Assembly (NCBI RefSeq): GCF_007990755.1 | Contig: NZ_BJXA01000064.1 | Span: 1-53,663, forward strand | DNA: 53,663 nucleotides | From: Nocardia ninae NBRC 108245 | GTDB lineage: Bacteria; Actinomycetota; Actinomycetes; Mycobacteriales; Mycobacteriaceae | Direction of reading: 5' to 3' | In this document: in pieces, positions 1 to 53,663 of the stretch | How positions within the stretch are numbered: position 1 is the first letter of the stretch | Layout of the letters: every line of letters begins with the position of its first letter | Translations under genes and position numbers: made by a program | Notes under the pieces: model-generated | Told to the model about the DNA's origin: nothing | Databases searched by the model: none | What the model saw: the letters and a program-made list of their open reading frames with translations, nothing else

Positions 1-799
1 GGTCACGGCGGTGGTCACGCTGCTGGGCACCGACAACTTCAGCGCCGACCTCGCCGCGGTGACGATCGCAACGAACCTGGCCCTGATGATTCTGCTCGCC
101 CGGATCCTCGAACCAGACCTTGCCGAGATCCCGATCGATAAGAACACCTACCTCGACGAGGACGAGTTCGAGTACCTCGACGGCCGGGGTGATCATCTCC
201 AGAACTTGGCGCATAACAGGCTCAGCGAGAAACGCACGTTCGCGGCGATCACCCTGTTCGAGAAGATCGCCGTCGGCACCGAACGCGCGAAAGGACGCTA
301 CGCCCTCGGCACGTTGTCTGCCTACAGCAGCTTGGCCTTCGCCTACGAAATGATCGGCGGCCAGCGCACCGCCATCAAGCTGTACAAGCAGATCCTCGCC
401 AGCCATGAACGGGCAAACGGCATCGAGGACTCCGACACCGCGTTCGCCCGGACCAGCCTTGCTTACGCCTATCTGGGCGCGCACCGGATGCGCAGGGCGG
501 TGAAGCTGTTCGAGCGGGCGTTACACGAAACCGAGCGCGATCGGGACCCGGGAGATCCCTCGATTCTGGCTTCGCGCAACAGCCTCGCCGGCACCTACGC
601 AGATGCCGGCCGAACAGCCGAAGCCCGCGCCTTGCTCGAGAAGAACCTGACCGACTGCCAGCAGTTCCTCGGCGCGGACGCCTCACTCACCAAATCCACA
701 ATGTCCTTACTGAGATCCTTGCGCACGGGCCCGGAACATCGGACACCCACGAAGCCCTCACGCTCCGCTGCGAAGAAGCCCGTCCGGCGCCCGCGCTGA
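1..799 (+). CDS. Membrane/TPR protein, C-terminal part of a gene split by the window ends
   Basis: The frame is open from the first bases and is in phase with the frame leaving the window at 53663, so this is read as the C-terminal 265 residues of one 677-residue protein starting at 52429. After the join it finishes one hydrophobic helix, has another (about DLAAVTIATNLALMILLARI), then an acidic linker and three to four tetratricopeptide-type helix pairs (cores AITLFEKI, AIKLYKQIL, AVKLFERAL, EARALLEKNL). It ends in a basic tail rich in K, R, P and S. TPR repeats normally mediate protein-protein contacts; here they would lie in the cytoplasm behind a membrane anchor. The role is unknown. A GTG at 11 could serve as a start if the window is not circular, but that would begin inside a helix. 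Confidence 0.75.
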   Translation, partial: VTAVVTLLGTDNFSADLAAVTIATNLALMILLARILEPDLAEIPIDKNTYLDEDEFEYLDGRGDHLQNLAHNRLSEKRTFAAITLFEKIAVGTERAKGRYALGTLSAYSSLAFAYEMIGGQRTAIKLYKQILASHERANGIEDSDTAFARTSLAYAYLGAHRMRRAVKLFERALHETERDRDPGDPSILASRNSLAGTYADAGRTAEARALLEKNLTDCQQFLGADASLTKSTMSLLRSLRTGPEHRTPTKPSRSAAKKPVRRPR

Positions 800-865
800 C
801 GGAGCAGGATGTCACACAAGGATCAATTCTCGACACCGCGACAGATGTCGCGGTGTCGAGTTCAG

Positions 866-1069
866 CTAGTGGCCTTCGTTGCCCTCGCGAGCTTCTTGGG
901 CCTCGCGGGCCCTGTCGATGAGGCATTTCCGAAACTCAGGGAACTTGCTGTACTTCTTCGCGCAGTCAGCCACGTCGGGATCGACGTCGGCGACGGCGGG
1001 ACCGGCGAGCATCAGGCTGGCCGCTGTGGCTGCGGCGCACATGGCGGCAGTAATCGAGATCCTTCGCAT
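866..1069 (-). CDS. Small exported protein with signal peptide
   Basis: This 67-residue product begins MRRISITAAM, has a hydrophobic core and an AVA-D cleavage site near residue 27, leaving a mature peptide of about 40 residues with two cysteines (C36 and C49) and a charged Arg/Glu-rich tail. The cysteines could form a disulphide after export. The ATG is preceded by GGAG at suitable spacing, which fixes the start; the longer open frame upstream has no coding character. It stands alone between DUF6221 and the TPR gene end. Function unknown; small secreted two-cysteine proteins are common in Nocardia and mycobacteria. Confidence 0.7.
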   Translation of the reverse strand: MRRISITAAMCAAATAASLMLAGPAVADVDPDVADCAKKYSKFPEFRKCLIDRAREAQEAREGNEGH

Positions 1070-1254
1070 CGAACATCTCCTATCGTCGGATGACTTGGTA
1101 GGGCAGTGTTCGGACACAGAGCCAGCCGAACCCCTGAAGGGTTCGTTGCCGACCCAACCGTAGATGTGCCGGATGGAAGAACTCGTGGACTGCCCATGAC
1201 CCGCGTGGCGGCTCGCCCCCGGCTTGACCACCGACAAGACCTGCTTATCGGTGG

Positions 1255-1533
1255 TCAGGATCGAGGGTCCGGACCGGCCCAATTGGGTTGGTAATCCGGA
1301 TGATCGCGCCAGATTTCGGCGATGGCGCGCAACGTCGGGATGTACTCCAGTCGCGACCGCTCGGTAGCCGGCGTCTCGCCGAACAGATGAGTCAGCTCGC
1401 CCTCGTACTCCAGCACAGAGAGAACCGCGGTCCGCAGCGCCACGACGTAGCGCCCGCGAGCGGCATCTTGTTCGTCCTCGGCGAGACGGGCGACGATGAA
1501 CTGCTCGATCCTCGGTGGCTCGGACTCGGTCAT
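1255..1533 (-). CDS. DUF6221 family protein
   Basis: A 92-residue acidic protein beginning MTESEPPRIEQFIVARLAED. The pattern of an N-terminal 'FL.ARL.EDE' helix, then a middle helix and a tryptophan near 'IAEIWRDHPDY' close to the end matches the actinobacterial DUF6221 family, found on phages, plasmids and integrative elements. No catalytic motif is visible. AAGGA eight bases before the ATG supports the start. It is the only gene in its vicinity on this strand apart from the exported peptide downstream, so it is probably monocistronic. Its role is not known. Confidence 0.75.
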   Translation of the reverse strand: MTESEPPRIEQFIVARLAEDEQDAARGRYVVALRTAVLSVLEYEGELTHLFGETPATERSRLEYIPTLRAIAEIWRDHPDYQPNWAGPDPRS

Positions 1534-2251
1534 GCCGCTGATCCTTCGGGACTCCGTCGGCCCTGGCTACGTCGCCGCGCAGCGCGTGCGGATTAGACAG
1601 CAAAACGCCGCCGGCGCGGTGCACTGGCGGCGTAATCGCTGAAGGCCGACGTCCCACAAGCGCCTCTCGGCGGGTGGTCGCTCGTAGCGACGAATGGGGT
1701 GAGGCCCGGGGCTGTCCGGACGCCGACACGGGATTCAACAGAGCCCTCGACTCGACTATTCCCGCAAGTCGGTCGTTATACGAACACCGCATCGCCCCCG
1801 CCTGACTACGTAAGCGAGGGCGGTGGACCCGGACACGATGTGCCGGGGTGTCAACGATGGAAGGGCCCCTTCAGGGCCGGTATCGCAGGGTTGCGCATCT
1901 AGTCGGCGTCGAGAATCGGAGCGATTTACGACACTAGGGCCTGCTGGCGGGAGGATGGGTGAACGACCCCTGTAGCGGGTACCAGACAGCTCGACATCCG
2001 CATTCCCCGTGCGACTACCGGTGCCGCCCTCGATGCTGTCATCCGCCTGCACGTCGAGTCGGCTCTGCGCAAAAGCGGCGAGTGGCCGATCCGTATCGAG
2101 CGGGGCAGGGGCTACGAGCATTCACCGGGTGTCATGTGCTGGTCGGTGACCGTTGTGCCCGGGCCCGGCACGCCTCGGTGATCTTCGTGAGGCTGCGTCC
2201 CAGGCTGTGAGGCCCTCTGTCCTGAGTGGAAAAAATCTGTTGTGGCGGATG
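1534..2251. other. Gene-poor region
   Basis: No convincing gene. Frames on both strands are arginine/proline-rich shadows. One stretch from about 1975 to 2181 on the plus strand reads like protein (QLDIRIPRATTGAALDAVIR and onwards) but has an in-frame stop directly upstream and no start codon, so it is at best a remnant. Confidence 0.5.
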
Positions 2252-2280
2252 TAGACATTCTCCGAGGGGCGGTATACAGT
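2252..2280 (+). promoter_or_regulatory. Predicted promoter for leader RNA and MerR gene
   Basis: TAGACA (2252-2257) and TACAGT (2275-2280) are separated by 17 bases, a good match to housekeeping-sigma -35 and -10 elements. Transcription would start near 2287, about 370 bases before the MerR coding sequence. Confidence 0.5.
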
Positions 2281-2286
2281 CGCTGT

Positions 2287-2657
2287 CGCTCGAAAAGAAA
2301 GTCCAGAGGTCGGGCAGGTGAACTGCCCGGAACACGAAGTTCAACAACACGAAGTTCCACCCGTCCCCTCCGGCGGAGAAGAGAAACCCGGTGCACTCGG
2401 CCGGACCGCCGGAGGGGGACGAACAAGCGAGGTCGGACCCGATCCCGACCGCGTGGGGTAAGTCCGGCAATCCAGGAGGTGGTCACTGAGTAGTCACTTA
2501 TCAGTCCCGCGTCCCGGCAAGTGCCGGAGGCGATACGCGAGATCGGCCCGTAGGGCCGGTGAACAGAACTGAAAGTTCCAACCCCCTCTTCCCTGTTAGA
2601 TCCCAGGCCCCGGCGCACACGCGCCGGGGCCTGCCGACGTTGAACCCGAGAGGTGCT
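2287..2657 (+). ncRNA. Structured leader RNA upstream of MerR gene (candidate cis-regulatory RNA)
   Basis: No reading frame, but dense self-complementarity: a 7-bp stem 2311-2329; GGAAC 2329-2333 with GTTCC 2354-2358; a long stem pairing 2363-2376 with 2406-2420 (one bulge); GGTCGG/CCGACC 2431-2450; CCGGCA/TGCCGG 2514-2527; CGGCCC/GGGCCG 2544-2558; and a perfect 13-bp GC stem with an ACAC loop at 2604-2633. The last hairpin ends 24 bases before the start codon and lacks a U-tract, so it could act on translation or as a factor-dependent terminator. No known riboswitch or ribozyme signature was recognised. The predicted promoter just upstream supports transcription of the region. Confidence 0.45.
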
Positions 2658-3026
2658 GTGCAGCAACCGAACACCGATCCCGCCGACGGACCCAGCGCCG
2701 ACGACAAACTCGACGACGACACCTACCCTGCCTACAGCATGGGACGCGCCGCGGAAATACTCGGCGTCACCCAAGCCTTCTTACGCGGCCTCGACGCCGC
2801 TCACCTGCTGACCCCGCAGCGATCCGCCGGCGGGCACCGCCGCTACTCGCGCTACCAACTGCGCATCGCCGGGCGTGTGCGCGAACTCGTCGACGCCGGT
2901 AATCCCCTCGAGGCCGCGTGTCGCATCGTGATCCTCGAAGACCAACTCTCCGAAGCCCAGCGCATCAACGCAGACCTCCAGCACGCACTCGATCACCGCA
3001 CGCCAGGAACCCCTTCCCCGAGTTGA
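2658..3026 (+). CDS. MerR family transcriptional regulator
   Basis: A 122-residue protein. After a disordered acidic N-terminus comes the MerR winged helix: YSMGRAAEILGVTQAFLRGLD (helix-turn-helix) and the wing SAGGHRRYSRYQL, followed by a short dimerisation helix (ILEDQLSEAQRINADLQ). There is no metal-binding cysteine set or large effector domain, so it belongs to the small actinobacterial MerR group that responds to unknown cues. The GTG at 2658 follows GAGAGG with proper spacing; an upstream in-frame ATG (2559) lies inside the structured leader and is unlikely. Regulation is probably through the long leader RNA. Confidence 0.85.
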   Translation: MQQPNTDPADGPSADDKLDDDTYPAYSMGRAAEILGVTQAFLRGLDAAHLLTPQRSAGGHRRYSRYQLRIAGRVRELVDAGNPLEAACRIVILEDQLSEAQRINADLQHALDHRTPGTPSPS

Positions 3027-3146
3027 GCGGTTCAGCGGGGCCCGTCGTTTTCCGAACAGTTAGTCGCTCTCCCGCCGTGGGCGGACGCTATGGGCAACTA
3101 GTCAAGCTTCGGACGGGGTTTCGCGCTCGTGCCTATGCTCGCCGCT

Positions 3147-3497
3147 ATGAACGACGCACGGGCCAATGCGGAACGGCAGTGCCCTTCCTGGTGCGAGGAG
3201 CACACTGACCACGTCGATGCCGTGCCCGTCCCGCCTGATCGGTTCCAGGTCCACGCAGGGTTGAAATCGACTCGGCCACTGAGCATCTACGGACTTCGGG
3301 CGCTCACCACTTTGCTGCAGCGGACCGACACACACGCCGGGGAGCCGGACTCCTACGCCATCGAGCTGCACGTCGGGGAGGACTACTGGTTGTTGCTCAC
3401 CCCTGCCGAGGCGGATTACCTGGCAGAACAGCTAAACCTGCTGACTGCCGAGGTTCGCCGCGTGCCCGCCCGGAAACAAGAGGGATCCACGGATTGA
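3147..3497 (+). CDS. DUF6907-like small protein with CPSWC motif
   Basis: A 116-residue protein with an N-terminal CPSWCEEHTDHVD motif, typical of actinobacterial DUF6907-like proteins on plasmids and phages, and a C-terminal part ending 'LLTPAEADYLAEQLNLL' that resembles a small regulatory fold. The cysteine/histidine cluster may bind zinc. The start at 3147 lies 7 bases after TATGCT (3134-3139), so the mRNA is probably leaderless; an in-frame ATG at 3129 overlaps the promoter and is less likely. Function unknown. It converges with the membrane gene at 3508-4113, only 10 bases away. Confidence 0.7.
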   Translation: MNDARANAERQCPSWCEEHTDHVDAVPVPPDRFQVHAGLKSTRPLSIYGLRALTTLLQRTDTHAGEPDSYAIELHVGEDYWLLLTPAEADYLAEQLNLLTAEVRRVPARKQEGSTD

Positions 3498-3507
3498 CCG
3501 GCACCCG

Positions 3508-4113
3508 CTACGCCTGCTTGTTGATCTCGCTGTCCGCGGCGCGCTCGTCAAGGAAATGGGGGTAGTCCGGCTCCTCGTCCTTCTCGGCACGCATGGGCAA
3601 CCTCGGCTCGGAAATCACCGGGTCGATCGCGAAGAAGAAGACGCTGGTCATCCACGCCGACAGCAGCAGGCACAGCACGGGCACGGCCAGTACGGAAGAC
3701 GAGGCCACGGGGCCGAGTTCGGACGACGAGCCATCGAGTCGCAGACCGTTGCCGAGGGCGGCGAGCACCATGCCAGCCGCGGCGACGGCCGCGAACAGCC
3801 AACGCGCCCAGCTGGCATGCATGTTGGGGACGAACCGGACGTAGCAGAACAAGGCCTGCGTGGTGACGGCAGTGACGGCGATCGGCCACACCGCCGCTTC
3901 CCAGTTCGACGCCCCCGCCGCCTGTGCCCACCCGATGCCGAAATTCGCGAACGCCGCGTAAGCGCTGAGGCCGGTGAGCGCGAGCACCGTCCTCACCGGA
4001 AGGCCCGCGACGAACTGGCGGATGAACGCGGTCTGAGCCTCGTTGCTGCGGCGGCGATAGCCCGAGAATGAAAACCTGCTGTTCCAGCCATGTTGGATGC
4101 TCCCCTGCTGCAC
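3508..4113 (-). CDS. DUF2637-like membrane protein
   Basis: About 201 residues with four predicted membrane helices (around ALTGLSAYAAFANFGIG, AAVWPIAVTAVTTQALFCY, WLFAAVAAAGMVLAALGNG and SSVLAVPVLCLLLSAWMTS) and an acidic C-terminal tail. The 'WEAAVWPIAVTAV' element is like the 'W..WPl.vDg' core of DUF2637 proteins (SpdB-like, plasmid spread proteins of actinomycetes). The gene at 5673-6125 is a shorter paralogue. The start is uncertain: GTG at 4113 gives a suitable N-terminus but no strong Shine-Dalgarno; the open frame extends upstream to 4269 without coding character. Confidence 0.65.
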   Translation of the reverse strand: MQQGSIQHGWNSRFSFSGYRRRSNEAQTAFIRQFVAGLPVRTVLALTGLSAYAAFANFGIGWAQAAGASNWEAAVWPIAVTAVTTQALFCYVRFVPNMHASWARWLFAAVAAAGMVLAALGNGLRLDGSSSELGPVASSSVLAVPVLCLLLSAWMTSVFFFAIDPVISEPRLPMRAEKDEEPDYPHFLDERAADSEINKQA

Positions 4114-4293
4114 GTCAATGTCAGGCCAGTGTGGGCATAGGCACCGACACGGATCGCTGATTTCACGAACAGGCCCCGCGCGTCCGGGCGGCTCGCCGCA
4201 TCGGAGCCCAGCACGGCGCGCCTCGACGCCGCGGTTGAGCGGGCGGCGCAGAATCGGTTGGGCCCTCACCCCGGCCGATCAAGGAATCCGCCC

Positions 4294-4959
4294 ATGTTCA
4301 CGACCCTGTTCGATAAGGCCCTGGCCGCAATCCCGCTCAAGGAGCTCTACTTCCTCGGCGCCAGCGCGGTAGCGATCCCTCTGCTGCTGTCGATGTTCGG
4401 TGACCAGATCGCTTGGGACACCGCACTATCGGCCGGATCAGTACTAACCCACGGTGCCGACTGGACGACCGGACAGGCCTGGGTGGAGCAGGCCCGCGCG
4501 TGGATCACCGATCCGACCCGGGCCGCAGCGATCACGCTGGTTTGCCCAGTGCTGATCTGGATCACCGTGGGCCTCAACCATGCTCGACTGCGTGGCCAGC
4601 GCCCGGTGTATGCGATCCCCACGGCGGTCTACTGCATGGCAGCCCTGGTCGAAGTCGGGGCCGTCGAGCTTGCCTGGACCTCGCTGGCGATCGGTGTGGC
4701 CTTGTCTGCCCTTCCCGTGCTGGACCGGCATTTCCCGATCCGCTCGGTCCTGGGCGCGGTCTCGTTCACCTTCGCCGACCTCCTCAGCACCGCGCTGAGG
4801 ATCGTCTCGGACCTGCTCGAGCTGGTCTACAACCTCCACGATCGGCAAGCGTCGCCGGACGACGCACCAAAACGGGCCCTGCCCGAACCGGTCGCGATCC
4901 CGCCGCGGTACGGGCTCCACCTGCCCGAGAAGTGCGCCAAGATACCGGCGCTGCGGTGA
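4294..4959 (+). CDS. Integral membrane protein of unknown function
   Basis: 221 residues beginning MFTTLFDKALAAIPLKELYF. Hydrophobic segments lie near residues 15-35, 75-95 and 105-150, followed by an amphipathic region (LLSTALRIVSDLLELVYNL) and a soluble, proline-rich tail. AAGGAA before the ATG supports the start at 4294. No family was recognised. It is divergent from the DUF2637-like gene at 3508-4113, and both may share the 180-base intergenic control region. Membrane genes in this part of actinomycete plasmids are often linked to transfer or spread, but nothing in the sequence proves that. Confidence 0.7.
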   Translation: MFTTLFDKALAAIPLKELYFLGASAVAIPLLLSMFGDQIAWDTALSAGSVLTHGADWTTGQAWVEQARAWITDPTRAAAITLVCPVLIWITVGLNHARLRGQRPVYAIPTAVYCMAALVEVGAVELAWTSLAIGVALSALPVLDRHFPIRSVLGAVSFTFADLLSTALRIVSDLLELVYNLHDRQASPDDAPKRALPEPVAIPPRYGLHLPEKCAKIPALR

Positions 4960-5016
4960 CTTCATCGCTTTCCCGCACGGCTCTACGACACGGCGGGCGC
5001 GCTCGCCTTCCGTGCG

Positions 5017-5050
5017 ACTCGGCAGCGGCCGGCGCGGTTACGGTCCGTGC
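5017..5050 (+). promoter_or_regulatory. Conserved leaderless promoter, copy 1
   Basis: ACTCGGCA (5017-5024), 14 bases, TACGGT (5039-5044), 6 bases, then ATG at 5051. The same two blocks with identical spacing precede the paralogous gene at 43928. The upstream block does not look like a housekeeping -35, so an alternative sigma factor is possible. Confidence 0.5.
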
Positions 5051-5218
5051 ATGACCAACAGTGAGCGAATGCCCCAGGAGAGCGCCGCCCGGATCCAGTC
5101 CGCCGCCGACCGTGAGCCGCGTAGTGACTCCGCCCGGTCGGGGTTCGCGGCACGCGCACAGTCGAGCGCCGACAAGGCAGCTCATCACGAGCGGTCGGGG
5201 CGGTCCGGTCGAGGATGA
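5051..5218 (+). CDS. LEA/SMP-like small protein, copy 1
   Basis: 55 residues, hydrophilic, with the core AARIQSAADREPRSDSARSG followed by FAARAQSSADKAAHHE. This pattern (AxRIQSA...N/DP.S.SA.SGFAARAQS) is that of small seed-maturation/LEA-like proteins widespread in actinomycetes; they are thought to be stress or desiccation proteins. A second copy with about 80 percent identity is at 43928-44095. Transcription probably starts on the ATG itself because TACGGT lies 6 bases upstream. No membrane or signal segment. Confidence 0.7.
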   Translation: MTNSERMPQESAARIQSAADREPRSDSARSGFAARAQSSADKAAHHERSGRSGRG

Positions 5219-5324
5219 CGGTCACCTCACCGGCTGGTCGCCCGCGCGGCTCCCAGTGCCCGCGGCATTAACTTCGCAGGACAGTTGCGCTCCGTTGTCG
5301 GTCGGAGATTCTAGGGTCGGTCAT

Positions 5325-5606
5325 ATGACCGACATCGGACCACTAGCCGCGTCCTCACGTGCCACGTTCGGCGATGCAGGCGTGCACGCGGTCGTGCGGG
5401 CCGGGCGCACCGTGCACGCGGTCACCTTCGGCCAGTGGGTCGGCGAGGAAGAAGTGCCGGAACTGTTGTGCCGCACCGGTGTCGCCGGATGGTCACCCGC
5501 CGCGCTGGAACCAACCCGTGCCGCGGTCACGTGCGCGCGATGCTTGCGCCGGATCGGCGGGCAAACCCTTGCTTCGCAACAGCTTCCGCTGTTCGGCGAG
5601 CACTGA
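5325..5606 (+). CDS. Small protein with CxxC motif, hypothetical
   Basis: 93 residues beginning MTDIGPLAASSRATFGDAGV. The first half is predicted beta-rich (VHAVVRAGRTVHAVTFGQWV); the second half holds a cysteine near residue 46 (ELLCRTGV) and CARCLRRIG near residue 76, an arrangement seen in many small actinobacterial zinc-binding hypotheticals. TAGGGT 7 bases before the ATG fits a leaderless transcript and decides the start; the open frame upstream to 5061 overlaps the LEA-like gene in another frame. It converges with the membrane gene at 5673-6125. Function unknown. Confidence 0.65.
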   Translation: MTDIGPLAASSRATFGDAGVHAVVRAGRTVHAVTFGQWVGEEEVPELLCRTGVAGWSPAALEPTRAAVTCARCLRRIGGQTLASQQLPLFGEH

Positions 5607-5672
5607 TTTCGAGCAGTCCGACGGGGGTGCGACATAAGCGCGCCGTGCGCCCGGCTGCCGCTTGGGGGTTGG

Positions 5673-6125
5673 TCAGACGTCGGGCTCGTCGATCTCGCCG
5701 TGCAGCCCTGGCTTGGTCGAGCCGAGGAAGATCGAGGTGTTGAGCACGCCCAACAGCAGGCACAGCGGCGGAACCGCACCCATGATCATTTTGGCGGTGA
5801 GGGACAGCTCGCTCGGGTTCGTGGCGTTGAACGCGTTCCCGGCGATGCTTCCGGCGACACCGCACAGGAGCAGAACGCCGAAGTAGGGGCGGATGATCCC
5901 GGTCCGGTATGGCAGCGTCCCCAGCATCACGTAGCAGTAGGCGATCTGGAAGACGGTGGTGCCGACGACGATCGGCCACAGCCAGGCGACGAACGCTGAC
6001 GTTCCGGCCAGTTGCGCCAGGTTGTGCCCGAAGGCGAAGGACGCGACCGCGGCCAGTCCCATCAGGACAGTGGCGGCCGCGACGGCGACCTTCTTGACCG
6101 AGAGCTGCTCAGTCCATGGATTCAT
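5673..6125 (-). CDS. DUF2637-like four-helix membrane protein
   Basis: 150 residues with four membrane helices and short cytoplasmic ends. The stretch FGHNLAQLAGTSAFVAWLWP followed by IVVGTTVF matches the DUF2637 core. It is collinear with the larger paralogue at 3508-4113 (same FG...A...W.WPI motif and a final LCLLLG..NTSIF helix). A strong GGGGGG-A-A Shine-Dalgarno precedes the ATG. DUF2637 proteins include Spd-type proteins tied to plasmid spread in mycelial actinomycetes, so a role in transfer is possible but not shown. Confidence 0.7.
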   Translation of the reverse strand: MNPWTEQLSVKKVAVAAATVLMGLAAVASFAFGHNLAQLAGTSAFVAWLWPIVVGTTVFQIAYCYVMLGTLPYRTGIIRPYFGVLLLCGVAGSIAGNAFNATNPSELSLTAKMIMGAVPPLCLLLGVLNTSIFLGSTKPGLHGEIDEPDV

Positions 6126-6238
6126 GGCTTCCCCCCGAGATATCCCGCGCTACAGCAGGATCACCAGCATGACGAGACGGCCGACCGTGGATATCGCCAG
6201 AGGCCGTTCCGACAGCTAAGCCGTTCGGGCCCGACGGC

Positions 6239-6280
6239 GTGTAGGTATCAGGTGAAAATTTTTCACGCCTTCACCTACAC
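6239..6280. repeat. 42-base nested palindrome (operator or terminator)
   Basis: Outer arms GTGTAGGT (6239-6246) and ACCTACAC (6273-6280) enclose an inner AT-rich palindrome GTGAAAATTTTTCAC (6252-6266). It overlaps the stop codon of the minus-strand gene 6275-6796 and precedes the next minus-strand gene by about 115 bases. It could be a terminator for the first or an operator for the second; the AT-rich centre fits an operator better. Confidence 0.5.
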
Positions 6281-6796
6281 CCGATGAGCGGCGCACAGGC
6301 CGCGGCCGCCGGTGGCGATCGCGCAGCGCTGCCCGGTGGGTTTCAGTGCGCCGCATTGCAGTTCGGATGCGTGGATGTGGCACACGTCGCGGCCGGGCAG
6401 TGCACCGATTCCACACGGCCGCCCCGACTTCGTCGCCCCGGTACAGCGCACGCTGGTGCGGTCACGGGCGTCGATGGCTGTTTCGAGCTGCCGGTTGTGC
6501 CGGATGGCGGAGCGGCGGCTGTGTAGCGCCTGCTCCTGCCGACCGTGCTCAGCGTCCTGCAAGTCGAAAGCGGTCATTCCAGCGTAGGGCTCTTCACCTT
6601 TGATCCAGCATGTGGCGGCGTAGGCGGCGATCCCGTCCCGGCTCTGCGCGTGCAACCAGCCGATCTTGCCGAGCCCGCGGAACGCCAGGTCGTAGGGTTC
6701 TTGATCGGGTTCGCGTCCGGTGTAGTGCGCGATGTAGTCCACCGCGGCGCGGGCCAGCTGCGCACGTTCGGGGATGGTCGGTTTGCGACGGGCCAT
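6275..6796 (-). CDS. Protein with two C-terminal Cys3His zinc-like motifs
   Basis: 173 residues beginning MARRKPTIPERAQLARAAVD. The N-terminal two thirds is helical and charged. The C-terminus has two tandem motifs of the form C-x3-[KT]-x-G-x2-C-x8..10-C-x2-H: CTGATKSGRPC...CHIH and CGALKPTGQRC...CAAH. Such motifs are frequent in phage and plasmid proteins and probably bind zinc. The start at 6796 follows TACGGT by 7 bases (leaderless type); the open frame upstream overlaps parE. Function unknown, possibly nucleic-acid binding. Confidence 0.65.
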   Translation of the reverse strand: MARRKPTIPERAQLARAAVDYIAHYTGREPDQEPYDLAFRGLGKIGWLHAQSRDGIAAYAATCWIKGEEPYAGMTAFDLQDAEHGRQEQALHSRRSAIRHNRQLETAIDARDRTSVRCTGATKSGRPCGIGALPGRDVCHIHASELQCGALKPTGQRCAIATGGRGLCAAHRV

Positions 6797-6879
6797 GGCA
6801 CGCACCGTAATGCTGCCTACCGGTCGAACTCCGCTGCGAATCGCCGATATACCCACGCGGCGGGCCGGACCCCCGCGAC

Positions 6880-7173
6880 TCACAGGTGCCGGTCGACGTC
6901 CATGCGTTGATGCAGAACGCGTACGACATCGATCGTGTCGTCATCGAGAACCCGGTAGTAGAGGGTGTGGGATCCGGCGGCGAGGCTGCGGTAGCCCGCA
7001 CGGATCTCCTCGCATGGATGCCCGATGCGAGGGTCCGCGGCAGCGCGCTCAATCGCGTGCTGGAGTTCGCGCAGGTAGGTCTCGGCCTGGCCGGGATTCC
7101 ACTGCTCGCACGTGTAGTCCCAGATCTTCTCGAGGTCGGCCTGAGCCGCCGGAGAGAGAAGATACCGGCTCAC
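6880..7173 (-). CDS. parE: ParE-type toxin (RelE/ParE superfamily)
   Basis: 97 residues with the typical ParE layout: an N-terminal strand and helix (YLLSPAAQADLEKIWDYT), a central 'R.GHPCEEIRAGYRSLAAGSHTLYYRV' hairpin and the C-terminal 'IDVVRVLHQRMDVDRHL'. Members poison DNA gyrase or, for RelE relatives, cleave mRNA on the ribosome; this one is ParE-like by the R-x-H-x-M-D end. It overlaps the upstream parD by four bases (ATGA), so translation is coupled and antitoxin is made first. Expected role: retention of the plasmid by post-segregational killing. Confidence 0.9.
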   Translation of the reverse strand: MSRYLLSPAAQADLEKIWDYTCEQWNPGQAETYLRELQHAIERAAADPRIGHPCEEIRAGYRSLAAGSHTLYYRVLDDDTIDVVRVLHQRMDVDRHL

Positions 7174-7418
7174 CGATCACCCGCGCCGGCGCGCTTGCGA
7201 GCGAGGAACGAGTCGAAATCAAACGGCGCCGAGGGCCCACTGCGCTCACCCTCGACCAGCGCCGACCGCAACGCCTGAAGCTGCGTCTCGCGGTCCTCGA
7301 GCAGACGCAGCGCCGAACGCAGCACGTCACTGGCCGACCGGTAGCGGCCCGAGGCGACCTCTTCCTCGATGAACGCGGCGTAATGCTCATCGAGACTGAA
7401 CGACGTGTTCCTACCCAT
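7170..7418 (-). CDS. parD: ParD-type antitoxin (ribbon-helix-helix)
   Basis: 82 residues beginning MGRNTSFSLDEHYAAFIEEE. The N-terminal strand (TSFSLDEH) and two helices with 'GRYRSASDVLRSALRLLEDRE' are the ParD/CopG ribbon-helix-helix signature; the C-terminal tail (PFDFDSFLARKRA) would wrap the toxin. It overlaps parE downstream. TAACCT lies 6 bases before the ATG and overlaps a perfect palindrome at 7426-7446, the likely autoregulatory operator. Confidence 0.9.
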   Translation of the reverse strand: MGRNTSFSLDEHYAAFIEEEVASGRYRSASDVLRSALRLLEDRETQLQALRSALVEGERSGPSAPFDFDSFLARKRAGAGDR

Positions 7419-7424
7419 GAACCA

Positions 7425-7446
7425 AGGTTACCAATTATTGGTAACC
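7425..7446 (-). promoter_or_regulatory. parDE promoter and palindromic operator
   Basis: A perfect inverted repeat, GGTTACCAA-N3-TTGGTAACC (7426-7446), contains the -10 box TAACCT (7425-7430, minus strand) six bases before the parD start. Binding of ParD or ParDE here would block RNA polymerase directly. Confidence 0.75.
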
Positions 7447-7499
7447 GCAACGTAGTGAGGCACTCATCTGACTTGGCTGATGACACACTTTTAATTTCG

Positions 7500-8206
7500 C
7501 GGTCGTGCCTCAGCAGCCCGCCGCCCACCACGACGAAGTCCGGCCAGTGCAGGGCCTGGCCGTTGTCCAGCGGGATCGCCCACCAGCGCGGCCGGTCGGC
7601 GTCATCGATCGACGGGCGAACGACGTGGCCGCCGGGTGTGTGCGCTGTGGTCTGCACACCGACCCGCTCGGCGTAGCGGTGCGCGCTCGCGCCGTCGTCT
7701 CGGGCGCGTTCCAGCGCGCGGAACTGCCGCTCGGAGACCACCTCCAATCCGCGAGCGGCACCACGCCCGAGCATCGCCAAGGCGGTCTCGGCGACCAGCA
7801 GCCGGTGCAGCATCCGCTCCTCACCGGGAACGAGGAACCGCAACTCCGGTTGTCCGGGTGTTCGTATCGCGGTCAATCCCGCCATCGTCGGATACACCAC
7901 CGTGCCCGCCCAGGCCAGGTTGTCGGAGCGCTCGAGCAGGCCGGCACCGTCCATGAACGCGACTCGGCGCCTCGCGGTCTCGAACACCCCGCGATAGCAG
8001 TACTTCGCCGCGTGACGAACGGTGAGCGCGCCGAAGCGTCCTGCGAAGTCCAGCAGTTGCTCATCGGCGGGACTTCGTCGCCATCCGTGCCGCTTCGCGG
8101 TACCAGCTGCCGGTCCCTGATTGGCCATCCGCTCCGCGCGGGCCCGCCGCCACGGCGTCGACCGAATGCGCACATATGGCAGCTCGCTGCCTGAAAGTTC
8201 CGGCAT
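7500..8206 (-). pseudogene. Truncated replication-relaxation-like protein
   Basis: From an ATG at 8206 (after GAGAGG) the frame encodes a winged-helix N-terminus (DEQLLDFAGRFGALTVRHAAK, then RRRVAFMDGAGLLERS) and a second domain with 'ALHWPDFVVVGG', as in actinobacterial Replic_Relax-type plasmid proteins. In that family the 'PD.vv' strand is followed by an acidic strand of the V-A-V-E-V-E type, which is missing here. After about 7500 the frame runs on to 7049 but only as the out-of-frame shadow of parD, so the C-terminal half has been lost. The likely cause is insertion of, or recombination with, the parDE module. An intact shortened protein of about 240 residues is the alternative. Confidence 0.55.
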
Positions 8207-8497
8207 CGCAACCTCTCCTGTCTCTCGTCGAACTCGACCGCCCACTCGACCCGGCCGCGGTCAATGCCCACACGAGAGTCGCATCCGCCTTTTCCAGGGC
8301 ATCCAGCCCGAAAGCTCGACCGCACGACAGCGGCCCCACGCACTGACTTACCTGCACACCACAAACGACAGCGGTGGTGCGCGGTTACCGGCCGAGGTCT
8401 TCGACGCGGACGACGGCATCGACGAAATAGCGAAGAGGTGGCGGCGAACCCACCTGGTGTGCTCTCGTTGGGGGAATTTCAGGACGTAGGGAGGTGA

Positions 8498-8785
8498 GTG
8501 GCCGTGACCCTGTACCGGTGTCCGAATCCGAACTGTTTTCACGTGCGGCACTACACCCCGACGTGTCCGAACGAGCCCGTCGCGATCGACCCGGAGGCTG
8601 TGCGCCGGATCGTGCAGCTCCAGCGGTCCGGGGCGTTCGATTCCGGTCCCTGGTATCCCCGCTTCAAGATTCGACCCCCACTACCGCGTGGGGAACGCGC
8701 AGAGCCGCCGGGGCAGCTGCGCCCGCTGCTGATCTTCGCCTTGCTCGTGGCTGGAATCGTCCTCGGCCTGTACCTGCTCGTGTAA
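8498..8785 (+). CDS. Small membrane-anchored protein with cysteine cluster
   Basis: 95 residues. The N-terminus has YRCPNPNCFHVRHYTPTCP, three cysteines that could bind metal, then a basic proline-rich linker and one C-terminal membrane helix (LLIFALLVAGIVLGLYLLV) ending almost at the stop, a tail-anchored topology. GGGAGG upstream of the GTG decides the start. Divergent from the truncated gene at 8206; the 291 bases between them hold nothing else recognisable. Function unknown. Confidence 0.65.
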   Translation: MAVTLYRCPNPNCFHVRHYTPTCPNEPVAIDPEAVRRIVQLQRSGAFDSGPWYPRFKIRPPLPRGERAEPPGQLRPLLIFALLVAGIVLGLYLLV

Positions 8786-8999
8786 CCGGCCGTCCGCGAC
8801 GTCTCGCGCCTGGTCGAGGACAGCCGACGGCAAAATTCGCGGCCTTCGATCCGTCACAGCCCCCGCACTGCCCTGATCTATGTACCTATAGACGCGACCC
8901 TCATTTGCACCCCCTCGCTGTATGACATCTGTCGCGACTCGCTGGAGATCCACGTCGCCCACGTGACCAGCGTCAACTCGGCAGACACAGGGAGCACAC

Positions 9000-9302
9000 G
9001 TGACGGAGCTATTCGCCGGTGGCGGAGGCCTGAGCATCGGGCACGTCTTGGTCGCGGCGACGCTTACAGCGTTGGGCCTGCTGATCGGGCTGGCGCGGTT
9101 CAGCCTCCAAGACGATCGACTCGGGCGGCTGATCGCGATCGTCAAACTGACCAACACCACCGACCCTGCCGTTCGCGAGGCCGCAGCGACTGCGCTGGAC
9201 AAGACCGGACAACGACCGCCGCAACCCACGGAGGTACCCGCCGGCCAACCCGACCCGATCCCTGCACAACCCTCCGAGCATGTCGACGATGTCCCGGTTT
9301 GA
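9000..9302 (+). CDS. Small membrane protein, hypothetical
   Basis: 100 residues. One N-terminal membrane helix (HVLVAATLTALGLLIGLARF) is followed by a charged region and a proline-rich tail. GTG start after GGGAG. It overlaps the next gene by 23 bases, so the two are probably co-translated. No family recognised. Confidence 0.6.
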   Translation: MTELFAGGGGLSIGHVLVAATLTALGLLIGLARFSLQDDRLGRLIAIVKLTNTTDPAVREAAATALDKTGQRPPQPTEVPAGQPDPIPAQPSEHVDDVPV

Positions 9303-9552
9303 CCCCCACATCGTGCGTAAGTTCTGCTCCTGGTGCGCACCGGCCCTGGTCGCTGATACTCAATCCATGATCGGGGACTCGAAGTGGCTGGTGTGCGATC
9401 AACCCGACTGCCGCGCGATGATCGAGGAGGTCGGCGACCTGGCGACCGAGCACGCGGTCCGCACAATCGCCGCCGCCCGCGGCTGGTACCTGGGAAACCG
9501 GCACTACTGCCCGGCCCACTGGCCGCGCCCACGTACACACCATCTGGCCTGA
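9280..9552 (+). CDS. Small zinc-ribbon-like protein, hypothetical
   Basis: 90 residues with three cysteine groups: CSWC near residue 16, CDQPDC near 39 and YCPAHW near 76. The spacing fits a structural zinc site. It overlaps the preceding membrane-protein gene; ATG at 9280 is taken as start, ATG at 9289 is possible. It converges with the end of the long minus-strand operon at 9618. Function unknown. Confidence 0.6.
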   Translation: MSTMSRFDPHIVRKFCSWCAPALVADTQSMIGDSKWLVCDQPDCRAMIEEVGDLATEHAVRTIAAARGWYLGNRHYCPAHWPRPRTHHLA

Positions 9553-9617
9553 TCGCTCGAACGACAAGCGGGGGGCCCCACCGCTATCACGGCAGGGCCC
9601 TCCAGCTGTGTTCTGTG

Positions 9618-10100
9618 TCAGGGCAGGTCGGCGTAGAGCGACCATTGCACCGTCTTGGATGCGTCGGCGGCGAAGTAGCGCAGGAACGGGTGCCCGCAGT
9701 CGCAGCAGCAGGTGACTTCCCAGATGCCGAGATCTTCTTCGTGGGCGGCCAGCGGGTACTTGATCCAGTGCTGGCTGCCGTGAGATCGGCACCCGCTGAC
9801 GCCGAGAAACCTCGCGGCCTCAGCGCGGGTGTCCGGGAACCGGCCGAATCCGCCCGCGGTGCGCAGCGAGTAGCAGGCCGCCGCCTCGTCGGTGTCGAGC
9901 CACTTGCTCATGAACGCCGGACTGAACACCAGGGGCCGCTGATGTTCGGCGCCGGTGCCAGCGTTAAGCATCGCCGGTTCGAGCGCGCTGGCAGTGTGCT
10001 CACCTAGCTGGCGAGCCGCCTGAATCCCGCTGTGCAGCAGCTCCTCCCAATCGGGAAGCAGCACCTGGCCGTCCTCGGCGGCCGGTCGTTGGCCGATCAC
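9618..10100 (-). CDS. Hypothetical protein, last gene of transfer operon
   Basis: 160 residues. The start overlaps the stop of the primase-like gene (ATGA), making it the eleventh and last gene of the 19689-9618 operon. The C-terminal half has a short cysteine cluster, VTCCCDCGHPF, and aromatic residues (WSLYADLP) at the end. No domain was recognised. Conservation of the overlap suggests it works with the proteins upstream. Confidence 0.65.
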   Translation of the reverse strand: MIGQRPAAEDGQVLLPDWEELLHSGIQAARQLGEHTASALEPAMLNAGTGAEHQRPLVFSPAFMSKWLDTDEAAACYSLRTAGGFGRFPDTRAEAARFLGVSGCRSHGSQHWIKYPLAAHEEDLGIWEVTCCCDCGHPFLRYFAADASKTVQWSLYADLP

Positions 10101-13006
10101 AGGTTGCGCCCCCGTTTCTTTCCGAGGTTCATGCCCGCTCCCGACGCCGTGGAGCGTGCTTTTGGGGCGTCGCTGGGTTCGGTGGCCGCCCCGGCCGGGC
10201 GGGCCTGGGAGATGTCGGTCAACAGCAGTGCGGTGATCTGCTCGCGGTCCACACCGAGCGCGGTCAGCTCCTCCACGAGCTGGGTGCGGCGGATCTGGTT
10301 GTCCCAGGCCGGTGGGTTGCCGCGCGCGGCTTCGCGCTTGACCTTGGTGCGCTGGGAGGTCGTCGCCGCCTTCAGCGAGGAGGTTTCCAGTTGCCCGGCC
10401 ACGGCCATGACGTCTTCGGCGATCATGTTGTTGACCCCGGCCGTGGTCAGCCCGTCGCGCAACGCCTTCCGGTGTGCGGCCATCGCGTTGAGCCGGTCTT
10501 CGGCCTTGTCACCATCCAGCGCCGCGGATTCGCACTCCTTGCGCAACGCGACCAGGGCGTGGCGGACCGGTTCGAGTTTCGCGTCGGCCGGATCCAGCCC
10601 GGCGTCGGTGAGCACCTCGGTGATCTCCTGCGCGGCTTGCTTCGAGCGTTCGGCGGCGGCCTTGTGGTCGTGGCTGCGTTGCAGGCGATACCGCGACTCC
10701 TGATCAGCCCACATCGTCTGCGGTGCGACACCGAATCCGGGCTGCTCACCATCGGACATGGTCAGTCTGACCTGATGGCGTTCGATCGCTGTGAGCCCGG
10801 AGTCCTTGTGCGCCACAGTCTTTTCGACCTCGGCCTTGATCTCCGCGGCTTTGGTCTGGTCCTCCTCGCTCGCTGAACGGGCCAGCTTCGCGTACTCGGC
10901 GATCTGCTCGCCGAGCAGATCCTTGTGGACCGCGCCGGGCCACAACGGCGTCTGCGTGGTGGCCGGGGCCATCTTGATGTCCTTGCCGCGCTGGCGGGCC
11001 TTGTCGGCGTCCTCCTTCGACAGATCCGTCATTAGCTCGGTGAGCTGGCGGGTCACCTCGGTGGTGTCCTGCCCCAACGCCAGACGTCGCTGATACTCGA
11101 TCAGCGCGGTGTCGCCCTTGGCGCGCGCGTCCGAGCTCGCACCCCAGTTGGCCTCGCCGATGTTGGCGCGCGGGTCACCGGTCAGGTAGTCCATCGCGAA
11201 CAAAACCTTGTCACGATCGGCCGGGCGTGCCGAGGCCAGCAGCAGCTCGACGCGGGCCCGCGCGGACTCCTTCGTTGCTTCGTCCTCACGTGAGGCAGGC
11301 CCGGAGGTGCGCCGGTCGGACATGATCCGCGCCGAGGCCTTCGCGTACTCCTCGATCGCCTGGTAGGTGTGCTGGCGCTGGTCGTCGTCGAGCACAGCGA
11401 CTTCGGCGACGGCGTTGACCGCGAAGCGCTGGGCCATCGCGGCCCGCTCCAGCGCGGCACCGTTGGACCAGGCGTTGCTCACCACCCGATCCAGCGCGCC
11501 CTGTTCGAGGCCGGCCTCGATCTCCTCGACGTCGATTCCGTGCAGGTCGCGCAGTCCGGCCGCGAGCTGCTGGCGGGCCCGCTCGGCCTCTGGTGCGTCG
11601 TGGCGCCACGCGGTCGCGTCGTACCAGGCATCCAGGACATCGTCGGAAGACGCTGTCTTCCACCACTTCTCCGACCCGACATCGGTGAGGCGGACGGTGG
11701 CCATCTTCTTCTCCGCCTCGAACCGCTTCTCGGCGGCCTCGGCTTCGGCGGCCGAGATCTGGGCGGCGATCTTCGCCGACTCCGCGCGGCGCTGTGCGGC
11801 CGAGCGCGCCCACTCGGTCAGCAGGCCGAACATCATCCGGGTGAACATGGCCATTTCGCGGGCGGCGTGGTCGATATCGGCTGCGTGCTCGGTCACTGGT
11901 GGAACCTCCGTAATCGTGTGGTCCTCAACCGATTCCGGTTCAGGGTGCTGTTCGAGGTCAGCAGGCTGACCGTGGTCGTTGTCGTGGGAGGGCTGCTGCG
12001 GGGACGGGGAATGGTCGGCGGGCCCGGCGAGTGCGGCCGTCAGCGCCGAGTCCTCGACGCGGATGAACTCGTCGAGCTCGAGGCCGTGCCCGCAATCGAG
12101 GTGATCGGACAGGTCCTTGCCCGTCGCGGCCTCGACCACCAGCAGCTCCCCGACCCGGCCCTGGAGGAGCTGGGCGACGCGGGCGGCGTGGCGGTATCCC
12201 GGCTTGTCCTTGTCCGCGACGATCACCACCCGGGCGGCACCGCGCAGCTGGTGGGCGTGCTCGGGTCGGAAACTGCCCGCTCCCATGGCATTGCAGGTCG
12301 CGACCAGTCCGGCCGTCCTCGCGCGGTCGGCGTCCTTTTCGCCCTCGACGACCCAGATGGTTTCGCCCTCGGCGACGGCTTCGCGCACGGCGGGCAGGTG
12401 GTAGAGCACCGGGGCGAATCCGCCGCCGCTCCAGCGCCCGCCCGCGTCGCACTTGCGCTGCCGGAACACCTTTTCGGTGCCGTGCTCGTGCGGGATGTGC
12501 GAGCGCACGACCTCGCCGAGCGGGTGGCCGCGCTCGTCGGTGTAGAGGTAGATCCCGGCCTTGTAGCGGGCCCCGGTCACCTTCCCGAGCCGGTCGCGTT
12601 TGGACTCGACCGGGACAGCCTGCCCCTGCACCGGTGTGGGCGACCGGCCACCGTCACGGGCCTGGCCGCCGGTGCGGGATTGCCCGGCGCGTGGCCCGGT
12701 TCCGCGGCGCGGCACGTCGAACAGATCCCGCACGTCCAAACCGATCGCGTGCAGCACCTCTTCATCGGTGCAGGTGGTGAAACACCGCACGACGGTCTTG
12801 TGCTTGTCGGGGTCATAGATCAGGCCCAGCGACGGATCGTGATCGTCGTGGCCAGGGCAGCGGTACTTGGTCCACTCCCCCGCCTGCGAGGCCGGCCCCG
12901 GCTTACGGTGGTGCGCCACGGCGTGAGCGTCCAGCGCGGCGGTGATGCGGTCGAACGACGGCCGCGCGATGGCGGCCGCCATCCTCGATGGGTTCTGCCC
13001 ACTCAC
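10097..13006 (-). CDS. TOPRIM primase-like protein with long helical C-terminus
   Basis: 969 residues. The N-terminus has a CHC2-like zinc site (C50, H53 in CPGHDDHDPSL, then C75 and C79). Residues about 218-300 form a TOPRIM domain: catalytic E221 in WVVEGEKDADRA and the D-x-D pair in VVIVADKDKPG (D265, D267). This is the DnaG/phage-P4-like primase arrangement, without a visible RNA-polymerase core of DnaG. Residues 370 to 969 are almost wholly helical, charged and Ala/Glu-rich, with no helicase Walker motifs. A role in priming the transferred strand or plasmid replication is likely; the long tail may bind partners. It overlaps both neighbours by four bases. Confidence 0.8.
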   Translation of the reverse strand: MSGQNPSRMAAAIARPSFDRITAALDAHAVAHHRKPGPASQAGEWTKYRCPGHDDHDPSLGLIYDPDKHKTVVRCFTTCTDEEVLHAIGLDVRDLFDVPRRGTGPRAGQSRTGGQARDGGRSPTPVQGQAVPVESKRDRLGKVTGARYKAGIYLYTDERGHPLGEVVRSHIPHEHGTEKVFRQRKCDAGGRWSGGGFAPVLYHLPAVREAVAEGETIWVVEGEKDADRARTAGLVATCNAMGAGSFRPEHAHQLRGAARVVIVADKDKPGYRHAARVAQLLQGRVGELLVVEAATGKDLSDHLDCGHGLELDEFIRVEDSALTAALAGPADHSPSPQQPSHDNDHGQPADLEQHPEPESVEDHTITEVPPVTEHAADIDHAAREMAMFTRMMFGLLTEWARSAAQRRAESAKIAAQISAAEAEAAEKRFEAEKKMATVRLTDVGSEKWWKTASSDDVLDAWYDATAWRHDAPEAERARQQLAAGLRDLHGIDVEEIEAGLEQGALDRVVSNAWSNGAALERAAMAQRFAVNAVAEVAVLDDDQRQHTYQAIEEYAKASARIMSDRRTSGPASREDEATKESARARVELLLASARPADRDKVLFAMDYLTGDPRANIGEANWGASSDARAKGDTALIEYQRRLALGQDTTEVTRQLTELMTDLSKEDADKARQRGKDIKMAPATTQTPLWPGAVHKDLLGEQIAEYAKLARSASEEDQTKAAEIKAEVEKTVAHKDSGLTAIERHQVRLTMSDGEQPGFGVAPQTMWADQESRYRLQRSHDHKAAAERSKQAAQEITEVLTDAGLDPADAKLEPVRHALVALRKECESAALDGDKAEDRLNAMAAHRKALRDGLTTAGVNNMIAEDVMAVAGQLETSSLKAATTSQRTKVKREAARGNPPAWDNQIRRTQLVEELTALGVDREQITALLLTDISQARPAGAATEPSDAPKARSTASGAGMNLGKKRGRNL

Positions 13007-15303
13007 CTGCTGGCTCCACGCTCAGCTCTGCCACCCAGACCGAGACCGTGCGAGAGCGGCCGCCACCACGGCGCCGACGGCTCCACCGACTGCGTGTTCA
13101 CCGGAACCGGGAACTCCGGCGACGGCGCGACCGAATAAGACACCGGTGCCATCGCCTGCGGCACTGTCGGCCGCGCGGGTGTCATGCCGAGATCGGCGGC
13201 GAAATCCATTGCGGTGCTCTGCAACCGATCCCGATCCGCCCGCAACTCGCGCAGCTCCCGCTGATCGGAGATGGCCTGTGCCGCGGCTTTGTCGATCGTC
13301 GCTTGCAGGGTCTTCATCTCCCCGCGAGCGTGGCGGTAGTCCGTCTGCAGGCTCTGCCACTCCTGGAGGTGCTCGTGCGCGACCTCGGCAAGAGCAGCGA
13401 CGACCTCGTCCCGGTTCTCCCCCGCGAGCAGCTGCCCCGCCAGCGACGGGTCGTGAATGATCCGGCTCGCGGTAATGGTCGCCGCGCGACGTTGCTGGTA
13501 CTCCGAATCTCGATCTGGATCCGGCGCCTCGAACTGGATCTCCCCGGCGATCGCACGGCGCTGTTGGGCCGCCTCCTGCGCCTGCGCCACCTGCTCGGCC
13601 ATCACGTCACGCTCAGTGGTGTCGCGCTCGATGCGCTGATCCAGCCACGCCTGATACAGCTGAGGCGACCCGATCAGGTCCACGGTGCTCGGCCTGTCCG
13701 CACCGCCCAGCACGTTCGGGATATCGATCCGTTCACCGTGGACGAGTGCGGCGACCACGCGCTCGGCGCGATCCTGTTCGTCCTGGCTCAGGTTGTAGCC
13801 CTCCCGAACGGTGTAGAGGATCTCGGCTGCTGTGCTGTCGCGCTGTTCCTCCAGCAGGGCGAGCTGGTCGGCCTCGCCGTACGCGGAGTCGAAGTGGGCG
13901 CTCAAATCGTCGATCTCCTCGGCCGTCACCTCCAGTGCGGCGATTCGGTCGAGCAGCTCCTCGCGGCTGAGGAATGTGTTCTTCGCCTGCAGCTCGGTGA
14001 GCTCGTGCGGGTCGATCTCGATGCGCTTGAGTCCGGGGGCGTTGCGGAACTGCCCATCGCGGTCGATGCCGGGCGCTCGGTGTGCGCCGTAGAGGTTGTG
14101 CAGGCGCATGTTTCGTTCGGTCATCCACGTCGTGTAGGCGTCGGTGTTGGTGACCAGCTCCCACACCCGGCCCTCGGTGGCGATCTCGGGGCTGTACTCC
14201 CCCGCGGCGAGTGAAGCGATAACGCGTTCGGCGCGGCCGGCCTCCGAGGCGGTGAGGGTGCCGCTGTGGCGGGCGGTGGCCAGGATGTTCTCGGCCAGAA
14301 CAGCGAAGCGCTGCTCGGCACCGTCGAGGTTCTGGCTGCCCGAGCTCAAGCGCGTCGTGTCCATGAACGGGTCGGCGACGGCGGCGATTTCAGCGAAGGC
14401 CCGCTCGACACCGGCACGGTCGAGGATCTGGTGATCCTCGCGGGCCAAGCTGTCGGCGCGGAACGGGCGCAACCGGATGGCGTCGACGAACTCGCCGGCG
14501 CTGTTGGTCCAGTCCAGAGGGTCCGCGCTGATCGCGTGCTGGATCGACACCGCCCGCACCTGCAGCCAGGTTTGATAGGCATCGGGGTCGCAGGCCAGCT
14601 CCCACAGGCCCTGGCCCGCCGTGCCGCGTACCTGCTCGAAACTCACCGCCGACGCCACCAGGCGTTCGAGGCGGGCCGCTTCACCGGCGGAGACCACCTC
14701 ACCCTCGCGGATCGTCGACACGATCGCTTCGGCCCGCTCCCGCAAAAATATCTCCCAGGACCGGGCGTCGACCTCGTACTCCTGCGGGTCAGTGGTGACG
14801 TGCTCGACCAGCTCGTCGATGGTCAGGCGCAGCTCGTCACGGCTCATCTGCACGGCACGGCGGGGATCGGCGTTGATCGGCGCGAGGAACAGCGCGTCGG
14901 GGAACTCCTGGCCGATATCAGCGATGCCCGCGGCACTCAGCCACAGGTCGTTGCCCGCCTCGGGGTGCTCGGCCTGGGTGTTCACCCACGCCTCATACAT
15001 TTCCGGGTCGGCGATGCGTTCCCACGCGTAGCGCGACTCCCCGCCGTCGAGCAGCTCGGTGACCACGACCTCGGCGCGGGCGGCTTCCCCGCCGCCGAGC
15101 GCCTGGCGGGCGCGGATGTTGCCCAGGATCTGGGCTCCCAGCTCACGTGCGGAGCTGTCGACCATGGTGATCGGGCGGGGATCCTGCGGGTGCGCCACGG
15201 TGGTGTGGCGGCTGAGTTCGTAGATGGCCTCGATCAATTCGCGCCGGGTGAACGGCAGCGCGTCAGTGGTTTCCGGTGATGCGGGCGAAGAGACGTCCGA
15301 CAT
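13003..15303 (-). CDS. Large four-repeat protein of unknown function in the transfer operon
   Basis: 766 residues. Four copies of an unrecognised unit are visible at about 52-110, 190-250, 336-400 and 492-560. Each has a helix with I-x3-R/A, a Gly turn, 'E..RAE/RLERVVA', then 'WE..[AT][DN]P..Y..W...R' (for example WERIADPEMYEAW, WELACDPDAYQTW, WELVTNTDAYTTW). Units 1, 2 and 4 are preceded by an '[ST]R.EL...I' helix. After the repeats come a coiled coil (about 590-705) and a proline-rich basic tail. No catalytic motif. The ATG at 15303 follows GGGAGG; an in-frame ATG at 15345 lies within the upstream gene and is less likely. It overlaps DUF4913 by 41 bases and the primase by four. Confidence 0.75.
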   Translation of the reverse strand: MSDVSSPASPETTDALPFTRRELIEAIYELSRHTTVAHPQDPRPITMVDSSARELGAQILGNIRARQALGGGEAARAEVVVTELLDGGESRYAWERIADPEMYEAWVNTQAEHPEAGNDLWLSAAGIADIGQEFPDALFLAPINADPRRAVQMSRDELRLTIDELVEHVTTDPQEYEVDARSWEIFLRERAEAIVSTIREGEVVSAGEAARLERLVASAVSFEQVRGTAGQGLWELACDPDAYQTWLQVRAVSIQHAISADPLDWTNSAGEFVDAIRLRPFRADSLAREDHQILDRAGVERAFAEIAAVADPFMDTTRLSSGSQNLDGAEQRFAVLAENILATARHSGTLTASEAGRAERVIASLAAGEYSPEIATEGRVWELVTNTDAYTTWMTERNMRLHNLYGAHRAPGIDRDGQFRNAPGLKRIEIDPHELTELQAKNTFLSREELLDRIAALEVTAEEIDDLSAHFDSAYGEADQLALLEEQRDSTAAEILYTVREGYNLSQDEQDRAERVVAALVHGERIDIPNVLGGADRPSTVDLIGSPQLYQAWLDQRIERDTTERDVMAEQVAQAQEAAQQRRAIAGEIQFEAPDPDRDSEYQQRRAATITASRIIHDPSLAGQLLAGENRDEVVAALAEVAHEHLQEWQSLQTDYRHARGEMKTLQATIDKAAAQAISDQRELRELRADRDRLQSTAMDFAADLGMTPARPTVPQAMAPVSYSVAPSPEFPVPVNTQSVEPSAPWWRPLSHGLGLGGRAERGASR

Positions 15304-15841
15304 GGTTTTTCCTCCCATTGGTGGTTGTGGAGACAGCCCCGGCACCTGCGACGGCCGGGGAAGACAGAACCGCGCCGGGCGAAGCCAGCGGCAGCGGAGA
15401 CAGCACGCCGTTGGCGAAATGGCCTTTGACGGTGCAGTAGCGGAACGTGCCGGTGGGGTCGAGCAGCCTGTTCATGTGCGGGGTGCAGTGATCGCGCCAC
15501 CACACGCTCATGCCGGTCTTGCCATCCAGGCGAAGGTGCTCCCACGCCCGCCACATCGACTCGAACGTCGAGCAGGCCTCGGGGTGGTTCAACCACCACG
15601 GGCACCAGGCGATGTCGGTGGTTCCCTCGCCGACCTCGCGGGCGTACATCTTGGAAAACCACTCCACGACCCACGCGATGTGGTTCGGGTAATGCGGTGG
15701 CGGCGGCTCCTCCCCGCCCTGCCCGGCCGCGGCCGCACCGCCGGCCGTGCCGCCCTCGGCGGCTTCGAGTGCGTCGATACCGGCGAGCACCTGCTCGGTG
15801 AACAGGTCCTCGTCCAGGTCGTCGTCAGGGAACTGGGTCAT
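15263..15841 (-). CDS. DUF4913 domain protein
   Basis: 192 residues. An acidic, Ala/Gly-rich N-terminus is followed by the DUF4913 domain from about residue 50: 'WV.EWFSKMYAREV', 'AWCPWWLNHPEACSTFESMW', 'SVWWRDHCTPHMNRLLDPTG' and a final cysteine in 'FRYCTVKGHF'. The conserved Trp, His and Cys residues suggest a compact fold, function unknown, which is characteristic of actinobacterial conjugative elements and usually sits beside the coupling protein, as here. It overlaps the coupling gene upstream by four bases and the repeat gene downstream by 41. Confidence 0.85.
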   Translation of the reverse strand: MTQFPDDDLDEDLFTEQVLAGIDALEAAEGGTAGGAAAAGQGGEEPPPPHYPNHIAWVVEWFSKMYAREVGEGTTDIAWCPWWLNHPEACSTFESMWRAWEHLRLDGKTGMSVWWRDHCTPHMNRLLDPTGTFRYCTVKGHFANGVLSPLPLASPGAVLSSPAVAGAGAVSTTTNGRKNHVGRLFARITGNH

Positions 15842-17835
15842 GCCGCCCCCTCCGCTCGCTCATCACCGCTGTGCTGCGACGGGTCGATGCCGGGGAACTG
15901 CGCGGCCGCCAGCGCGGCCGCCTTCTTGGCGGCCGCCTTGATGTCTTCCTTTACGCGTGCGCCGTAGGGGCGATCCCAGTACGGGACCGAGGCGCACAGC
16001 ACGGCGGGAAAACCGCTGCCGTAGACGATCATTCGACCGCGCGGCAGTGCTTGGATCTCCGAGACCATCAAGGTCTGGCGCTCGACGAGCGAGCGTGACA
16101 CCGACCGCCCCGAGGCGCTGTGGGACACCGATCCGGTCAGCTCGTTGTGCGGGCCTATCGCTTCAGCGCGCTCACGCAGGAACCCGACATCGTCCAGGCC
16201 CGAGCCGAGCACACGGACGCTCGCCGCACCCCAGAGTGCTTTCATGCCTGCCTCACCCCAGCAGCGCGCACCCTGGGCCCAGGACTGCAGCACGGTCATC
16301 ACGACGATGCCGCGCGAGCCGAAGTGGCTGTATTTCGCGGGCAGATCGCGCCAGCGCACCACGTTGGCGGCTTCGTCGAGCACCGCCGTCAACGGCGTCG
16401 GCAACCGCCCGCCGTACGCGGCGGCCCGCTGGATCGAGGACTCCAGCACCGCGGCGGTGAGCGCGTTGAGGATCGGACCGGCCGACCCGGCGCCCTCCAT
16501 GGACAGCAGATACAGCGTCGAGGAGTCACTCGCGGCGAACGCCCGATGGTCGAAACGACGACGGTTGCCGCCGTGCTCGATCCACGGGCGTAGCTCCGGG
16601 GACTTGAGGATTCGGCCCATCTTGCGGGCGGTGCCGAACACCCCCGAGCGCTGCTTGGGATCGGAGTTGTACTCGCCGAACAGGCCTTTGGCGGCCAGGT
16701 GGTGCCCGGCCAGATCCAGAATCCGCGCCGGTTCGGTATTCGACTCGTTAGTCAGCCACTCCCACACCTGCGAGATCGGGCGATCCGCCAACGCGGCCGC
16801 CAGCATCAGCTGCGCCAGCAGCTCCTCGCCCGCCGGGTCGAAGAACGCGTCCTTCTTCGCGTCCTGGCCGTCATCGCTATCGGCGAAGTGCGCGGCCAGC
16901 TTCGAGGCGCGCTCCTCGGCACCCCACACCAGCGTCACCTCGACATCGCGATCACCGATGCCGGCGGGCTCGTCGACGAACACCCCGTCGGCGACTGCGT
17001 GCAGCTGTGTTTGCGGTTGGGGCAGTTTCGGGCGCTGCTCCGGGGCGATCACATACGACAGCGGATCCCAGCTCCACGGCTCGCTCTGTCCGGCTATGCG
17101 CTGGGGGTCGAACACGAAACACGGCCCGACTTCGGCACGCATCATCGACGTCGCCGCGACCACGTCACTCTTGTTCGAGGTGGTCAGCACCGACCCGGGT
17201 GCTTCGAGCACCGCCGGAATCACGCGCGAGGTCGACTTGCCCTGGCGCGGGCCCCAGATATCGACGTGCAGGTCCTCGTAGGAGCCGTAGAGCATGTCCC
17301 CGCCGAGCACCGGCATGCCGATCGAGACGCCGTTGCGTTGGGGGACAAGCTGTTTCGCGGCGACCTTCGCATTGGGGAACTTCACATCCAAGCGGTGCGC
17401 GGACTCGGCGACCGTGGACGCCAGCAGCGGCTTGAGCGCCCTGCCGCGACCCATGTACTGGGCCCGCTCGTCGATCGGGTGCCGCTCGAACTTCGGGCGC
17501 CGGCCTTTGCTCTTGCCCGTGTGCTGCCAGGGCTTGGCGCACGCATACTGCCAGCCCCAGGCGGAAAGACGCAGCGCCACCAGCGAGCCAACCGCCAGCG
17601 TTCCTGCCGCCGCCCAGGCCTGCCCCGACCACACGAGATCCTGCGTGACGCCCAGGTGGGTGGCCAGCGCGACCGGGTTCCACGGCACGTCCTGGGCCGG
17701 GCCACCGAACAATTCCGCCAACCGCAGCGACGCCGACGCGGCGAAGGACGCACCGCCGATCGCGCCGACCGCGATCACCGGCTTCCACGCGTCGATATCG
17801 GCGTGCTGGGCCGGGTCCTTCACTCGGCGATCCAT
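15838..17835 (-). CDS. TraG/VirD4-type coupling protein (T4CP)
   Basis: 665 residues. Two N-terminal membrane helices (about 18-40 and 70-92) anchor a cytoplasmic ATPase. Walker A is GPRQGKST at 195-202; Walker B is LTAVLDE at 482-488 followed by A-A-N. The region 'SRGIVVMTVLQSWAQGARCWG' is the conserved TraG/VirD4 C-terminal element. Coupling proteins bring the relaxase-bound strand to the secretion channel at the membrane. The start at 17835 follows AAGGAGG, one of the best ribosome sites in the window; the open frame beyond it is an overlap with the HNH gene. No VirB4 or channel gene accompanies it. Confidence 0.9.
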   Translation of the reverse strand: MDRRVKDPAQHADIDAWKPVIAVGAIGGASFAASASLRLAELFGGPAQDVPWNPVALATHLGVTQDLVWSGQAWAAAGTLAVGSLVALRLSAWGWQYACAKPWQHTGKSKGRRPKFERHPIDERAQYMGRGRALKPLLASTVAESAHRLDVKFPNAKVAAKQLVPQRNGVSIGMPVLGGDMLYGSYEDLHVDIWGPRQGKSTSRVIPAVLEAPGSVLTTSNKSDVVAATSMMRAEVGPCFVFDPQRIAGQSEPWSWDPLSYVIAPEQRPKLPQPQTQLHAVADGVFVDEPAGIGDRDVEVTLVWGAEERASKLAAHFADSDDGQDAKKDAFFDPAGEELLAQLMLAAALADRPISQVWEWLTNESNTEPARILDLAGHHLAAKGLFGEYNSDPKQRSGVFGTARKMGRILKSPELRPWIEHGGNRRRFDHRAFAASDSSTLYLLSMEGAGSAGPILNALTAAVLESSIQRAAAYGGRLPTPLTAVLDEAANVVRWRDLPAKYSHFGSRGIVVMTVLQSWAQGARCWGEAGMKALWGAASVRVLGSGLDDVGFLRERAEAIGPHNELTGSVSHSASGRSVSRSLVERQTLMVSEIQALPRGRMIVYGSGFPAVLCASVPYWDRPYGARVKEDIKAAAKKAAALAAAQFPGIDPSQHSGDERAEGAA

Positions 17836-18227
17836 GCCGCCACCTCCTTGATGTCGAACAGCGGGTCCATCAGCGCGGCAAGCTCGATTTGCCTTGTCGC
17901 GGCACGGGTTTGGGCGTGGTGGGCGGCGTCGTAAAACAGGTGGCAGCCCTGGCACATGGCCTTGAGGTTCTCCGGGCGGCAGTCCTCGGGAATGTGGTTG
18001 AGATGCGCGGTGGTCAGCACCACCCGCGACCCCGTCCCGATCGCCCGCCCGCCGTGGCGGTTGCGGCAACGGCCGTCCTCACCCAGGTGAAAGATCGGGA
18101 ACACCGGCCGGCCGCACTCCCCCGCGCACTCACACCGGCCACCAGCACGGTCGAACTTGATCGCTCTGCTGATCTCGGCCCAATCGGCCGGGTAGCGGTC
18201 GCGGTTCTCCGGACGAATCGGCATCAC
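17820..18227 (-). CDS. HNH-type zinc endonuclease-like protein
   Basis: 135 residues. The family opening PIRPENRDRYPADW is present, then cysteines C32, C34 and C38 in a modified zinc knuckle, the HNH core LTTAHLNHIPEDCRPENLKA (H75, H78, N87), and MCQGCHLFYDAAHHAQTR (C92, C95, H96, H103, H104). Similar proteins are common in actinophages and plasmids; they may nick DNA, though activity is rarely shown. An insertion between the knuckle and the core (IFHLGEDGRCRNRHGG) is longer than usual. It overlaps the gene before it by four bases and the coupling-protein gene after it by 16. Confidence 0.8.
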   Translation of the reverse strand: MMPIRPENRDRYPADWAEISRAIKFDRAGGRCECAGECGRPVFPIFHLGEDGRCRNRHGGRAIGTGSRVVLTTAHLNHIPEDCRPENLKAMCQGCHLFYDAAHHAQTRAATRQIELAALMDPLFDIKEVAAWIAE

Positions 18228-18487
18228 GCACCGTCCTCGGTGTCGATCCGCACGAAATCCGGGCCGGTCAGCCGGTCGGCGTCGACGAGCGAGCGCCCCG
18301 CCAGCGAGCCCTGCGGACCCTGCTCCTCATCGGCCACCACGCAAATCACCAGGCAGTGCGTGTGACCCTTCCAATCGGTCCGCGGCGTCGTGAACGACTC
18401 GACGCGCAGCGTGCGCGCACCCTCGCGCACCTCGCGGTAGAGCTGGCCGACACGGACCGTGCCCGCGTCGGTGGCGTAGTGCTCCAT
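18224..18487 (-). CDS. Hypothetical protein of transfer operon
   Basis: 87 residues, beta-rich in the middle (VGQLYREVREGARTLRVESF, then HTHCLVICVV) and acidic at the end. The start overlaps the WhiB-like gene stop by one base (TAATG), and its end overlaps the HNH gene by four. It may be a small OB- or SH3-like fold but this is only an impression. Function unknown. Confidence 0.65.
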   Translation of the reverse strand: MEHYATDAGTVRVGQLYREVREGARTLRVESFTTPRTDWKGHTHCLVICVVADEEQGPQGSLAGRSLVDADRLTGPDFVRIDTEDGA

Positions 18488-18816
18488 TACGCGGCCCCCT
18501 CGACATCGGAGGCGAGCAGGCCGCCACGGGCGGCGATCTCGGCCAGCTCCGCGGCAGCGGCGTCACGGTCTGCCTGGCGCTTGTGCGTGCCCGGTAGATG
18601 GACCGCCGCGATCACGCAGTTCGTCAGCTCACCCGAGCGGGCCAGGGGCTGCGCCCATTTCGCGCAGTGGGTCAACCGCGGGCACGCTCGGCAGTGCGCC
18701 TTCGCCTTCTCGATCGCCCGCCTCTGCCGCCCCGTCGGGAAGAAGATGGCCTGCGGGATGTCCCGGCAGATCCGATCGGCGAACACAACGGGATCGACCA
18801 ACTCGGCGGCGGTCAC
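18487..18816 (-). CDS. Divergent WhiB-like iron-sulphur regulator
   Basis: 109 residues. Four cysteines are in WhiB order and spacing: C17, then C42, C45 and C51 (C-x24-C-x2-C-x5-C), with 'RDIPQAIFFPTG' and 'AKAHCRACPRLTHCAKWA' matching the family. WhiB proteins bind a [4Fe-4S] cluster and contact the housekeeping sigma factor. The usual G-V/I-W-G-G turn after the fourth cysteine is replaced here by ELTNCVIAAV with an extra cysteine (C67), and the basic AT-hook-like tail is weak. It may therefore sense redox or cofactors but contact its partner differently. Gene order suggests control of the transfer operon or of host genes. Confidence 0.8.
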   Translation of the reverse strand: MTAAELVDPVVFADRICRDIPQAIFFPTGRQRRAIEKAKAHCRACPRLTHCAKWAQPLARSGELTNCVIAAVHLPGTHKRQADRDAAAAELAEIAARGGLLASDVEGAA

Positions 18817-19049
18817 CGCGCACCTCCCGACGCCACCGGAGCGGTGGTGCGCAGGCTGCAGAACGGTTCACACGGTCCCAGCTGGCGCGTGGTGGGAACT
18901 CCCGACCTTTCTTGGGACGGGAACGCCACGAGAACCAGCAGCATGACCCCTATCGCGAATAGCACGACCAGGCCAAACAACGCCGCGACCGGACCAAGCC
19001 ACCCAGTCGGCAACATCACCACGACCTGCGGGCGTTCCCGCCCGCTCAC
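18813..19049 (-). CDS. Small membrane protein of transfer operon
   Basis: 78 residues with one long hydrophobic helix (PVAALFGLVVLFAIGVMLLVLVAF cut to its core here as LFGLVVLFAIGVMLLVLV) after a short N-terminus, followed by a polar tail with two cysteines (GPCEPFCSL). It overlaps both neighbours by four bases. It could assist membrane assembly of the coupling protein, but this is inference from position only. Confidence 0.65.
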   Translation of the reverse strand: MSGRERPQVVVMLPTGWLGPVAALFGLVVLFAIGVMLLVLVAFPSQERSGVPTTRQLGPCEPFCSLRTTAPVASGGAR

Positions 19050-19369
19050 CGCTCCACCCCTGTCGCGCGCTCGGCAGCAGCGGCGGTCTTCATCGCCGCC
19101 ATACCGACCGCTTCAGCGGCCGTCAGCCCGAGTTCGGCGGCCCAAAAAAGGACCTCCGGACGCTGGGGGGCCGCCGCGATCTTCATCGCCTGAAGTGCTC
19201 GCCACCCGTCCAACTGCCGGCCTGGCAGGTAGTCGACCGTCCACTTGTCCTGCCCGACGTAGCGGGCGAGATGCGACGTCGACTCGCTCGTCATGAACGC
19301 CCGACCCACATGGACTGTGGCGACCGGCCTCGACAGCATCGAGTCCCTGACATGAACCTCGGCAGTCAT
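19046..19369 (-). CDS. Hypothetical protein, second gene of transfer operon
   Basis: 107 residues beginning MTAEVHVRDSMLSRPVATVH. The C-terminal half resembles the first gene of the operon in having a helical 'LLFWAAELGLTAAEAVGMAAMKTA' type segment, so the two may be distant relatives. The start overlaps the stop of the gene before it by four bases (ATGA), which decides it over the ATG at 19420. No family recognised. Confidence 0.65.
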   Translation of the reverse strand: MTAEVHVRDSMLSRPVATVHVGRAFMTSESTSHLARYVGQDKWTVDYLPGRQLDGWRALQAMKIAAAPQRPEVLFWAAELGLTAAEAVGMAAMKTAAAAERATGVER

Positions 19370-19689
19370 GACCGCACCGCCCGGTCGATGCCGCGAGCCG
19401 GGGCCTCGTACTGCTCGCACCGGGCGACCGCCTCGAAAGCGTCCATGCCCAGCGTCTTGGCCTGGCCACCCAGCAACTTCCAGACCATCTCGACGTTCGG
19501 GCTCTCAGCCCACAGCAGCTCGTTCCAGTCGTTGGCGATCTCCGCCAGCACGAGGCCGGCGACTGCCGCACTCGACGACACCAGCTGCTCCGGCCAGAAC
19601 GACAACCGGAGCCAACCCGGGCGAGCCTCGAACGCAACATGGCTCGAACGCGTTGCGACCAGCCATCTCCCATCCCGCTGTACAGCCAT
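19366..19689 (-). CDS. Hypothetical protein, first gene of transfer operon
   Basis: 107 residues beginning MAVQRDGRWLVATRSSHVAF. The first 45 residues look beta-stranded, the rest helical (VAGLVLAEIANDWNELLWAE). GGGAGG precedes the ATG at 19689. It is promoter-proximal in an eleven-gene operon and lies next to the GntR operators, so it should be expressed when repression is lifted. Function unknown. Confidence 0.65.
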   Translation of the reverse strand: MAVQRDGRWLVATRSSHVAFEARPGWLRLSFWPEQLVSSSAAVAGLVLAEIANDWNELLWAESPNVEMVWKLLGGQAKTLGMDAFEAVARCEQYEAPARGIDRAVRS

Positions 19690-19717
19690 CGGGGTTCCTC
19701 CCTGTGTACGATTTGAC

Positions 19718-19790
19718 TTTGCTACGTAGCAAAACGATGAAAGTATTGTTACGTACCAAATCCACAGATGCAATGGTTATTACGTAACAA
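19718..19790. promoter_or_regulatory. Three GntR-type operators between transfer operon and korA-like gene
   Basis: Palindromes centred on TACGTA: TTTGCTACGTAGCAAA (19718-19733, perfect), TTGTTACGTACCAA (19746-19759) and TTATTACGTAACAA (19777-19790). Centres are 27 and 31 bases apart, near three helical turns. They fill the space between the divergent starts at 19689 and 19810 and would cover promoters in both directions. The adjacent GntR protein is the expected ligand. Confidence 0.75.
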
Positions 19791-19809
19791 AACCTTTGAA
19801 GGAGGTTCC

Positions 19810-20580
19810 GTGCCCCCGCCCTCACGGTGGAGTGACATCGCTGACGACCTGCGCGCCCGCATCAAAGCCGGTGAATGGCAGCCTGGCGATCAGCTGCCGA
19901 CCTCACGGCAGCTGATGGAGCACTACGAGGTGAGCAACCCGAACCTGCTCATGCGAGCGATTGCCGCTCTACGAGCCGAGGGCCTGCTGATCGCCGACCC
20001 CAAAGCCCCACGCCGCGGCGTCCGAGTCCGAGCGCAGCACTTCTTTCAGCGCGAGCTGGACGCCTACCGGCAGGAGTACCGCGAAGCGCTCGCGGGCCGG
20101 GACCACAGCTTCGAGAAGATCTCCCACATCGAGACAGGGGTGGACGTGGACGTCACCTACGAGGTCATAGATCCGCCGGAAGACATCGCCGAGACGCTCG
20201 GTACCTCCCAGAAGGTCCTGCATCGGACGTTCACGTATCTGGCAGACGGCACCCCGCACCAAGTCAGCGACTCCTACATGACCGCCGAGCTCGCGCAACG
20301 GCTCGGGCTCGGCCAACCGACGGATGAGCGGCCCGGCCGCACCACTATCGCCTGGCTCCTCGACGCGGGAATTCAGGTGACACACACCGCGACGACTCTG
20401 CGCGCTCGGATCCCCAATCCTGAAGAATCAGCGCGGATGGCCACGGTTCCCGGTGTGCCCGTCTTCGTGCACAAACACACCCTGTACGCCGGAGACCTCG
20501 CTGTCGAGACAGGTGGCGGTCTTGTCGCCGCGGACCAGATCGAATACACCATGTGCGCCGACCTGACCAAGGAAGTCTGA
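19810..20580 (+). CDS. GntR/HutC-type regulator (KorA-like)
   Basis: 256 residues. The GntR winged helix is at the N-terminus (WSDIADDLRARIKAGEWQPG, DQLPTSRQLMEHYEVSN, then RAEGLLI). Residues about 90-245 form a UTRA effector domain of the HutC subfamily (HRTFTYLADGTPHQVSDSYM; ending with VETGGGLVAADQIEYTM). KorSA of pSAM2 and TraR/KorA of streptomycete plasmids are the closest type: they repress their own gene and the transfer genes. GTG start after AAGGAGG, excellent spacing. The three operators in front support autoregulation and control of the divergent operon. The glycosyltransferase gene follows by two bases. Confidence 0.85.
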   Translation: MPPPSRWSDIADDLRARIKAGEWQPGDQLPTSRQLMEHYEVSNPNLLMRAIAALRAEGLLIADPKAPRRGVRVRAQHFFQRELDAYRQEYREALAGRDHSFEKISHIETGVDVDVTYEVIDPPEDIAETLGTSQKVLHRTFTYLADGTPHQVSDSYMTAELAQRLGLGQPTDERPGRTTIAWLLDAGIQVTHTATTLRARIPNPEESARMATVPGVPVFVHKHTLYAGDLAVETGGGLVAADQIEYTMCADLTKEV

Positions 20581-20582
20581 CC

Positions 20583-21410
20583 ATGCTTGTTTCCGTACTG
20601 ACAGCAGTCCACCAGCCTGGCGCCGCGTACCTACCCGAGACGCTCGCCAGCATCGAAGCCCAGACACTTCCTTCCGGCTGGGAGCTGGAATGGGTGCTTC
20701 AAGAAGACGGACCTACCTCAGACATCGCGGACCTCGCCGCTGATCATCCGTGGGTGCGCTACGCGGCCAACGGGGAAAAGCTCGGCATCGCCGGCACTCG
20801 CAACCTCGCGCTGAATCGTGTCCGCGGCGAACTGCTCCAGGTGCTCGATGGTGACGACCTTCTCCTGCCCCACGCGCTCGCAACTCTCCTCCCCCACTTC
20901 GCCGACCCCGGTATCCATTGGGCACTGGGTCAAGCTGATGATCTGCTGCCTGATGGTTCGCGAAAGTCGTTCCCTCCCTACCCTGGCCTGGATTTCGGTC
21001 GCGTGCCCGCGGGCAGCGTCAACGACTGGGCTCTCGACTCCGGCGGTAGTTGGCCCGTTCATTGCGCCGGCCTGATGCTCCGTACCGCGTCGGTTCGTGT
21101 AGTGGGAGGTTGGGGTGGCGTACCTACCAATGACGACCTGGTCATGCTCGCCGGGCTGTCCGGAATCGCTGACGGCTGGTTCGATGACACCGTGACTTGG
21201 CTGTATCGCCAGCATGACGCGCAGACGGTGCGCACTGCTCATCACCGAACCTGGGGAGATGAAACCAGGCGAATGGCTCTACAGCGTGCCGCTGCTGTCC
21301 GCAACTCGGGCCTGCGGCTGCCCGATGCGAAAGCAGTCGACACCAGCTACGACGTCAGGGTCGCACCCTCGCTCAAAGCCACGGTTCCCGTTGCAGACCA
21401 ACAAGCTTGA
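20583..21410 (+). CDS. Family 2 glycosyltransferase
   Basis: 275 residues with the GT-A fold signature: VSVLTAVHQPGAAYLPETLA at the N-terminus, EDG at 41-43, GIAGTRNLAL near 68-77 and the metal-binding D-x-D element in LQVLDGDDLLL (88-95). A later 'NDDLVML' matches the catalytic-base region. There is no membrane helix, so it is a soluble, inverting-type enzyme; the acceptor is unknown. The start is two bases after the GntR stop, so it is in the same transcript and under the same control. Together with the methyltransferase gene behind it, it could modify a surface glycan or a small molecule. Confidence 0.85.
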   Translation: MLVSVLTAVHQPGAAYLPETLASIEAQTLPSGWELEWVLQEDGPTSDIADLAADHPWVRYAANGEKLGIAGTRNLALNRVRGELLQVLDGDDLLLPHALATLLPHFADPGIHWALGQADDLLPDGSRKSFPPYPGLDFGRVPAGSVNDWALDSGGSWPVHCAGLMLRTASVRVVGGWGGVPTNDDLVMLAGLSGIADGWFDDTVTWLYRQHDAQTVRTAHHRTWGDETRRMALQRAAAVRNSGLRLPDAKAVDTSYDVRVAPSLKATVPVADQQA

Positions 21411-21443
21411 TCGGAGGTGGGCAGACGCGGACGGAGTAAGTGA

Positions 21444-22064
21444 ATGGGTCTGAGTCACCTGAAGCACCTCGCTGATGAGGCACGAGCAAGAGGAAGTTCG
21501 GGTGAGGGTTCGGCGGATGCCGCCGAACTCGCCTATCTCGCTGGTCTCGCCAAGGGATCGGACGTGCGGCTGATAGCTGAAATCGGTTTCAACGCAGGGT
21601 TTTCCAGCTACACCTTCCTGGAAGCCAACCCTGACGTGCACGTGTACTCCTTCGACCTAGGAGAACACGACTACGTGCACCTGGCGAAGGACTACATCGA
21701 TGGGATGTTCCCTGGGCGGCACACGCTGATCCTCGGCGATTCGACTCAAACTGTCCCCGAGTTCTGCGCCAGTGGTCAGGTACCCCGCTTCGATCTCGTG
21801 TTCATCGACGGTGGGCACTCGTACGAAGTCGCCAAGGCTGACCTGCACAACATGAAGGGCCTAGCCGACAGCAACACCGTTCTCGTCTTCGATGACCTTG
21901 TGCCATGGAGATTTTGGGGCGAAGGCCCGACTCGTGTGTGGCAAGAAGCGCTCCAGGACAGGTACGTAGACCAAACGCTGCTGATCAAGGACGGAGAGAT
22001 CACAGCCACGATCGCTCCCCCCGGCAAACGTTGCTGGGCTGTTGGGCGGTACCGATTTGAATAG
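21444..22064 (+). CDS. Class I SAM-dependent methyltransferase (Methyltransf_24-like)
   Basis: 206 residues. Motif I is LIAEIGFNAGFSSYTFLE (43-60), the SAM-binding acidic residue is in VYSFDLG, and 'DLVFIDGGHSYEVAKADL' (117-134) plus 'LVFDDL' are hallmarks of the Methyltransf_24 group, whose members methylate sugars, macrolides or small O-acceptors. It follows the glycosyltransferase gene by 33 bases with GGAGGTGGG upstream of its start region, so a two-step sugar transfer and methylation is plausible. The acceptor cannot be inferred. Confidence 0.8.
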   Translation: MGLSHLKHLADEARARGSSGEGSADAAELAYLAGLAKGSDVRLIAEIGFNAGFSSYTFLEANPDVHVYSFDLGEHDYVHLAKDYIDGMFPGRHTLILGDSTQTVPEFCASGQVPRFDLVFIDGGHSYEVAKADLHNMKGLADSNTVLVFDDLVPWRFWGEGPTRVWQEALQDRYVDQTLLIKDGEITATIAPPGKRCWAVGRYRFE

Positions 22065-22221
22065 CTTCGGCCCTCTACCGAACTCGGTGAACAGCCATGC
22101 GCCGGAAGGGCATTCCACACAGCCGGTGCGGATGCGTGAACCGAGTACACAACAGCGTTGTGAAGATCGGCACGGCGCGCCTCCCACACCATCCCTCGAG
22201 ATCCAACTAGTACTTACTCTT

Positions 22222-22431
22222 ATGGCGAGACCCGCGAAACTGCCGAAGACGAAGCCTGTCGGCACGAACTTGTCGCACGAGGTCGTGGTCGCTCTTGATG
22301 ACGCGGTCAAAGAGCTCGGCATCAGCAAGCGTGCCCTGCTAGAGATCGTGCTCCGGCGCGAACTCGGACTGCCCGCATACCCCGGTGCCCCCGCCCCGCA
22401 CCATCAGGAGGCGCTACCCATCTCGGCATAG
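22222..22431 (+). CDS. Small ribbon-helix-helix-like protein, possible copy-control factor
   Basis: 69 residues: MARPAKLPKTKPVGTNLSHE, then VVVALDDAVKELGISKRALLEIVLRREL, an arrangement (strand, helix, turn, helix) like CopG/Arc proteins. It lies immediately upstream of the rep gene on the same strand, where CopG-type repressors control plasmid copy number. The start is the ATG at 22222; the frame extends upstream but without coding character. It could instead be an antitoxin without partner. Confidence 0.6.
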   Translation: MARPAKLPKTKPVGTNLSHEVVVALDDAVKELGISKRALLEIVLRRELGLPAYPGAPAPHHQEALPISA

Positions 22432-22495
22432 CTCAGAAGAAATCCCCACCCACCGTCTCCACCACACGGTGGTTATGACCCCGTAAACGACGAAG

Positions 22496-22519
22496 GCCTC
22501 CCAGTTGGCGCTGGGAGGC
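22496..22519 (+). repeat. Hairpin in rep leader
   Basis: GCCTCCCAG and CTGGGAGGC (22496-22504 and 22511-22519) form a perfect 9-bp stem with a 6-base loop. It lies about 28 bases ahead of the suggested rep start (TTG 22547) and sequesters a GGGAGG that could act as a ribosome site, so it may limit Rep synthesis. Smaller palindromes (GTCCNTAAGGAC-like and CCCTAAGGG) follow at 22529-22570. Confidence 0.5.
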
Positions 22520-22546
22520 ACTTCAAAGTCCCTAAGGACCACGCTT

Positions 22547-24685
22547 TTGCAGAGCGGCCCTAAGGGTAGCAAGGGCTCGAACTTTCGACCAAGCATCCAC
22601 ACCGGTGCGGTCGGTCATGGTTCGCCGAATGTGCCTGCCCAGCTACCCGCACACGGAGAATTGCCAGCTCAGGCCACCGATGCCCCCGAGCTGGTTTTCG
22701 CGTGTCTTGCGCCACTCATCGCCGCGACGCGGTCGATGTGGCTGATCAATCCGGTCACGAACCAATTCCTAAGCCGGGCCCGGCGGTTGTCGAAGCGACT
22801 GCCGGATCTGCCCGCCGCCGTGACGTTCTGGCTACGCCAGACCCGCACCACCACCCTGCTGGTGTTCGACCTCGACCCCAAGGACCTGGGGCCCACGGCG
22901 GTGCTGCGCGATTTCGTATGGTTGCGGGCCTTGCTCGTCGAGGCCGGCGCCGAGGTAGTCAGTGACCACAACCCCGCCACCGGCGGCCGCCACCTGATCG
23001 TGCCGCTGGCGCACGGCGAGGCCCTGCACAAGTCGAGCCTGGAAAAACTGATGTGGCTGCTCGCGTCACGCCTGCCGACCCTGGACCGCGCTCCCATGGA
23101 CAACGACAAGCTCGGCGCGATCGTCCCGCCCGGTTCCCGGACTCGCCAAGGCGGACACCGGATCCTGGACGGAACCCTCGCCGACGCGGTCGCGGTCCTG
23201 ACCCATCGCCGCGTCGAGTTCGGTCTCGTCGCACGACTGTGCCTGCTCCTCGGCGACTCCCTCATCTCCCACTCCCCCACCATGAGCAGCTCGCGCTCCA
23301 GCACGCCCGAAACCGGCCCAGGGCAGCGCTACACGCGCGGGGAACGCCCCATCGACGTCTGGGAAGGCGAAGGCGACCAGCAGCGGCTACAGCCGTCCTG
23401 GCGGGGCACCAGCGCGTTCCCGGTCGCGTCCGAGGCCTTCGCGACGTCGGGTGCGACGGTGCCGGGCCGCTACAAGTCGGCCTCGGAGTGGCGCCAGAGC
23501 GTGCTGTGCGCGGCCGCGCTGCGCGGAATGAGCCTCGCCGAGGTCCGTACCCGGATGCGCTCGGACTGGGTGGGCATGGCCGCCACCTACGCCCGCTACG
23601 AACGTGACGACGAGATCGACCGCGCGCTGCGCCGGGACTGGAGCCATGCCTGCGACTGGGTCCAATCGCATCTTGGTGAGTTCGTCCGGTGCGCTACACA
23701 CAGTGAACGTGAACAGCACACACCCCCCGTAGTTGATCACGGAAAACCAGCGCTCCCGACAGAGACTCCGCACTCGGACTGGCTTGCTCGCGCAACCGCC
23801 TGGACCTACGCCACCTGGCCAGGTCAGAACCGTCGCTGGCAGGTACTCGCGGTATTCCAAGCACTGGCCTACGCCGCCTATGTCGCCGGGCGGATGGCCC
23901 CCGATGACACACCGTGCGTCGAAGTCGGAGTGCGCTCGCTCGGTCTGCACGCCGGCCTGATGGCACACGAGACGGTCGCCTCGGTCCTGGCCGAGGTCCG
24001 GGAGATTCCCGGCAGCCCAGTCTTCCGCACTCGGCGTGCCGCGGGCACCAACGCCGACGAATACAGCCTTGTCACCGCACGCCGCGCCGAGAACCTCGAC
24101 AAACTCACTGACCCGGTCCCGCTGGAGCGGATCAGCGTCGTGCCGGTGCACGACGCCTGGCTGGTCCTGGGCCTGCACAAACGCGCCATCTACGAACTAA
24201 TCACCCGCACCGGGCTGACCACGGCCGCCGACGTCCTCGCGGCCGCGCACGTCGCCCGCAGCACTGGCCAAGACGTGCTCGCCGCACTCGCCCGCGACGG
24301 CCTGATCACCCGCAGCCGCGGCAGCGTCGCACCCGGACCGATCTCTCTCGCCGACATCGCCGACCGCCACAATCTGCACGCCATGCGAGCCGTGCGCCTC
24401 AGCGAGGTCAAACAACAGCGGGCCGCGTGGCGAACCTGGCTCGAAATTCGCTTCGGCCTGGTCACAGACCCCACCACCGACACCGAGCCCTCGAACATCC
24501 CAGCTGCCCCCTGGGACAGCGACCACATCCTCAACGAGATCATCTGGGCTGCCCAAATCGCGGCGGGCCCACCCGAACCGCCCTACCCCGGTCTTGACGA
24601 CCCACCCGAGCACGACCCGGCCGACCCCGACGCCCTGGCCCTCACACTCCTACAGGATCAGCTCGGTGCGGTACTCCTGGTATGA
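22547..24685 (+). CDS. Primase-polymerase-like replication initiator (Rep)
   Basis: About 712 residues. The N-terminal third has archaeo-eukaryotic primase (PrimPol) motifs: hDhD in LLVFDLDPKDLGP (about 106-118) and a GGRHLIVPL element (about 146-154), with a basic 'NDKLGAIVPPGSRTRQGGHR' further on. The middle has a cysteine pair and 'W.YATWPGQNRRWQVLAVFQALAYAA', and the C-terminal part is helical with winged-helix-like segments. Such proteins initiate replication of actinobacterial plasmids of the Rhodococcus/Nocardia type. Start uncertain: TTG 22547 has AAGGA eight bases upstream; GTG 22631 and ATG 22736 are alternatives that retain the catalytic motifs. It converges with parB. Confidence 0.75.
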   Translation: MQSGPKGSKGSNFRPSIHTGAVGHGSPNVPAQLPAHGELPAQATDAPELVFACLAPLIAATRSMWLINPVTNQFLSRARRLSKRLPDLPAAVTFWLRQTRTTTLLVFDLDPKDLGPTAVLRDFVWLRALLVEAGAEVVSDHNPATGGRHLIVPLAHGEALHKSSLEKLMWLLASRLPTLDRAPMDNDKLGAIVPPGSRTRQGGHRILDGTLADAVAVLTHRRVEFGLVARLCLLLGDSLISHSPTMSSSRSSTPETGPGQRYTRGERPIDVWEGEGDQQRLQPSWRGTSAFPVASEAFATSGATVPGRYKSASEWRQSVLCAAALRGMSLAEVRTRMRSDWVGMAATYARYERDDEIDRALRRDWSHACDWVQSHLGEFVRCATHSEREQHTPPVVDHGKPALPTETPHSDWLARATAWTYATWPGQNRRWQVLAVFQALAYAAYVAGRMAPDDTPCVEVGVRSLGLHAGLMAHETVASVLAEVREIPGSPVFRTRRAAGTNADEYSLVTARRAENLDKLTDPVPLERISVVPVHDAWLVLGLHKRAIYELITRTGLTTAADVLAAAHVARSTGQDVLAALARDGLITRSRGSVAPGPISLADIADRHNLHAMRAVRLSEVKQQRAAWRTWLEIRFGLVTDPTTDTEPSNIPAAPWDSDHILNEIIWAAQIAAGPPEPPYPGLDDPPEHDPADPDALALTLLQDQLGAVLLV

Positions 24686-24768
24686 CACCCCCTGCAGGCA
24701 CGCCAGGTGGTGGCGCCTGCGTTTGGTTCACTACCCGGACCAGCTCGGTGGGGCGCTTCTCGTATGCC

Positions 24769-24808
24769 GTTCTGCATGCGGTTTACCGCGGTAAACCGCA
24801 TGCAGAAC
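24769..24808. repeat. 40-base perfect palindrome downstream of parB (parS-like core)
   Basis: Every base from 24769 to 24808 pairs with its mirror position; the centre is CCG|CGG. The middle 16 bases, GTTTACCGCGGTAAAC (24781-24796), recur upstream of parA at 26529-26544. It also sits between the convergent rep and parB ends and could fold into a 20-bp cruciform or RNA hairpin, though no U-tract follows. A dual role as centromere and transcription block is possible. Confidence 0.75.
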
Positions 24809-24815
24809 CAGGGGA

Positions 24816-25688
24816 TCAGCGGGTGCTGTGGAGTTCTTTGACCAGGGCGGCGAGCATCGGCGCGGGAAGATATTCGCGCAATGCCTGCGCGAGTACGGCC
24901 GGTTCGGGCTCGAACCGGCTAAGCGCCTTCGCGATGCGGGGTGCACTCGCGGGCCGAGGTTGTTGCCCTGTCGACGGTTTGGCGGTGGCGTCTCCGTCGG
25001 GCTGCTTGTTCGAGGCCCGTTCCTGCTGCGCCTGCCAGGCGGCGACCTGCTCCTCGAGCGGGACACGGGCGAGGCTGCGGGCCACGCGGAACGCGAGCTC
25101 GCCCGCTCGCAAGGCAGCCTGCAACTCCGGAGCCAGGTCGAGCACCGCTCGCCGTTGCGAAACCCACCCTTTGGACCGTTTCAGCTGTGCAGCGGCACCA
25201 TCGGCGCTGCCACATGCGATCGCCAGCTGGTCGACGGCACGAGCCTCCTCCAGTACATCGAAGTCCCGGCGGCCGATGTTCTCGTCGATGGCCGCAGTCA
25301 GGAACGTGACCGCGTCCTTGGCGACCTCGTCCTTGACCACGAACTCGAGAACATCGCACCCGTACTTACGTGCCGCGGCGAGGCGCCGGTTCCCGGTGAC
25401 CACCACCCAGCGGGCATCACCGATCAGCTCGGCATCGTCAGGGAACAGCGCCAGGTATGCCTTGCGTGTGACCACCAGAACGGGCTGGAGCTGGCGCTCG
25501 GCGATGGAGGCCAGGTCACTCAGGTCGCCGAGTTCCTCACGCGGATTGCGCGGGTTACCCGCCAACTGCTCCAACGGCGCCGAGGTCGGCGGTCCGCTCG
25601 GTCGCTTGGGCTGCTGTGCCACCGGCGAGTTCGCGCCGACACCACCGGCCAGCGATGTCAGATCTACTCGTTGACCACGTCCTGCCAT
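24816..25688 (-). CDS. parB: ParB-type partition protein
   Basis: 290 residues. The ParB/Srx core is present: 'QPVLVV' then VVVTGNRRLAAARKYG (about 95-110, the GERR-type box as GNRR), and 'ENIGRRDFDVLEEARAVDQL' leads into a helix-turn-helix (AAAQLKRSKGWVSQRRAVLD, about 165-185). The GERR box in the CTPase family contacts nucleotide; here GNRR deviates at one residue. The C-terminus would dimerise. ATG at 25688 is two bases after the parA stop, with GGAGGG upstream. The flanking palindromes are its likely binding sites. Confidence 0.85.
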   Translation of the reverse strand: MAGRGQRVDLTSLAGGVGANSPVAQQPKRPSGPPTSAPLEQLAGNPRNPREELGDLSDLASIAERQLQPVLVVTRKAYLALFPDDAELIGDARWVVVTGNRRLAAARKYGCDVLEFVVKDEVAKDAVTFLTAAIDENIGRRDFDVLEEARAVDQLAIACGSADGAAAQLKRSKGWVSQRRAVLDLAPELQAALRAGELAFRVARSLARVPLEEQVAAWQAQQERASNKQPDGDATAKPSTGQQPRPASAPRIAKALSRFEPEPAVLAQALREYLPAPMLAALVKELHSTR

Positions 25689-25690
25689 CG

Positions 25691-26401
25691 TCACTGCCCT
25701 CCTACCTGCAACTCCAGCGCGAGCCGGTAGAAGTCTTCCCGGGCCTGCATGCTGACGCGATTGGCCGGATAGTCGATGACGGTCAGCCCGTCCGCGGAGG
25801 CGCGGGCGTGGATCTTGTAGCGGCGGATCACCGTCTTGGCCAGCGGCCATCCGCCTGCCTTGACGAATCCCTTCGTCTGCTCCAAATCGCCTGTCCCGTC
25901 GCGCGGATCCCAGTTATTGACCACTACGACGTACGGGACCCCGCGCGGTTCCAGCACTTTCCGGATCGTCTGCGCGGTCGGATCGAAGGTCAGCGGCTCT
26001 GTCGTGATCGGAACGACTACGAAGTCGACCACATCGAGCACCGCTCGCAGCGCGGCGGCCGCGGCGCCGGTGCCCAGCGGATCGCCGTCCTCATCGTCGT
26101 CGGACAGATCGATCCAACCCGGAGTATCGACATAGACGTGCTTCATGCCCGGCAACTGGGGGAGTTTGCGCAACCCATCCAGATCGTCATGGGCTTGGGC
26201 GATATGAAACGGCAACTGTTGCAGGCGATTCGCCCACCACAACGCCGAGCCCTGCGGGTCGATCGACACCGCCGTCACAGGAGAGGAGGCCTCGGGGTCA
26301 TCACCGCCGGCCACATCGGCGGTCACTGCCGCCAGGTTCACGGTGATCGTCGACTTCCCGACGCCACCCTTCTGATTCATCACGGCAAGAACACGCGCCA
26401 C
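25691..26401 (-). CDS. parA: ParA-type partition ATPase
   Basis: 236 residues. The deviant Walker A is KGGVGKST (11-18), with 'VSIDPQGSALWWANR' (Walker A' / switch I) and 'HVYVDTPGWIDLSD' (Walker B) further on. It lacks an N-terminal helix-turn-helix, so it is of the short ParA class; autoregulation must depend on ParB or another factor. GTG start after GGAGG, six bases away. The ATPase moves plasmid copies over the nucleoid together with ParB. Confidence 0.9.
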   Translation of the reverse strand: MARVLAVMNQKGGVGKSTITVNLAAVTADVAGGDDPEASSPVTAVSIDPQGSALWWANRLQQLPFHIAQAHDDLDGLRKLPQLPGMKHVYVDTPGWIDLSDDDEDGDPLGTGAAAAALRAVLDVVDFVVVPITTEPLTFDPTAQTIRKVLEPRGVPYVVVVNNWDPRDGTGDLEQTKGFVKAGGWPLAKTVIRRYKIHARASADGLTVIDYPANRVSMQAREDFYRLALELQVGGQ

Positions 26402-26525
26402 TTCAAACCTCCGTACGCTTCGCCCGCACTTCACGGACTACTTCGGATGGCCCGCAGCATACGGACACCCCAGGCCGGTGCCCAGGCATTGCGTGGCGAC
26501 GCGCCGAACATGTGCTCTGCATCGG

Positions 26526-26547
26526 TCGGTTTACCGCGGTAAACCGA
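26526..26547. repeat. 22-base palindrome upstream of parA (parS-like)
   Basis: Contains the same 16-base core GTTTACCGCGGTAAAC (26529-26544) as the 40-base palindrome after parB, extended to 22 paired bases. It lies about 125 bases before the parA start and could be centromere and operator in one. Confidence 0.75.
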
Positions 26548-26592
26548 GCGGATCTCAACTCCGCAGGATCTCTACCATGCAGATTCCGCGCC

Positions 26593-26763
26593 TTAGCTCG
26601 GCCGCGGAGGCAGCTGATCGGTGTCATGAACCAGCCAGCGCAAGAACGCGACGACGTGTGCGTTCAGATTCGATCCGACGTCGGCGACGGCCACCTTCGC
26701 GCGCTCATGGAGATCTGGATCCGGGCGGACCGTCATGACCGGAAAACGGTGCTGACTAGGCAT
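26593..26763 (-). CDS. Small ribbon-helix-helix repressor-like protein
   Basis: 56 residues beginning MPSQHRFPVMTVRPDPDLHE. A strand 'RFPVMTVRPDPDLHERAK' is followed by two helices (VAVADVGSNLNAHVVAFLRWLVHD), the pattern of Arc/HicB-like ribbon-helix-helix proteins. It diverges from the operon starting at 26844; two GGTGGACGTCCACC palindromes lie between, so it is probably the repressor of both directions. The ATG at 26763 excludes the longer frame, which would run through the operators. Confidence 0.6.
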   Translation of the reverse strand: MPSQHRFPVMTVRPDPDLHERAKVAVADVGSNLNAHVVAFLRWLVHDTDQLPPRPS

Positions 26764-26780
26764 TCTTCCATCATTGCACA

Positions 26781-26834
26781 GGTGGACGTCCACCGCGTGG
26801 ATTGGTAGAATCGAAGGTGGACGTCCACCTTCGA
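26781..26834 (+). promoter_or_regulatory. Promoter with two GGTGGACGTCCACC operators
   Basis: The 14-base palindrome occurs at 26781-26794 and 26816-26829; the second is extended to 24 paired bases (26811-26834). Centres are 35 bases apart. TGGACG (26783-26788) and TAGAAT (26806-26811), 17 apart, form a plus-strand promoter, with -35 inside the first operator and the start point inside the second. Confidence 0.7.
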
Positions 26835-26843
26835 CCAGGGGAT

Positions 26844-26999
26844 ATGATGCCGCACGCGATGACGGGAACGGCAGGTATGTCGAGCACGAACTCCCCTCGT
26901 TCAGCACGCCGGTTGCGCAGCGAACTCGAACGCCTGAGTACCGAACTCGATGCGGTGCGCGGTCAACACCTCACCGCAGGGGAGAGGAGAACGACATGA
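26844..26999 (+). CDS. Small hypothetical protein, first gene of DUF2637 operon
   Basis: 51 residues (MMPHAMTGTAGMSSTNSPRS, then a charged helix ARRLRSELERLSTELDAVRG). It follows AGGGG just downstream of the GGTGGAC operators and overlaps the next gene by three bases (ATGA). Helical coiled-coil-like; function unknown. Confidence 0.5.
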   Translation: MMPHAMTGTAGMSSTNSPRSARRLRSELERLSTELDAVRGQHLTAGERRTT

Positions 27000-27457
27000 C
27001 CGATGAGCTGCGACCGTTCGAGCCATGCCCGCCCGGGTTGGTGCATGGTGATGACGGGCCGATCGAGGCGTGCTCCGACATTCGGTGCGGTTTGCGCAGC
27101 GATCACCCCGGCGATCATGCGAGGCTCAGCGTCGGCGGCACGGTCATGGCGATCTGGCCGGCAGTGCGGCTGACCGAGTCGCGAGTGAGCGCTCTCGCGC
27201 AGCTGCTCGCCGCGTCGGCGGTGCTCGTCGATGCTGTCGCCAACGCCGAGACTGTCGCCACCCGCATCCGTGTCGAGCACGGCGATGACCCGGTGCTACG
27301 CCGACTGGCTGCGCTGTTCCTGCGGCAACTGCCTCGCTCGGACTATCTTCCCGTGACATCAACCTCCCGGCCCGGCGCCGCAGCACGAGAGTGGCGCGAA
27401 CTCCTCGAAGACGCCGCCCGCAGCCTGGGCGGGCACCACGAGCGGAGCTTTCAGTGA
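26996..27457 (+). CDS. Hypothetical protein of DUF2637 operon
   Basis: 153 residues. N-terminal part has EPCPPGLVHGDDGPIEACSD and IRCGLRSDHPGDHARLS, with three cysteines and histidines that could hold a zinc ion; a hydrophobic helical segment (VSALAQLLAASAVLVDAVAN) and a helical C-terminus follow. GGAGAGGAG precedes the ATG. The stop overlaps the GTG of the next gene (GTGA). No family recognised. Confidence 0.65.
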   Translation: MTDELRPFEPCPPGLVHGDDGPIEACSDIRCGLRSDHPGDHARLSVGGTVMAIWPAVRLTESRVSALAQLLAASAVLVDAVANAETVATRIRVEHGDDPVLRRLAALFLRQLPRSDYLPVTSTSRPGAAAREWRELLEDAARSLGGHHERSFQ

Positions 27458-29220
27458 CTACTCACCCGCACCACCTCGACAGGAGCGACCGGATGAAACC
27501 CGACACCCCTCACACCGAGACCCCGCCGGAGGTGCAGGCGCTGGCCGAGCAGCTGCACACCGCACGCGGGCGGCTGGCGCTGCTAAGCGGCGACGCTGCC
27601 GCGGTGCTGACCGAGGTGCCCTCCGAAGCCGAGCTCGAGGCCAGGCGCAATCAGGCGGAGTGGCGGCGCGGCGAGTTGCTCAAGGCTGAGCGTGCCGAGC
27701 TGGCCGAGCAGCTCGCGGCCGCGGCCGCGCTGCGCGAGGCGAACAAGAAAATCCTTGACGCCGACATCCGTGACGCGGTCGACGCGCGCCAGGCGCTGGC
27801 GCAGCAGCGGCGTGCGGAGACGCCGACCTCGACGGTGGCCTCGTTACACCGCTACAGCCGGTGGACGACACGCGGCGGCGCCGTCATCATCGCCGCGGGC
27901 CTGGTGTGGAGCGGAATCAATGTCCAGCAGAACATGGCGCCCGGCGGCGTGCACGACCCGTTGTTCTGGGCCTCGTTCCTCGTCGACGGCATGATCTCCG
28001 GTCTGCTCATCATCATCGCGCTGGGCACCGGCAAGGTTCGCGAGACCGGCGTCGAGCCCTCGACCGGGATCCGGGTGACCGAGTTCGCGTTGTTCGGCCT
28101 CACCTTGGTTCTCAACACCTACCCGCACCTGCGCGCCACCCACTGGTACGCCGCCGGCCTGCACGCTGTCGCCCCGGTCATGATCGGCGCGACGCTGGTC
28201 GCGTTGAACTACCTCGGTAAGGACTACGTCCGTGCCCGCGCCGAAACGGCCAAACTGATCGACGGCACGGTGACCGTGCAGCTGCCACAACTGGCGACCG
28301 TGCACACCGTGCACCCCACTCCCAGCTACCCGTCCGCGCCGGGGGAAACCGTGCACCGTGCGGCCGAGCTCACCGACTCGACCGTGCACCCCTCCCTCGG
28401 CCAGGCCGCCGAGACCGTGCACCGTGCAACCGAGCCCGGGACTGGAACCGTGCAGACATCGAGCACCGTGCAGCCGGAGACCGTGCACCGTGCAGCCGAA
28501 CCGGCCGCGGCCCCCGTAGCTGTGCACACCGTGGAGGACGAGGTGCACACCGAGCAGCACACCGAGCAGTTCGGTGACGACAGCCGCGCCGCGGTCACTG
28601 CGGCGAGCAACAGCGCTGCGGCATCGAGCCAGGCAGTGCAGGCGAGCACCCCTCATGCGGACGCACCTGTGGCGCCGAGGCGGGCACCGCGCTCGGTCTC
28701 CTCGACCGTGCAGACCCTCAAGGAGGAGACCGAGCCGAGCGTGGAACCCGCTCCCTCGACCGTGCAGCCGAGCCCGTCGGCCGAAGAGGTGCACGCACCC
28801 GTTGCGAGCACCGAGCAGGCGGCGACCGTGCAGAAACCGAGCACCGTGCACCCAGAGGCCACACTCGAAACCGTGCACCGTGCAGAAACCGAGCAGGCCG
28901 AAACCGAGCAGGCACCGGCGACCGTGCAGCCGGAGACCGTGCACCGTGCAGCCGAGCCCGCAACCGATCGGTACTCCGTCGAAGATGTCGAGTTGTGGCC
29001 CCTGGCCGTGGAGGTGCACGCTCGTCTCAAGCGCACCAAATTCAGCGTCGAGACCGTCGCGAAGGTGCTGATCGCCCACCGCCGCCAAGGGCTCGGTGTG
29101 GACCGCATCTACCGCGACAAGATCGGCCCACACCGCGACATCACCAGCAAATGGCTCGAAATCGCCGCGCAGATCGAGGCGGAACTCGCGCCGGTCATCA
29201 CCCTGCGCGAGCGTGGATAG
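27454..29220 (+). CDS. DUF2637-type membrane protein with long repeated linker and C-terminal helical domain
   Basis: 588 residues. An N-terminal coiled coil (about 20-115) is followed by four membrane helices (about 140-260) with the DUF2637 features 'WASFLVDGMISGLLIIIALG' and 'THWYAAGLHAVAPVMIGATL'. From about 265 to 500 comes a low-complexity linker built on 'TVHRAAE' and 'TVQ' units, coded by the repeated octamer ACCGTGCA. The last 80 residues (WPLAVEVHARLKRTKFSVET and 'HRDITSKWLEIAAQIE') resemble a helix-turn-helix. So the protein could tie DNA to the membrane, as Spd/Kil-type proteins may. GTG overlaps the previous stop; ATG 27493 is possible. Confidence 0.75.
   Translation: MTTHPHHLDRSDRMKPDTPHTETPPEVQALAEQLHTARGRLALLSGDAAAVLTEVPSEAELEARRNQAEWRRGELLKAERAELAEQLAAAAALREANKKILDADIRDAVDARQALAQQRRAETPTSTVASLHRYSRWTTRGGAVIIAAGLVWSGINVQQNMAPGGVHDPLFWASFLVDGMISGLLIIIALGTGKVRETGVEPSTGIRVTEFALFGLTLVLNTYPHLRATHWYAAGLHAVAPVMIGATLVALNYLGKDYVRARAETAKLIDGTVTVQLPQLATVHTVHPTPSYPSAPGETVHRAAELTDSTVHPSLGQAAETVHRATEPGTGTVQTSSTVQPETVHRAAEPAAAPVAVHTVEDEVHTEQHTEQFGDDSRAAVTAASNSAAASSQAVQASTPHADAPVAPRRAPRSVSSTVQTLKEETEPSVEPAPSTVQPSPSAEEVHAPVASTEQAATVQKPSTVHPEATLETVHRAETEQAETEQAPATVQPETVHRAAEPATDRYSVEDVELWPLAVEVHARLKRTKFSVETVAKVLIAHRRQGLGVDRIYRDKIGPHRDITSKWLEIAAQIEAELAPVITLRERG
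28273..28950 (+). repeat. Dispersed octamer repeat ACCGTGCA inside the DUF2637 gene
   Basis: By eye the octamer occurs 20 times exactly, several in pairs as ACCGTGCACCGTGCA. It encodes Thr-Val-His/Gln in one frame only. Such an array can expand or shrink by slippage, so the linker length may vary between isolates. Confidence 0.8.
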
Positions 29221-29254
29221 GCGCGCGCCTCTACGGGAGCACCAGAGCACCGAC

Positions 29255-29312
29255 ACCCGAAAACGCGACAGTCCCCGGCGGGCCGTAACCGCCGGGGACT
29301 GTCGCGTTTTCG
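29255..29312. terminator. 25-bp perfect stem, probable terminator
   Basis: 29255-29279 pairs completely with 29288-29312 around an 8-base loop, 34 bases after the stop of the DUF2637 gene. The stem ends in four A / four T near the foot but has no U-tract after it. It should stop transcription before the mobilisation genes; the unusual length also fits a cruciform-forming site. Confidence 0.7.
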
Positions 29313-29627
29313 GAGCCTACAGGCTGCCGCCGTTATGGATGTGCGCTTTGGGCCCGAAATTGCGCGCACCCGTTCCCCACACGACGCGGACAGTCCCGGC
29401 GCAGCTCAGATACCTGTCGCCCGCCAGCCAGCCAGGCCTTCTGTCGACTTTGTTGCCCATGGGCAACACCACCAGAGGCCGCAGCGGCCTTCGGAGCACA
29501 CCGCATCAAGGGAGGCGTGGCCAGCAGAGCCGCCCGGATGCCGGAAAGCTCTGCGCTGGATCGGCCCCGTGTCTAGTCCCGTTCGAGTCTGGTTGCGTCG
29601 ATCTTGTTCCGGTACTCTTGTGAGTCA
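29313..29627. other. Non-coding region before the mobilisation genes
   Basis: No convincing gene. It contains the perfect 16-base palindrome GTTGCCCATGGGCAAC (29452-29467) and a TACTCT box (29613-29618) that could be a -10 for the mob genes. Confidence 0.5.
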
Positions 29628-29684
29628 GCCCCTGCGGAGCAAGTTAACACTTATCTGTGATAAGTGAGGAGTCCTCGCAGGGGC
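29628..29684 (+). other. oriT: Candidate origin of transfer (oriT)
   Basis: Nested inverted repeats: GCCCCTGCG (29628-29636) with CGCAGGGGC (29676-29684), and inside them CACTTATC (29648-29655) with GATAAGTG (29659-29666), 70 bases before the MobC start. oriT sites of MobP/MobC systems typically lie just upstream of mobC with such repeats. A regulatory leader of the mob operon is the alternative. Confidence 0.45.
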
Positions 29685-29753
29685 GAGGTTCCACCCGGTG
29701 GCGGGTGGTCGTTGCACTTGGCTGGTTTTCGGGTCGGATGGGAGGTGGTCGGG

Positions 29754-30293
29754 ATGGTCACGGAGGTGGCGGACGGCGGCGCGGCGGCACTCGTGCCGAA
29801 GGTGTCGGCACGTCGTTCGCAGAACATCGCGCGGGCCCGGAAACGCAAGCGGCAGCAGGCCATCGTGGGGGAGAAGAAGCGGGTCGAGGTGACGATGGCG
29901 CTCGCGGATTACGAGCGGGTGCTCGTGCCGGCGGCGGCTGAGGCGGGGATGACGGTGCCGGCGTATCTGTTGCAGTGCGCGCTGAACCCGGTGAGTGTTC
30001 GTTCGGAGGAGGGCGGGAAGGCCAGCGCGAAGCCGTGGTTGCCGTGGCCGAAGCGTCAGGTACTGCAGGGGATTTTGTTGTCGGCGACCAATGCGATGGA
30101 CACGATCCGGCTGCGGTACTTGGCGCACATCGGTGCTGGCTTGGATGGGTTGATCCACTCGGCGCACGTCACCGGTGTGCTCGATTCCGCCGAGCTGGAC
30201 GAGGGCATCGCGCAGCTGCGGGCCGTGATGACCGATCTGTCGGAGATCGCGCAGCAGATCGAGGACTTGGCCAAGGACGTGGCGCGCAGATGA
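29754..30293 (+). CDS. mobC: MobC-like mobilisation accessory protein
   Basis: 179 residues. A basic N-terminus (ARRSQNIARARKRKRQQAIV) precedes a ribbon-helix-helix-type segment KKRVEVTMALADYERVLVPA with 'EAGMTVPAYLLQCALN', then a helical part ending 'SEIAQQIEDLAKDVARR'. This is the MobC/relaxosome accessory pattern: it binds oriT and helps strand opening for the relaxase encoded next. GGGAGG eight bases before the ATG decides the start over the frame opening at 29664. The relaxase gene begins 26 bases after the stop. Confidence 0.75.
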   Translation: MVTEVADGGAAALVPKVSARRSQNIARARKRKRQQAIVGEKKRVEVTMALADYERVLVPAAAEAGMTVPAYLLQCALNPVSVRSEEGGKASAKPWLPWPKRQVLQGILLSATNAMDTIRLRYLAHIGAGLDGLIHSAHVTGVLDSAELDEGIAQLRAVMTDLSEIAQQIEDLAKDVARR

Positions 30294-30318
30294 GCCCGCA
30301 CTGGGCCACGGGGGCGCG

Positions 30319-32112
30319 GTGATTCCGAAAGTCCTGCGCGGGCAGAAGCTCGGCGGGCTGCTGGTGTATCTGCTGGGCGCCGGTGAGCACAACGCGCACT
30401 CACAGCGTCACGTCATCGCCGGGTCGCCGACACTGATGCGCGACGGCTGGCTGGCGACCTTCGACGGGGACAAGGACAAGAAGGCATCGCGCGACACCGC
30501 GCTCGCGCTGGCGCGGGAAATGGACCTGCCGCGCAAGCTCTACGGAACACGGGTACGGATGCGCGCGCGCCCGCAGGCGTCCGCGCGCGGTGGTGGAGTC
30601 GATGTCGTCGAGCGTCCGGCGGCGGGGGAGAAGGGCGTGCTGCGGGACGCACCGGTGTGGCACTGCATCCTCGCGCTGACGCCGGACGAGGAGCTGAGCG
30701 ACGACAAGTGGCGCCAGGTCGTCGAGGATTTCATGGGCGAGATGGGGTTCACCGAGACCGACGAACGCGCCGGCGCGCGGTGGGTTGCTGTGCGCCACGG
30801 ACGTTCCGGTGAACACGGCGACGGCAACGACCATGTGCACATCGCCGCGAGTTTGGTCCGCGAGGACGGCCAGAAAGTCGACACCTTCGACTACGGGCCA
30901 GGTCACGCCCGCGGCGACTGGAACCGGGCGCAGGAGGCGTGCAACACCCTCGAACACCGCCACGGGCTGGTAGTGCTCGAGTCCCGGGAGTCCGGTGGCG
31001 GGATGAGCGGGAACTCGCGCGCGGAGATCCAGCGTGCCAAACGCGAGGGTCGGCCGGAGACCGAACGCGAGATGATGCGCAGGTTGGTGCGCACCTACGC
31101 GGCGGCGTCGAAGACCGAAGCGGAGTTCGTGCGCCGTGCGCTACGCGACGGGGCGGTGTCGCTACTGCCGTTCTACGACGCCGGGGACACGACCGTCGTG
31201 CGCGGCTACTCCGCGCAGATCCGCGCCGGCGACGGGCACCGGGGCCCGCGCCTCGGTGGCAGCAAGCTCGCCTCGGATCTGTCGATCGTCGAGCTGCGCA
31301 AGCAGTGGGACGACACCCCCGAGGCACGAACGGAGGCGCTCACGGAGTGGACGCGAGCACGGGGGCTGGCCGATACCGACCGTGAGGCGCGGCGTATCGA
31401 GGACCCTGCGCTGTGGAAGCGGATCTCGGCCGAGGTCGGGGACTGGAACAAGATCCTGAAGTCGATTCCGCCCGAGAACCACATCGAGTGGGCACAAGCT
31501 GCCGGTCGGGCCTCGGCAGTATTCGGGGCGTGGTCGCGACGCGTCGAGGGCGATCGGCCCGGCCCGTTCGCGGCGGCCGCCGCCGAGCTGGCGCGTTCGG
31601 CGCAACCGGTTCGCCCGGTCCGGGGTCCGCGGCCGCGCGCGGACCGTACACAGACCGGGCTGCGCGGTGTGACCACCTTCCTCGTGCAAATGGCTCGCAT
31701 CGGGGGTGACCCGGCAGCGGGGAATCTGCTGTTGCTGCAGCAGCTGATGCGTGCGATCGAGGCGATCGCCGAGGCGCACGCGGCCCGGGGAGAGGCTGAG
31801 CGGGCCAAACGGCTGACGATGGTGCTGCGTCAGCAGCTCGTCGACGTGCACCACGGTTACGCGGTCGCCTCCGGTACCTATCGGGGTCCTGCGGTCGGCA
31901 GCGCGGAACATCGCGAGCATCTGGCGCGTCAACGTGATGGATGCGAACCGTGGGCGTGGGTCACACCGGCCCGGTTGCTTGTGGCGCCTGAGCTCGCGCC
32001 GCAGCCACCGAAACCTGCAGCCCGGCCGACCTACCGCGAACCGGACCGGCCCGCCTACCTCCCGCCGGAGGGCCCGCAGCGCGGTGGCCCGGACCGTGGG
32101 CGCGGACGCTGA
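30319..32112 (+). CDS. MobP-type relaxase
   Basis: 597 residues. The relaxase domain is N-terminal: 'GQKLGGLLVYLLGAG' (motif I region, with Y17 as candidate nucleophile), 'HCILALTPDEELSD' and the metal-binding histidine motif HGDGNDHVHIAASLV at about 173-187, where H-x-[DN]-H-x-H is expected. After about residue 220 the protein is basic and helical without primase or helicase motifs. The enzyme would nick oriT and pilot the strand. GTG start at 30319 is preceded by a weak GGGGG site; coupling to mobC is likely. It ends with a proline/arginine-rich tail. A second, unrelated relaxase lies at 33343-38055. Confidence 0.85.
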   Translation: MIPKVLRGQKLGGLLVYLLGAGEHNAHSQRHVIAGSPTLMRDGWLATFDGDKDKKASRDTALALAREMDLPRKLYGTRVRMRARPQASARGGGVDVVERPAAGEKGVLRDAPVWHCILALTPDEELSDDKWRQVVEDFMGEMGFTETDERAGARWVAVRHGRSGEHGDGNDHVHIAASLVREDGQKVDTFDYGPGHARGDWNRAQEACNTLEHRHGLVVLESRESGGGMSGNSRAEIQRAKREGRPETEREMMRRLVRTYAAASKTEAEFVRRALRDGAVSLLPFYDAGDTTVVRGYSAQIRAGDGHRGPRLGGSKLASDLSIVELRKQWDDTPEARTEALTEWTRARGLADTDREARRIEDPALWKRISAEVGDWNKILKSIPPENHIEWAQAAGRASAVFGAWSRRVEGDRPGPFAAAAAELARSAQPVRPVRGPRPRADRTQTGLRGVTTFLVQMARIGGDPAAGNLLLLQQLMRAIEAIAEAHAARGEAERAKRLTMVLRQQLVDVHHGYAVASGTYRGPAVGSAEHREHLARQRDGCEPWAWVTPARLLVAPELAPQPPKPAARPTYREPDRPAYLPPEGPQRGGPDRGRGR

Positions 32113-32296
32113 CACACCCCTTCGCACTGAGCAGGCTGACCAGGCGTTACGAAAGTCTTGCGCCTGGTGCCCGCACAGTGCGTGACCTGGGATTGAGCGG
32201 TCCTCCTGTGGGCCGTGAAACCCTTACGTGAAACAAGCCGCCTTCTGGTGCGTATCTGCGCTTGAGCTGCGGTTATTACTGGTTTCCAGTAGCGGA

Positions 32297-32386
32297 TTGC
32301 GGGTGGTGAAATCTGAATGCTATTCTGGCCCTGAAGGGGACAGTTGCGTCCTCACCCCACCCCAGTCCCCCCGGCTGGGGTTTTTT
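32297..32386 (+). ncRNA. Candidate small RNA or attenuated leader with promoter and terminator
   Basis: TTGCGG (32297-32302), 18 bases, TATTCT (32321-32326) make a good promoter with start near 32333. A hairpin, CCCCAG/CTGGGG (32360-32380), followed by six T ends a transcript of about 55 bases. Read-through would meet a second terminator at 32419 before the next gene, so this may be a stand-alone RNA or a double attenuator. Confidence 0.5.
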
Positions 32387-32418
32387 CGTCTCAACCCCCA
32401 ACTTCAACACAACCCCAA

Positions 32419-32448
32419 AGCCCCCAGCTCAAGCTGGGGGCTTTTTTT
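32419..32448 (+). terminator. Rho-independent terminator
   Basis: AGCCCCCAGC, loop TCAA, GCTGGGGGCT and a run of T. A textbook intrinsic terminator, the strongest in the window. It ends 16 bases before the start codon of the next gene, an unusual position that suggests attenuation. Confidence 0.85.
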
Positions 32449-32464
32449 ATGCGCGGAGGAACCC

Positions 32465-32749
32465 TTGTCCACGACCATCCCGCTCTGCTCGGCCGTCACC
32501 TCGCTCGCATCGGCCGGTGTGTCGCCGCTGCTCGCTCTCGCCGTCTCCGTCACCGTGGTGACGATCGTTGCCCTGTGCCGAACGAAGAAGGAGGATATTC
32601 CCAGGGTCTTCGAGGCTTTTGCCTCCGCCTTCGGGATTCATCGCCATCCGGATTGCTCAGGTCCTGAACGGGGTGGCGATGCCGAGGAGCCCACCGATCC
32701 TGTGCAGGACGAGGAGAGGGGTCGTTCGGAGGAGGGACGACATGGGTAA
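32465..32749 (+). CDS. Small membrane protein, hypothetical
   Basis: 94 residues from a TTG start with GGAGG five bases upstream. A hydrophobic stretch (SPLLALAVSVTVVTIVALC) at about 25-45 forms one membrane helix, followed by a soluble acidic tail. It overlaps the next gene by eight bases. Its ribosome site directly follows the intrinsic terminator, so expression would require antitermination or another promoter. Confidence 0.6.
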   Translation: MSTTIPLCSAVTSLASAGVSPLLALAVSVTVVTIVALCRTKKEDIPRVFEAFASAFGIHRHPDCSGPERGGDAEEPTDPVQDEERGRSEEGRHG

Positions 32750-33272
32750 GCGGTATGTCAACCGGGATCCAGTGATGACCCGGGCAACGGACACGGTCGA
32801 CGGGATCCGCTTCAACGAGCTCTTCAGAAGGGTTCTGGAGACGCTAGGCCCCGATGATGCCTCCTTCGTCAGGCGAGTTGCCAGTGGAGAATCCATGGTG
32901 CAGATCGCGCTGGACGATGGGATCCCGCCACGGGCTGTGCAGCGCCGTATGGACAAATTGATGAGCAGGCTTCGCCATCCTTCGCGGTCACAGTACTTCG
33001 GCGACTACCTCGATGATGATTTCCAGGGGATGTGGGCTCGAAATTCAACTTGGTCCGAGCCTGGTGAGGGGCGCTGGTGCGATCGACATGAGAGGTGGGG
33101 CGCATCTCTTCCTGCCTCCCAGCTCACCTGTGAGGTCTGCCCATGCGAGCTGCCGGTAGGCCTGTTCGGTGAGAGTTTGTTCGGTCGGCCGCGGGTCTAT
33201 TGCAGCGACGCGTGCAAGCAGTTTGCCTACCGCCTCCGTAAGAAGAAGGAAGTCTCCCCGTCGACGTCGTGA
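32742..33272 (+). CDS. Helix-turn-helix protein with C-terminal zinc ribbon
   Basis: 176 residues. Residues about 40-80 (SFVRRVASGESMVQIALDDG, then IPPRAVQRRMDKLMSRLRHP) resemble sigma region 4-type helix-turn-helix. The C-terminus has CEVCPC and, after a Gly/Arg hairpin, RVYCSDACKQFAYRLRKKKE, a zinc ribbon known from many small actinobacterial proteins. Together these suggest DNA binding. GGAGGAGG before the ATG and overlap with the membrane gene support the start. It converges with the MobF gene at 33343. Confidence 0.7.
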   Translation: MGKRYVNRDPVMTRATDTVDGIRFNELFRRVLETLGPDDASFVRRVASGESMVQIALDDGIPPRAVQRRMDKLMSRLRHPSRSQYFGDYLDDDFQGMWARNSTWSEPGEGRWCDRHERWGASLPASQLTCEVCPCELPVGLFGESLFGRPRVYCSDACKQFAYRLRKKKEVSPSTS

Positions 33273-33342
33273 TGTGAGCAGCGGGCCGTAGCTCGGTCGA
33301 GCGCGGCGAATGCAGTGCTCGGGTCTACGCCCGACTGGCCGT

Positions 33343-36300
33343 CTACATCTCGATGCCGTGGTCTTGGCTGGGGCCGAAATCCGGGAGCTGGTGATAACGC
33401 CACGTGTGATCACGTGGTTGGGTCTGCTGCTTCGGGGTTTTCACCGCTGCGGTGATCGGTTCGTGGGCGGGGTTGTCCTGGTGGTGGATCTCCTCTCGAG
33501 CGCGGTCCTCGATCGTGCGCTGCTCGGCGGTGAGTGTGCTGCGCCGCTGTTGCTCGTCGAGGACTTCCTGGACGCGGGCGGCTTGATGGTCGGCGCGAGC
33601 CTGGCCTTGTGCTTGTCGGCGGGCTTCGCCTTCGACGCGATACTGGGCGTCGGCGAGAGCGGCCTGGCGAGTGTGCGCGTCGGCGGCCGCGGTGAGCGTG
33701 TAACCCCACATGGGGGCGGTGAGGCCGGTGGCCTTGGCGGCGGACTCGGCGACGAACTGCGCGACGGTGAGCCGCTTTTCGAGCGGTTCCAGCTCGTCGC
33801 GGGCTTCGTCGACCTCGGCCTGGGCGGCGGTGCGGGCACGGGGACGCCACTTGCTGGTGTTGTCGAAGGCTTGCTGTCGGGTGAAAAGCTCATGCCTGGC
33901 TTGGCGGGTTTGTTCTGCGATGAGTTCGGCGTGCGCGGCGGCAGCTTGAGCGAGGCGGATCGCGGCCGTCCGCTTGTCGAGGCGCTGGTGTTGCTGGCGC
34001 AGTTCATCGAGCTCGCTGGTGGCGCTGCGGCCGATGTGGTCGAACCAGTACGGGAGGCCGTGGTTCTCGTGGGATTCACTGCGGCGCAGCGACAGTTCGA
34101 TGTCGAGCAGGTTGTCGGAGAGCTGGCGGAGGTGTTGTGCGGCACGCAGTTCGGCGACGGTTGCGGCGAACTGTTCGTCGGCCTGGTGTTCGTCGAGGTC
34201 GGTGCTCATGCGCCAGCGCAGCGCGGCTGCGGGCTGCTCGTCGGGCAGTGCTCGGTCCGTGACGGCGTCGCGGGCGGCGGCGGGGATGTCGAGGCCGGCC
34301 GCGGCGGCGCGGGTCCATTCGGTGGCGAGCACCGGCCAATACGGGTCGGTGAGCAGGCGGGGTTCGAGGTCCGCGCCGAGGTGCTTCCATCGGCGTGTGT
34401 CGCCGTCGAGGTGGCCGAGACGGGCGGCGACTCGCTCGTCGAGCAGGTGCTGTTCGCGGCGTTCGGCGGCCGGGAACTGGGCGGGCCCGGTGAGGCGGCG
34501 GTCGTGGTCGGGGATCGCGTGGGCCGCCCGCCACACGGCCAGCTCGGCGGTCAGCACCGGGTCGGCGTCGGCGAGGCGTTGCGCCCACAGCGGCGGCGCG
34601 GTGCCGGTGCGCCACTGTCGCGTGGTCGTGGTGACCGCGTCGACCAGGTCGGCGATCTCGCGGTTGCGGGCGTGCAAGTGTTCACCGAACTCGGCGTCGT
34701 CCCGCAGTGCGGGCGGGATGTCGGGCAGCCAGCACAACGGCCCGGCCGTGGTCGAGTGTGTGCCGGTGGGGTCGATGCGCCAGTCGAGCACGGCGGCGCG
34801 GTCGTCGGCGGTGTCGAGCTCGCGGACATTGACGGCGTCGGTGAGTGCCTGGATCGGGTCGCGGCCGGTCAGCGCGAGCAGACCGAGGTGCTGGCGTAGT
34901 ACAGGCCAGGCGTCCTCGGCGGTGAGGCCGGGCACCAGCTGCTCGGCGGCCGCGGCGAGAGCGGCCTGGTCCTGCTCGCTGATGCGGTGGTCGACGGCCA
35001 CGCCGAGCGCGTCGAGGTAGGTGTCGACGGCGTGGGCGAGGCGCTGGTGTGGATCGGCATCGTGGCGGGCTTGGGTGGTGGCCGAGGTTTGGGTGCCGTC
35101 GCGGCCGAGGATCTCGGTCAGCATGTCGACCGCGGTCCGGGCGTGCACGGCGGTGTAGGTGTAGGCGGCGGCTTCTTCTCCGGTGCCTGCGGTAGCGAGG
35201 TAGAGGTAGTTTCCCGTGCGGGCGCGGGTGGCCAGGACATAGAGCTGGGCGCGGGATTCGCGGCCGGTGAGTACGCCGTGGCATGTGTCGACCGTGAGCC
35301 CTTGCGAGGAGTCGATGGTGTTGGCGTAGCCGAGCTGGATGTCGGCTCGCACATAGTCGGCGGGCATGGTGACCCGGCGCCCGGAGTCGAGGTGGGTGGC
35401 GGTGATCCGCCCATCGGCGTGCACGTCTTCGATGTGCCAGCGGTAGCCGTTGCGGACGTGATCGGTGGCAGAGATGCGCAGGCGGTAGTTGTTGCGGCGG
35501 GTGACGATGATGTCCCCGGCTGAGGCCGAAAGGCCGTCGGCGAGTTCGGTTTCCGGCCCGTGCAGGCCTTCGCGGGCGAGGCGGGCTGTGCGGGCCCGGC
35601 GGTTGAGACCGGCCACCAGCTCGCGTGTCGGTGCGAGCAGTGCGGTGTCGAGCCCGGCGGCGCGGTCGGCGTCCCACGCCGCGAACGCCTGCTCGGCGAC
35701 GGTGCCGAGGGTGCCGACCCGGACACGGGAATGGTCGGTGTAGTAGGCGATGGCGGCCGGGTCACCCTCGCGCAGGGCGAGGGAGGCGGCGCGTTCGCTC
35801 GGGTCGGCCATGCGCATCACCGTGGTGAGGGTCGAGGCTCCGGCGGCGGTGACGATGTCGCGCACGACGCCACCGGCGGCGACCGAGGCGAGCTGGCGGT
35901 CATCACCGACCGCGCGTACGCTCGCGCCGCGTTCGAGCAGCCATGACACCGCCGAATCCAGTTTCCGGGTGGGGGTTTTGGCGATTTCGTCGATGATGAC
36001 CAGCGTCTCGGGGCCGATCCCCTGGAGCCACTGCGGTGCGCGGGAGGGTTCCAGGGTGCCGGTGGCGAGTGCGTCGGCGAGGGTGACGAGTACGTCGATG
36101 GTGACGCCCGGTGTGCCGATTTCGCGGCCCAGGTGCGCGGCCGCCGATCCCAGTGGCGACATCGCGAGCACGTTGCCGCCCTCGGATGTCCATGCGCGCG
36201 TGAGGGTTTGCATCGCGGTTGTCTTGCCGGTGCCGGCGGGCGCGATGACCAGCTGCAGGCGGGCACTGGATCCGGCGAAGTCGCGTACGAGGGCTTGCTG

Positions 36301-38055
36301 GGCGGGGTTGAGGGTCTGTCCCTGGTGGTTGGCGGCGTACTCGATCAGCGCCGCGTCGACGGCGGCCGCGGTGATGGTGCGCCCGCCGGTGCGCAGGCTC
36401 GCGTCGACCAGGCGCGCTTCGGCGGCCACGATCGCGGGCGAGGTGTGCAGCAGCGATCCGGCGGTGGTGTAGACGCTGGTGCCGTCATTGCGGGTCCACG
36501 CCGCGGCGTCGGGCACGTGTTCGGGGGTGCCGCGCGGGGTCGAGTGTGGCGGCGTCAGCGCGGTATCGATGACCCGGTCGACCAGGGTGTGCCATTGGTC
36601 GGGGGCGATCTGGCCGCGTAGCTGGCGGTGGGTTTCGGCGCGGATGTGGTGTTCCTGCCAGGTCGCGCGGGTCTCGGCGACGGTGTCGACGACGTGGGCC
36701 GCGGTCGCGGCGATCCACGCGTCGGTGACCGTGTCCCGGTGGGGCAGTTGCTGGTTGAGCATGTCGGTGACCATGGCAGCCACTGCATCCTCACCGCCGA
36801 GTACCTCGACCGCGTCAGTTCGCCAGTCCAGGCGCTGTTCGGCGTGGGTGCGGGCGGCGGGCTTGCCGGTGCGGGTGCGCAGCGTGGCTTCCTGACCGAG
36901 ATCGAGGAGTTCGTTCGGGGTCGGTTCGCGGCCGTGGTCTGCCTGGAACTGACTCGCCAGGTCGGTCAGTTTGTCCTCGATCGCGGCCGCACGCTTGGAC
37001 CACACCCGCAGCAGATCGGTTCGTGCGCCGACGATTTCGCGGATCGGACGCTTGCCGGTGGGCGTGATCTCGGCGAACACCAGGCCGAGGGACTGCTCGA
37101 GGTAGTGCTCCAACCGGGTGTTGTAGAGCTCGGAGGCGGCGACGTTGTGGCGGTAGATCATGCGCCCGTCCAATGAGCCCCACTGGCCGTCGAGGCGGCG
37201 GACTTTGTTCGCGATGACGACATGCGTGTGCAGATCCGGGTCGCCGGCGCGGCTGTCGCGGTGGTCGAACATGGTCGCGAGCAGGCCCTCGACGTCGACT
37301 TGGCGCACGCTGTGGCGTCCCACGCGGGTGTAGACGGCGTGAGCTTGCAGGTACTCGAGGGCGTCGCCGATCGCGGCACGGTGAGCGGCCTCGATCGCAA
37401 CGCTGATCTCGCGCGGCGCCAACGCCCACAACGCGCTCACGCTCTTGACCGGGCTGAACGTGAGGTCGTACCCGGCGACGGCCTTCGTCGACGGACGAGA
37501 GGCTCGCGCGACCCAACCGGACAGCTCGCGGTCATCGCGTGGTGCGCGGCCGTGTTCGTCGGCGAACATCCGGCCGGCGACCTCGGTGCGGATCCGGGTC
37601 CGCTCGTCCTCGGGGATCGGCGCGTAGTCGACCGTGCTGCGGCCGCTGTTGTAGTCGGCATAGGCGTCGGCGCATTGCTGGCGGTAGCTGACCTCGGAAG
37701 GAATGTAGTCCCCGTACGGGCGGCCCAGGCGGGCCTGCTGCTCGGCGAACCGCTGGGCGTCTTTGGGTTTCGCGCCCAAGCGCAGCTGCTCGGCCTTGGC
37801 CGCGCGGATCATCGCGAACGCGTTCGGGTGCAGGCCGTGTCCGATCAAGGCCCGCATCTGCGCCTCGGTGACCTGCTCACCTGCCTCGATGCCGACTGCC
37901 GCCAAACCGGCACCCCACCAGCGGCCAGGGGATTCGCCGCGCTCGCTGTAGTAGCCGGACAAATCCTGCGTTCCGCGGTCGTTGGCATCGTTGGTCGCGA
38001 CGGAACGCATGTAGTACTCGTACCCGTCGCCACTCGCGATTTTAGCCAGCGACAT
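33343..38055 (-). CDS. traA: MobF relaxase-helicase (TrwC/TraA-type)
   Basis: 1570 residues. The relaxase domain starts MSLAKIASGDGYEYYMRSVA with tyrosines Y12, Y14 and Y15, and 'GYYSERGESPGRWWGAGL'. The three metal-binding histidines are H265, H276 and H278 in FDHRDSRAGDPDLHTHVV. A superfamily 1 helicase follows: Walker A APAGTGKT (605-612), Walker B VIIDE (686-690), and 'ANTIDSSQGLTVDTCHG' (motif VI region). The C-terminal 500 residues are helical and charged. It nicks and unwinds the transferred strand. The start at 38055 is decided by homology of the first residues; GTG 38058 is possible. It converges with 32742-33272. It is on the opposite strand and 14 kb away from the coupling protein. 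Confidence 0.95.
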   Translation of the reverse strand: MSLAKIASGDGYEYYMRSVATNDANDRGTQDLSGYYSERGESPGRWWGAGLAAVGIEAGEQVTEAQMRALIGHGLHPNAFAMIRAAKAEQLRLGAKPKDAQRFAEQQARLGRPYGDYIPSEVSYRQQCADAYADYNSGRSTVDYAPIPEDERTRIRTEVAGRMFADEHGRAPRDDRELSGWVARASRPSTKAVAGYDLTFSPVKSVSALWALAPREISVAIEAAHRAAIGDALEYLQAHAVYTRVGRHSVRQVDVEGLLATMFDHRDSRAGDPDLHTHVVIANKVRRLDGQWGSLDGRMIYRHNVAASELYNTRLEHYLEQSLGLVFAEITPTGKRPIREIVGARTDLLRVWSKRAAAIEDKLTDLASQFQADHGREPTPNELLDLGQEATLRTRTGKPAARTHAEQRLDWRTDAVEVLGGEDAVAAMVTDMLNQQLPHRDTVTDAWIAATAAHVVDTVAETRATWQEHHIRAETHRQLRGQIAPDQWHTLVDRVIDTALTPPHSTPRGTPEHVPDAAAWTRNDGTSVYTTAGSLLHTSPAIVAAEARLVDASLRTGGRTITAAAVDAALIEYAANHQGQTLNPAQQALVRDFAGSSARLQLVIAPAGTGKTTAMQTLTRAWTSEGGNVLAMSPLGSAAAHLGREIGTPGVTIDVLVTLADALATGTLEPSRAPQWLQGIGPETLVIIDEIAKTPTRKLDSAVSWLLERGASVRAVGDDRQLASVAAGGVVRDIVTAAGASTLTTVMRMADPSERAASLALREGDPAAIAYYTDHSRVRVGTLGTVAEQAFAAWDADRAAGLDTALLAPTRELVAGLNRRARTARLAREGLHGPETELADGLSASAGDIIVTRRNNYRLRISATDHVRNGYRWHIEDVHADGRITATHLDSGRRVTMPADYVRADIQLGYANTIDSSQGLTVDTCHGVLTGRESRAQLYVLATRARTGNYLYLATAGTGEEAAAYTYTAVHARTAVDMLTEILGRDGTQTSATTQARHDADPHQRLAHAVDTYLDALGVAVDHRISEQDQAALAAAAEQLVPGLTAEDAWPVLRQHLGLLALTGRDPIQALTDAVNVRELDTADDRAAVLDWRIDPTGTHSTTAGPLCWLPDIPPALRDDAEFGEHLHARNREIADLVDAVTTTTRQWRTGTAPPLWAQRLADADPVLTAELAVWRAAHAIPDHDRRLTGPAQFPAAERREQHLLDERVAARLGHLDGDTRRWKHLGADLEPRLLTDPYWPVLATEWTRAAAAGLDIPAAARDAVTDRALPDEQPAAALRWRMSTDLDEHQADEQFAATVAELRAAQHLRQLSDNLLDIELSLRRSESHENHGLPYWFDHIGRSATSELDELRQQHQRLDKRTAAIRLAQAAAAHAELIAEQTRQARHELFTRQQAFDNTSKWRPRARTAAQAEVDEARDELEPLEKRLTVAQFVAESAAKATGLTAPMWGYTLTAAADAHTRQAALADAQYRVEGEARRQAQGQARADHQAARVQEVLDEQQRRSTLTAEQRTIEDRAREEIHHQDNPAHEPITAAVKTPKQQTQPRDHTWRYHQLPDFGPSQDHGIEM

Positions 38056-38278
38056 CACCTCATCAACGGTACGCCCGCACCAAAAAGGCGTTGTGCGTTC
38101 GTTATCCAGGGAGCATGAGGTGTGACGATTTCGAAAATATATGCGCAGATAGATGGGATGCGGCGTAGTAGCAGTAGTGAATGCGGTGGGCTGCGGCAGT
38201 GCGAGCGTATGAGCAATTTGCCGATGAAGTGGGCGGATGACTGAATGCAATTTAGTGGGCCATCCGCCAGTCGTGTGG

Positions 38279-38488
38279 CTAGCTCGTGGAATCTGGATGC
38301 CGCGCGGTCGGGAACTGACTCTCGTCGTAGTCGTGCACCTGCTGCCAGTAGCCCGGCGCGTAGAACCGGGCGTGCCCGCCCTGCTGCACCGTCAAGATCG
38401 CGGCCTCGTCGAAGCTGTACCGAGCGTCTCCGGTGAAGGCGAGCCCCTGGGGGACCTCAGGGTCATTGAGGTACACGGTGAATGTCAT
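38279..38488 (-). CDS. Small hypothetical protein, leaderless
   Basis: 69 residues: MTFTVYLNDPEVPQGLAFTG and 'GYWQQVHDYDESQFPTARHP'. Beta-rich and acidic. TAGCCT lies 6 bases before the ATG, so the transcript should be leaderless. No family recognised. Confidence 0.55.
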   Translation of the reverse strand: MTFTVYLNDPEVPQGLAFTGDARYSFDEAAILTVQQGGHARFYAPGYWQQVHDYDESQFPTARHPDSTS

Positions 38489-38720
38489 GCGGGCAGGCTA
38501 TCGGGTTCTTCCCGGGTTGCGCTGGCGCCCAACGAAACCCACTCGCATTCCTAGGTAGACCGGTCTGGCTCGCAGGCGGGTGACGGCCACTGGTCAGCTC
38601 GCCGCTGAGATGCGCCCTCCTCTGCCAGGACTTACGCGGGAACACGCATCCGGCTAGGCAGTTTGCCAAGCTGGGTGCGGGTTTGTTGTCGACAGCTCCG
38701 AGCGGTGATTGCATCGGGGC

Positions 38721-39620
38721 ATGTTCACCGAAGCTCAGCTGTACTCACCGGTGACCCGGTCCGGCGACGGCGATGTGACCGTCCACCTGAGCGAGGAGCA
38801 CCCCGGCGTGCACGACCCGGATTACCGGGCTCGTCGCAATGACATCGCCGCGCTTGCGCTCGATTACGCACCGGGTAAACCCGTTCCGCAGATCGCCTAC
38901 ACCGACGAGGAACAGCAGGTCTGGCGCATCGCCTCGGCCGAACTCGCTCGCAAGCACCAGACCTACGCCTGCACCGAAGTGCTGGACGCCGCAGCACACC
39001 TCGCACTCCCCAAGGATCACATTCCGCAGTTGGACGAGGTATCGGCAGCACTGATGCCGCTCACCGGGTTCCGCTACGCCCCGGCTGCGGGACTAGTACC
39101 GCTGCGCGAGTTCTTCGGCTCGTTCGCGGATCGGACCTTCCACTCCACCCAGTACATACGGCACCACTCCGCACCGCTGTACACCCCGGAACCCGATGCC
39201 ATCCACGAGATCATCGGGCACGCCAATCAGATCGCGAGCCCGCGCTTCGCCGCCATCTACGAGGCGGTCGGCGCGGCCGTCGGCAGGGTAGAAACCGACG
39301 CGGCACTGAAGTTCCTCGCGAATGTCTTCTGGTTCTCGATGGAGTTCGGTGTGGTCCGAGAGCAGGGCGAGGTCCGCTGCTACGGGGCCGGATTGCTGTC
39401 GTCCTATGGCGAGATCGAGGAGTTCCGCCAGGCCGACCTGCGCCCGCTCGACGTCGCCGCGATGGGCACCGCGGTCTACGACATCACCCACTACCAGCCG
39501 ATTCTGTACTGCGCCGAATCGATCGCCGAGATCGAGGACGTGATCGGCGGCTTCTTCGCATCGATGGACGACGACACCCCGGAACAGCTTCGGCATTCGA
39601 GTGCGGCAGGCGCCCAGTAG
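38721..39620 (+). CDS. phhA: Phenylalanine-4-hydroxylase (aromatic amino acid hydroxylase)
   Basis: 299 residues. The catalytic core of the biopterin-dependent hydroxylases is complete: 'YTPEPDAIHEIIGHANQIAS' holds iron ligands H162 and H167, and 'WFSMEFGVV' holds the third ligand E208. 'RTFHSTQYIRH' and 'CYGAGLLSSYGEI' are the pterin and substrate regions. The enzyme converts phenylalanine to tyrosine with tetrahydropterin and O2. No dehydratase (PCD/phhB) lies nearby, so the host must recycle the cofactor. ATG at 38721 is taken; TTG at 38709 is possible. It is metabolic cargo unrelated to neighbouring genes. Confidence 0.9.
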   Translation: MFTEAQLYSPVTRSGDGDVTVHLSEEHPGVHDPDYRARRNDIAALALDYAPGKPVPQIAYTDEEQQVWRIASAELARKHQTYACTEVLDAAAHLALPKDHIPQLDEVSAALMPLTGFRYAPAAGLVPLREFFGSFADRTFHSTQYIRHHSAPLYTPEPDAIHEIIGHANQIASPRFAAIYEAVGAAVGRVETDAALKFLANVFWFSMEFGVVREQGEVRCYGAGLLSSYGEIEEFRQADLRPLDVAAMGTAVYDITHYQPILYCAESIAEIEDVIGGFFASMDDDTPEQLRHSSAAGAQ

Positions 39621-39671
39621 GCGTTGGCCTTGGTCGGCCGCTCGTCGTCCCTCGAGAGCCACCCAGACGGA

Positions 39672-39917
39672 TTATGTCGCGAGGGCGATCTGATGTTCCG
39701 GTCGGACGGTCATCAAATACCCGCCCGACACGCCGCCCCTGCATGAGACCAAGTACGCCACGACCTGGCTGTCGTCGGCCGGATTACGGCACACGGTAGC
39801 GATGGTGCCTGTGTGCTGAACCGCGTCAGGATGGTTCGCATCGAGGGCGCGGCCGTGGCTGTCGGCGTACCAGGTCACCGGGTCGCCCCGATGGAACTCG
39901 CGTTGCTGCTCGCTCAT
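39672..39917 (-). CDS. Small hypothetical protein
   Basis: 81 residues: MSEQQREFHRGDPVTWYADS, then 'HTGTIATVCRNPADDSQVVAYLVSC' and 'GGYLMTVRPEHQIAL'. The beta-rich pattern with 'GDPVTW' and 'G.I..V' resembles SH3-like small domains. ATG 39917 lies 7 bases after CATGCT, a possible leaderless arrangement; ATG 39929 is an alternative. Convergent with the hydroxylase gene. Function unknown. Confidence 0.55.
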   Translation of the reverse strand: MSEQQREFHRGDPVTWYADSHGRALDANHPDAVQHTGTIATVCRNPADDSQVVAYLVSCRGGVSGGYLMTVRPEHQIALAT

Positions 39918-39996
39918 GCGTTCGAGCATGACACGGGTCGGCCATCCGTCGCATACTGGTTGGTCTATTTGCACTTCAGCGACGAAGGGCGTGCCG

Positions 39997-40236
39997 ATGC
40001 CGCTGACCGAGGCGGACGCAACTGGTGGGTGGTTGCTGCATGAGCACCCAAGTCAGGGCCTCATGCTCACCCGGCAGCTGAACCGGCGCCAGCTCACGGT
40101 GTGGGAGGAGGACGGGCGGCTGTACCAGTTCGTCGTCGAGAGCAGCACCACGATGTTGAAATGGGGGCGGCGCAGCACTGTCGCGGCGGCGAAGGCCGCG
40201 GCGGAGAAGGCAGCCCGGCCACCCGCGGCTGAGTGA
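39997..40236 (+). CDS. Small hypothetical protein
   Basis: 79 residues (MPLTEADATGGWLLHEHPSQ). The middle 'RRQLTVWEEDGRLYQFVVES' is beta-rich, the end a helical Ala/Lys stretch (AAAKAAAEKAARPP). GAAGG nine bases ahead supports the ATG. Not recognised. Confidence 0.5.
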   Translation: MPLTEADATGGWLLHEHPSQGLMLTRQLNRRQLTVWEEDGRLYQFVVESSTTMLKWGRRSTVAAAKAAAEKAARPPAAE

Positions 40237-40302
40237 CCGGCACCAATCCTGTTGAACATGACACGGCATGGACTGGTCGGCTGATCGGGATAGTCTGCGG
40301 GC

Positions 40303-40467
40303 GTGGTGAACGAAGGTGATCGAGTCCGGATAGGAACCAGCGGTGTCTCGGTGTTCACGGTCGTCGACATCGAGGACGATCGGGCGGTCGTCGAGTCGGT
40401 AGAAGATGCACCGGGTCGTTATCCGTGGACCGTGCGGGTGGCCGATCTCGTACCGGCCGAGGACTGA
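40303..40467 (+). CDS. Very small KOW/SH3-like protein, leaderless
   Basis: 54 residues from GTG: VNEGDRVRIGTSGVSVFTVV, then 'DIEDDRAVVESVEDAPGRYP' and 'WTVRVADLVPAED'. This is the pattern of a single SH3-like barrel ('GDRVRI...G.F.V..I'), common in short phage and plasmid proteins. TAGTCT lies 6 bases before the GTG, a leaderless promoter. No other function is visible. Confidence 0.55.
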   Translation: MVNEGDRVRIGTSGVSVFTVVDIEDDRAVVESVEDAPGRYPWTVRVADLVPAED

Positions 40468-40832
40468 CAGCCCCGCGGTAGGCACAGCCGCCATATGGTT
40501 CGGGTTGCCCACCGCATCAAAACGTTTCGCGAAGCCACTGCGCCGGGGTCTTCCGATTCCGGGGCACGAGGATGAGGGCGGCGCGTCCAACTGCGGCCTG
40601 GATGTCTCCGGTGTCCACCATGAGGCCAGCGACCGTTGTGATCGCACAACTAAATAGAGCTTTTCATGCCTCTGACCTGGCCCCTCGTTGTGTTCCATGT
40701 CAAGTAACGGGTAGTGTCCAGGCGCGTACAGGGAATATTCAAAATGGAGCGTTCCAGCGGAAACTTCCCTTGTAGAAACGGATGAGGCCGGACATCGCGC
40801 CTCTAACGCAACGTCCGGCCACACCCGGTCTG
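40468..40832. other. Intergenic region with inverted repeat
   Basis: No gene seen. GGCCGGAC (40786-40793) and GTCCGGCC (40813-40820) form an 8-bp inverted repeat just after the end of the minus-strand gene at 40833, a possible terminator for it. Confidence 0.45.
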
Positions 40833-41036
40833 CTAGCGATCGTTTGCCCGGCTAAAGCGTCGATCGTTTTGCAGCAGCCACAACGCCAGCCCGGTGACTA
40901 CGGTTACCGGGCTGGTTGGGTCTTCGACCCAAAAGGGCAGGACAACCTGCACCAATCCCAGCGCCGGCCTCGCGATGTCGATCCAGTGCTTAGCGCCGTC
41001 CCCGTCGTCGGACGGGGGCTCCTCCTGGTCATCCAT
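40833..41036 (-). CDS. Small hypothetical protein
   Basis: 67 residues: MDDQEEPPSDDGDGAKHWID, 'ARPALGLVQVVLPFWVEDPT' and 'PVTVVTGLALWLLQNDRRFS'. Acidic N-terminus followed by two hydrophobic segments that may be short membrane helices. No clear ribosome site, so the start is tentative. The opposite-strand frame in the same place has no coding character. Not recognised. Confidence 0.4.
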   Translation of the reverse strand: MDDQEEPPSDDGDGAKHWIDIARPALGLVQVVLPFWVEDPTSPVTVVTGLALWLLQNDRRFSRANDR

Positions 41037-41516
41037 GTAGTGGATGCCCTCTCAATCGCGGTCGACCGGAACCTTGTCCGGCGACCTGTGGTGAACACCG
41101 GACCGAGATCCGGCGCCACGCCGTTCGCGGCGAGGTTCGAGGCCTGCCCCGGGGAGGGAGCGGGCGGCGATTGATCGGGCCGAACGCATGTCCGACCGGG
41201 AGTGAGGGAAACCCTAGCGCAGCCCCCGACATGCCAACCTAATCAAACTGCTGTTACCCGCCCTGCCGACTTTTTGTTGGCTGGGGGCTTCGAGGCGGGA
41301 ACAACACGGTCGACATGTTCCGGCATGTGCAGATATGCCGTGGCATGACGCTTTCGGACGCCCGTGAGCAGCAGCGACAGCGTGCATTGTGACGTAAGTC
41401 ATGTATGGCGTTGTGGTTGTTGACGTCCTCCAGGAACAGGTGGTGTTGCAGTCGATGATGGCGATGGTGAAACGCGGACATGGTGATCCGCCAGGCGTGC
41501 ATTGCACGCTGCTCTT
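41037..41516. other. Intergenic region
   Basis: No gene supported. A CGGCAT-N8-ATGCCG inverted repeat lies near 41323-41342, next to an ATGCC/GGCAT pair. Their role is unclear. Confidence 0.35.
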
Positions 41517-42692
41517 CTAGTGCATGGCGGCCGTTTCTCGCAGGGGCATGGTTCTGGCGGCGGTTTCCATGAGGACCGCCGCGAGGGCGAGTGCTCCGGC
41601 GAGGATGGCGCCGGCGGGTGCGCCGCCGGTGGTGATGATCAGTCCGCCGGTGATGATGCCGAACCAGGCCGCGACCACGATGGTGACGATGGCTCGGGTG
41701 CTGATGAACGGGGCGGTCCAGGTGGCTTCCATCGTGGCGAACCACATCGGTGCGGCGGCGAAGATGATGAATCCGGTCAGCAGTCCGATGAATGCCAGCC
41801 CGATCGCGTGCCAGGTCAGTAGCCCGGCACCGGCCCCGAGTAGGGCGGAGACGGTGAAGCGTTGTGGCGCAACCGTTGCTGGTAGCTTCCCCCACCAGGG
41901 GAACACCCCGACGAGCAGGCCGATCAGGGCCAGGGTGAAGAACACCGTGTACATCGTCGCGGTGCGCGGGGGTCCGAGGAACATCGTCGCGGCCACCGGG
42001 TAGAGCGCGACGACCATCAGTACCAGTACGTCGCGACGGAACCGGCCGGTCCGCGGCAGCGTCCTGGCCGAGAGCGTTCCTTGCTTGTCGCCGATGGTGT
42101 AGACGATGTTGATGTTCCCGCCTTGACGTTCGACGGTCGGGACATCCACGGGCATCCGCGCGCCGGCACCGCCGAAGTCAGGGCCCACCCATTGAATCCG
42201 GGGCCCGCGCATCACCTCCTGGATGTAGTTCTCCGCAGCGAGTGACATCTCGGCATCTGACCGCCCGTCCCGGCGGAGGCGCACCTCGGGGACCTGGCTG
42301 GAGGTTTCCAGGCTGGCGCGAGGTGCTGGCGCGATGGGTAGTCCGCTGAGTTTCGTCCAGATGCGCAGTACCGCCTGGATCTGGTCCTCGGAGAGGCGGC
42401 AGCCGCGCAGGAACGCCTCGACCTGGGCGCCATTGCTGGGTAGCGCGGTGTTCTTCGGGGAGATGAAGTGATAGGCCGTGCTGCGCGGGATGCCGGTGTA
42501 GGCCGCGACCTGGCCGGGGGTGAGCCCGGAGGCCTTCTGGATACGGCGAAGCAGCGCGATGAACTCGGTCGGGGTCTCTGCGGCCAGCACCAGCCGGTCG
42601 CGTCCGGTGGAACCGGCTGGGGCTGTGGCCATGGCGCGGCGGCGCTCACCCTGGGCAGGCCGGCGTCGTTGCGTCTTGCGGTTTTGTTTCAT
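41517..42692 (-). CDS. XRE-type helix-turn-helix protein with membrane domain
   Basis: 391 residues. A helix-turn-helix of XRE type is near residues 43-75 (FIALLRRIQKASGLTPGQVA, then YTGIPRSTAYHFI). A linker with 'SLAAENYIQEVMRG' follows. From about 215 the protein has six or more membrane helices (RDVLVLMVVALYPVAATMF, YTVFFTLALIGLLVGVFPWW and further). DNA-binding plus membrane topology suggests a one-component membrane-tethered regulator. ATG at 42692 overlaps the preceding gene's stop by four bases (ATGA), so the two are translated together. The final loop is Ala/Gly-rich. Confidence 0.7.
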   Translation of the reverse strand: MKQNRKTQRRRPAQGERRRAMATAPAGSTGRDRLVLAAETPTEFIALLRRIQKASGLTPGQVAAYTGIPRSTAYHFISPKNTALPSNGAQVEAFLRGCRLSEDQIQAVLRIWTKLSGLPIAPAPRASLETSSQVPEVRLRRDGRSDAEMSLAAENYIQEVMRGPRIQWVGPDFGGAGARMPVDVPTVERQGGNINIVYTIGDKQGTLSARTLPRTGRFRRDVLVLMVVALYPVAATMFLGPPRTATMYTVFFTLALIGLLVGVFPWWGKLPATVAPQRFTVSALLGAGAGLLTWHAIGLAFIGLLTGFIIFAAAPMWFATMEATWTAPFISTRAIVTIVVAAWFGIITGGLIITTGGAPAGAILAGALALAAVLMETAARTMPLRETAAMH

Positions 42693-42976
42693 CGGGGCTC
42701 GTTCCCACCGTTGGCAAGAACGCTCAGCGCGCGAATCATCTTGCGCCCGATACTGTCCCCGGATCGTGTCGGGACGACGCAGGCGACGATGCCGGCCACG
42801 AGCACCAGGGTGACCGTGGCCGCGGCGGCAGGGGCGATACCGTCCGCGATCAGTATCGAGACGGTCACCAGGCCGCACAGAACGAGAAAACAGGTCAACG
42901 TCACTGCGGGCCAGGTCCACGGCGACGACGGATGAACGGGTGGCTGGCCGTTATCGGCACGGCCTTCATCAGGCAT
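42689..42976 (-). CDS. Small two-helix membrane protein, paralogue of 45271-45630
   Basis: 95 residues, with 'SPWTWPAVTLTCFLVLCGLV' and 'ATVTLVLVAGIVACVVPTRS' as membrane helices and the ending 'SIGRKMIRALSVLANGG'. The order WTWP, two helices, 'CVVP.RSG..IGR...RAL..LA' is the same in the gene at 45271-45630. It precedes the XRE-membrane gene with a four-base overlap. GGAG upstream of the ATG. Function unknown. Confidence 0.6.
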   Translation of the reverse strand: MPDEGRADNGQPPVHPSSPWTWPAVTLTCFLVLCGLVTVSILIADGIAPAAAATVTLVLVAGIVACVVPTRSGDSIGRKMIRALSVLANGGNEPR

Positions 42977-43696
42977 GACGGTTACTCCAAACACACGGGC
43001 TGGCGCGACGTTCGGACGCAACCACAGGTGCTGCTCGACGCCCGACCGGCCCCCTCCACCGGCAGCAGGAGAAGACGAAACGTCAAACGTCGAGCAGCAC
43101 CGCGGGCGACACGCACACCGCGATAAGGGGGCACACAGTCGAGGCTCCGAAGGCTAGGCAGAGGGCTCGCACCGCTGGTCGGGTTGGTCCTCCCGGCTGG
43201 CGATGTCCCGGGGCAAGCCCGGAACTGCACCATGCATCATGCCGCGCGGTAAGCGGGGTGGCGAGGCTGAATGTCCGAATACGGTTGCATTCCTCGCAAT
43301 TCGTGTCCATCGCATACCGGTCGGTGTTGGTCACCACGGCGATGGAACGGCGTCCAGGAGGGATGAAACGGTGACCGAGGGTGTCTAAATCGCTGTTCAA
43401 CGACTGTCTGGCGCTCGTGTCGTTGGACGGAGAATGAACCGGTCCATGACCGATGACCAGGATGCACCTTGCAACTTGGTGCAAGTTGGCGTGTGTAGTG
43501 CCCAGCAAACTGAGATAGACGAGTACCGGAGAACTACAGTCGAAACCCGACGGCCTTCAAATACGGATTTCCTTAATTCCAAAAGTTGATTCGTAACGTT
43601 AAGCCGTTAAGAACCCCGAGCACACGCAACTGGCACACAGTCGAGCACGGGGCCACATCGGCAGGACCTCCGCTTGGTCCCGGACCCTGCCACAGC
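42977..43696. other. Gene-poor region
   Basis: No convincing gene on either strand. An AT-rich stretch around 43555-43605 contains the direct repeat CGTTAAG twice and may hold a promoter. Confidence 0.4.
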
Positions 43697-43771
43697 CGGA
43701 AACCTCAGATCGCTGGAAACGGCCGGTGGACGACTCGTCCACCCGCTCTGGGCGGCGGTCTGAGGTTTCCG
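43697..43771. repeat. Nested inverted repeats, possible structured RNA or operator
   Basis: CGGAAACCTCAGA (43697-43709) pairs with TCTGAGGTTTCCG (43759-43771). Inside, GGTGGACGA-C-TCGTCCACC (43725-43743) is a perfect palindrome. The half-site GGTGGAC is that of the operators at 26781-26834, but with five more bases in the centre. Confidence 0.5.
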
Positions 43772-43893
43772 TCCTCTTACTTCACCGCGCCGAGCTTCCC
43801 ACCAGCTAACTGCTTCGCGTCCGGAGCGCGACGGCGAGGCGCTGACGCGAGCGGGCGCCCTCGACACGGCGAGGCTGATCCCCTTCTCCTCAC

Positions 43894-43927
43894 ACTCGGC
43901 ACCTACCGACGCGGCTACGGTCCGTTC
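43894..43927 (+). promoter_or_regulatory. Conserved leaderless promoter, copy 2
   Basis: ACTCGGCA (43894-43901), 14 bases, TACGGT (43916-43921), six bases, ATG at 43928. Same elements and spacing as at 5017-5050, while the sequence between is not conserved, so the two blocks are probably under selection. Confidence 0.5.
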
Positions 43928-44095
43928 ATGACGAACAGCCAGCGGATTACCCAGGAGCGCGCCGCCCGTATCCAGTCCGCCGCGGACCGTGATCCGCGCA
44001 GTGATTCCGCCCGCTCGGGGTTCGCGGCGCGGGCGCAGTCCAGCGCCGATAAGGCGGCGCATCGCGAAAGTTCGGAGCTCTCCGGCCGCCGATAG
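43928..44095 (+). CDS. LEA/SMP-like small protein, copy 2
   Basis: 55 residues, MTNSQRITQERAARIQSAAD and onward, nearly identical in its core to the product of 5051-5218. The C-terminal tail (HRESSELSGRR) differs. Leaderless promoter as in copy 1. Probably a stress-related, hydrophilic protein. Confidence 0.7.
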   Translation: MTNSQRITQERAARIQSAADRDPRSDSARSGFAARAQSSADKAAHRESSELSGRR

Positions 44096-44125
44096 CCCAC
44101 ATCGCAGTGGTTATCGGCCGAGGCC

Positions 44126-44803
44126 CTATCGACGATTGCGCGCGGACTCTTCCCAGACTGTGACGACATCCGGGCGCAGCATCGGATTCTTGATCCGCAT
44201 CGGTTTGCCGTTCACGGTCCGATCCGCGTGGACTCGAACGTTTTTGAGGTCATCGAGATCCATGCCCGCCGCCGCGCCGGCGGCTTCGAGCGCCGGGGTG
44301 TTGAGGGCGTAGCCGCCCTTGTGTAGCGCGACGAGGACCTCGACAAGCCTGTCGCGGCCGTAGCTGCCACCGAGACCGTTGTTCAGCGGCACACCACGCA
44401 ACGCCTCGACGATCACCGGGTCGGGCACGACCTGGTCGGTGGCATCGGCGGCCAGGTTCACCCCGCCGCGGGCGTAGACCCATCCCTCGAAGGCGGGATC
44501 CGAGCTCCACAGCACCACCAAGACTCGTTCATCGTCGGGCATGCCGGAATCGACGATCGTGTCGAGCTGACGCTGGTCAGGGTGCACCACGATCCGCACT
44601 GGCTGGCGTTCCCCTGTCAGCCGGACACGGTCGGCGATCCAACTCAGCATGACCTTTCCGGCCTCGAAAGAGCCGCTGGCAGGCTTTATGACCTGCACAG
44701 ACTCCTCGGACCCGAGGAACTCACACACCCGCGTAGTCACCGTGGCGTGTGAGTCGTAGCTGGGCGACCAGTCCATCCACCGAAGAAACGCCCACTGTGT
44801 CAT
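44126..44803 (-). CDS. Hypothetical protein
   Basis: 225 residues from MTQWAFLRWMDWSPSYDSHA. Features: 'RVCEFLGSEESVQVIKPASG', a beta-rich centre (VRIVVHPDQRQLDTIV, ERVLVVLWSSDPAFEGWVYA) and a C-terminal helical domain (RDRLVEVLVALHKGGYALNT). GGAAGGAT eight bases before the ATG decides the start. No family was recognised, and no membrane or signal segment. Convergent with the LEA-like gene. Possibly a nucleic-acid or phage-defence factor, but nothing supports a choice. Confidence 0.6.
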   Translation of the reverse strand: MTQWAFLRWMDWSPSYDSHATVTTRVCEFLGSEESVQVIKPASGSFEAGKVMLSWIADRVRLTGERQPVRIVVHPDQRQLDTIVDSGMPDDERVLVVLWSSDPAFEGWVYARGGVNLAADATDQVVPDPVIVEALRGVPLNNGLGGSYGRDRLVEVLVALHKGGYALNTPALEAAGAAAGMDLDDLKNVRVHADRTVNGKPMRIKNPMLRPDVVTVWEESARNRR

Positions 44804-45040
44804 GGTCTGATCCTTCCACCCGGCACCGACAAGGACCGCCGCGCGGTCCCGGCAACGAGTCCGTGTCAAGATCCGATGCGCTTGTTCCAGTTGCCGGGCA
44901 ACAGATATAGAGGCTGACCACAAGATCCGTCTCTGTCCTAACCTTTCGGATCCGTCGTCTCAGGGGTACAAGCGGGGTACAGATCGATGGGGGTCCAATT
45001 TGTACCCCTCGGCGTACGCGGACAGCACTACCTTTCGCGC

Positions 45041-45274
45041 ATGCTCAGATCCGAAGGAACCGTGACGGCCACCGCTCGACCGCCCGAAGACTATTACTTT
45101 CCTGTCAGTTGGCTGCTCACGGCGGCAATAACGTTGGTGAGCATGGTTGAGGTATTCACCGGCACCGGAGCGTTGCTCGGCAGGATCGATGGGCCCACCC
45201 GGTGGCTGGAGGACGACAGTTTGGTGCGGCTGGCCGAGCTTTGCACCCTTGATGCCTACGGTCCGCGCCCATGA
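45041..45274 (+). CDS. Small membrane protein A1, leaderless
   Basis: 77 residues: MLRSEGTVTATARPPEDYYF then one membrane helix (VSWLLTAAITLVSMVEVFTG) and a tail 'RWLEDDSLVRLAELCTLD'. TACCTT lies 6 bases before the ATG (leaderless). Its stop overlaps the next gene (ATGA). A second, frameshifted copy starts at 46155. Upstream, AGGGGTACAA and TTGTACCCCT form an inverted repeat around 44965-45009, a possible operator. Confidence 0.6.
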   Translation: MLRSEGTVTATARPPEDYYFPVSWLLTAAITLVSMVEVFTGTGALLGRIDGPTRWLEDDSLVRLAELCTLDAYGPRP

Positions 45275-45630
45275 GGAATCCGCACGAAAACCGCCGTGGA
45301 GAAGCAAGCTTCTACGTTGCGGCTGTGAAAAATCGACCGAACCCGAAGCAGGCCAGCAACTCCGAGGCCCTACGCTGGACTTGGCCACTCACCGTGTTGA
45401 TCAGCCTGCTGGTGTTGATGGCATTGGTGTTCGCCGTCATCCTCATCGTTCTCGGCGTCCATCCCGTCGCGGCGACCGTGCTCGCCGTCGCGGCCGTCGG
45501 CACCATCGTCTCCTGCGTGGTCCCACAGCGATCCGGCGGTTGGGGAACAATCGGGCGCCGCGCGCTGCGAGCCCTCGGCACGCTGGCTGGGGCCGACTCC
45601 CCCACCAACCGCGGCGACGTCGACCCCTAG
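45271..45630 (+). CDS. Small two-helix membrane protein B1
   Basis: 119 residues. 'LRWTWPLTVLISLLVLMALV' and 'ATVLAVAAVGTIVSCVVPQR' are membrane helices; the ending is 'IGRRALRALGTLAGADSP'. Paralogue of the product of 42689-42976. Start overlaps A1, so A1 and B1 form a coupled pair. Function unknown. Confidence 0.65.
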   Translation: MRNPHENRRGEASFYVAAVKNRPNPKQASNSEALRWTWPLTVLISLLVLMALVFAVILIVLGVHPVAATVLAVAAVGTIVSCVVPQRSGGWGTIGRRALRALGTLAGADSPTNRGDVDP

Positions 45631-45724
45631 GCGCTGGTCGACCCGCACCGGATAACCGGAATCTTCTGTCGCACAACAAGATCGAAAGAAGATCTGTCGG
45701 TGGCCACCGTCATACTTCGTGGCT

Positions 45725-45997
45725 ATGACTTCTCACCGAGTACGTGCGCATCTACGGAATGGACGGCCCGTGCGGGCGCATTCACGTAGGTCACGAGGGA
45801 GTTCCTCGTCACCGCTGGGATTCCTCGCTGTCGGCGCGGTCGCGGTCTTCGGCATCATCGCCACCGCCGCTGGAGGAGGCTGGTCTTCTAACGACCGGCC
45901 ATCCTCGCCGACGACTCCGCAACCGGTCGTGTCGGCAACATCCACTGCGACGCCCGGAGAAAGCGCCGGTTGTTTCCCCTTCCAGGTTGGCTGCTGA
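45725..45997 (+). CDS. Small membrane-anchored or exported protein
   Basis: 90 residues. A basic, Arg-rich N-terminus (RVRAHLRNGRPVRAHSRRSR) precedes one hydrophobic helix (LGFLAVGAVAVFGIIATAAG) and a Ser/Pro/Thr-rich tail with two cysteines (CFPFQVGC), which would lie outside the cell. ATG 45725 is taken; GTG 45719 is possible. CATACT about eight bases ahead could be its -10. Not recognised. Confidence 0.5.
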   Translation: MTSHRVRAHLRNGRPVRAHSRRSRGSSSSPLGFLAVGAVAVFGIIATAAGGGWSSNDRPSSPTTPQPVVSATSTATPGESAGCFPFQVGC

Positions 45998-46128
45998 CTC
46001 AACCTGGACGCGCACGCCTCCGGTTCACCCATACCGCAGACCGGGGGTTAGGCCGGAATTGGTCCGGCGCACCGTCGGGGGTGGGGGATTCCCCCCACTC
46101 GAGAAGGGGGGATTCGTCCCCCTCCGCG

Positions 46129-46155
46129 TGTGCGAACGGACCTACCGTTCGCACA
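46129..46155. promoter_or_regulatory. Inverted repeat over the promoter of copy A2
   Basis: TGTGCGAACGG (46129-46139) and CCGTTCGCACA (46145-46155) are perfect mirror arms around five bases. The -10 box TACCGT (46143-46148) lies in the centre and the last base is the A of the ATG. Binding here would block transcription. Confidence 0.55.
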
Positions 46156-46494
46156 TGCTCAGACCTGAAAAGACTGCGGAGACTACCACTCTCAAGCTCC
46201 GAAGACTTTTACTTTTCTATCAGTCTGCTGCTCATCACGTCCATAAGGTCGGTGAGCATGCTTGAGGTATTCACCGGCGCAGCAGCGGCATTCGGCGGAC
46301 TCACCTGGTGGTTGCGGCACGACGGTCTGGTGCGGCTGGTGGCGGGCCTCGTCGCGGTTGCGCATTCTGACCCGGGCCGACGCGCCGACGCGCTCAAGGT
46401 GCTTCGTTGCATCGGACGCCGTGCGTCAACACGGAACGGCACCACACGGGAACGTCAGCTGCCCAGCTCCGGGTCTGGCAGGCGACGGCCTTGA
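46155..46494 (+). pseudogene. Membrane protein A2, frameshifted copy of A1
   Basis: The DNA matches A1 from the start codon (ATGCTCAGA.C.GAA) through 'SSEDFYFSISLLLITSIRSV' and 'SMLEVFTGAAAAFGGLTWWL', but one extra base before the 'gaagac' block shifts the frame after about 15 codons. The start frame ends after 36 codons; the homologous frame stays open to 46494, where it overlaps the recombinase gene. Translation from the GTG/ATG near 46254-46260 could yield a shortened protein. Confidence 0.6.
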
Positions 46495-47123
46495 CCGAGT
46501 TCGGGGATGTGTTTGTAGAGGGTGCCGCGTGAGACGCCGAGTAGCCGAGCGATAGACGCCACGGATTCGTCGGGGCGGGTGAGCATTGCGCGGGCTTGGC
46601 GGATCTGCTCGGCGTTCATCGCCGGTGGCCGGCCGAGGCGTTGCCCGCGGGCCCGGGCGGCGGCCAGGCCCTCGTTGGTGCCGTCGACGATGAGCTCGCG
46701 GATGAACTCGGCGAGTGCGGCGAAGACGTGGAACACCAGGCGGCCGCCGGGAGTGGTGGTGTCGAGGGCTTCGTGCAGGGACCGGAATCCGATGCCGCGC
46801 TTACGAAGCCCGGCCACGATCGAGATCAGGTCCTGCAGGGAGCGCCCGAGGCGATCCAGCGACGGCACGACGAGGGTGTCGCCGGGACGTAGGTAGTCCA
46901 GGCACGCCCAGAGTTCTTCGCGCTCGGCGTTCTTGCCGGATTTCTTGTCGGTGAAGATCCGCTGGCATCCGGCCGCGGTGAGCGCGGCGACCTGACGGTC
47001 GAGCAGCTGGCCCTTGGTCGACACGCGGCCGTAGCCGACGAGGGCACCACCGCCACCGATCGGATCGAGCGCATCGCCGTCGAGGGCGAGCGGGTCGGCG
47101 ACATCGAGCGGGTGCTGGGTCAT
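46455..47123 (-). CDS. Serine recombinase (resolvase/invertase family)
   Basis: 222 residues. After an unusual N-terminal extension of about 25 residues comes the catalytic domain: 'LVGYGRVSTKGQLLDRQ' with catalytic S35, 'DTLVVPSLDRLGRSLQDL' with the conserved arginines, and 'GRLVFHVFAALAEFIRELIV'. The C-terminus has a Hin-type helix-turn-helix (ESVASIARLLGVSRGTLYKH). Resolvases of this size serve multimer resolution or transposon cointegrates; no transposase is nearby, so plasmid dimer resolution is likely. TACAGT seven bases before the ATG suggests a leaderless mRNA. Inverted sites follow upstream. Confidence 0.85.
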   Translation of the reverse strand: MTQHPLDVADPLALDGDALDPIGGGGALVGYGRVSTKGQLLDRQVAALTAAGCQRIFTDKKSGKNAEREELWACLDYLRPGDTLVVPSLDRLGRSLQDLISIVAGLRKRGIGFRSLHEALDTTTPGGRLVFHVFAALAEFIRELIVDGTNEGLAAARARGQRLGRPPAMNAEQIRQARAMLTRPDESVASIARLLGVSRGTLYKHIPELGQGRRLPDPELGS

Positions 47124-47156
47124 GTCCCGGACTGTACGAGAAAGGTCCGACAGGAC

Positions 47157-47253
47157 TTGTTGAACACCAACCGTTTTCGACACGTTTGTTGAACACCGCA
47201 TCGGCAGGGTCGTCCTGGAGATTCGGTCCGGCCGGGCCGGTGTTCAACAAACG
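47157..47253. other. Candidate recombination (res) site of the serine recombinase
   Basis: TTGTTGAACACC (47157-47168), CGTTTGTTGAACACC (47183-47197) and the exact inverse GGTGTTCAACAAACG (47239-47253) lie upstream of the recombinase start. The two full arms are identical 15-mers in opposite orientation. Related blocks AACCGTTTTCGACAC and AACGTTTTACGACAC flank them. This is the layout of a res region with subsites that also overlap the promoter. Confidence 0.6.
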
Positions 47254-47303
47254 AACGTTTTACGACACCGCAACGCGTGGTAGGCCGTGTGGGCACCGCT
47301 TGA

Positions 47304-47621
47304 TTAGCGCGGCCGGTCGGCGGCGGCTTTGGCAGCGGCCGCGGCGATCTGTTGTAAGGCATGCAAGTGAGACTGGAGGGCGGCGTGTCCGCCCGGTGTC
47401 AGCGACAGCCAGGTCCGCGGTCTTTTGCCGACGTAACCTTTGTGAATCTGGATGTATCCCAGCTCTGACAGAGCTGTCGCGTGTTTGGACAGGTTGGACG
47501 GGGTGAGCTCGCAATACTCTTGTACGGCCTGGAATTCGGCGGTGTCGCATCCCGACAGGTAGCTGGCCAGCATGAGGCGTGTGGGGGATTGCAACGCCGG
47601 GTCCAGCGGCGGCGTAGTCAT
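47304..47621 (-). CDS. Winged-helix transcriptional regulator
   Basis: 105 residues beginning MTTPPLDPALQSPTRLMLAS. The winged helix is LMLASYLSGCDTAEFQAVQE, 'LTPSNLSKHATALSELGYIQ' (recognition helix) and the wing 'GKRPRTWLSLTPGGHAALQS'. It belongs to the ArsR/MarR-like small regulators (HTH_27 type) that pair with a membrane protein. Start overlaps the upstream membrane gene by four bases. It probably binds the palindrome at 48071-48091. Confidence 0.8.
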   Translation of the reverse strand: MTTPPLDPALQSPTRLMLASYLSGCDTAEFQAVQEYCELTPSNLSKHATALSELGYIQIHKGYVGKRPRTWLSLTPGGHAALQSHLHALQQIAAAAAKAAADRPR

Positions 47622-48064
47622 CGCCGCTGCCTGGGCAGCAGGTATCGCGGTCTGCGTAGCACGGCGGCAGCCACGACTCCGACCACAACCCCCAGCCCGA
47701 GATAGATCCAGCCCATTCCGGGCCCGGCGCAGATCGCGATCGTGAGCAAACTCAGAGCGCAGGTCAGCAGCGTCGTCAACGCTGTTCGCGCGGGCCCGCG
47801 GAGCCCGGTCAGTCCTCGTTGGCGGCGGGCCCGCACGGTCAGGCCCACTGCGCCGGCCGCCAGCGCGACCGCGCTGATCCAATACGACAACTGGATGAGC
47901 CCGTTAGCGGAGTGCTGGCCGCTCAGTGCCACAGCGGCGCCGATCATCACCGCGCAGGGCAGGGCGATTCGCGGCGGGAGGGTCGGAAGTGCCGCGGCGC
48001 GGTAGGCGGAGTCGGCGGTCTGCAGCTGTTGTTCTGCTTCCATTGGATCCATACCCAGCATCAT
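47618..48064 (-). CDS. Four-helix membrane protein paired with regulator
   Basis: 148 residues. Four hydrophobic segments: 'RIALPCAVMIGAAVALSGQ', 'LSYWISAVALAAGAVGLTV', 'TALTTLLTCALSLLTIAICA' and 'WIYLGLGVVVGVVAAAVLR'. A short acidic N-terminus (MDPMEAEQQLQTADSAYRAA) precedes. It is transcribed with the winged-helix gene; similar pairs occur throughout actinobacteria with unknown function. ATG 48064 is taken; ATG 48052 is possible. Confidence 0.7.
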   Translation of the reverse strand: MMLGMDPMEAEQQLQTADSAYRAAALPTLPPRIALPCAVMIGAAVALSGQHSANGLIQLSYWISAVALAAGAVGLTVRARRQRGLTGLRGPARTALTTLLTCALSLLTIAICAGPGMGWIYLGLGVVVGVVAAAVLRRPRYLLPRQRR

Positions 48065-48070
48065 GGCAAC

Positions 48071-48091
48071 TACTTTCCATTTTGGAAAGTA
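48071..48091. promoter_or_regulatory. Palindromic operator of the regulator/membrane pair
   Basis: TACTTTCCA-N3-TGGAAAGTA is a perfect 9+9 palindrome seven bases upstream of the start at 48064, with a further TACTTTC half-site behind it (48090-48096). The coupled winged-helix protein is the likely ligand. Confidence 0.65.
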
Positions 48092-48319
48092 CTTTCTCGG
48101 TATTCACGCGCGGCCTGGCGGGCTCGCGACTCGGCTGTCGCGGGTTGTCGATCATTTTCTGAACACCAGCGGCTCGTAGCGATCGTGACTCGAACGGCCC
48201 AAAACCGTTCCGGCAGCACGGTCATCAATCGCGTGCAACGCTGCGGGGGCATACCGGTGTGTAACGAGTATCAAGCGCCAAATTCACCTTGGGCGCGCGA
48301 GACTCACGCGAGGATAGTG

Positions 48320-49063
48320 ATGCCGAAATACCTTGAGTACCCGAAGTACCCGTACGGGGTCGACCCGAAGCTGACGCTTTCGGGTCAGCAGCTGGCCGGG
48401 CAGCTCTACGATCCGTCGGTCGCGACGATGCTCGCCTGGCTCGCCGCCGGCGAGGCCGCCGCCCATTCCCGCTACGGGAGACTCTCCCAGGTGGTGCTCA
48501 ACGTCGCTCAGACCGACGTGGGTCTGCGGGAGGACATCGCCGTCGAGACCTTCGTGCGTGCTCTGCTTCCTTTCCTGCGTCGACTCGACCGCGGCGACTA
48601 CGAGGAGAACGGCGGCGCCACGCTCACCACGTTCTTCATCGGCGCCTGTCGCAATCGCATCGGTGACGTGATCCGCTCGCACCACGAGCGGATCATCGAG
48701 CTGCGTGCCGACACCAGCGATCTGCTCGACCACCTCCGCAACACCGTCATCGACGACACCACGGTCGACGGGTTGGAGCTCGCCCGCGATCTTCTGCCCC
48801 TGGCTCCCCGCAATCTTCGGTCGGTCCTGCTGCTGGTGGCTTACGAGGGTGTAACCCTCACCGAAGCCGCCAAGAGAGTGGGGGTCAAGCCCGCTACTGT
48901 CCGCTCGCAGCTGCTGCGCTACAAGCAGCGGATCGCCTCGATGCACTTCCGGGGGGTCCTCGAAATCCCCGCCGACACCGGACTCGGCGACTGGGCCAGA
49001 GCCACGACCGAGAAACGCCGAATCGCCGCCGAAAGCCGCAAAAAGGCACCGGCGGTCGACTGA
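48320..49063 (+). CDS. RNA polymerase sigma-70-like factor (ECF type)
   Basis: 247 residues. Region 2 is at about 85-125 ('IAVETFVRALLPFLRRLDRG', 'TLTTFFIGACRNRIGDVIRS') and region 4 at about 155-195 ('LAPRNLRSVLLLVAYEGVTL', 'EAAKRVGVKPATVRSQLLRY'). The N-terminus before region 2 is longer than in most ECF factors, and no anti-sigma gene is adjacent. The C-terminus is basic. The ATG follows GAGGAT, with GTG 48317 as an alternative. It may drive the unusual ACTCGGCA/TACGGT promoters, a guess that rests only on both being on this plasmid. Confidence 0.75.
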   Translation: MPKYLEYPKYPYGVDPKLTLSGQQLAGQLYDPSVATMLAWLAAGEAAAHSRYGRLSQVVLNVAQTDVGLREDIAVETFVRALLPFLRRLDRGDYEENGGATLTTFFIGACRNRIGDVIRSHHERIIELRADTSDLLDHLRNTVIDDTTVDGLELARDLLPLAPRNLRSVLLLVAYEGVTLTEAAKRVGVKPATVRSQLLRYKQRIASMHFRGVLEIPADTGLGDWARATTEKRRIAAESRKKAPAVD

Positions 49064-49201
49064 ATGAGCTTGTGCACCAAGCGATTCAGCCACGGCGCGC
49101 GGCGTGAGAGAGTTCGACTGAAACATTCTCAATGGCGGGCTGCCAACCTTGCTTCCGCTGGATCGCTCACCCCGAAGGTCCACGGACACAAGGAGACCCG
49201 C

Positions 49202-49372
49202 ATGAGCCCAACGATCACCGCCCGGGCAGCACACCTACCCGCCCCGGAGGAACACGGGACACGCCGGAGGGGCCCGCCTCGATGGCACTGTCCCCGCCTG
49301 TGCCACCAGGCAGGGACAGCAAACCCACCTCAACTCCGCACACCAATGACAGATCATCGAGGCAGAAAATGA
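49202..49372 (+). CDS. Small basic protein, possibly a leader peptide
   Basis: 56 residues with AAGGAG seven bases before the ATG and a four-base overlap with the next gene (ATGA). The product (MSPTITARAAHLPAPEEHGT and a tail rich in Arg, Pro, His) has no fold visible. The strong ribosome site and the overlap argue that it is translated, if only to feed ribosomes to the gene behind. Confidence 0.4.
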   Translation: MSPTITARAAHLPAPEEHGTRRRGPPRWHCPRLCHQAGTANPPQLRTPMTDHRGRK

Positions 49373-49578
49373 CTGTAACCAACCCGGTGGAGCAGCCGCC
49401 CCACCCCAGCGAGAATCCGCGGCCTCCCGCCAACGACCAGGACAAGAAGTCCCGGCGGGTGTTCTTCGCCGCGGCCATAGGCGCGTTCGGCGGACGCACC
49501 ATCGCCGACCTGGGGACCGACGCCCGCAGGACATGGGGGCCGAAGCTCAAGGACTGGTTCGAAAGCTGGTTCCAATAG
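49369..49578 (+). CDS. Small hypothetical protein
   Basis: 69 residues: proline-rich N-terminus, then 'KKSRRVFFAAAIGAFGGRTI' (a possible Tat-like or membrane-inserting twin-arginine stretch) and 'TWGPKLKDWFESWFQ', an amphipathic aromatic end. GAGG before the ATG. Not recognised. An inverted repeat 13 bases beyond the stop would end the transcript. Confidence 0.5.
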   Translation: MTVTNPVEQPPHPSENPRPPANDQDKKSRRVFFAAAIGAFGGRTIADLGTDARRTWGPKLKDWFESWFQ

Positions 49579-49590
49579 CGCCCTGCACCC

Positions 49591-49637
49591 ATATCGCCCG
49601 ACCCATTGACAGCCGAAGTCCATGGGTCGGGCGATAT
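49591..49637. terminator. Bidirectional terminator between convergent genes
   Basis: 49591-49606 and 49622-49637 form a perfect 16-bp stem around a 15-base loop, with ATAT at the foot. It lies between the end of the plus-strand gene at 49578 and that of the minus-strand lipoprotein gene at 49726. Confidence 0.75.
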
Positions 49638-49725
49638 CTGGTTGGCCATGCATGGTGCACCAGCCGACCTATGACCGGTATGTCTGGTGGCTGGTGAACT
49701 GTCGGATCGTTCGGGGTCGTCTTCC

Positions 49726-50211
49726 CTACGGACACGCCGGAGATTGGATCTGCGCGAGGTTGACGACGATGCTGCACGCCCAGCTTTTCTGCAGTTTCCA
49801 CTTACCCGAGTCGAAGACAAGGGGAACCGTGCTGGGGTTGTCTTGCCCGTTGACGGTCAGAATCACGTTCGCGTTCGCGACGCCAGAGCCGAACGACTGA
49901 ACGTCGGTGACAGTGACCTTCACTCCAGCGTTCCTCGCCACTTCGGCGGCACGATTGATCAGCTCCGGATCGGCTTCTGATCCCTCCACCAGATCCGCCT
50001 TCTCCGAGGCAGGGATGGTGGGGTCGAGACCTCGCTGCAGCATCGCGTTGAGTTCCTCAACGGTAGGGGCCGGCGGAGTCGAGTCCTGGGGTGCGGAGGA
50101 GGTGGTCGGGGTAGGTGCAGGGCGGTCAGGGATATCGGAGCCGCACCCGGTCGTAATGAGTGCCAGGGCCGAGACCGTGCTGACAACGAGCAGGGTCATT
50201 CGGTGTGTCAC
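49726..50211 (-). CDS. MTB12-like lipoprotein
   Basis: 161 residues. The signal sequence ends in the lipobox LITTGC (mature from C22 with the GTG start), followed by a Ser/Pro/Thr-rich linker and the MTB12/CFP2-like domain: 'TVEELNAMLQRGLDPTIPAS' and 'PLVFDSGKWKLQKSWACSIV', with two cysteines near the end that could form a disulphide. MTB12-type proteins are exported antigens of mycobacteria and relatives, function unknown. GTG 50211 follows AAAGG; ATG 50232 lacks a ribosome site. A paralogue without lipobox precedes it. Confidence 0.7.
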   Translation of the reverse strand: MTHRMTLLVVSTVSALALITTGCGSDIPDRPAPTPTTSSAPQDSTPPAPTVEELNAMLQRGLDPTIPASEKADLVEGSEADPELINRAAEVARNAGVKVTVTDVQSFGSGVANANVILTVNGQDNPSTVPLVFDSGKWKLQKSWACSIVVNLAQIQSPACP

Positions 50212-50253
50212 GGTCTCGGGCCTTTCAGGCATCGTTGGCAAGCAGGATCGCGT

Positions 50254-50784
50254 TCAGCAGGACGGTGAGGGCCGGCCTACGGCTTCGAGCATGGCGCACG
50301 CCCATGCTTTCTCGATCTTCCAGGAGGCGCCGTCGCGGACGAACGGAATTTCACCCCGGCCGGACAGCGGTGCGCCGTCCACCGTGGACGTCACCGAAGC
50401 CACTACACGAGAGGTGTTCGACGGCCGAACGTCGACGACCTTGTATGCGAAGACAGCAGCATTCGGGTGGGGGTCGGCGAGCTGGATCTCGGTCTCCGTG
50501 CCCTGAACGGTCCCGCGGCGTTCGGCAGCTTGGGGCTTCATCGCCCGCGACAGTACGGCGTCGAGGTCAGCGGCAGAGGGAACATCAGGCGCTATACGGC
50601 CCGACGTATTCGGCACCGTCGAAGAGCTGGGAGGAGCAACCCGTGGTGTCGTCTGGCTGGTGCTTGTCGGTGCTGGTGTCGGAGTACTCGTCCCGGGGTC
50701 AGCTCCGGCTACGACTACCAGGCCCACCCCCGCCCCGGTGAGTGCTACCGCGATAGCGGCAGCCCTTACCTTGTGAACCGTCAT
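50254..50784 (-). CDS. MTB12-like exported protein
   Basis: 176 residues. A signal peptide (AAAIAVALTGAGVGLVVVAG, cleaved near AGA-D) precedes a Ser/Thr/Pro-rich linker and a domain like that of the lipoprotein behind it: 'SAADLDAVLSRAMKPQAAER' and 'IPFVRDGASWKIEKAWACAM'. Both end in a second cysteine (SPSC, SPACP). GAAAGGAAG before the ATG. The two genes are 42 bases apart and probably one transcript. Confidence 0.7.
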   Translation of the reverse strand: MTVHKVRAAAIAVALTGAGVGLVVVAGADPGTSTPTPAPTSTSQTTPRVAPPSSSTVPNTSGRIAPDVPSAADLDAVLSRAMKPQAAERRGTVQGTETEIQLADPHPNAAVFAYKVVDVRPSNTSRVVASVTSTVDGAPLSGRGEIPFVRDGASWKIEKAWACAMLEAVGRPSPSC

Positions 50785-50874
50785 CAGTGTGCTTCCTTTC
50801 GACTATTCACGATAACCCTCGCGAGGGTCGCCACGGTCGACGTGGCTATGGTTGAGCAGGGTCGATCAATTTGG

Positions 50875-51411
50875 TCAGTCACAGATGTAGGTGGCGCCTG
50901 GCACTCCGCTTGTGATGGCAATTCTTCCGCACTCGAAATCCTGAATGTAACTCCTGAAACCATTCGAGCTTTGTTCCCACTCGTCAGTTTTGGGATAGCG
51001 CCACTTGCTCCGTTCGTAGCCATTGTTACCCCACGTCTGTAGGATCATCCCCCAAACGGGATGTGCCCCAGTGTAATTGCGCCAGTAGATGATGCCGCGG
51101 TCACCGAAGTGACTGCGCTTGCCATCACCGTCGGGGTTGGTCAGCTCGTCCGAGGTGGGGCAGCCCAGCGGACCGCCGAGTCCGCCCTTGTCGATCCACT
51201 TCCTCTCGATCGCGCCTCCGATGAAGTAACCGCACACCTCCCCGGCAGAAGCCGTGGGCGCGGACAGTGACACGCCACCGGCCACGACCGCCGCCACCGA
51301 AAGTACTGCCGCACAACGCTTCATGGCCTTGCTCGATCCACTGACCACGCCGTTACGAATCTGACGATGACCAGCCTGATTCTCCGAAGAGTTGTTATCT
51401 AGGCGATCCAT
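50875..51411 (-). CDS. Exported LGFP-like repeat protein
   Basis: 178 residues. A long polar N-region (about 29 residues) precedes a signal peptide (MKRCAAVLSVAAVVAGGVSL, cleavage near ASA-G). The mature part has 'GGAIERKWIDKGGLGGPLGC' then 'PTSDE' and 'GDRGIIYWRNYTGAHPVWG', features of LGFP repeats that bind the cell wall or arabinogalactan in mycolata. ATG at 51411 has GGGGAGGG five bases ahead; ATG 51324 would give a normal signal peptide but poor ribosome site. Two cysteine pairs could be disulphides. Confidence 0.7.
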   Translation of the reverse strand: MDRLDNNSSENQAGHRQIRNGVVSGSSKAMKRCAAVLSVAAVVAGGVSLSAPTASAGEVCGYFIGGAIERKWIDKGGLGGPLGCPTSDELTNPDGDGKRSHFGDRGIIYWRNYTGAHPVWGMILQTWGNNGYERSKWRYPKTDEWEQSSNGFRSYIQDFECGRIAITSGVPGATYICD

Positions 51412-51943
51412 CAAAACCCTCCCCATTCGTTTATAACTCAGAAAAAATGCGGCGCATGGGCGAATTTAATCCAGCCAGTAAAATGGAGAACTTCCCCCTT
51501 TTAGAGTGCTGCCCCGCCCCTCTGCGAGATTCATGGGATCACGGTGAACCGCATCGGTGCCAGCGATCTCGACTGGAGATCAACAACTGGGGAAGCGACC
51601 GCCCCAGGACTCGCCCCGTGCCGTACACGCCGAGGGCCTGGTCGCTGCGCGCTCTCGCGCGCACAGCTCGGCCGGAACCCAACCGCCTGGCGGGGTTCCC
51701 GCTTGCTCCTCCTATCGCGATGCAGGTCCCGGATGTAACCACGTGGCCCATACGCGGATAGGGGCGTGTATGGGCAGATAAGGGCAGCCTCCCGCTGCAT
51801 CAGAGCCAGGGGCATCTGCCACGTCGGGATCGCCCGACCACGTCCAGCTCGCGCCAGTCACCGCGAGGCTCGCGGAGCTGGAAAACGAACGAGTTTCCGA
51901 ACACCGCGACCTGCCGGAACGTCCGGCTGTGAGCGGAAGGTGT
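51412..51943. other. Intergenic region
   Basis: No convincing gene. The AT-rich part 51415-51500 probably holds the promoter of the LGFP-like gene on the minus strand. Confidence 0.4.
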
Positions 51944-51977
51944 CCGCGTTCGGCTGGCGGTCGTTTTTCGAACGCGG
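51944..51977 (-). terminator. Inverted repeat after small membrane gene
   Basis: CCGCGTTCG (51944-51952) and CGAACGCGG (51969-51977), a 9-bp stem with a 16-base loop, 17 bases beyond the stop of the minus-strand gene 51994-52254. Possible terminator. Confidence 0.5.
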
Positions 51978-51993
51978 TAATGCCACCCTCCTT

Positions 51994-52254
51994 TCATCTG
52001 GGGTTGGCAGTCGTAGGTGGCGCCACAGCGATCTCGTTGTGCGGCAGCGGGGTCTGCTGGGTGGTGGGCAGTTGGGGGACGGTGAAATTCTCGGGCGGGC
52101 TGGTGGTCAGGGTGATCAGCACGATCAGCAGCATCAGTCGGCGGAACCGGTGGGGACTGTTGAAGAGCCGGTCGAGAAATCCCCAGAATGTGAGTGGCGG
52201 TGGCACGGTGCGCGGGGTCTTTCGGGGTCGGCGGTAATGGTTCATGCTCGACAT
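51994..52254 (-). CDS. Small membrane protein, hypothetical
   Basis: 86 residues: MSSMNHYRRPRKTPRTVPPP, then a helix (FRRLMLLIVLITLTTSPP) and a Pro/Thr-rich tail. AGGAG seven bases before the ATG decides the start. Divergent from the membrane-TPR gene at 52429, so both may share the 174-base control region. Not recognised. Confidence 0.6.
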   Translation of the reverse strand: MSSMNHYRRPRKTPRTVPPPLTFWGFLDRLFNSPHRFRRLMLLIVLITLTTSPPENFTVPQLPTTQQTPLPHNEIAVAPPTTANPR

Positions 52255-52428
52255 GCGGTTCTCCTGGTGAGGACCCGAGCGAGGCTGTGGCGGTGCGGGA
52301 TCGGAGGTCTTGGGCCGCCGCGGTCTCGTGTGCGCGGGTGCGAGTGCTGTCACCGGGGTGGCGACAGTGTTCACGGTGGGCCGAGCGGGGTCGGTCCGGA
52401 AACCGGTGGAGCGGACTGCGAGGACAAG

Positions 52429-53663
52429 ATGGGTGAGGCACCTAGCCTGAAGAAGCTGGAGCAAATCCGGTCCAAGGGCTACCCGACTCCGCTGCAGGAG
52501 TTGCTGATCCGGCTGCTCGAGATGGCGGCCGAGGTGGGTTTCCTGCATCGCGAGGCCGCGGCTCTGGTCGAGCCCGGCGGGGTCCCCAAGCTGCACGTCG
52601 AAACCGGTGAGGGCGAGTGGGTGGTGAGTTCACGGCTGGTCTCGGCACAGCTCAATCCCCGCCGCGACAGCCCGCGCCCGCCGAGTCCGGAGCTGGTCGA
52701 GGCCTTCATACGTCTCTATGAGCAGCGCGGCGGCCCGGACCCGAAAGCGGTCCGCAAACAGATCAACACCCTCTACGCCGCCGCCGATCGCGCCTGCCTA
52801 GAGCACAAACGCCTGGCGGCGGTGCCGGTGCCGAGCCGGGCGGATCTGGCAGCACTCGAGCAGACGATCGCCTCGCTGCGTGCGGAGATCACCGCCCGTA
52901 CCGCGGAGCTGACCCAGCTCCGATCGGAGTCCGAACGGACTCACCGCGTCGACCAGGACCGGGTCGTGGCACTGGATGCCGAGCTCACCCGGTTGCGCGC
53001 GGATCTCGAGGAAGTCAGCGCCGAACGCGACGAACTGCGCGCACGCCAGCACGAGCTTTCCGCGGAGGTGGAGCGTTCGCGTGACCAGCTGATCCGCGCC
53101 ACTGCCGAATCCGATCAGCAGCAGGCCCGCATCACCGAACTCGAAACCACCGGCCCCGCACCGCAGTCCGGAGTCCGGCAAGACCCCGCGCCGGACTCCG
53201 CCGGACACAAACAGGTGGGCCAGGTACTGGCCGGGATCGAAGCATTGAGCCGGATCAGGCGAGAGCCCGCGGCGTTGCTGATCGTCTGGATGCTGTTGGC
53301 CACCGGACCGGTGATCGCACAGCCCTTGCGCGCCGGCGACGCCCCTTCGATGCGTTGGACGTGGGTCGTGATCGCGGCCTTGGTCTACTGGTTGCCGCTG
53401 GGTTATGTCGTGTTCGGCCAGTACTTTCCGGATCCGGGCCTGAGGTTCGTGCGCACCAGGCTGTTGTTGTGGCCCAGCACTGCCGTGCTCGTCGTGGCGG
53501 CCGGGCTCGGTGCCCTCGTCGGGATATCGCACCCGCTCACGGTCTCGGTCTGCGTCGGCGTGCTCATCGTGCCGATCTTCTGGCTGCTGTTCGCCGGTGC
53601 CGGCGGGCGCCCGGAACTGCTGGGCAACACCCTGATGGTGCGCGCGGGCGCGGTCGTGGCGGT
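52429..53663 (+). CDS. Membrane/TPR protein, N-terminal part of the split gene
   Basis: 411 codons plus two bases reach the window end. Order of features: an N-terminal helical domain (about 1-135), a heptad-like coiled coil (about 135-225, for example TIASLRAEITARTAELTQLR), then membrane helices at about 262-282, 288-312, 332-355 and 358-382 with a fifth begun at the edge. The frame continues through base 1 into the TPR part at 1-799, giving 677 residues. GAGGA just before the ATG supports the start. Large membrane-coiled coil-TPR proteins are seen on actinobacterial plasmids; function unknown. It has no ATPase or peptidase motif. Confidence 0.75.
   Translation, partial: MGEAPSLKKLEQIRSKGYPTPLQELLIRLLEMAAEVGFLHREAAALVEPGGVPKLHVETGEGEWVVSSRLVSAQLNPRRDSPRPPSPELVEAFIRLYEQRGGPDPKAVRKQINTLYAAADRACLEHKRLAAVPVPSRADLAALEQTIASLRAEITARTAELTQLRSESERTHRVDQDRVVALDAELTRLRADLEEVSAERDELRARQHELSAEVERSRDQLIRATAESDQQQARITELETTGPAPQSGVRQDPAPDSAGHKQVGQVLAGIEALSRIRREPAALLIVWMLLATGPVIAQPLRAGDAPSMRWTWVVIAALVYWLPLGYVVFGQYFPDPGLRFVRTRLLLWPSTAVLVVAAGLGALVGISHPLTVSVCVGVLIVPIFWLLFAGAGGRPELLGNTLMVRAGAVVA

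Follow-up and report, generated by a model that had tools for sequence, protein, structure and literature searches.

A repeated, predicted all-helical domain encoded between coupling-protein and primase genes on a probable Nocardia plasmid

Gene order at the locus

We analysed contig C64 of a Nocardia genome of 9.7 Mb. The window, meaning the whole stretch of DNA analysed, is the entire contig (53,663 bp), and a terminal overlap is absent. It encodes a ParA-like protein, a resolvase, a MobA/VirD2-like relaxase, a TrwC relaxase-helicase and a VirD4/TraG coupling protein. Since many of its genes are related to genes of the circular 58-kb N. asteroides plasmid CP082845, the contig is very probably a plasmid. 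The two relaxases of this single contig are encoded at 30319-32112 (+) and 33343-38250 (-); the MobA/VirD2-like relaxase is adjoined by a weakly NikA-like gene (17.6 bits, cut-off 27), and the TrwC relaxase-helicase has 1635 residues. A 609-residue protein encoded at 27391-29220 (+) gave no Pfam or NCBIfam match. It is related to a protein of the N. asteroides plasmid and also, split into two pieces, to sequence in the region of the single-unit gene of genome G075 described below.

The gene under study lies in a run of four genes on the minus strand, which follow in the order coupling protein, DUF4913 protein, repeat protein and Toprim primase:

15838..17829, minus strand: VirD4/TraG-type coupling protein (PF12696 98 bits, PF02534 61 bits); start set by homology, the longest open frame extending to 18069
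15263..15841, minus strand: DUF4913 protein of 192 residues (PF16259 106 bits)
13003..15303, minus strand: repeat protein of 766 residues, ATG at 15303; convincing family match absent
10097..13006, minus strand: Toprim primase-like protein of 969 residues

All neighbouring frames overlap, by 4 bp between the coupling protein and DUF4913 genes, 41 bp between the DUF4913 and repeat genes, and 4 bp between the repeat and primase genes. The start of the repeat protein at 15303 is backed by an N-terminus that is conserved in N. tenerifensis and N. asteroides.

Four related units in the repeat protein

Four units tile residues 18-575 of the repeat protein head to tail; beyond them lie a coiled-coil-like stretch and a conserved tail:

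14845..15252, minus strand: unit 1 (U1), residues 18-153
14431..14844, minus strand: unit 2 (U2), residues 154-291, modelled alone as all-helical
13969..14430, minus strand: unit 3 (U3), residues 292-445
13579..13968, minus strand: unit 4 (U4), residues 446-575, unmatched in the three-unit proteins of N. asteroides and G069
13006..13488, minus strand: C-terminal region, residues 606-766, with the coiled-coil-like stretch and the conserved tail

Pairwise alignments and held-out profiles confirmed the four-copy repeat that an earlier note on this DNA had read from the sequence. Local alignment scores were 67-131 for all six unit pairs, against 55-68 for the best of 1000 shuffles per pair. The self-comparison by profile that the note had proposed was done with each unit position left out in turn, the profiles being trained on the units of the other positions from the window, N. 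tenerifensis, N. asteroides and G069. Each unit was recovered at 38-59 bits, compared with at most 9 bits for shuffles (U1 to U4: 38.2, 58.7, 57.9 and 43.2 bits; best of 500 shuffles, 9.0, 7.4, 7.8 and 6.9 bits).

The unit had been put at about 60 residues. Alignment gives about 130-150 residues, and the 60-residue part is the core of this larger unit. A first helix with R.EL...I.EL is followed by a second with ..A..I....R, a third with EAARAERVVA.L, a loop, and a last helix with WE....DP..Y..W...R; a segment F.(D/N)A..L follows the last helix in U1-U3 only. The signature given in the earlier note (E..RAERVVA with WE...DP..Y..W...R) is degenerate: in the window protein, U4 lacks the first Trp and U1 the final Arg. 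The spacing of copies, given there as 138 to 156 residues, was 140, 147 and 160 residues between the tryptophans of the Y..W motif, the last value lying beyond that range. This Trp is conserved more than any other position of the unit, being kept in 25 of the 26 rows of profile A3, and conserved Arg and Glu positions are kept in 22, 23 and 21 rows. The Tyr is kept in just 15.

The note had also placed a coiled coil after the units. A heptad stretch is found at residues ~666-700; since shuffling of the C-terminal segment reached an equal score in 13 of 300 trials, the coiled coil is just moderately above chance. The tail motif EFPVPVNTQ.VEPS.PWWRP occurs in all four operon-linked proteins described below and none of the seven unlinked relatives having a complete C-terminus. 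The repeat protein has a net charge of -57 (K+R minus D+E), with +3 in the last 20 residues, and all 26 units in A3 are net negative (range -1 to -20). Its top 19-residue hydrophobic window averages 0.84 on the Kyte-Doolittle scale, and neither a strongly hydrophobic segment nor a recognised enzyme domain was found in it.

Family and fold searches

The whole repeat protein matched no Pfam family at E<=1. Its best NCBIfam match scored 13.3 bits (cut-off 90) and its best PHROGs match, to a minor tail protein family, 16.2 bits (E 0.011), so that no known non-repetitive family was assigned to the whole protein. When the 26 units were compared with Pfam, no family was matched by more than one unit at E<=1 (best E 0.011), and the PADLOC anti-phage defence profiles matched none of them at E<=1. 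No relative of the repeat protein was found among PDB sequences; the unit profile gave there a best E of 0.032, to an enzyme without evident relation. Fold searches of PDB and BFVD gave no convincing match.

AlphaFold2 predicted unit 2 alone as all-helical (pLDDT 74.5, pTM 0.67). This prediction and the lack of a convincing family match in the searched databases agree with the earlier proposal of a folded domain belonging to no named family. Structures differing between the units had been named as an outcome contrary to a common domain. In a tandem model of two units (excluding units 3 and 4), the main helices are in equal order in both, at low confidence (pLDDT 63.3, pTM 0.51). Tandem all-helical units in a soluble protein resemble helical repeat scaffolds such as TPR and HEAT, but the present unit is 130-150 residues long and has no match to such Pfam families.

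The term DUF4913 was not found in any paper of the collection searched, and the titles and abstract openings of papers on such plasmids, operons and adaptors (including PMC3218068 and PMC7251119) held no description of the repeat protein. As far as tested, the units form an undescribed domain family, but plasmid proteins that are confined to one lineage and have no known role are common.

Operon-linked carriers

The repeat gene occupies an equal operon position in four carriers: the window, N. tenerifensis (L007), N. asteroides (L008) and genome G069 (L032). The window and N. tenerifensis proteins, which are 89% identical, have four units each, and those of N. asteroides and G069 have three. 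The gap in the N. asteroides protein covers approximately the last part of unit 3 and the greater part of unit 4.

Between the window and N. tenerifensis, the repeat gene has a dN/dS of 0.31, above the values of its neighbours (primase 0.20, DUF4913 0.19, coupling protein 0.09), and a dN of 0.065 compared with 0.017-0.026 for these genes. The repeat gene is under purifying selection, which is looser than that on the neighbouring genes.

In a tree of 26 units, whose long branches leave the deeper forks unsure, the U2 units of the four operon-linked proteins cluster (95/98), as do their U3 units (95/99), and their U1 units fall in a nine-row group with G025 and G156 units (99/99). U4 is known only from the window and N. 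tenerifensis. The position-wise clustering indicates that the array predates the split of these plasmids.

Related operons without the repeat gene

Eight plasmid records with a related coupling protein were examined, namely seven Nocardia plasmids with eight sets of coupling protein, DUF4913 and primase and one Rhodococcus plasmid. A primase match of at least 80% of the query occurred in 11 plasmid records, of which eight (CP082845 and seven others) were examined and three of N. farcinica (CP086602, CP031420 and CP133582) were left out. Nine related sets of coupling protein and DUF4913 (eight from Nocardia and one from Rhodococcus) lack the repeat gene, and tblastn of the repeat protein against all 72,556 plasmid records retrieved CP082845 only. 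The gene is thus accessory and not essential to such operons. In plasmids like pNF2 (NC_006363), the gene order is equal and all three proteins (coupling protein, DUF4913 and primase) are related to those of the window, but the repeat gene is absent and the DUF4913 protein is longer. The second set on pNF2 includes just a short coupling protein. The DUF4913 and primase genes adjoin directly in the eight Nocardia sets, without an intervening gene. On the Rhodococcus plasmid p4, DUF4913 is followed by a 270-residue protein (L057 7274-8086, minus strand), which matches the C-terminal half of the Nocardia primase in two pieces and is too short for a whole primase.

The DUF4913 protein has 189-192 residues in all four carriers, whereas it has 239-270 in all nine sets without the repeat gene, two of which encode an identical DUF4913 protein. 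Most of the difference lies N-terminal to a shared WC[PT] motif, which is preceded by 76-78 residues in the four carriers and by 126-150 in the nine others, the carriers being 48-74 residues shorter there. By eye, the additional stretch looks helical. The length difference is as if a part had been exchanged. Since the four carriers look like one clade, the presence of the repeat gene and the shorter DUF4913 may represent one evolutionary event. Two further leads were dropped: alignment did not clearly show that the coupling protein has a C-terminal extension specific to carriers, and the EFP common to the repeat-protein tail and several DUF4913 ends is too short to count.

Relatives elsewhere in Nocardia

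Units were detected by profile A1 in 7 of 150 Nocardia genomes, the window's included, and the family by profiles A3 and A7 in 8 of 148. The A1 scores are unbiased, whereas A3 and A7 scores are inflated for members found with A1 because both profiles contain them. Contig C71 of genome G025, initially retrieved in a BLAST search with the protein of the window (E 8e-13), encodes three clear units, one weak unit and the start of another at the contig end; its A1 scores of 94-108 bits for the clear units are high by construction, since its units helped build that profile.

Among six distant sets, the best of 300 shuffles scored 4.2-11.3 bits, and unrelated proteins reached 20-28 bits with A3. Four of these sets exceeded both levels with A1: G156 C3 (one clear unit at 46.8 bits plus weaker ones), G025 C52 (38.0 bits plus weaker ones), G075 (34.2 bits for a single unit in a protein of 166 residues) and G156 C4 (30.1, 18.1 and 15.9 bits). 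Units in G025 C8 (25.7 bits) and G025 C12 (19.2 bits) were above shuffles alone and are tentative in view of the level reached by unrelated proteins. Left out of A3 were several weak matches, namely the third and fifth of G025 C71, the first and fourth of G156 C3, the fourth of G156 C4, the first and second of G025 C52, and the G025 C12 unit; the N. tenerifensis (four) and G069 (three) units were left out of A7.

Single-unit proteins elsewhere, for which the earlier note had suggested a profile search, do exist. In G075 and G145, the unit gene lies downstream of an ATPase gene, and a weakly MobC-like gene lies upstream. The single unit of the 657-residue G145 protein scored 27 bits with A3, which is at noise level; it was accepted because of a BLAST match to the G075 protein (E 5e-11, which holds for that small comparison) and because the neighbouring ATPases (31% identity over 582 residues) and MobC-like proteins (33%) are related. 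The upstream proteins resemble MobC replication-relaxation proteins weakly (15.3 and 19.6 bits, cut-off 200). The G075 ATPase resembles HerA/FtsK weakly, with AAA_22 at 27.2 bits (cut-off 27) and DUF87 (21.3 bits) and FtsK_SpoIIIE (17.2 bits) both under cut-off, and the NCBIfam scan of the G145 ATPase gave no match. On the 10-Mb contig of G075, a 147-residue gene product is encoded between the ATPase and the unit gene; no gene was called between them on the 363-kb contig of G145.

The TraG/TraD C-terminal domain was not found on the contigs of G156 C3, G156 C4 and G025 C71, C52 and C12, some of which are short or cut. On the contig of the tentative single-unit gene of G025 C8 (L038 9351-10262, minus strand), a coupling-protein domain and a DUF4913 domain are encoded ~23 kb away from it. 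A possible single unit in G156 C2 (L080 6332-7372, minus strand) scored 27.5 bits with A7, at noise level, and has long low-complexity flanks; its contig also encodes a coupling protein and DUF4913. One tentative unit, at 19 bits with A1 compared with 4 for shuffles, lies in a 2079-residue open frame at L039 4320-10556 (plus strand) that has no clear Pfam match.

Searches beyond Nocardia

Wide searches with A3 covered 397 order, 396 phylum and 401 family genomes, among which were the window's own genome and some Nocardia, and scored the best 10 candidates per genome. Seven matches outside Nocardia were obtained at 20.5-28.1 bits. All look unrelated by eye: a DivIVA-like protein, two peptide deformylases, cytochrome oxidase subunit 2, a TetR regulator, an ABC protein and a long presumed transposase. 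A second match within the genome from which the window comes (G000:C38, 20.6 bits) was rejected, as it overlaps a long frame on the opposite strand that looks acyl-CoA synthetase-like by eye. No convincing member was thus found outside Nocardia among the best 10 candidates per sampled order, family or phylum genome, a depth at which absence outside Nocardia is not proven. A comparison of the G075 protein with 269 genomes had no positive control and shows nothing.

Phage records gave no match, and viral contigs gave no relative of three single proteins, in a comparison that reaches close relatives only. Plasmid records matched the window, G025 C71 and G156 C3 proteins in CP082845 only, and the G156 C4 and G145 proteins and the G075 ATPase in none.

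Possible roles of the repeat protein

The gene neighbourhood leads us to favour, tentatively, a role of the repeat protein as a cytoplasmic adaptor or scaffold beside a DNA-transfer ATPase. This reading is favoured because two settings adjoin an ATPase of DNA-transfer type and because the protein has no strongly hydrophobic segment or recognised enzyme domain; a cytoplasmic location is suggested by the absence of a strongly hydrophobic stretch. It would be a soluble acidic protein composed of three or four tandem all-helical domains, a coiled-coil-like stretch and a tail. The units may act as a helical platform on which a partner (the relaxosome, the primase or the DUF4913 protein) is held beside the coupling ATPase, at which the C-terminal tail would anchor the protein. 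Further points in favour are the overlapping frames, the conserved gene order, the shorter DUF4913 protein of carriers, the tail motif specific to operon-linked proteins and the purifying selection. Against this reading speak the nine related sets that do without the gene, the contigs of relatives on which the TraG/TraD C-terminal domain was not found, the faster evolution of the repeat gene, and the finding that none of the 24 window ORFs scanned with Pfam encodes a VirB4-type protein, which leaves the plasmid's transfer route itself unproven.

In type IVB secretion, according to PMC7251119, IcmS, IcmW, LvgA and DotN dock beside the TraG-family ATPase DotL and bring substrates. The likeness of the repeat protein to these adaptors concerns the proposed role only: they bind a C-terminal extension of DotL, whereas the repeat protein has tandem units, and no relation in sequence or fold was shown.

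The repeat protein may instead be plasmid cargo or a housekeeping protein, for example in regulation or partition, which lies in the operon by chance and has no role in transfer. The nine related sets without the gene are consistent with this, as are several relatives on contigs where the coupling-protein domain was not found. However, the reading frames overlap on both sides in the window, the gene order is equal in four operons, and in two other elements the unit gene follows that of an ATPase. We consider this reading unlikely, although it deserves to be kept in mind.

A role as a passenger, exported through the coupling protein with the DNA to act in the recipient (it might, say, be an acidic decoy that draws off a defence protein), seems to us improbable. 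The strong acidity of the protein, the net negative charge of all 26 units in A3, the arginine-bearing C-terminal tail, the faster evolution, the patchy presence and the adjoining primase gene would fit such a role, primases being a class of protein that is transferred in some plasmid systems. However, tails of +4 or more occur in 5 of 25 N. asteroides plasmid proteins and 3 of 20 window proteins, so that the +3 tail is no evidence by itself; the units have no PADLOC match, and their net charge varies widely.

The earlier suggestion that the domain binds a ligand through its Trp/Tyr/Arg set is very improbable: the Trp and the Arg and Glu positions are conserved, but helices would equally be expected to keep such residues for packing in a bundle core or for salt bridges, the predicted unit is a helical bundle without a convincing fold match, and the Tyr is kept in little more than half of the rows.

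A broader form of the adaptor reading is speculative, and we give it little credence. The units might be a new docking domain, present in one to four or more copies, on VirD4/TraG-type and HerA/FtsK-like ATPases of Nocardia mobile elements, in which the copy number would set the number of partners held and which would replace the lost N-terminal part of DUF4913 in one plasmid clade.

Actinobacterial transfer operons contain conserved genes without a known role, such as DUF4913. To these the repeat domain adds a defined and testable accessory part, of which the three- and four-unit forms and the single-unit relatives make a natural length series. If the adaptor reading is true, it bears on how these plasmids choose the transferred material; if not, the protein is one of many lineage-specific plasmid proteins.

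A further observation concerns the primase of N. asteroides (L008 41892-44861). The protein encoded after it (44897-47401) is 27% identical over 442 residues to the C-terminal half of the primase. The two share the tail RRTT.GAGV.L..KR, which suggests that both may be docked or exported alike.
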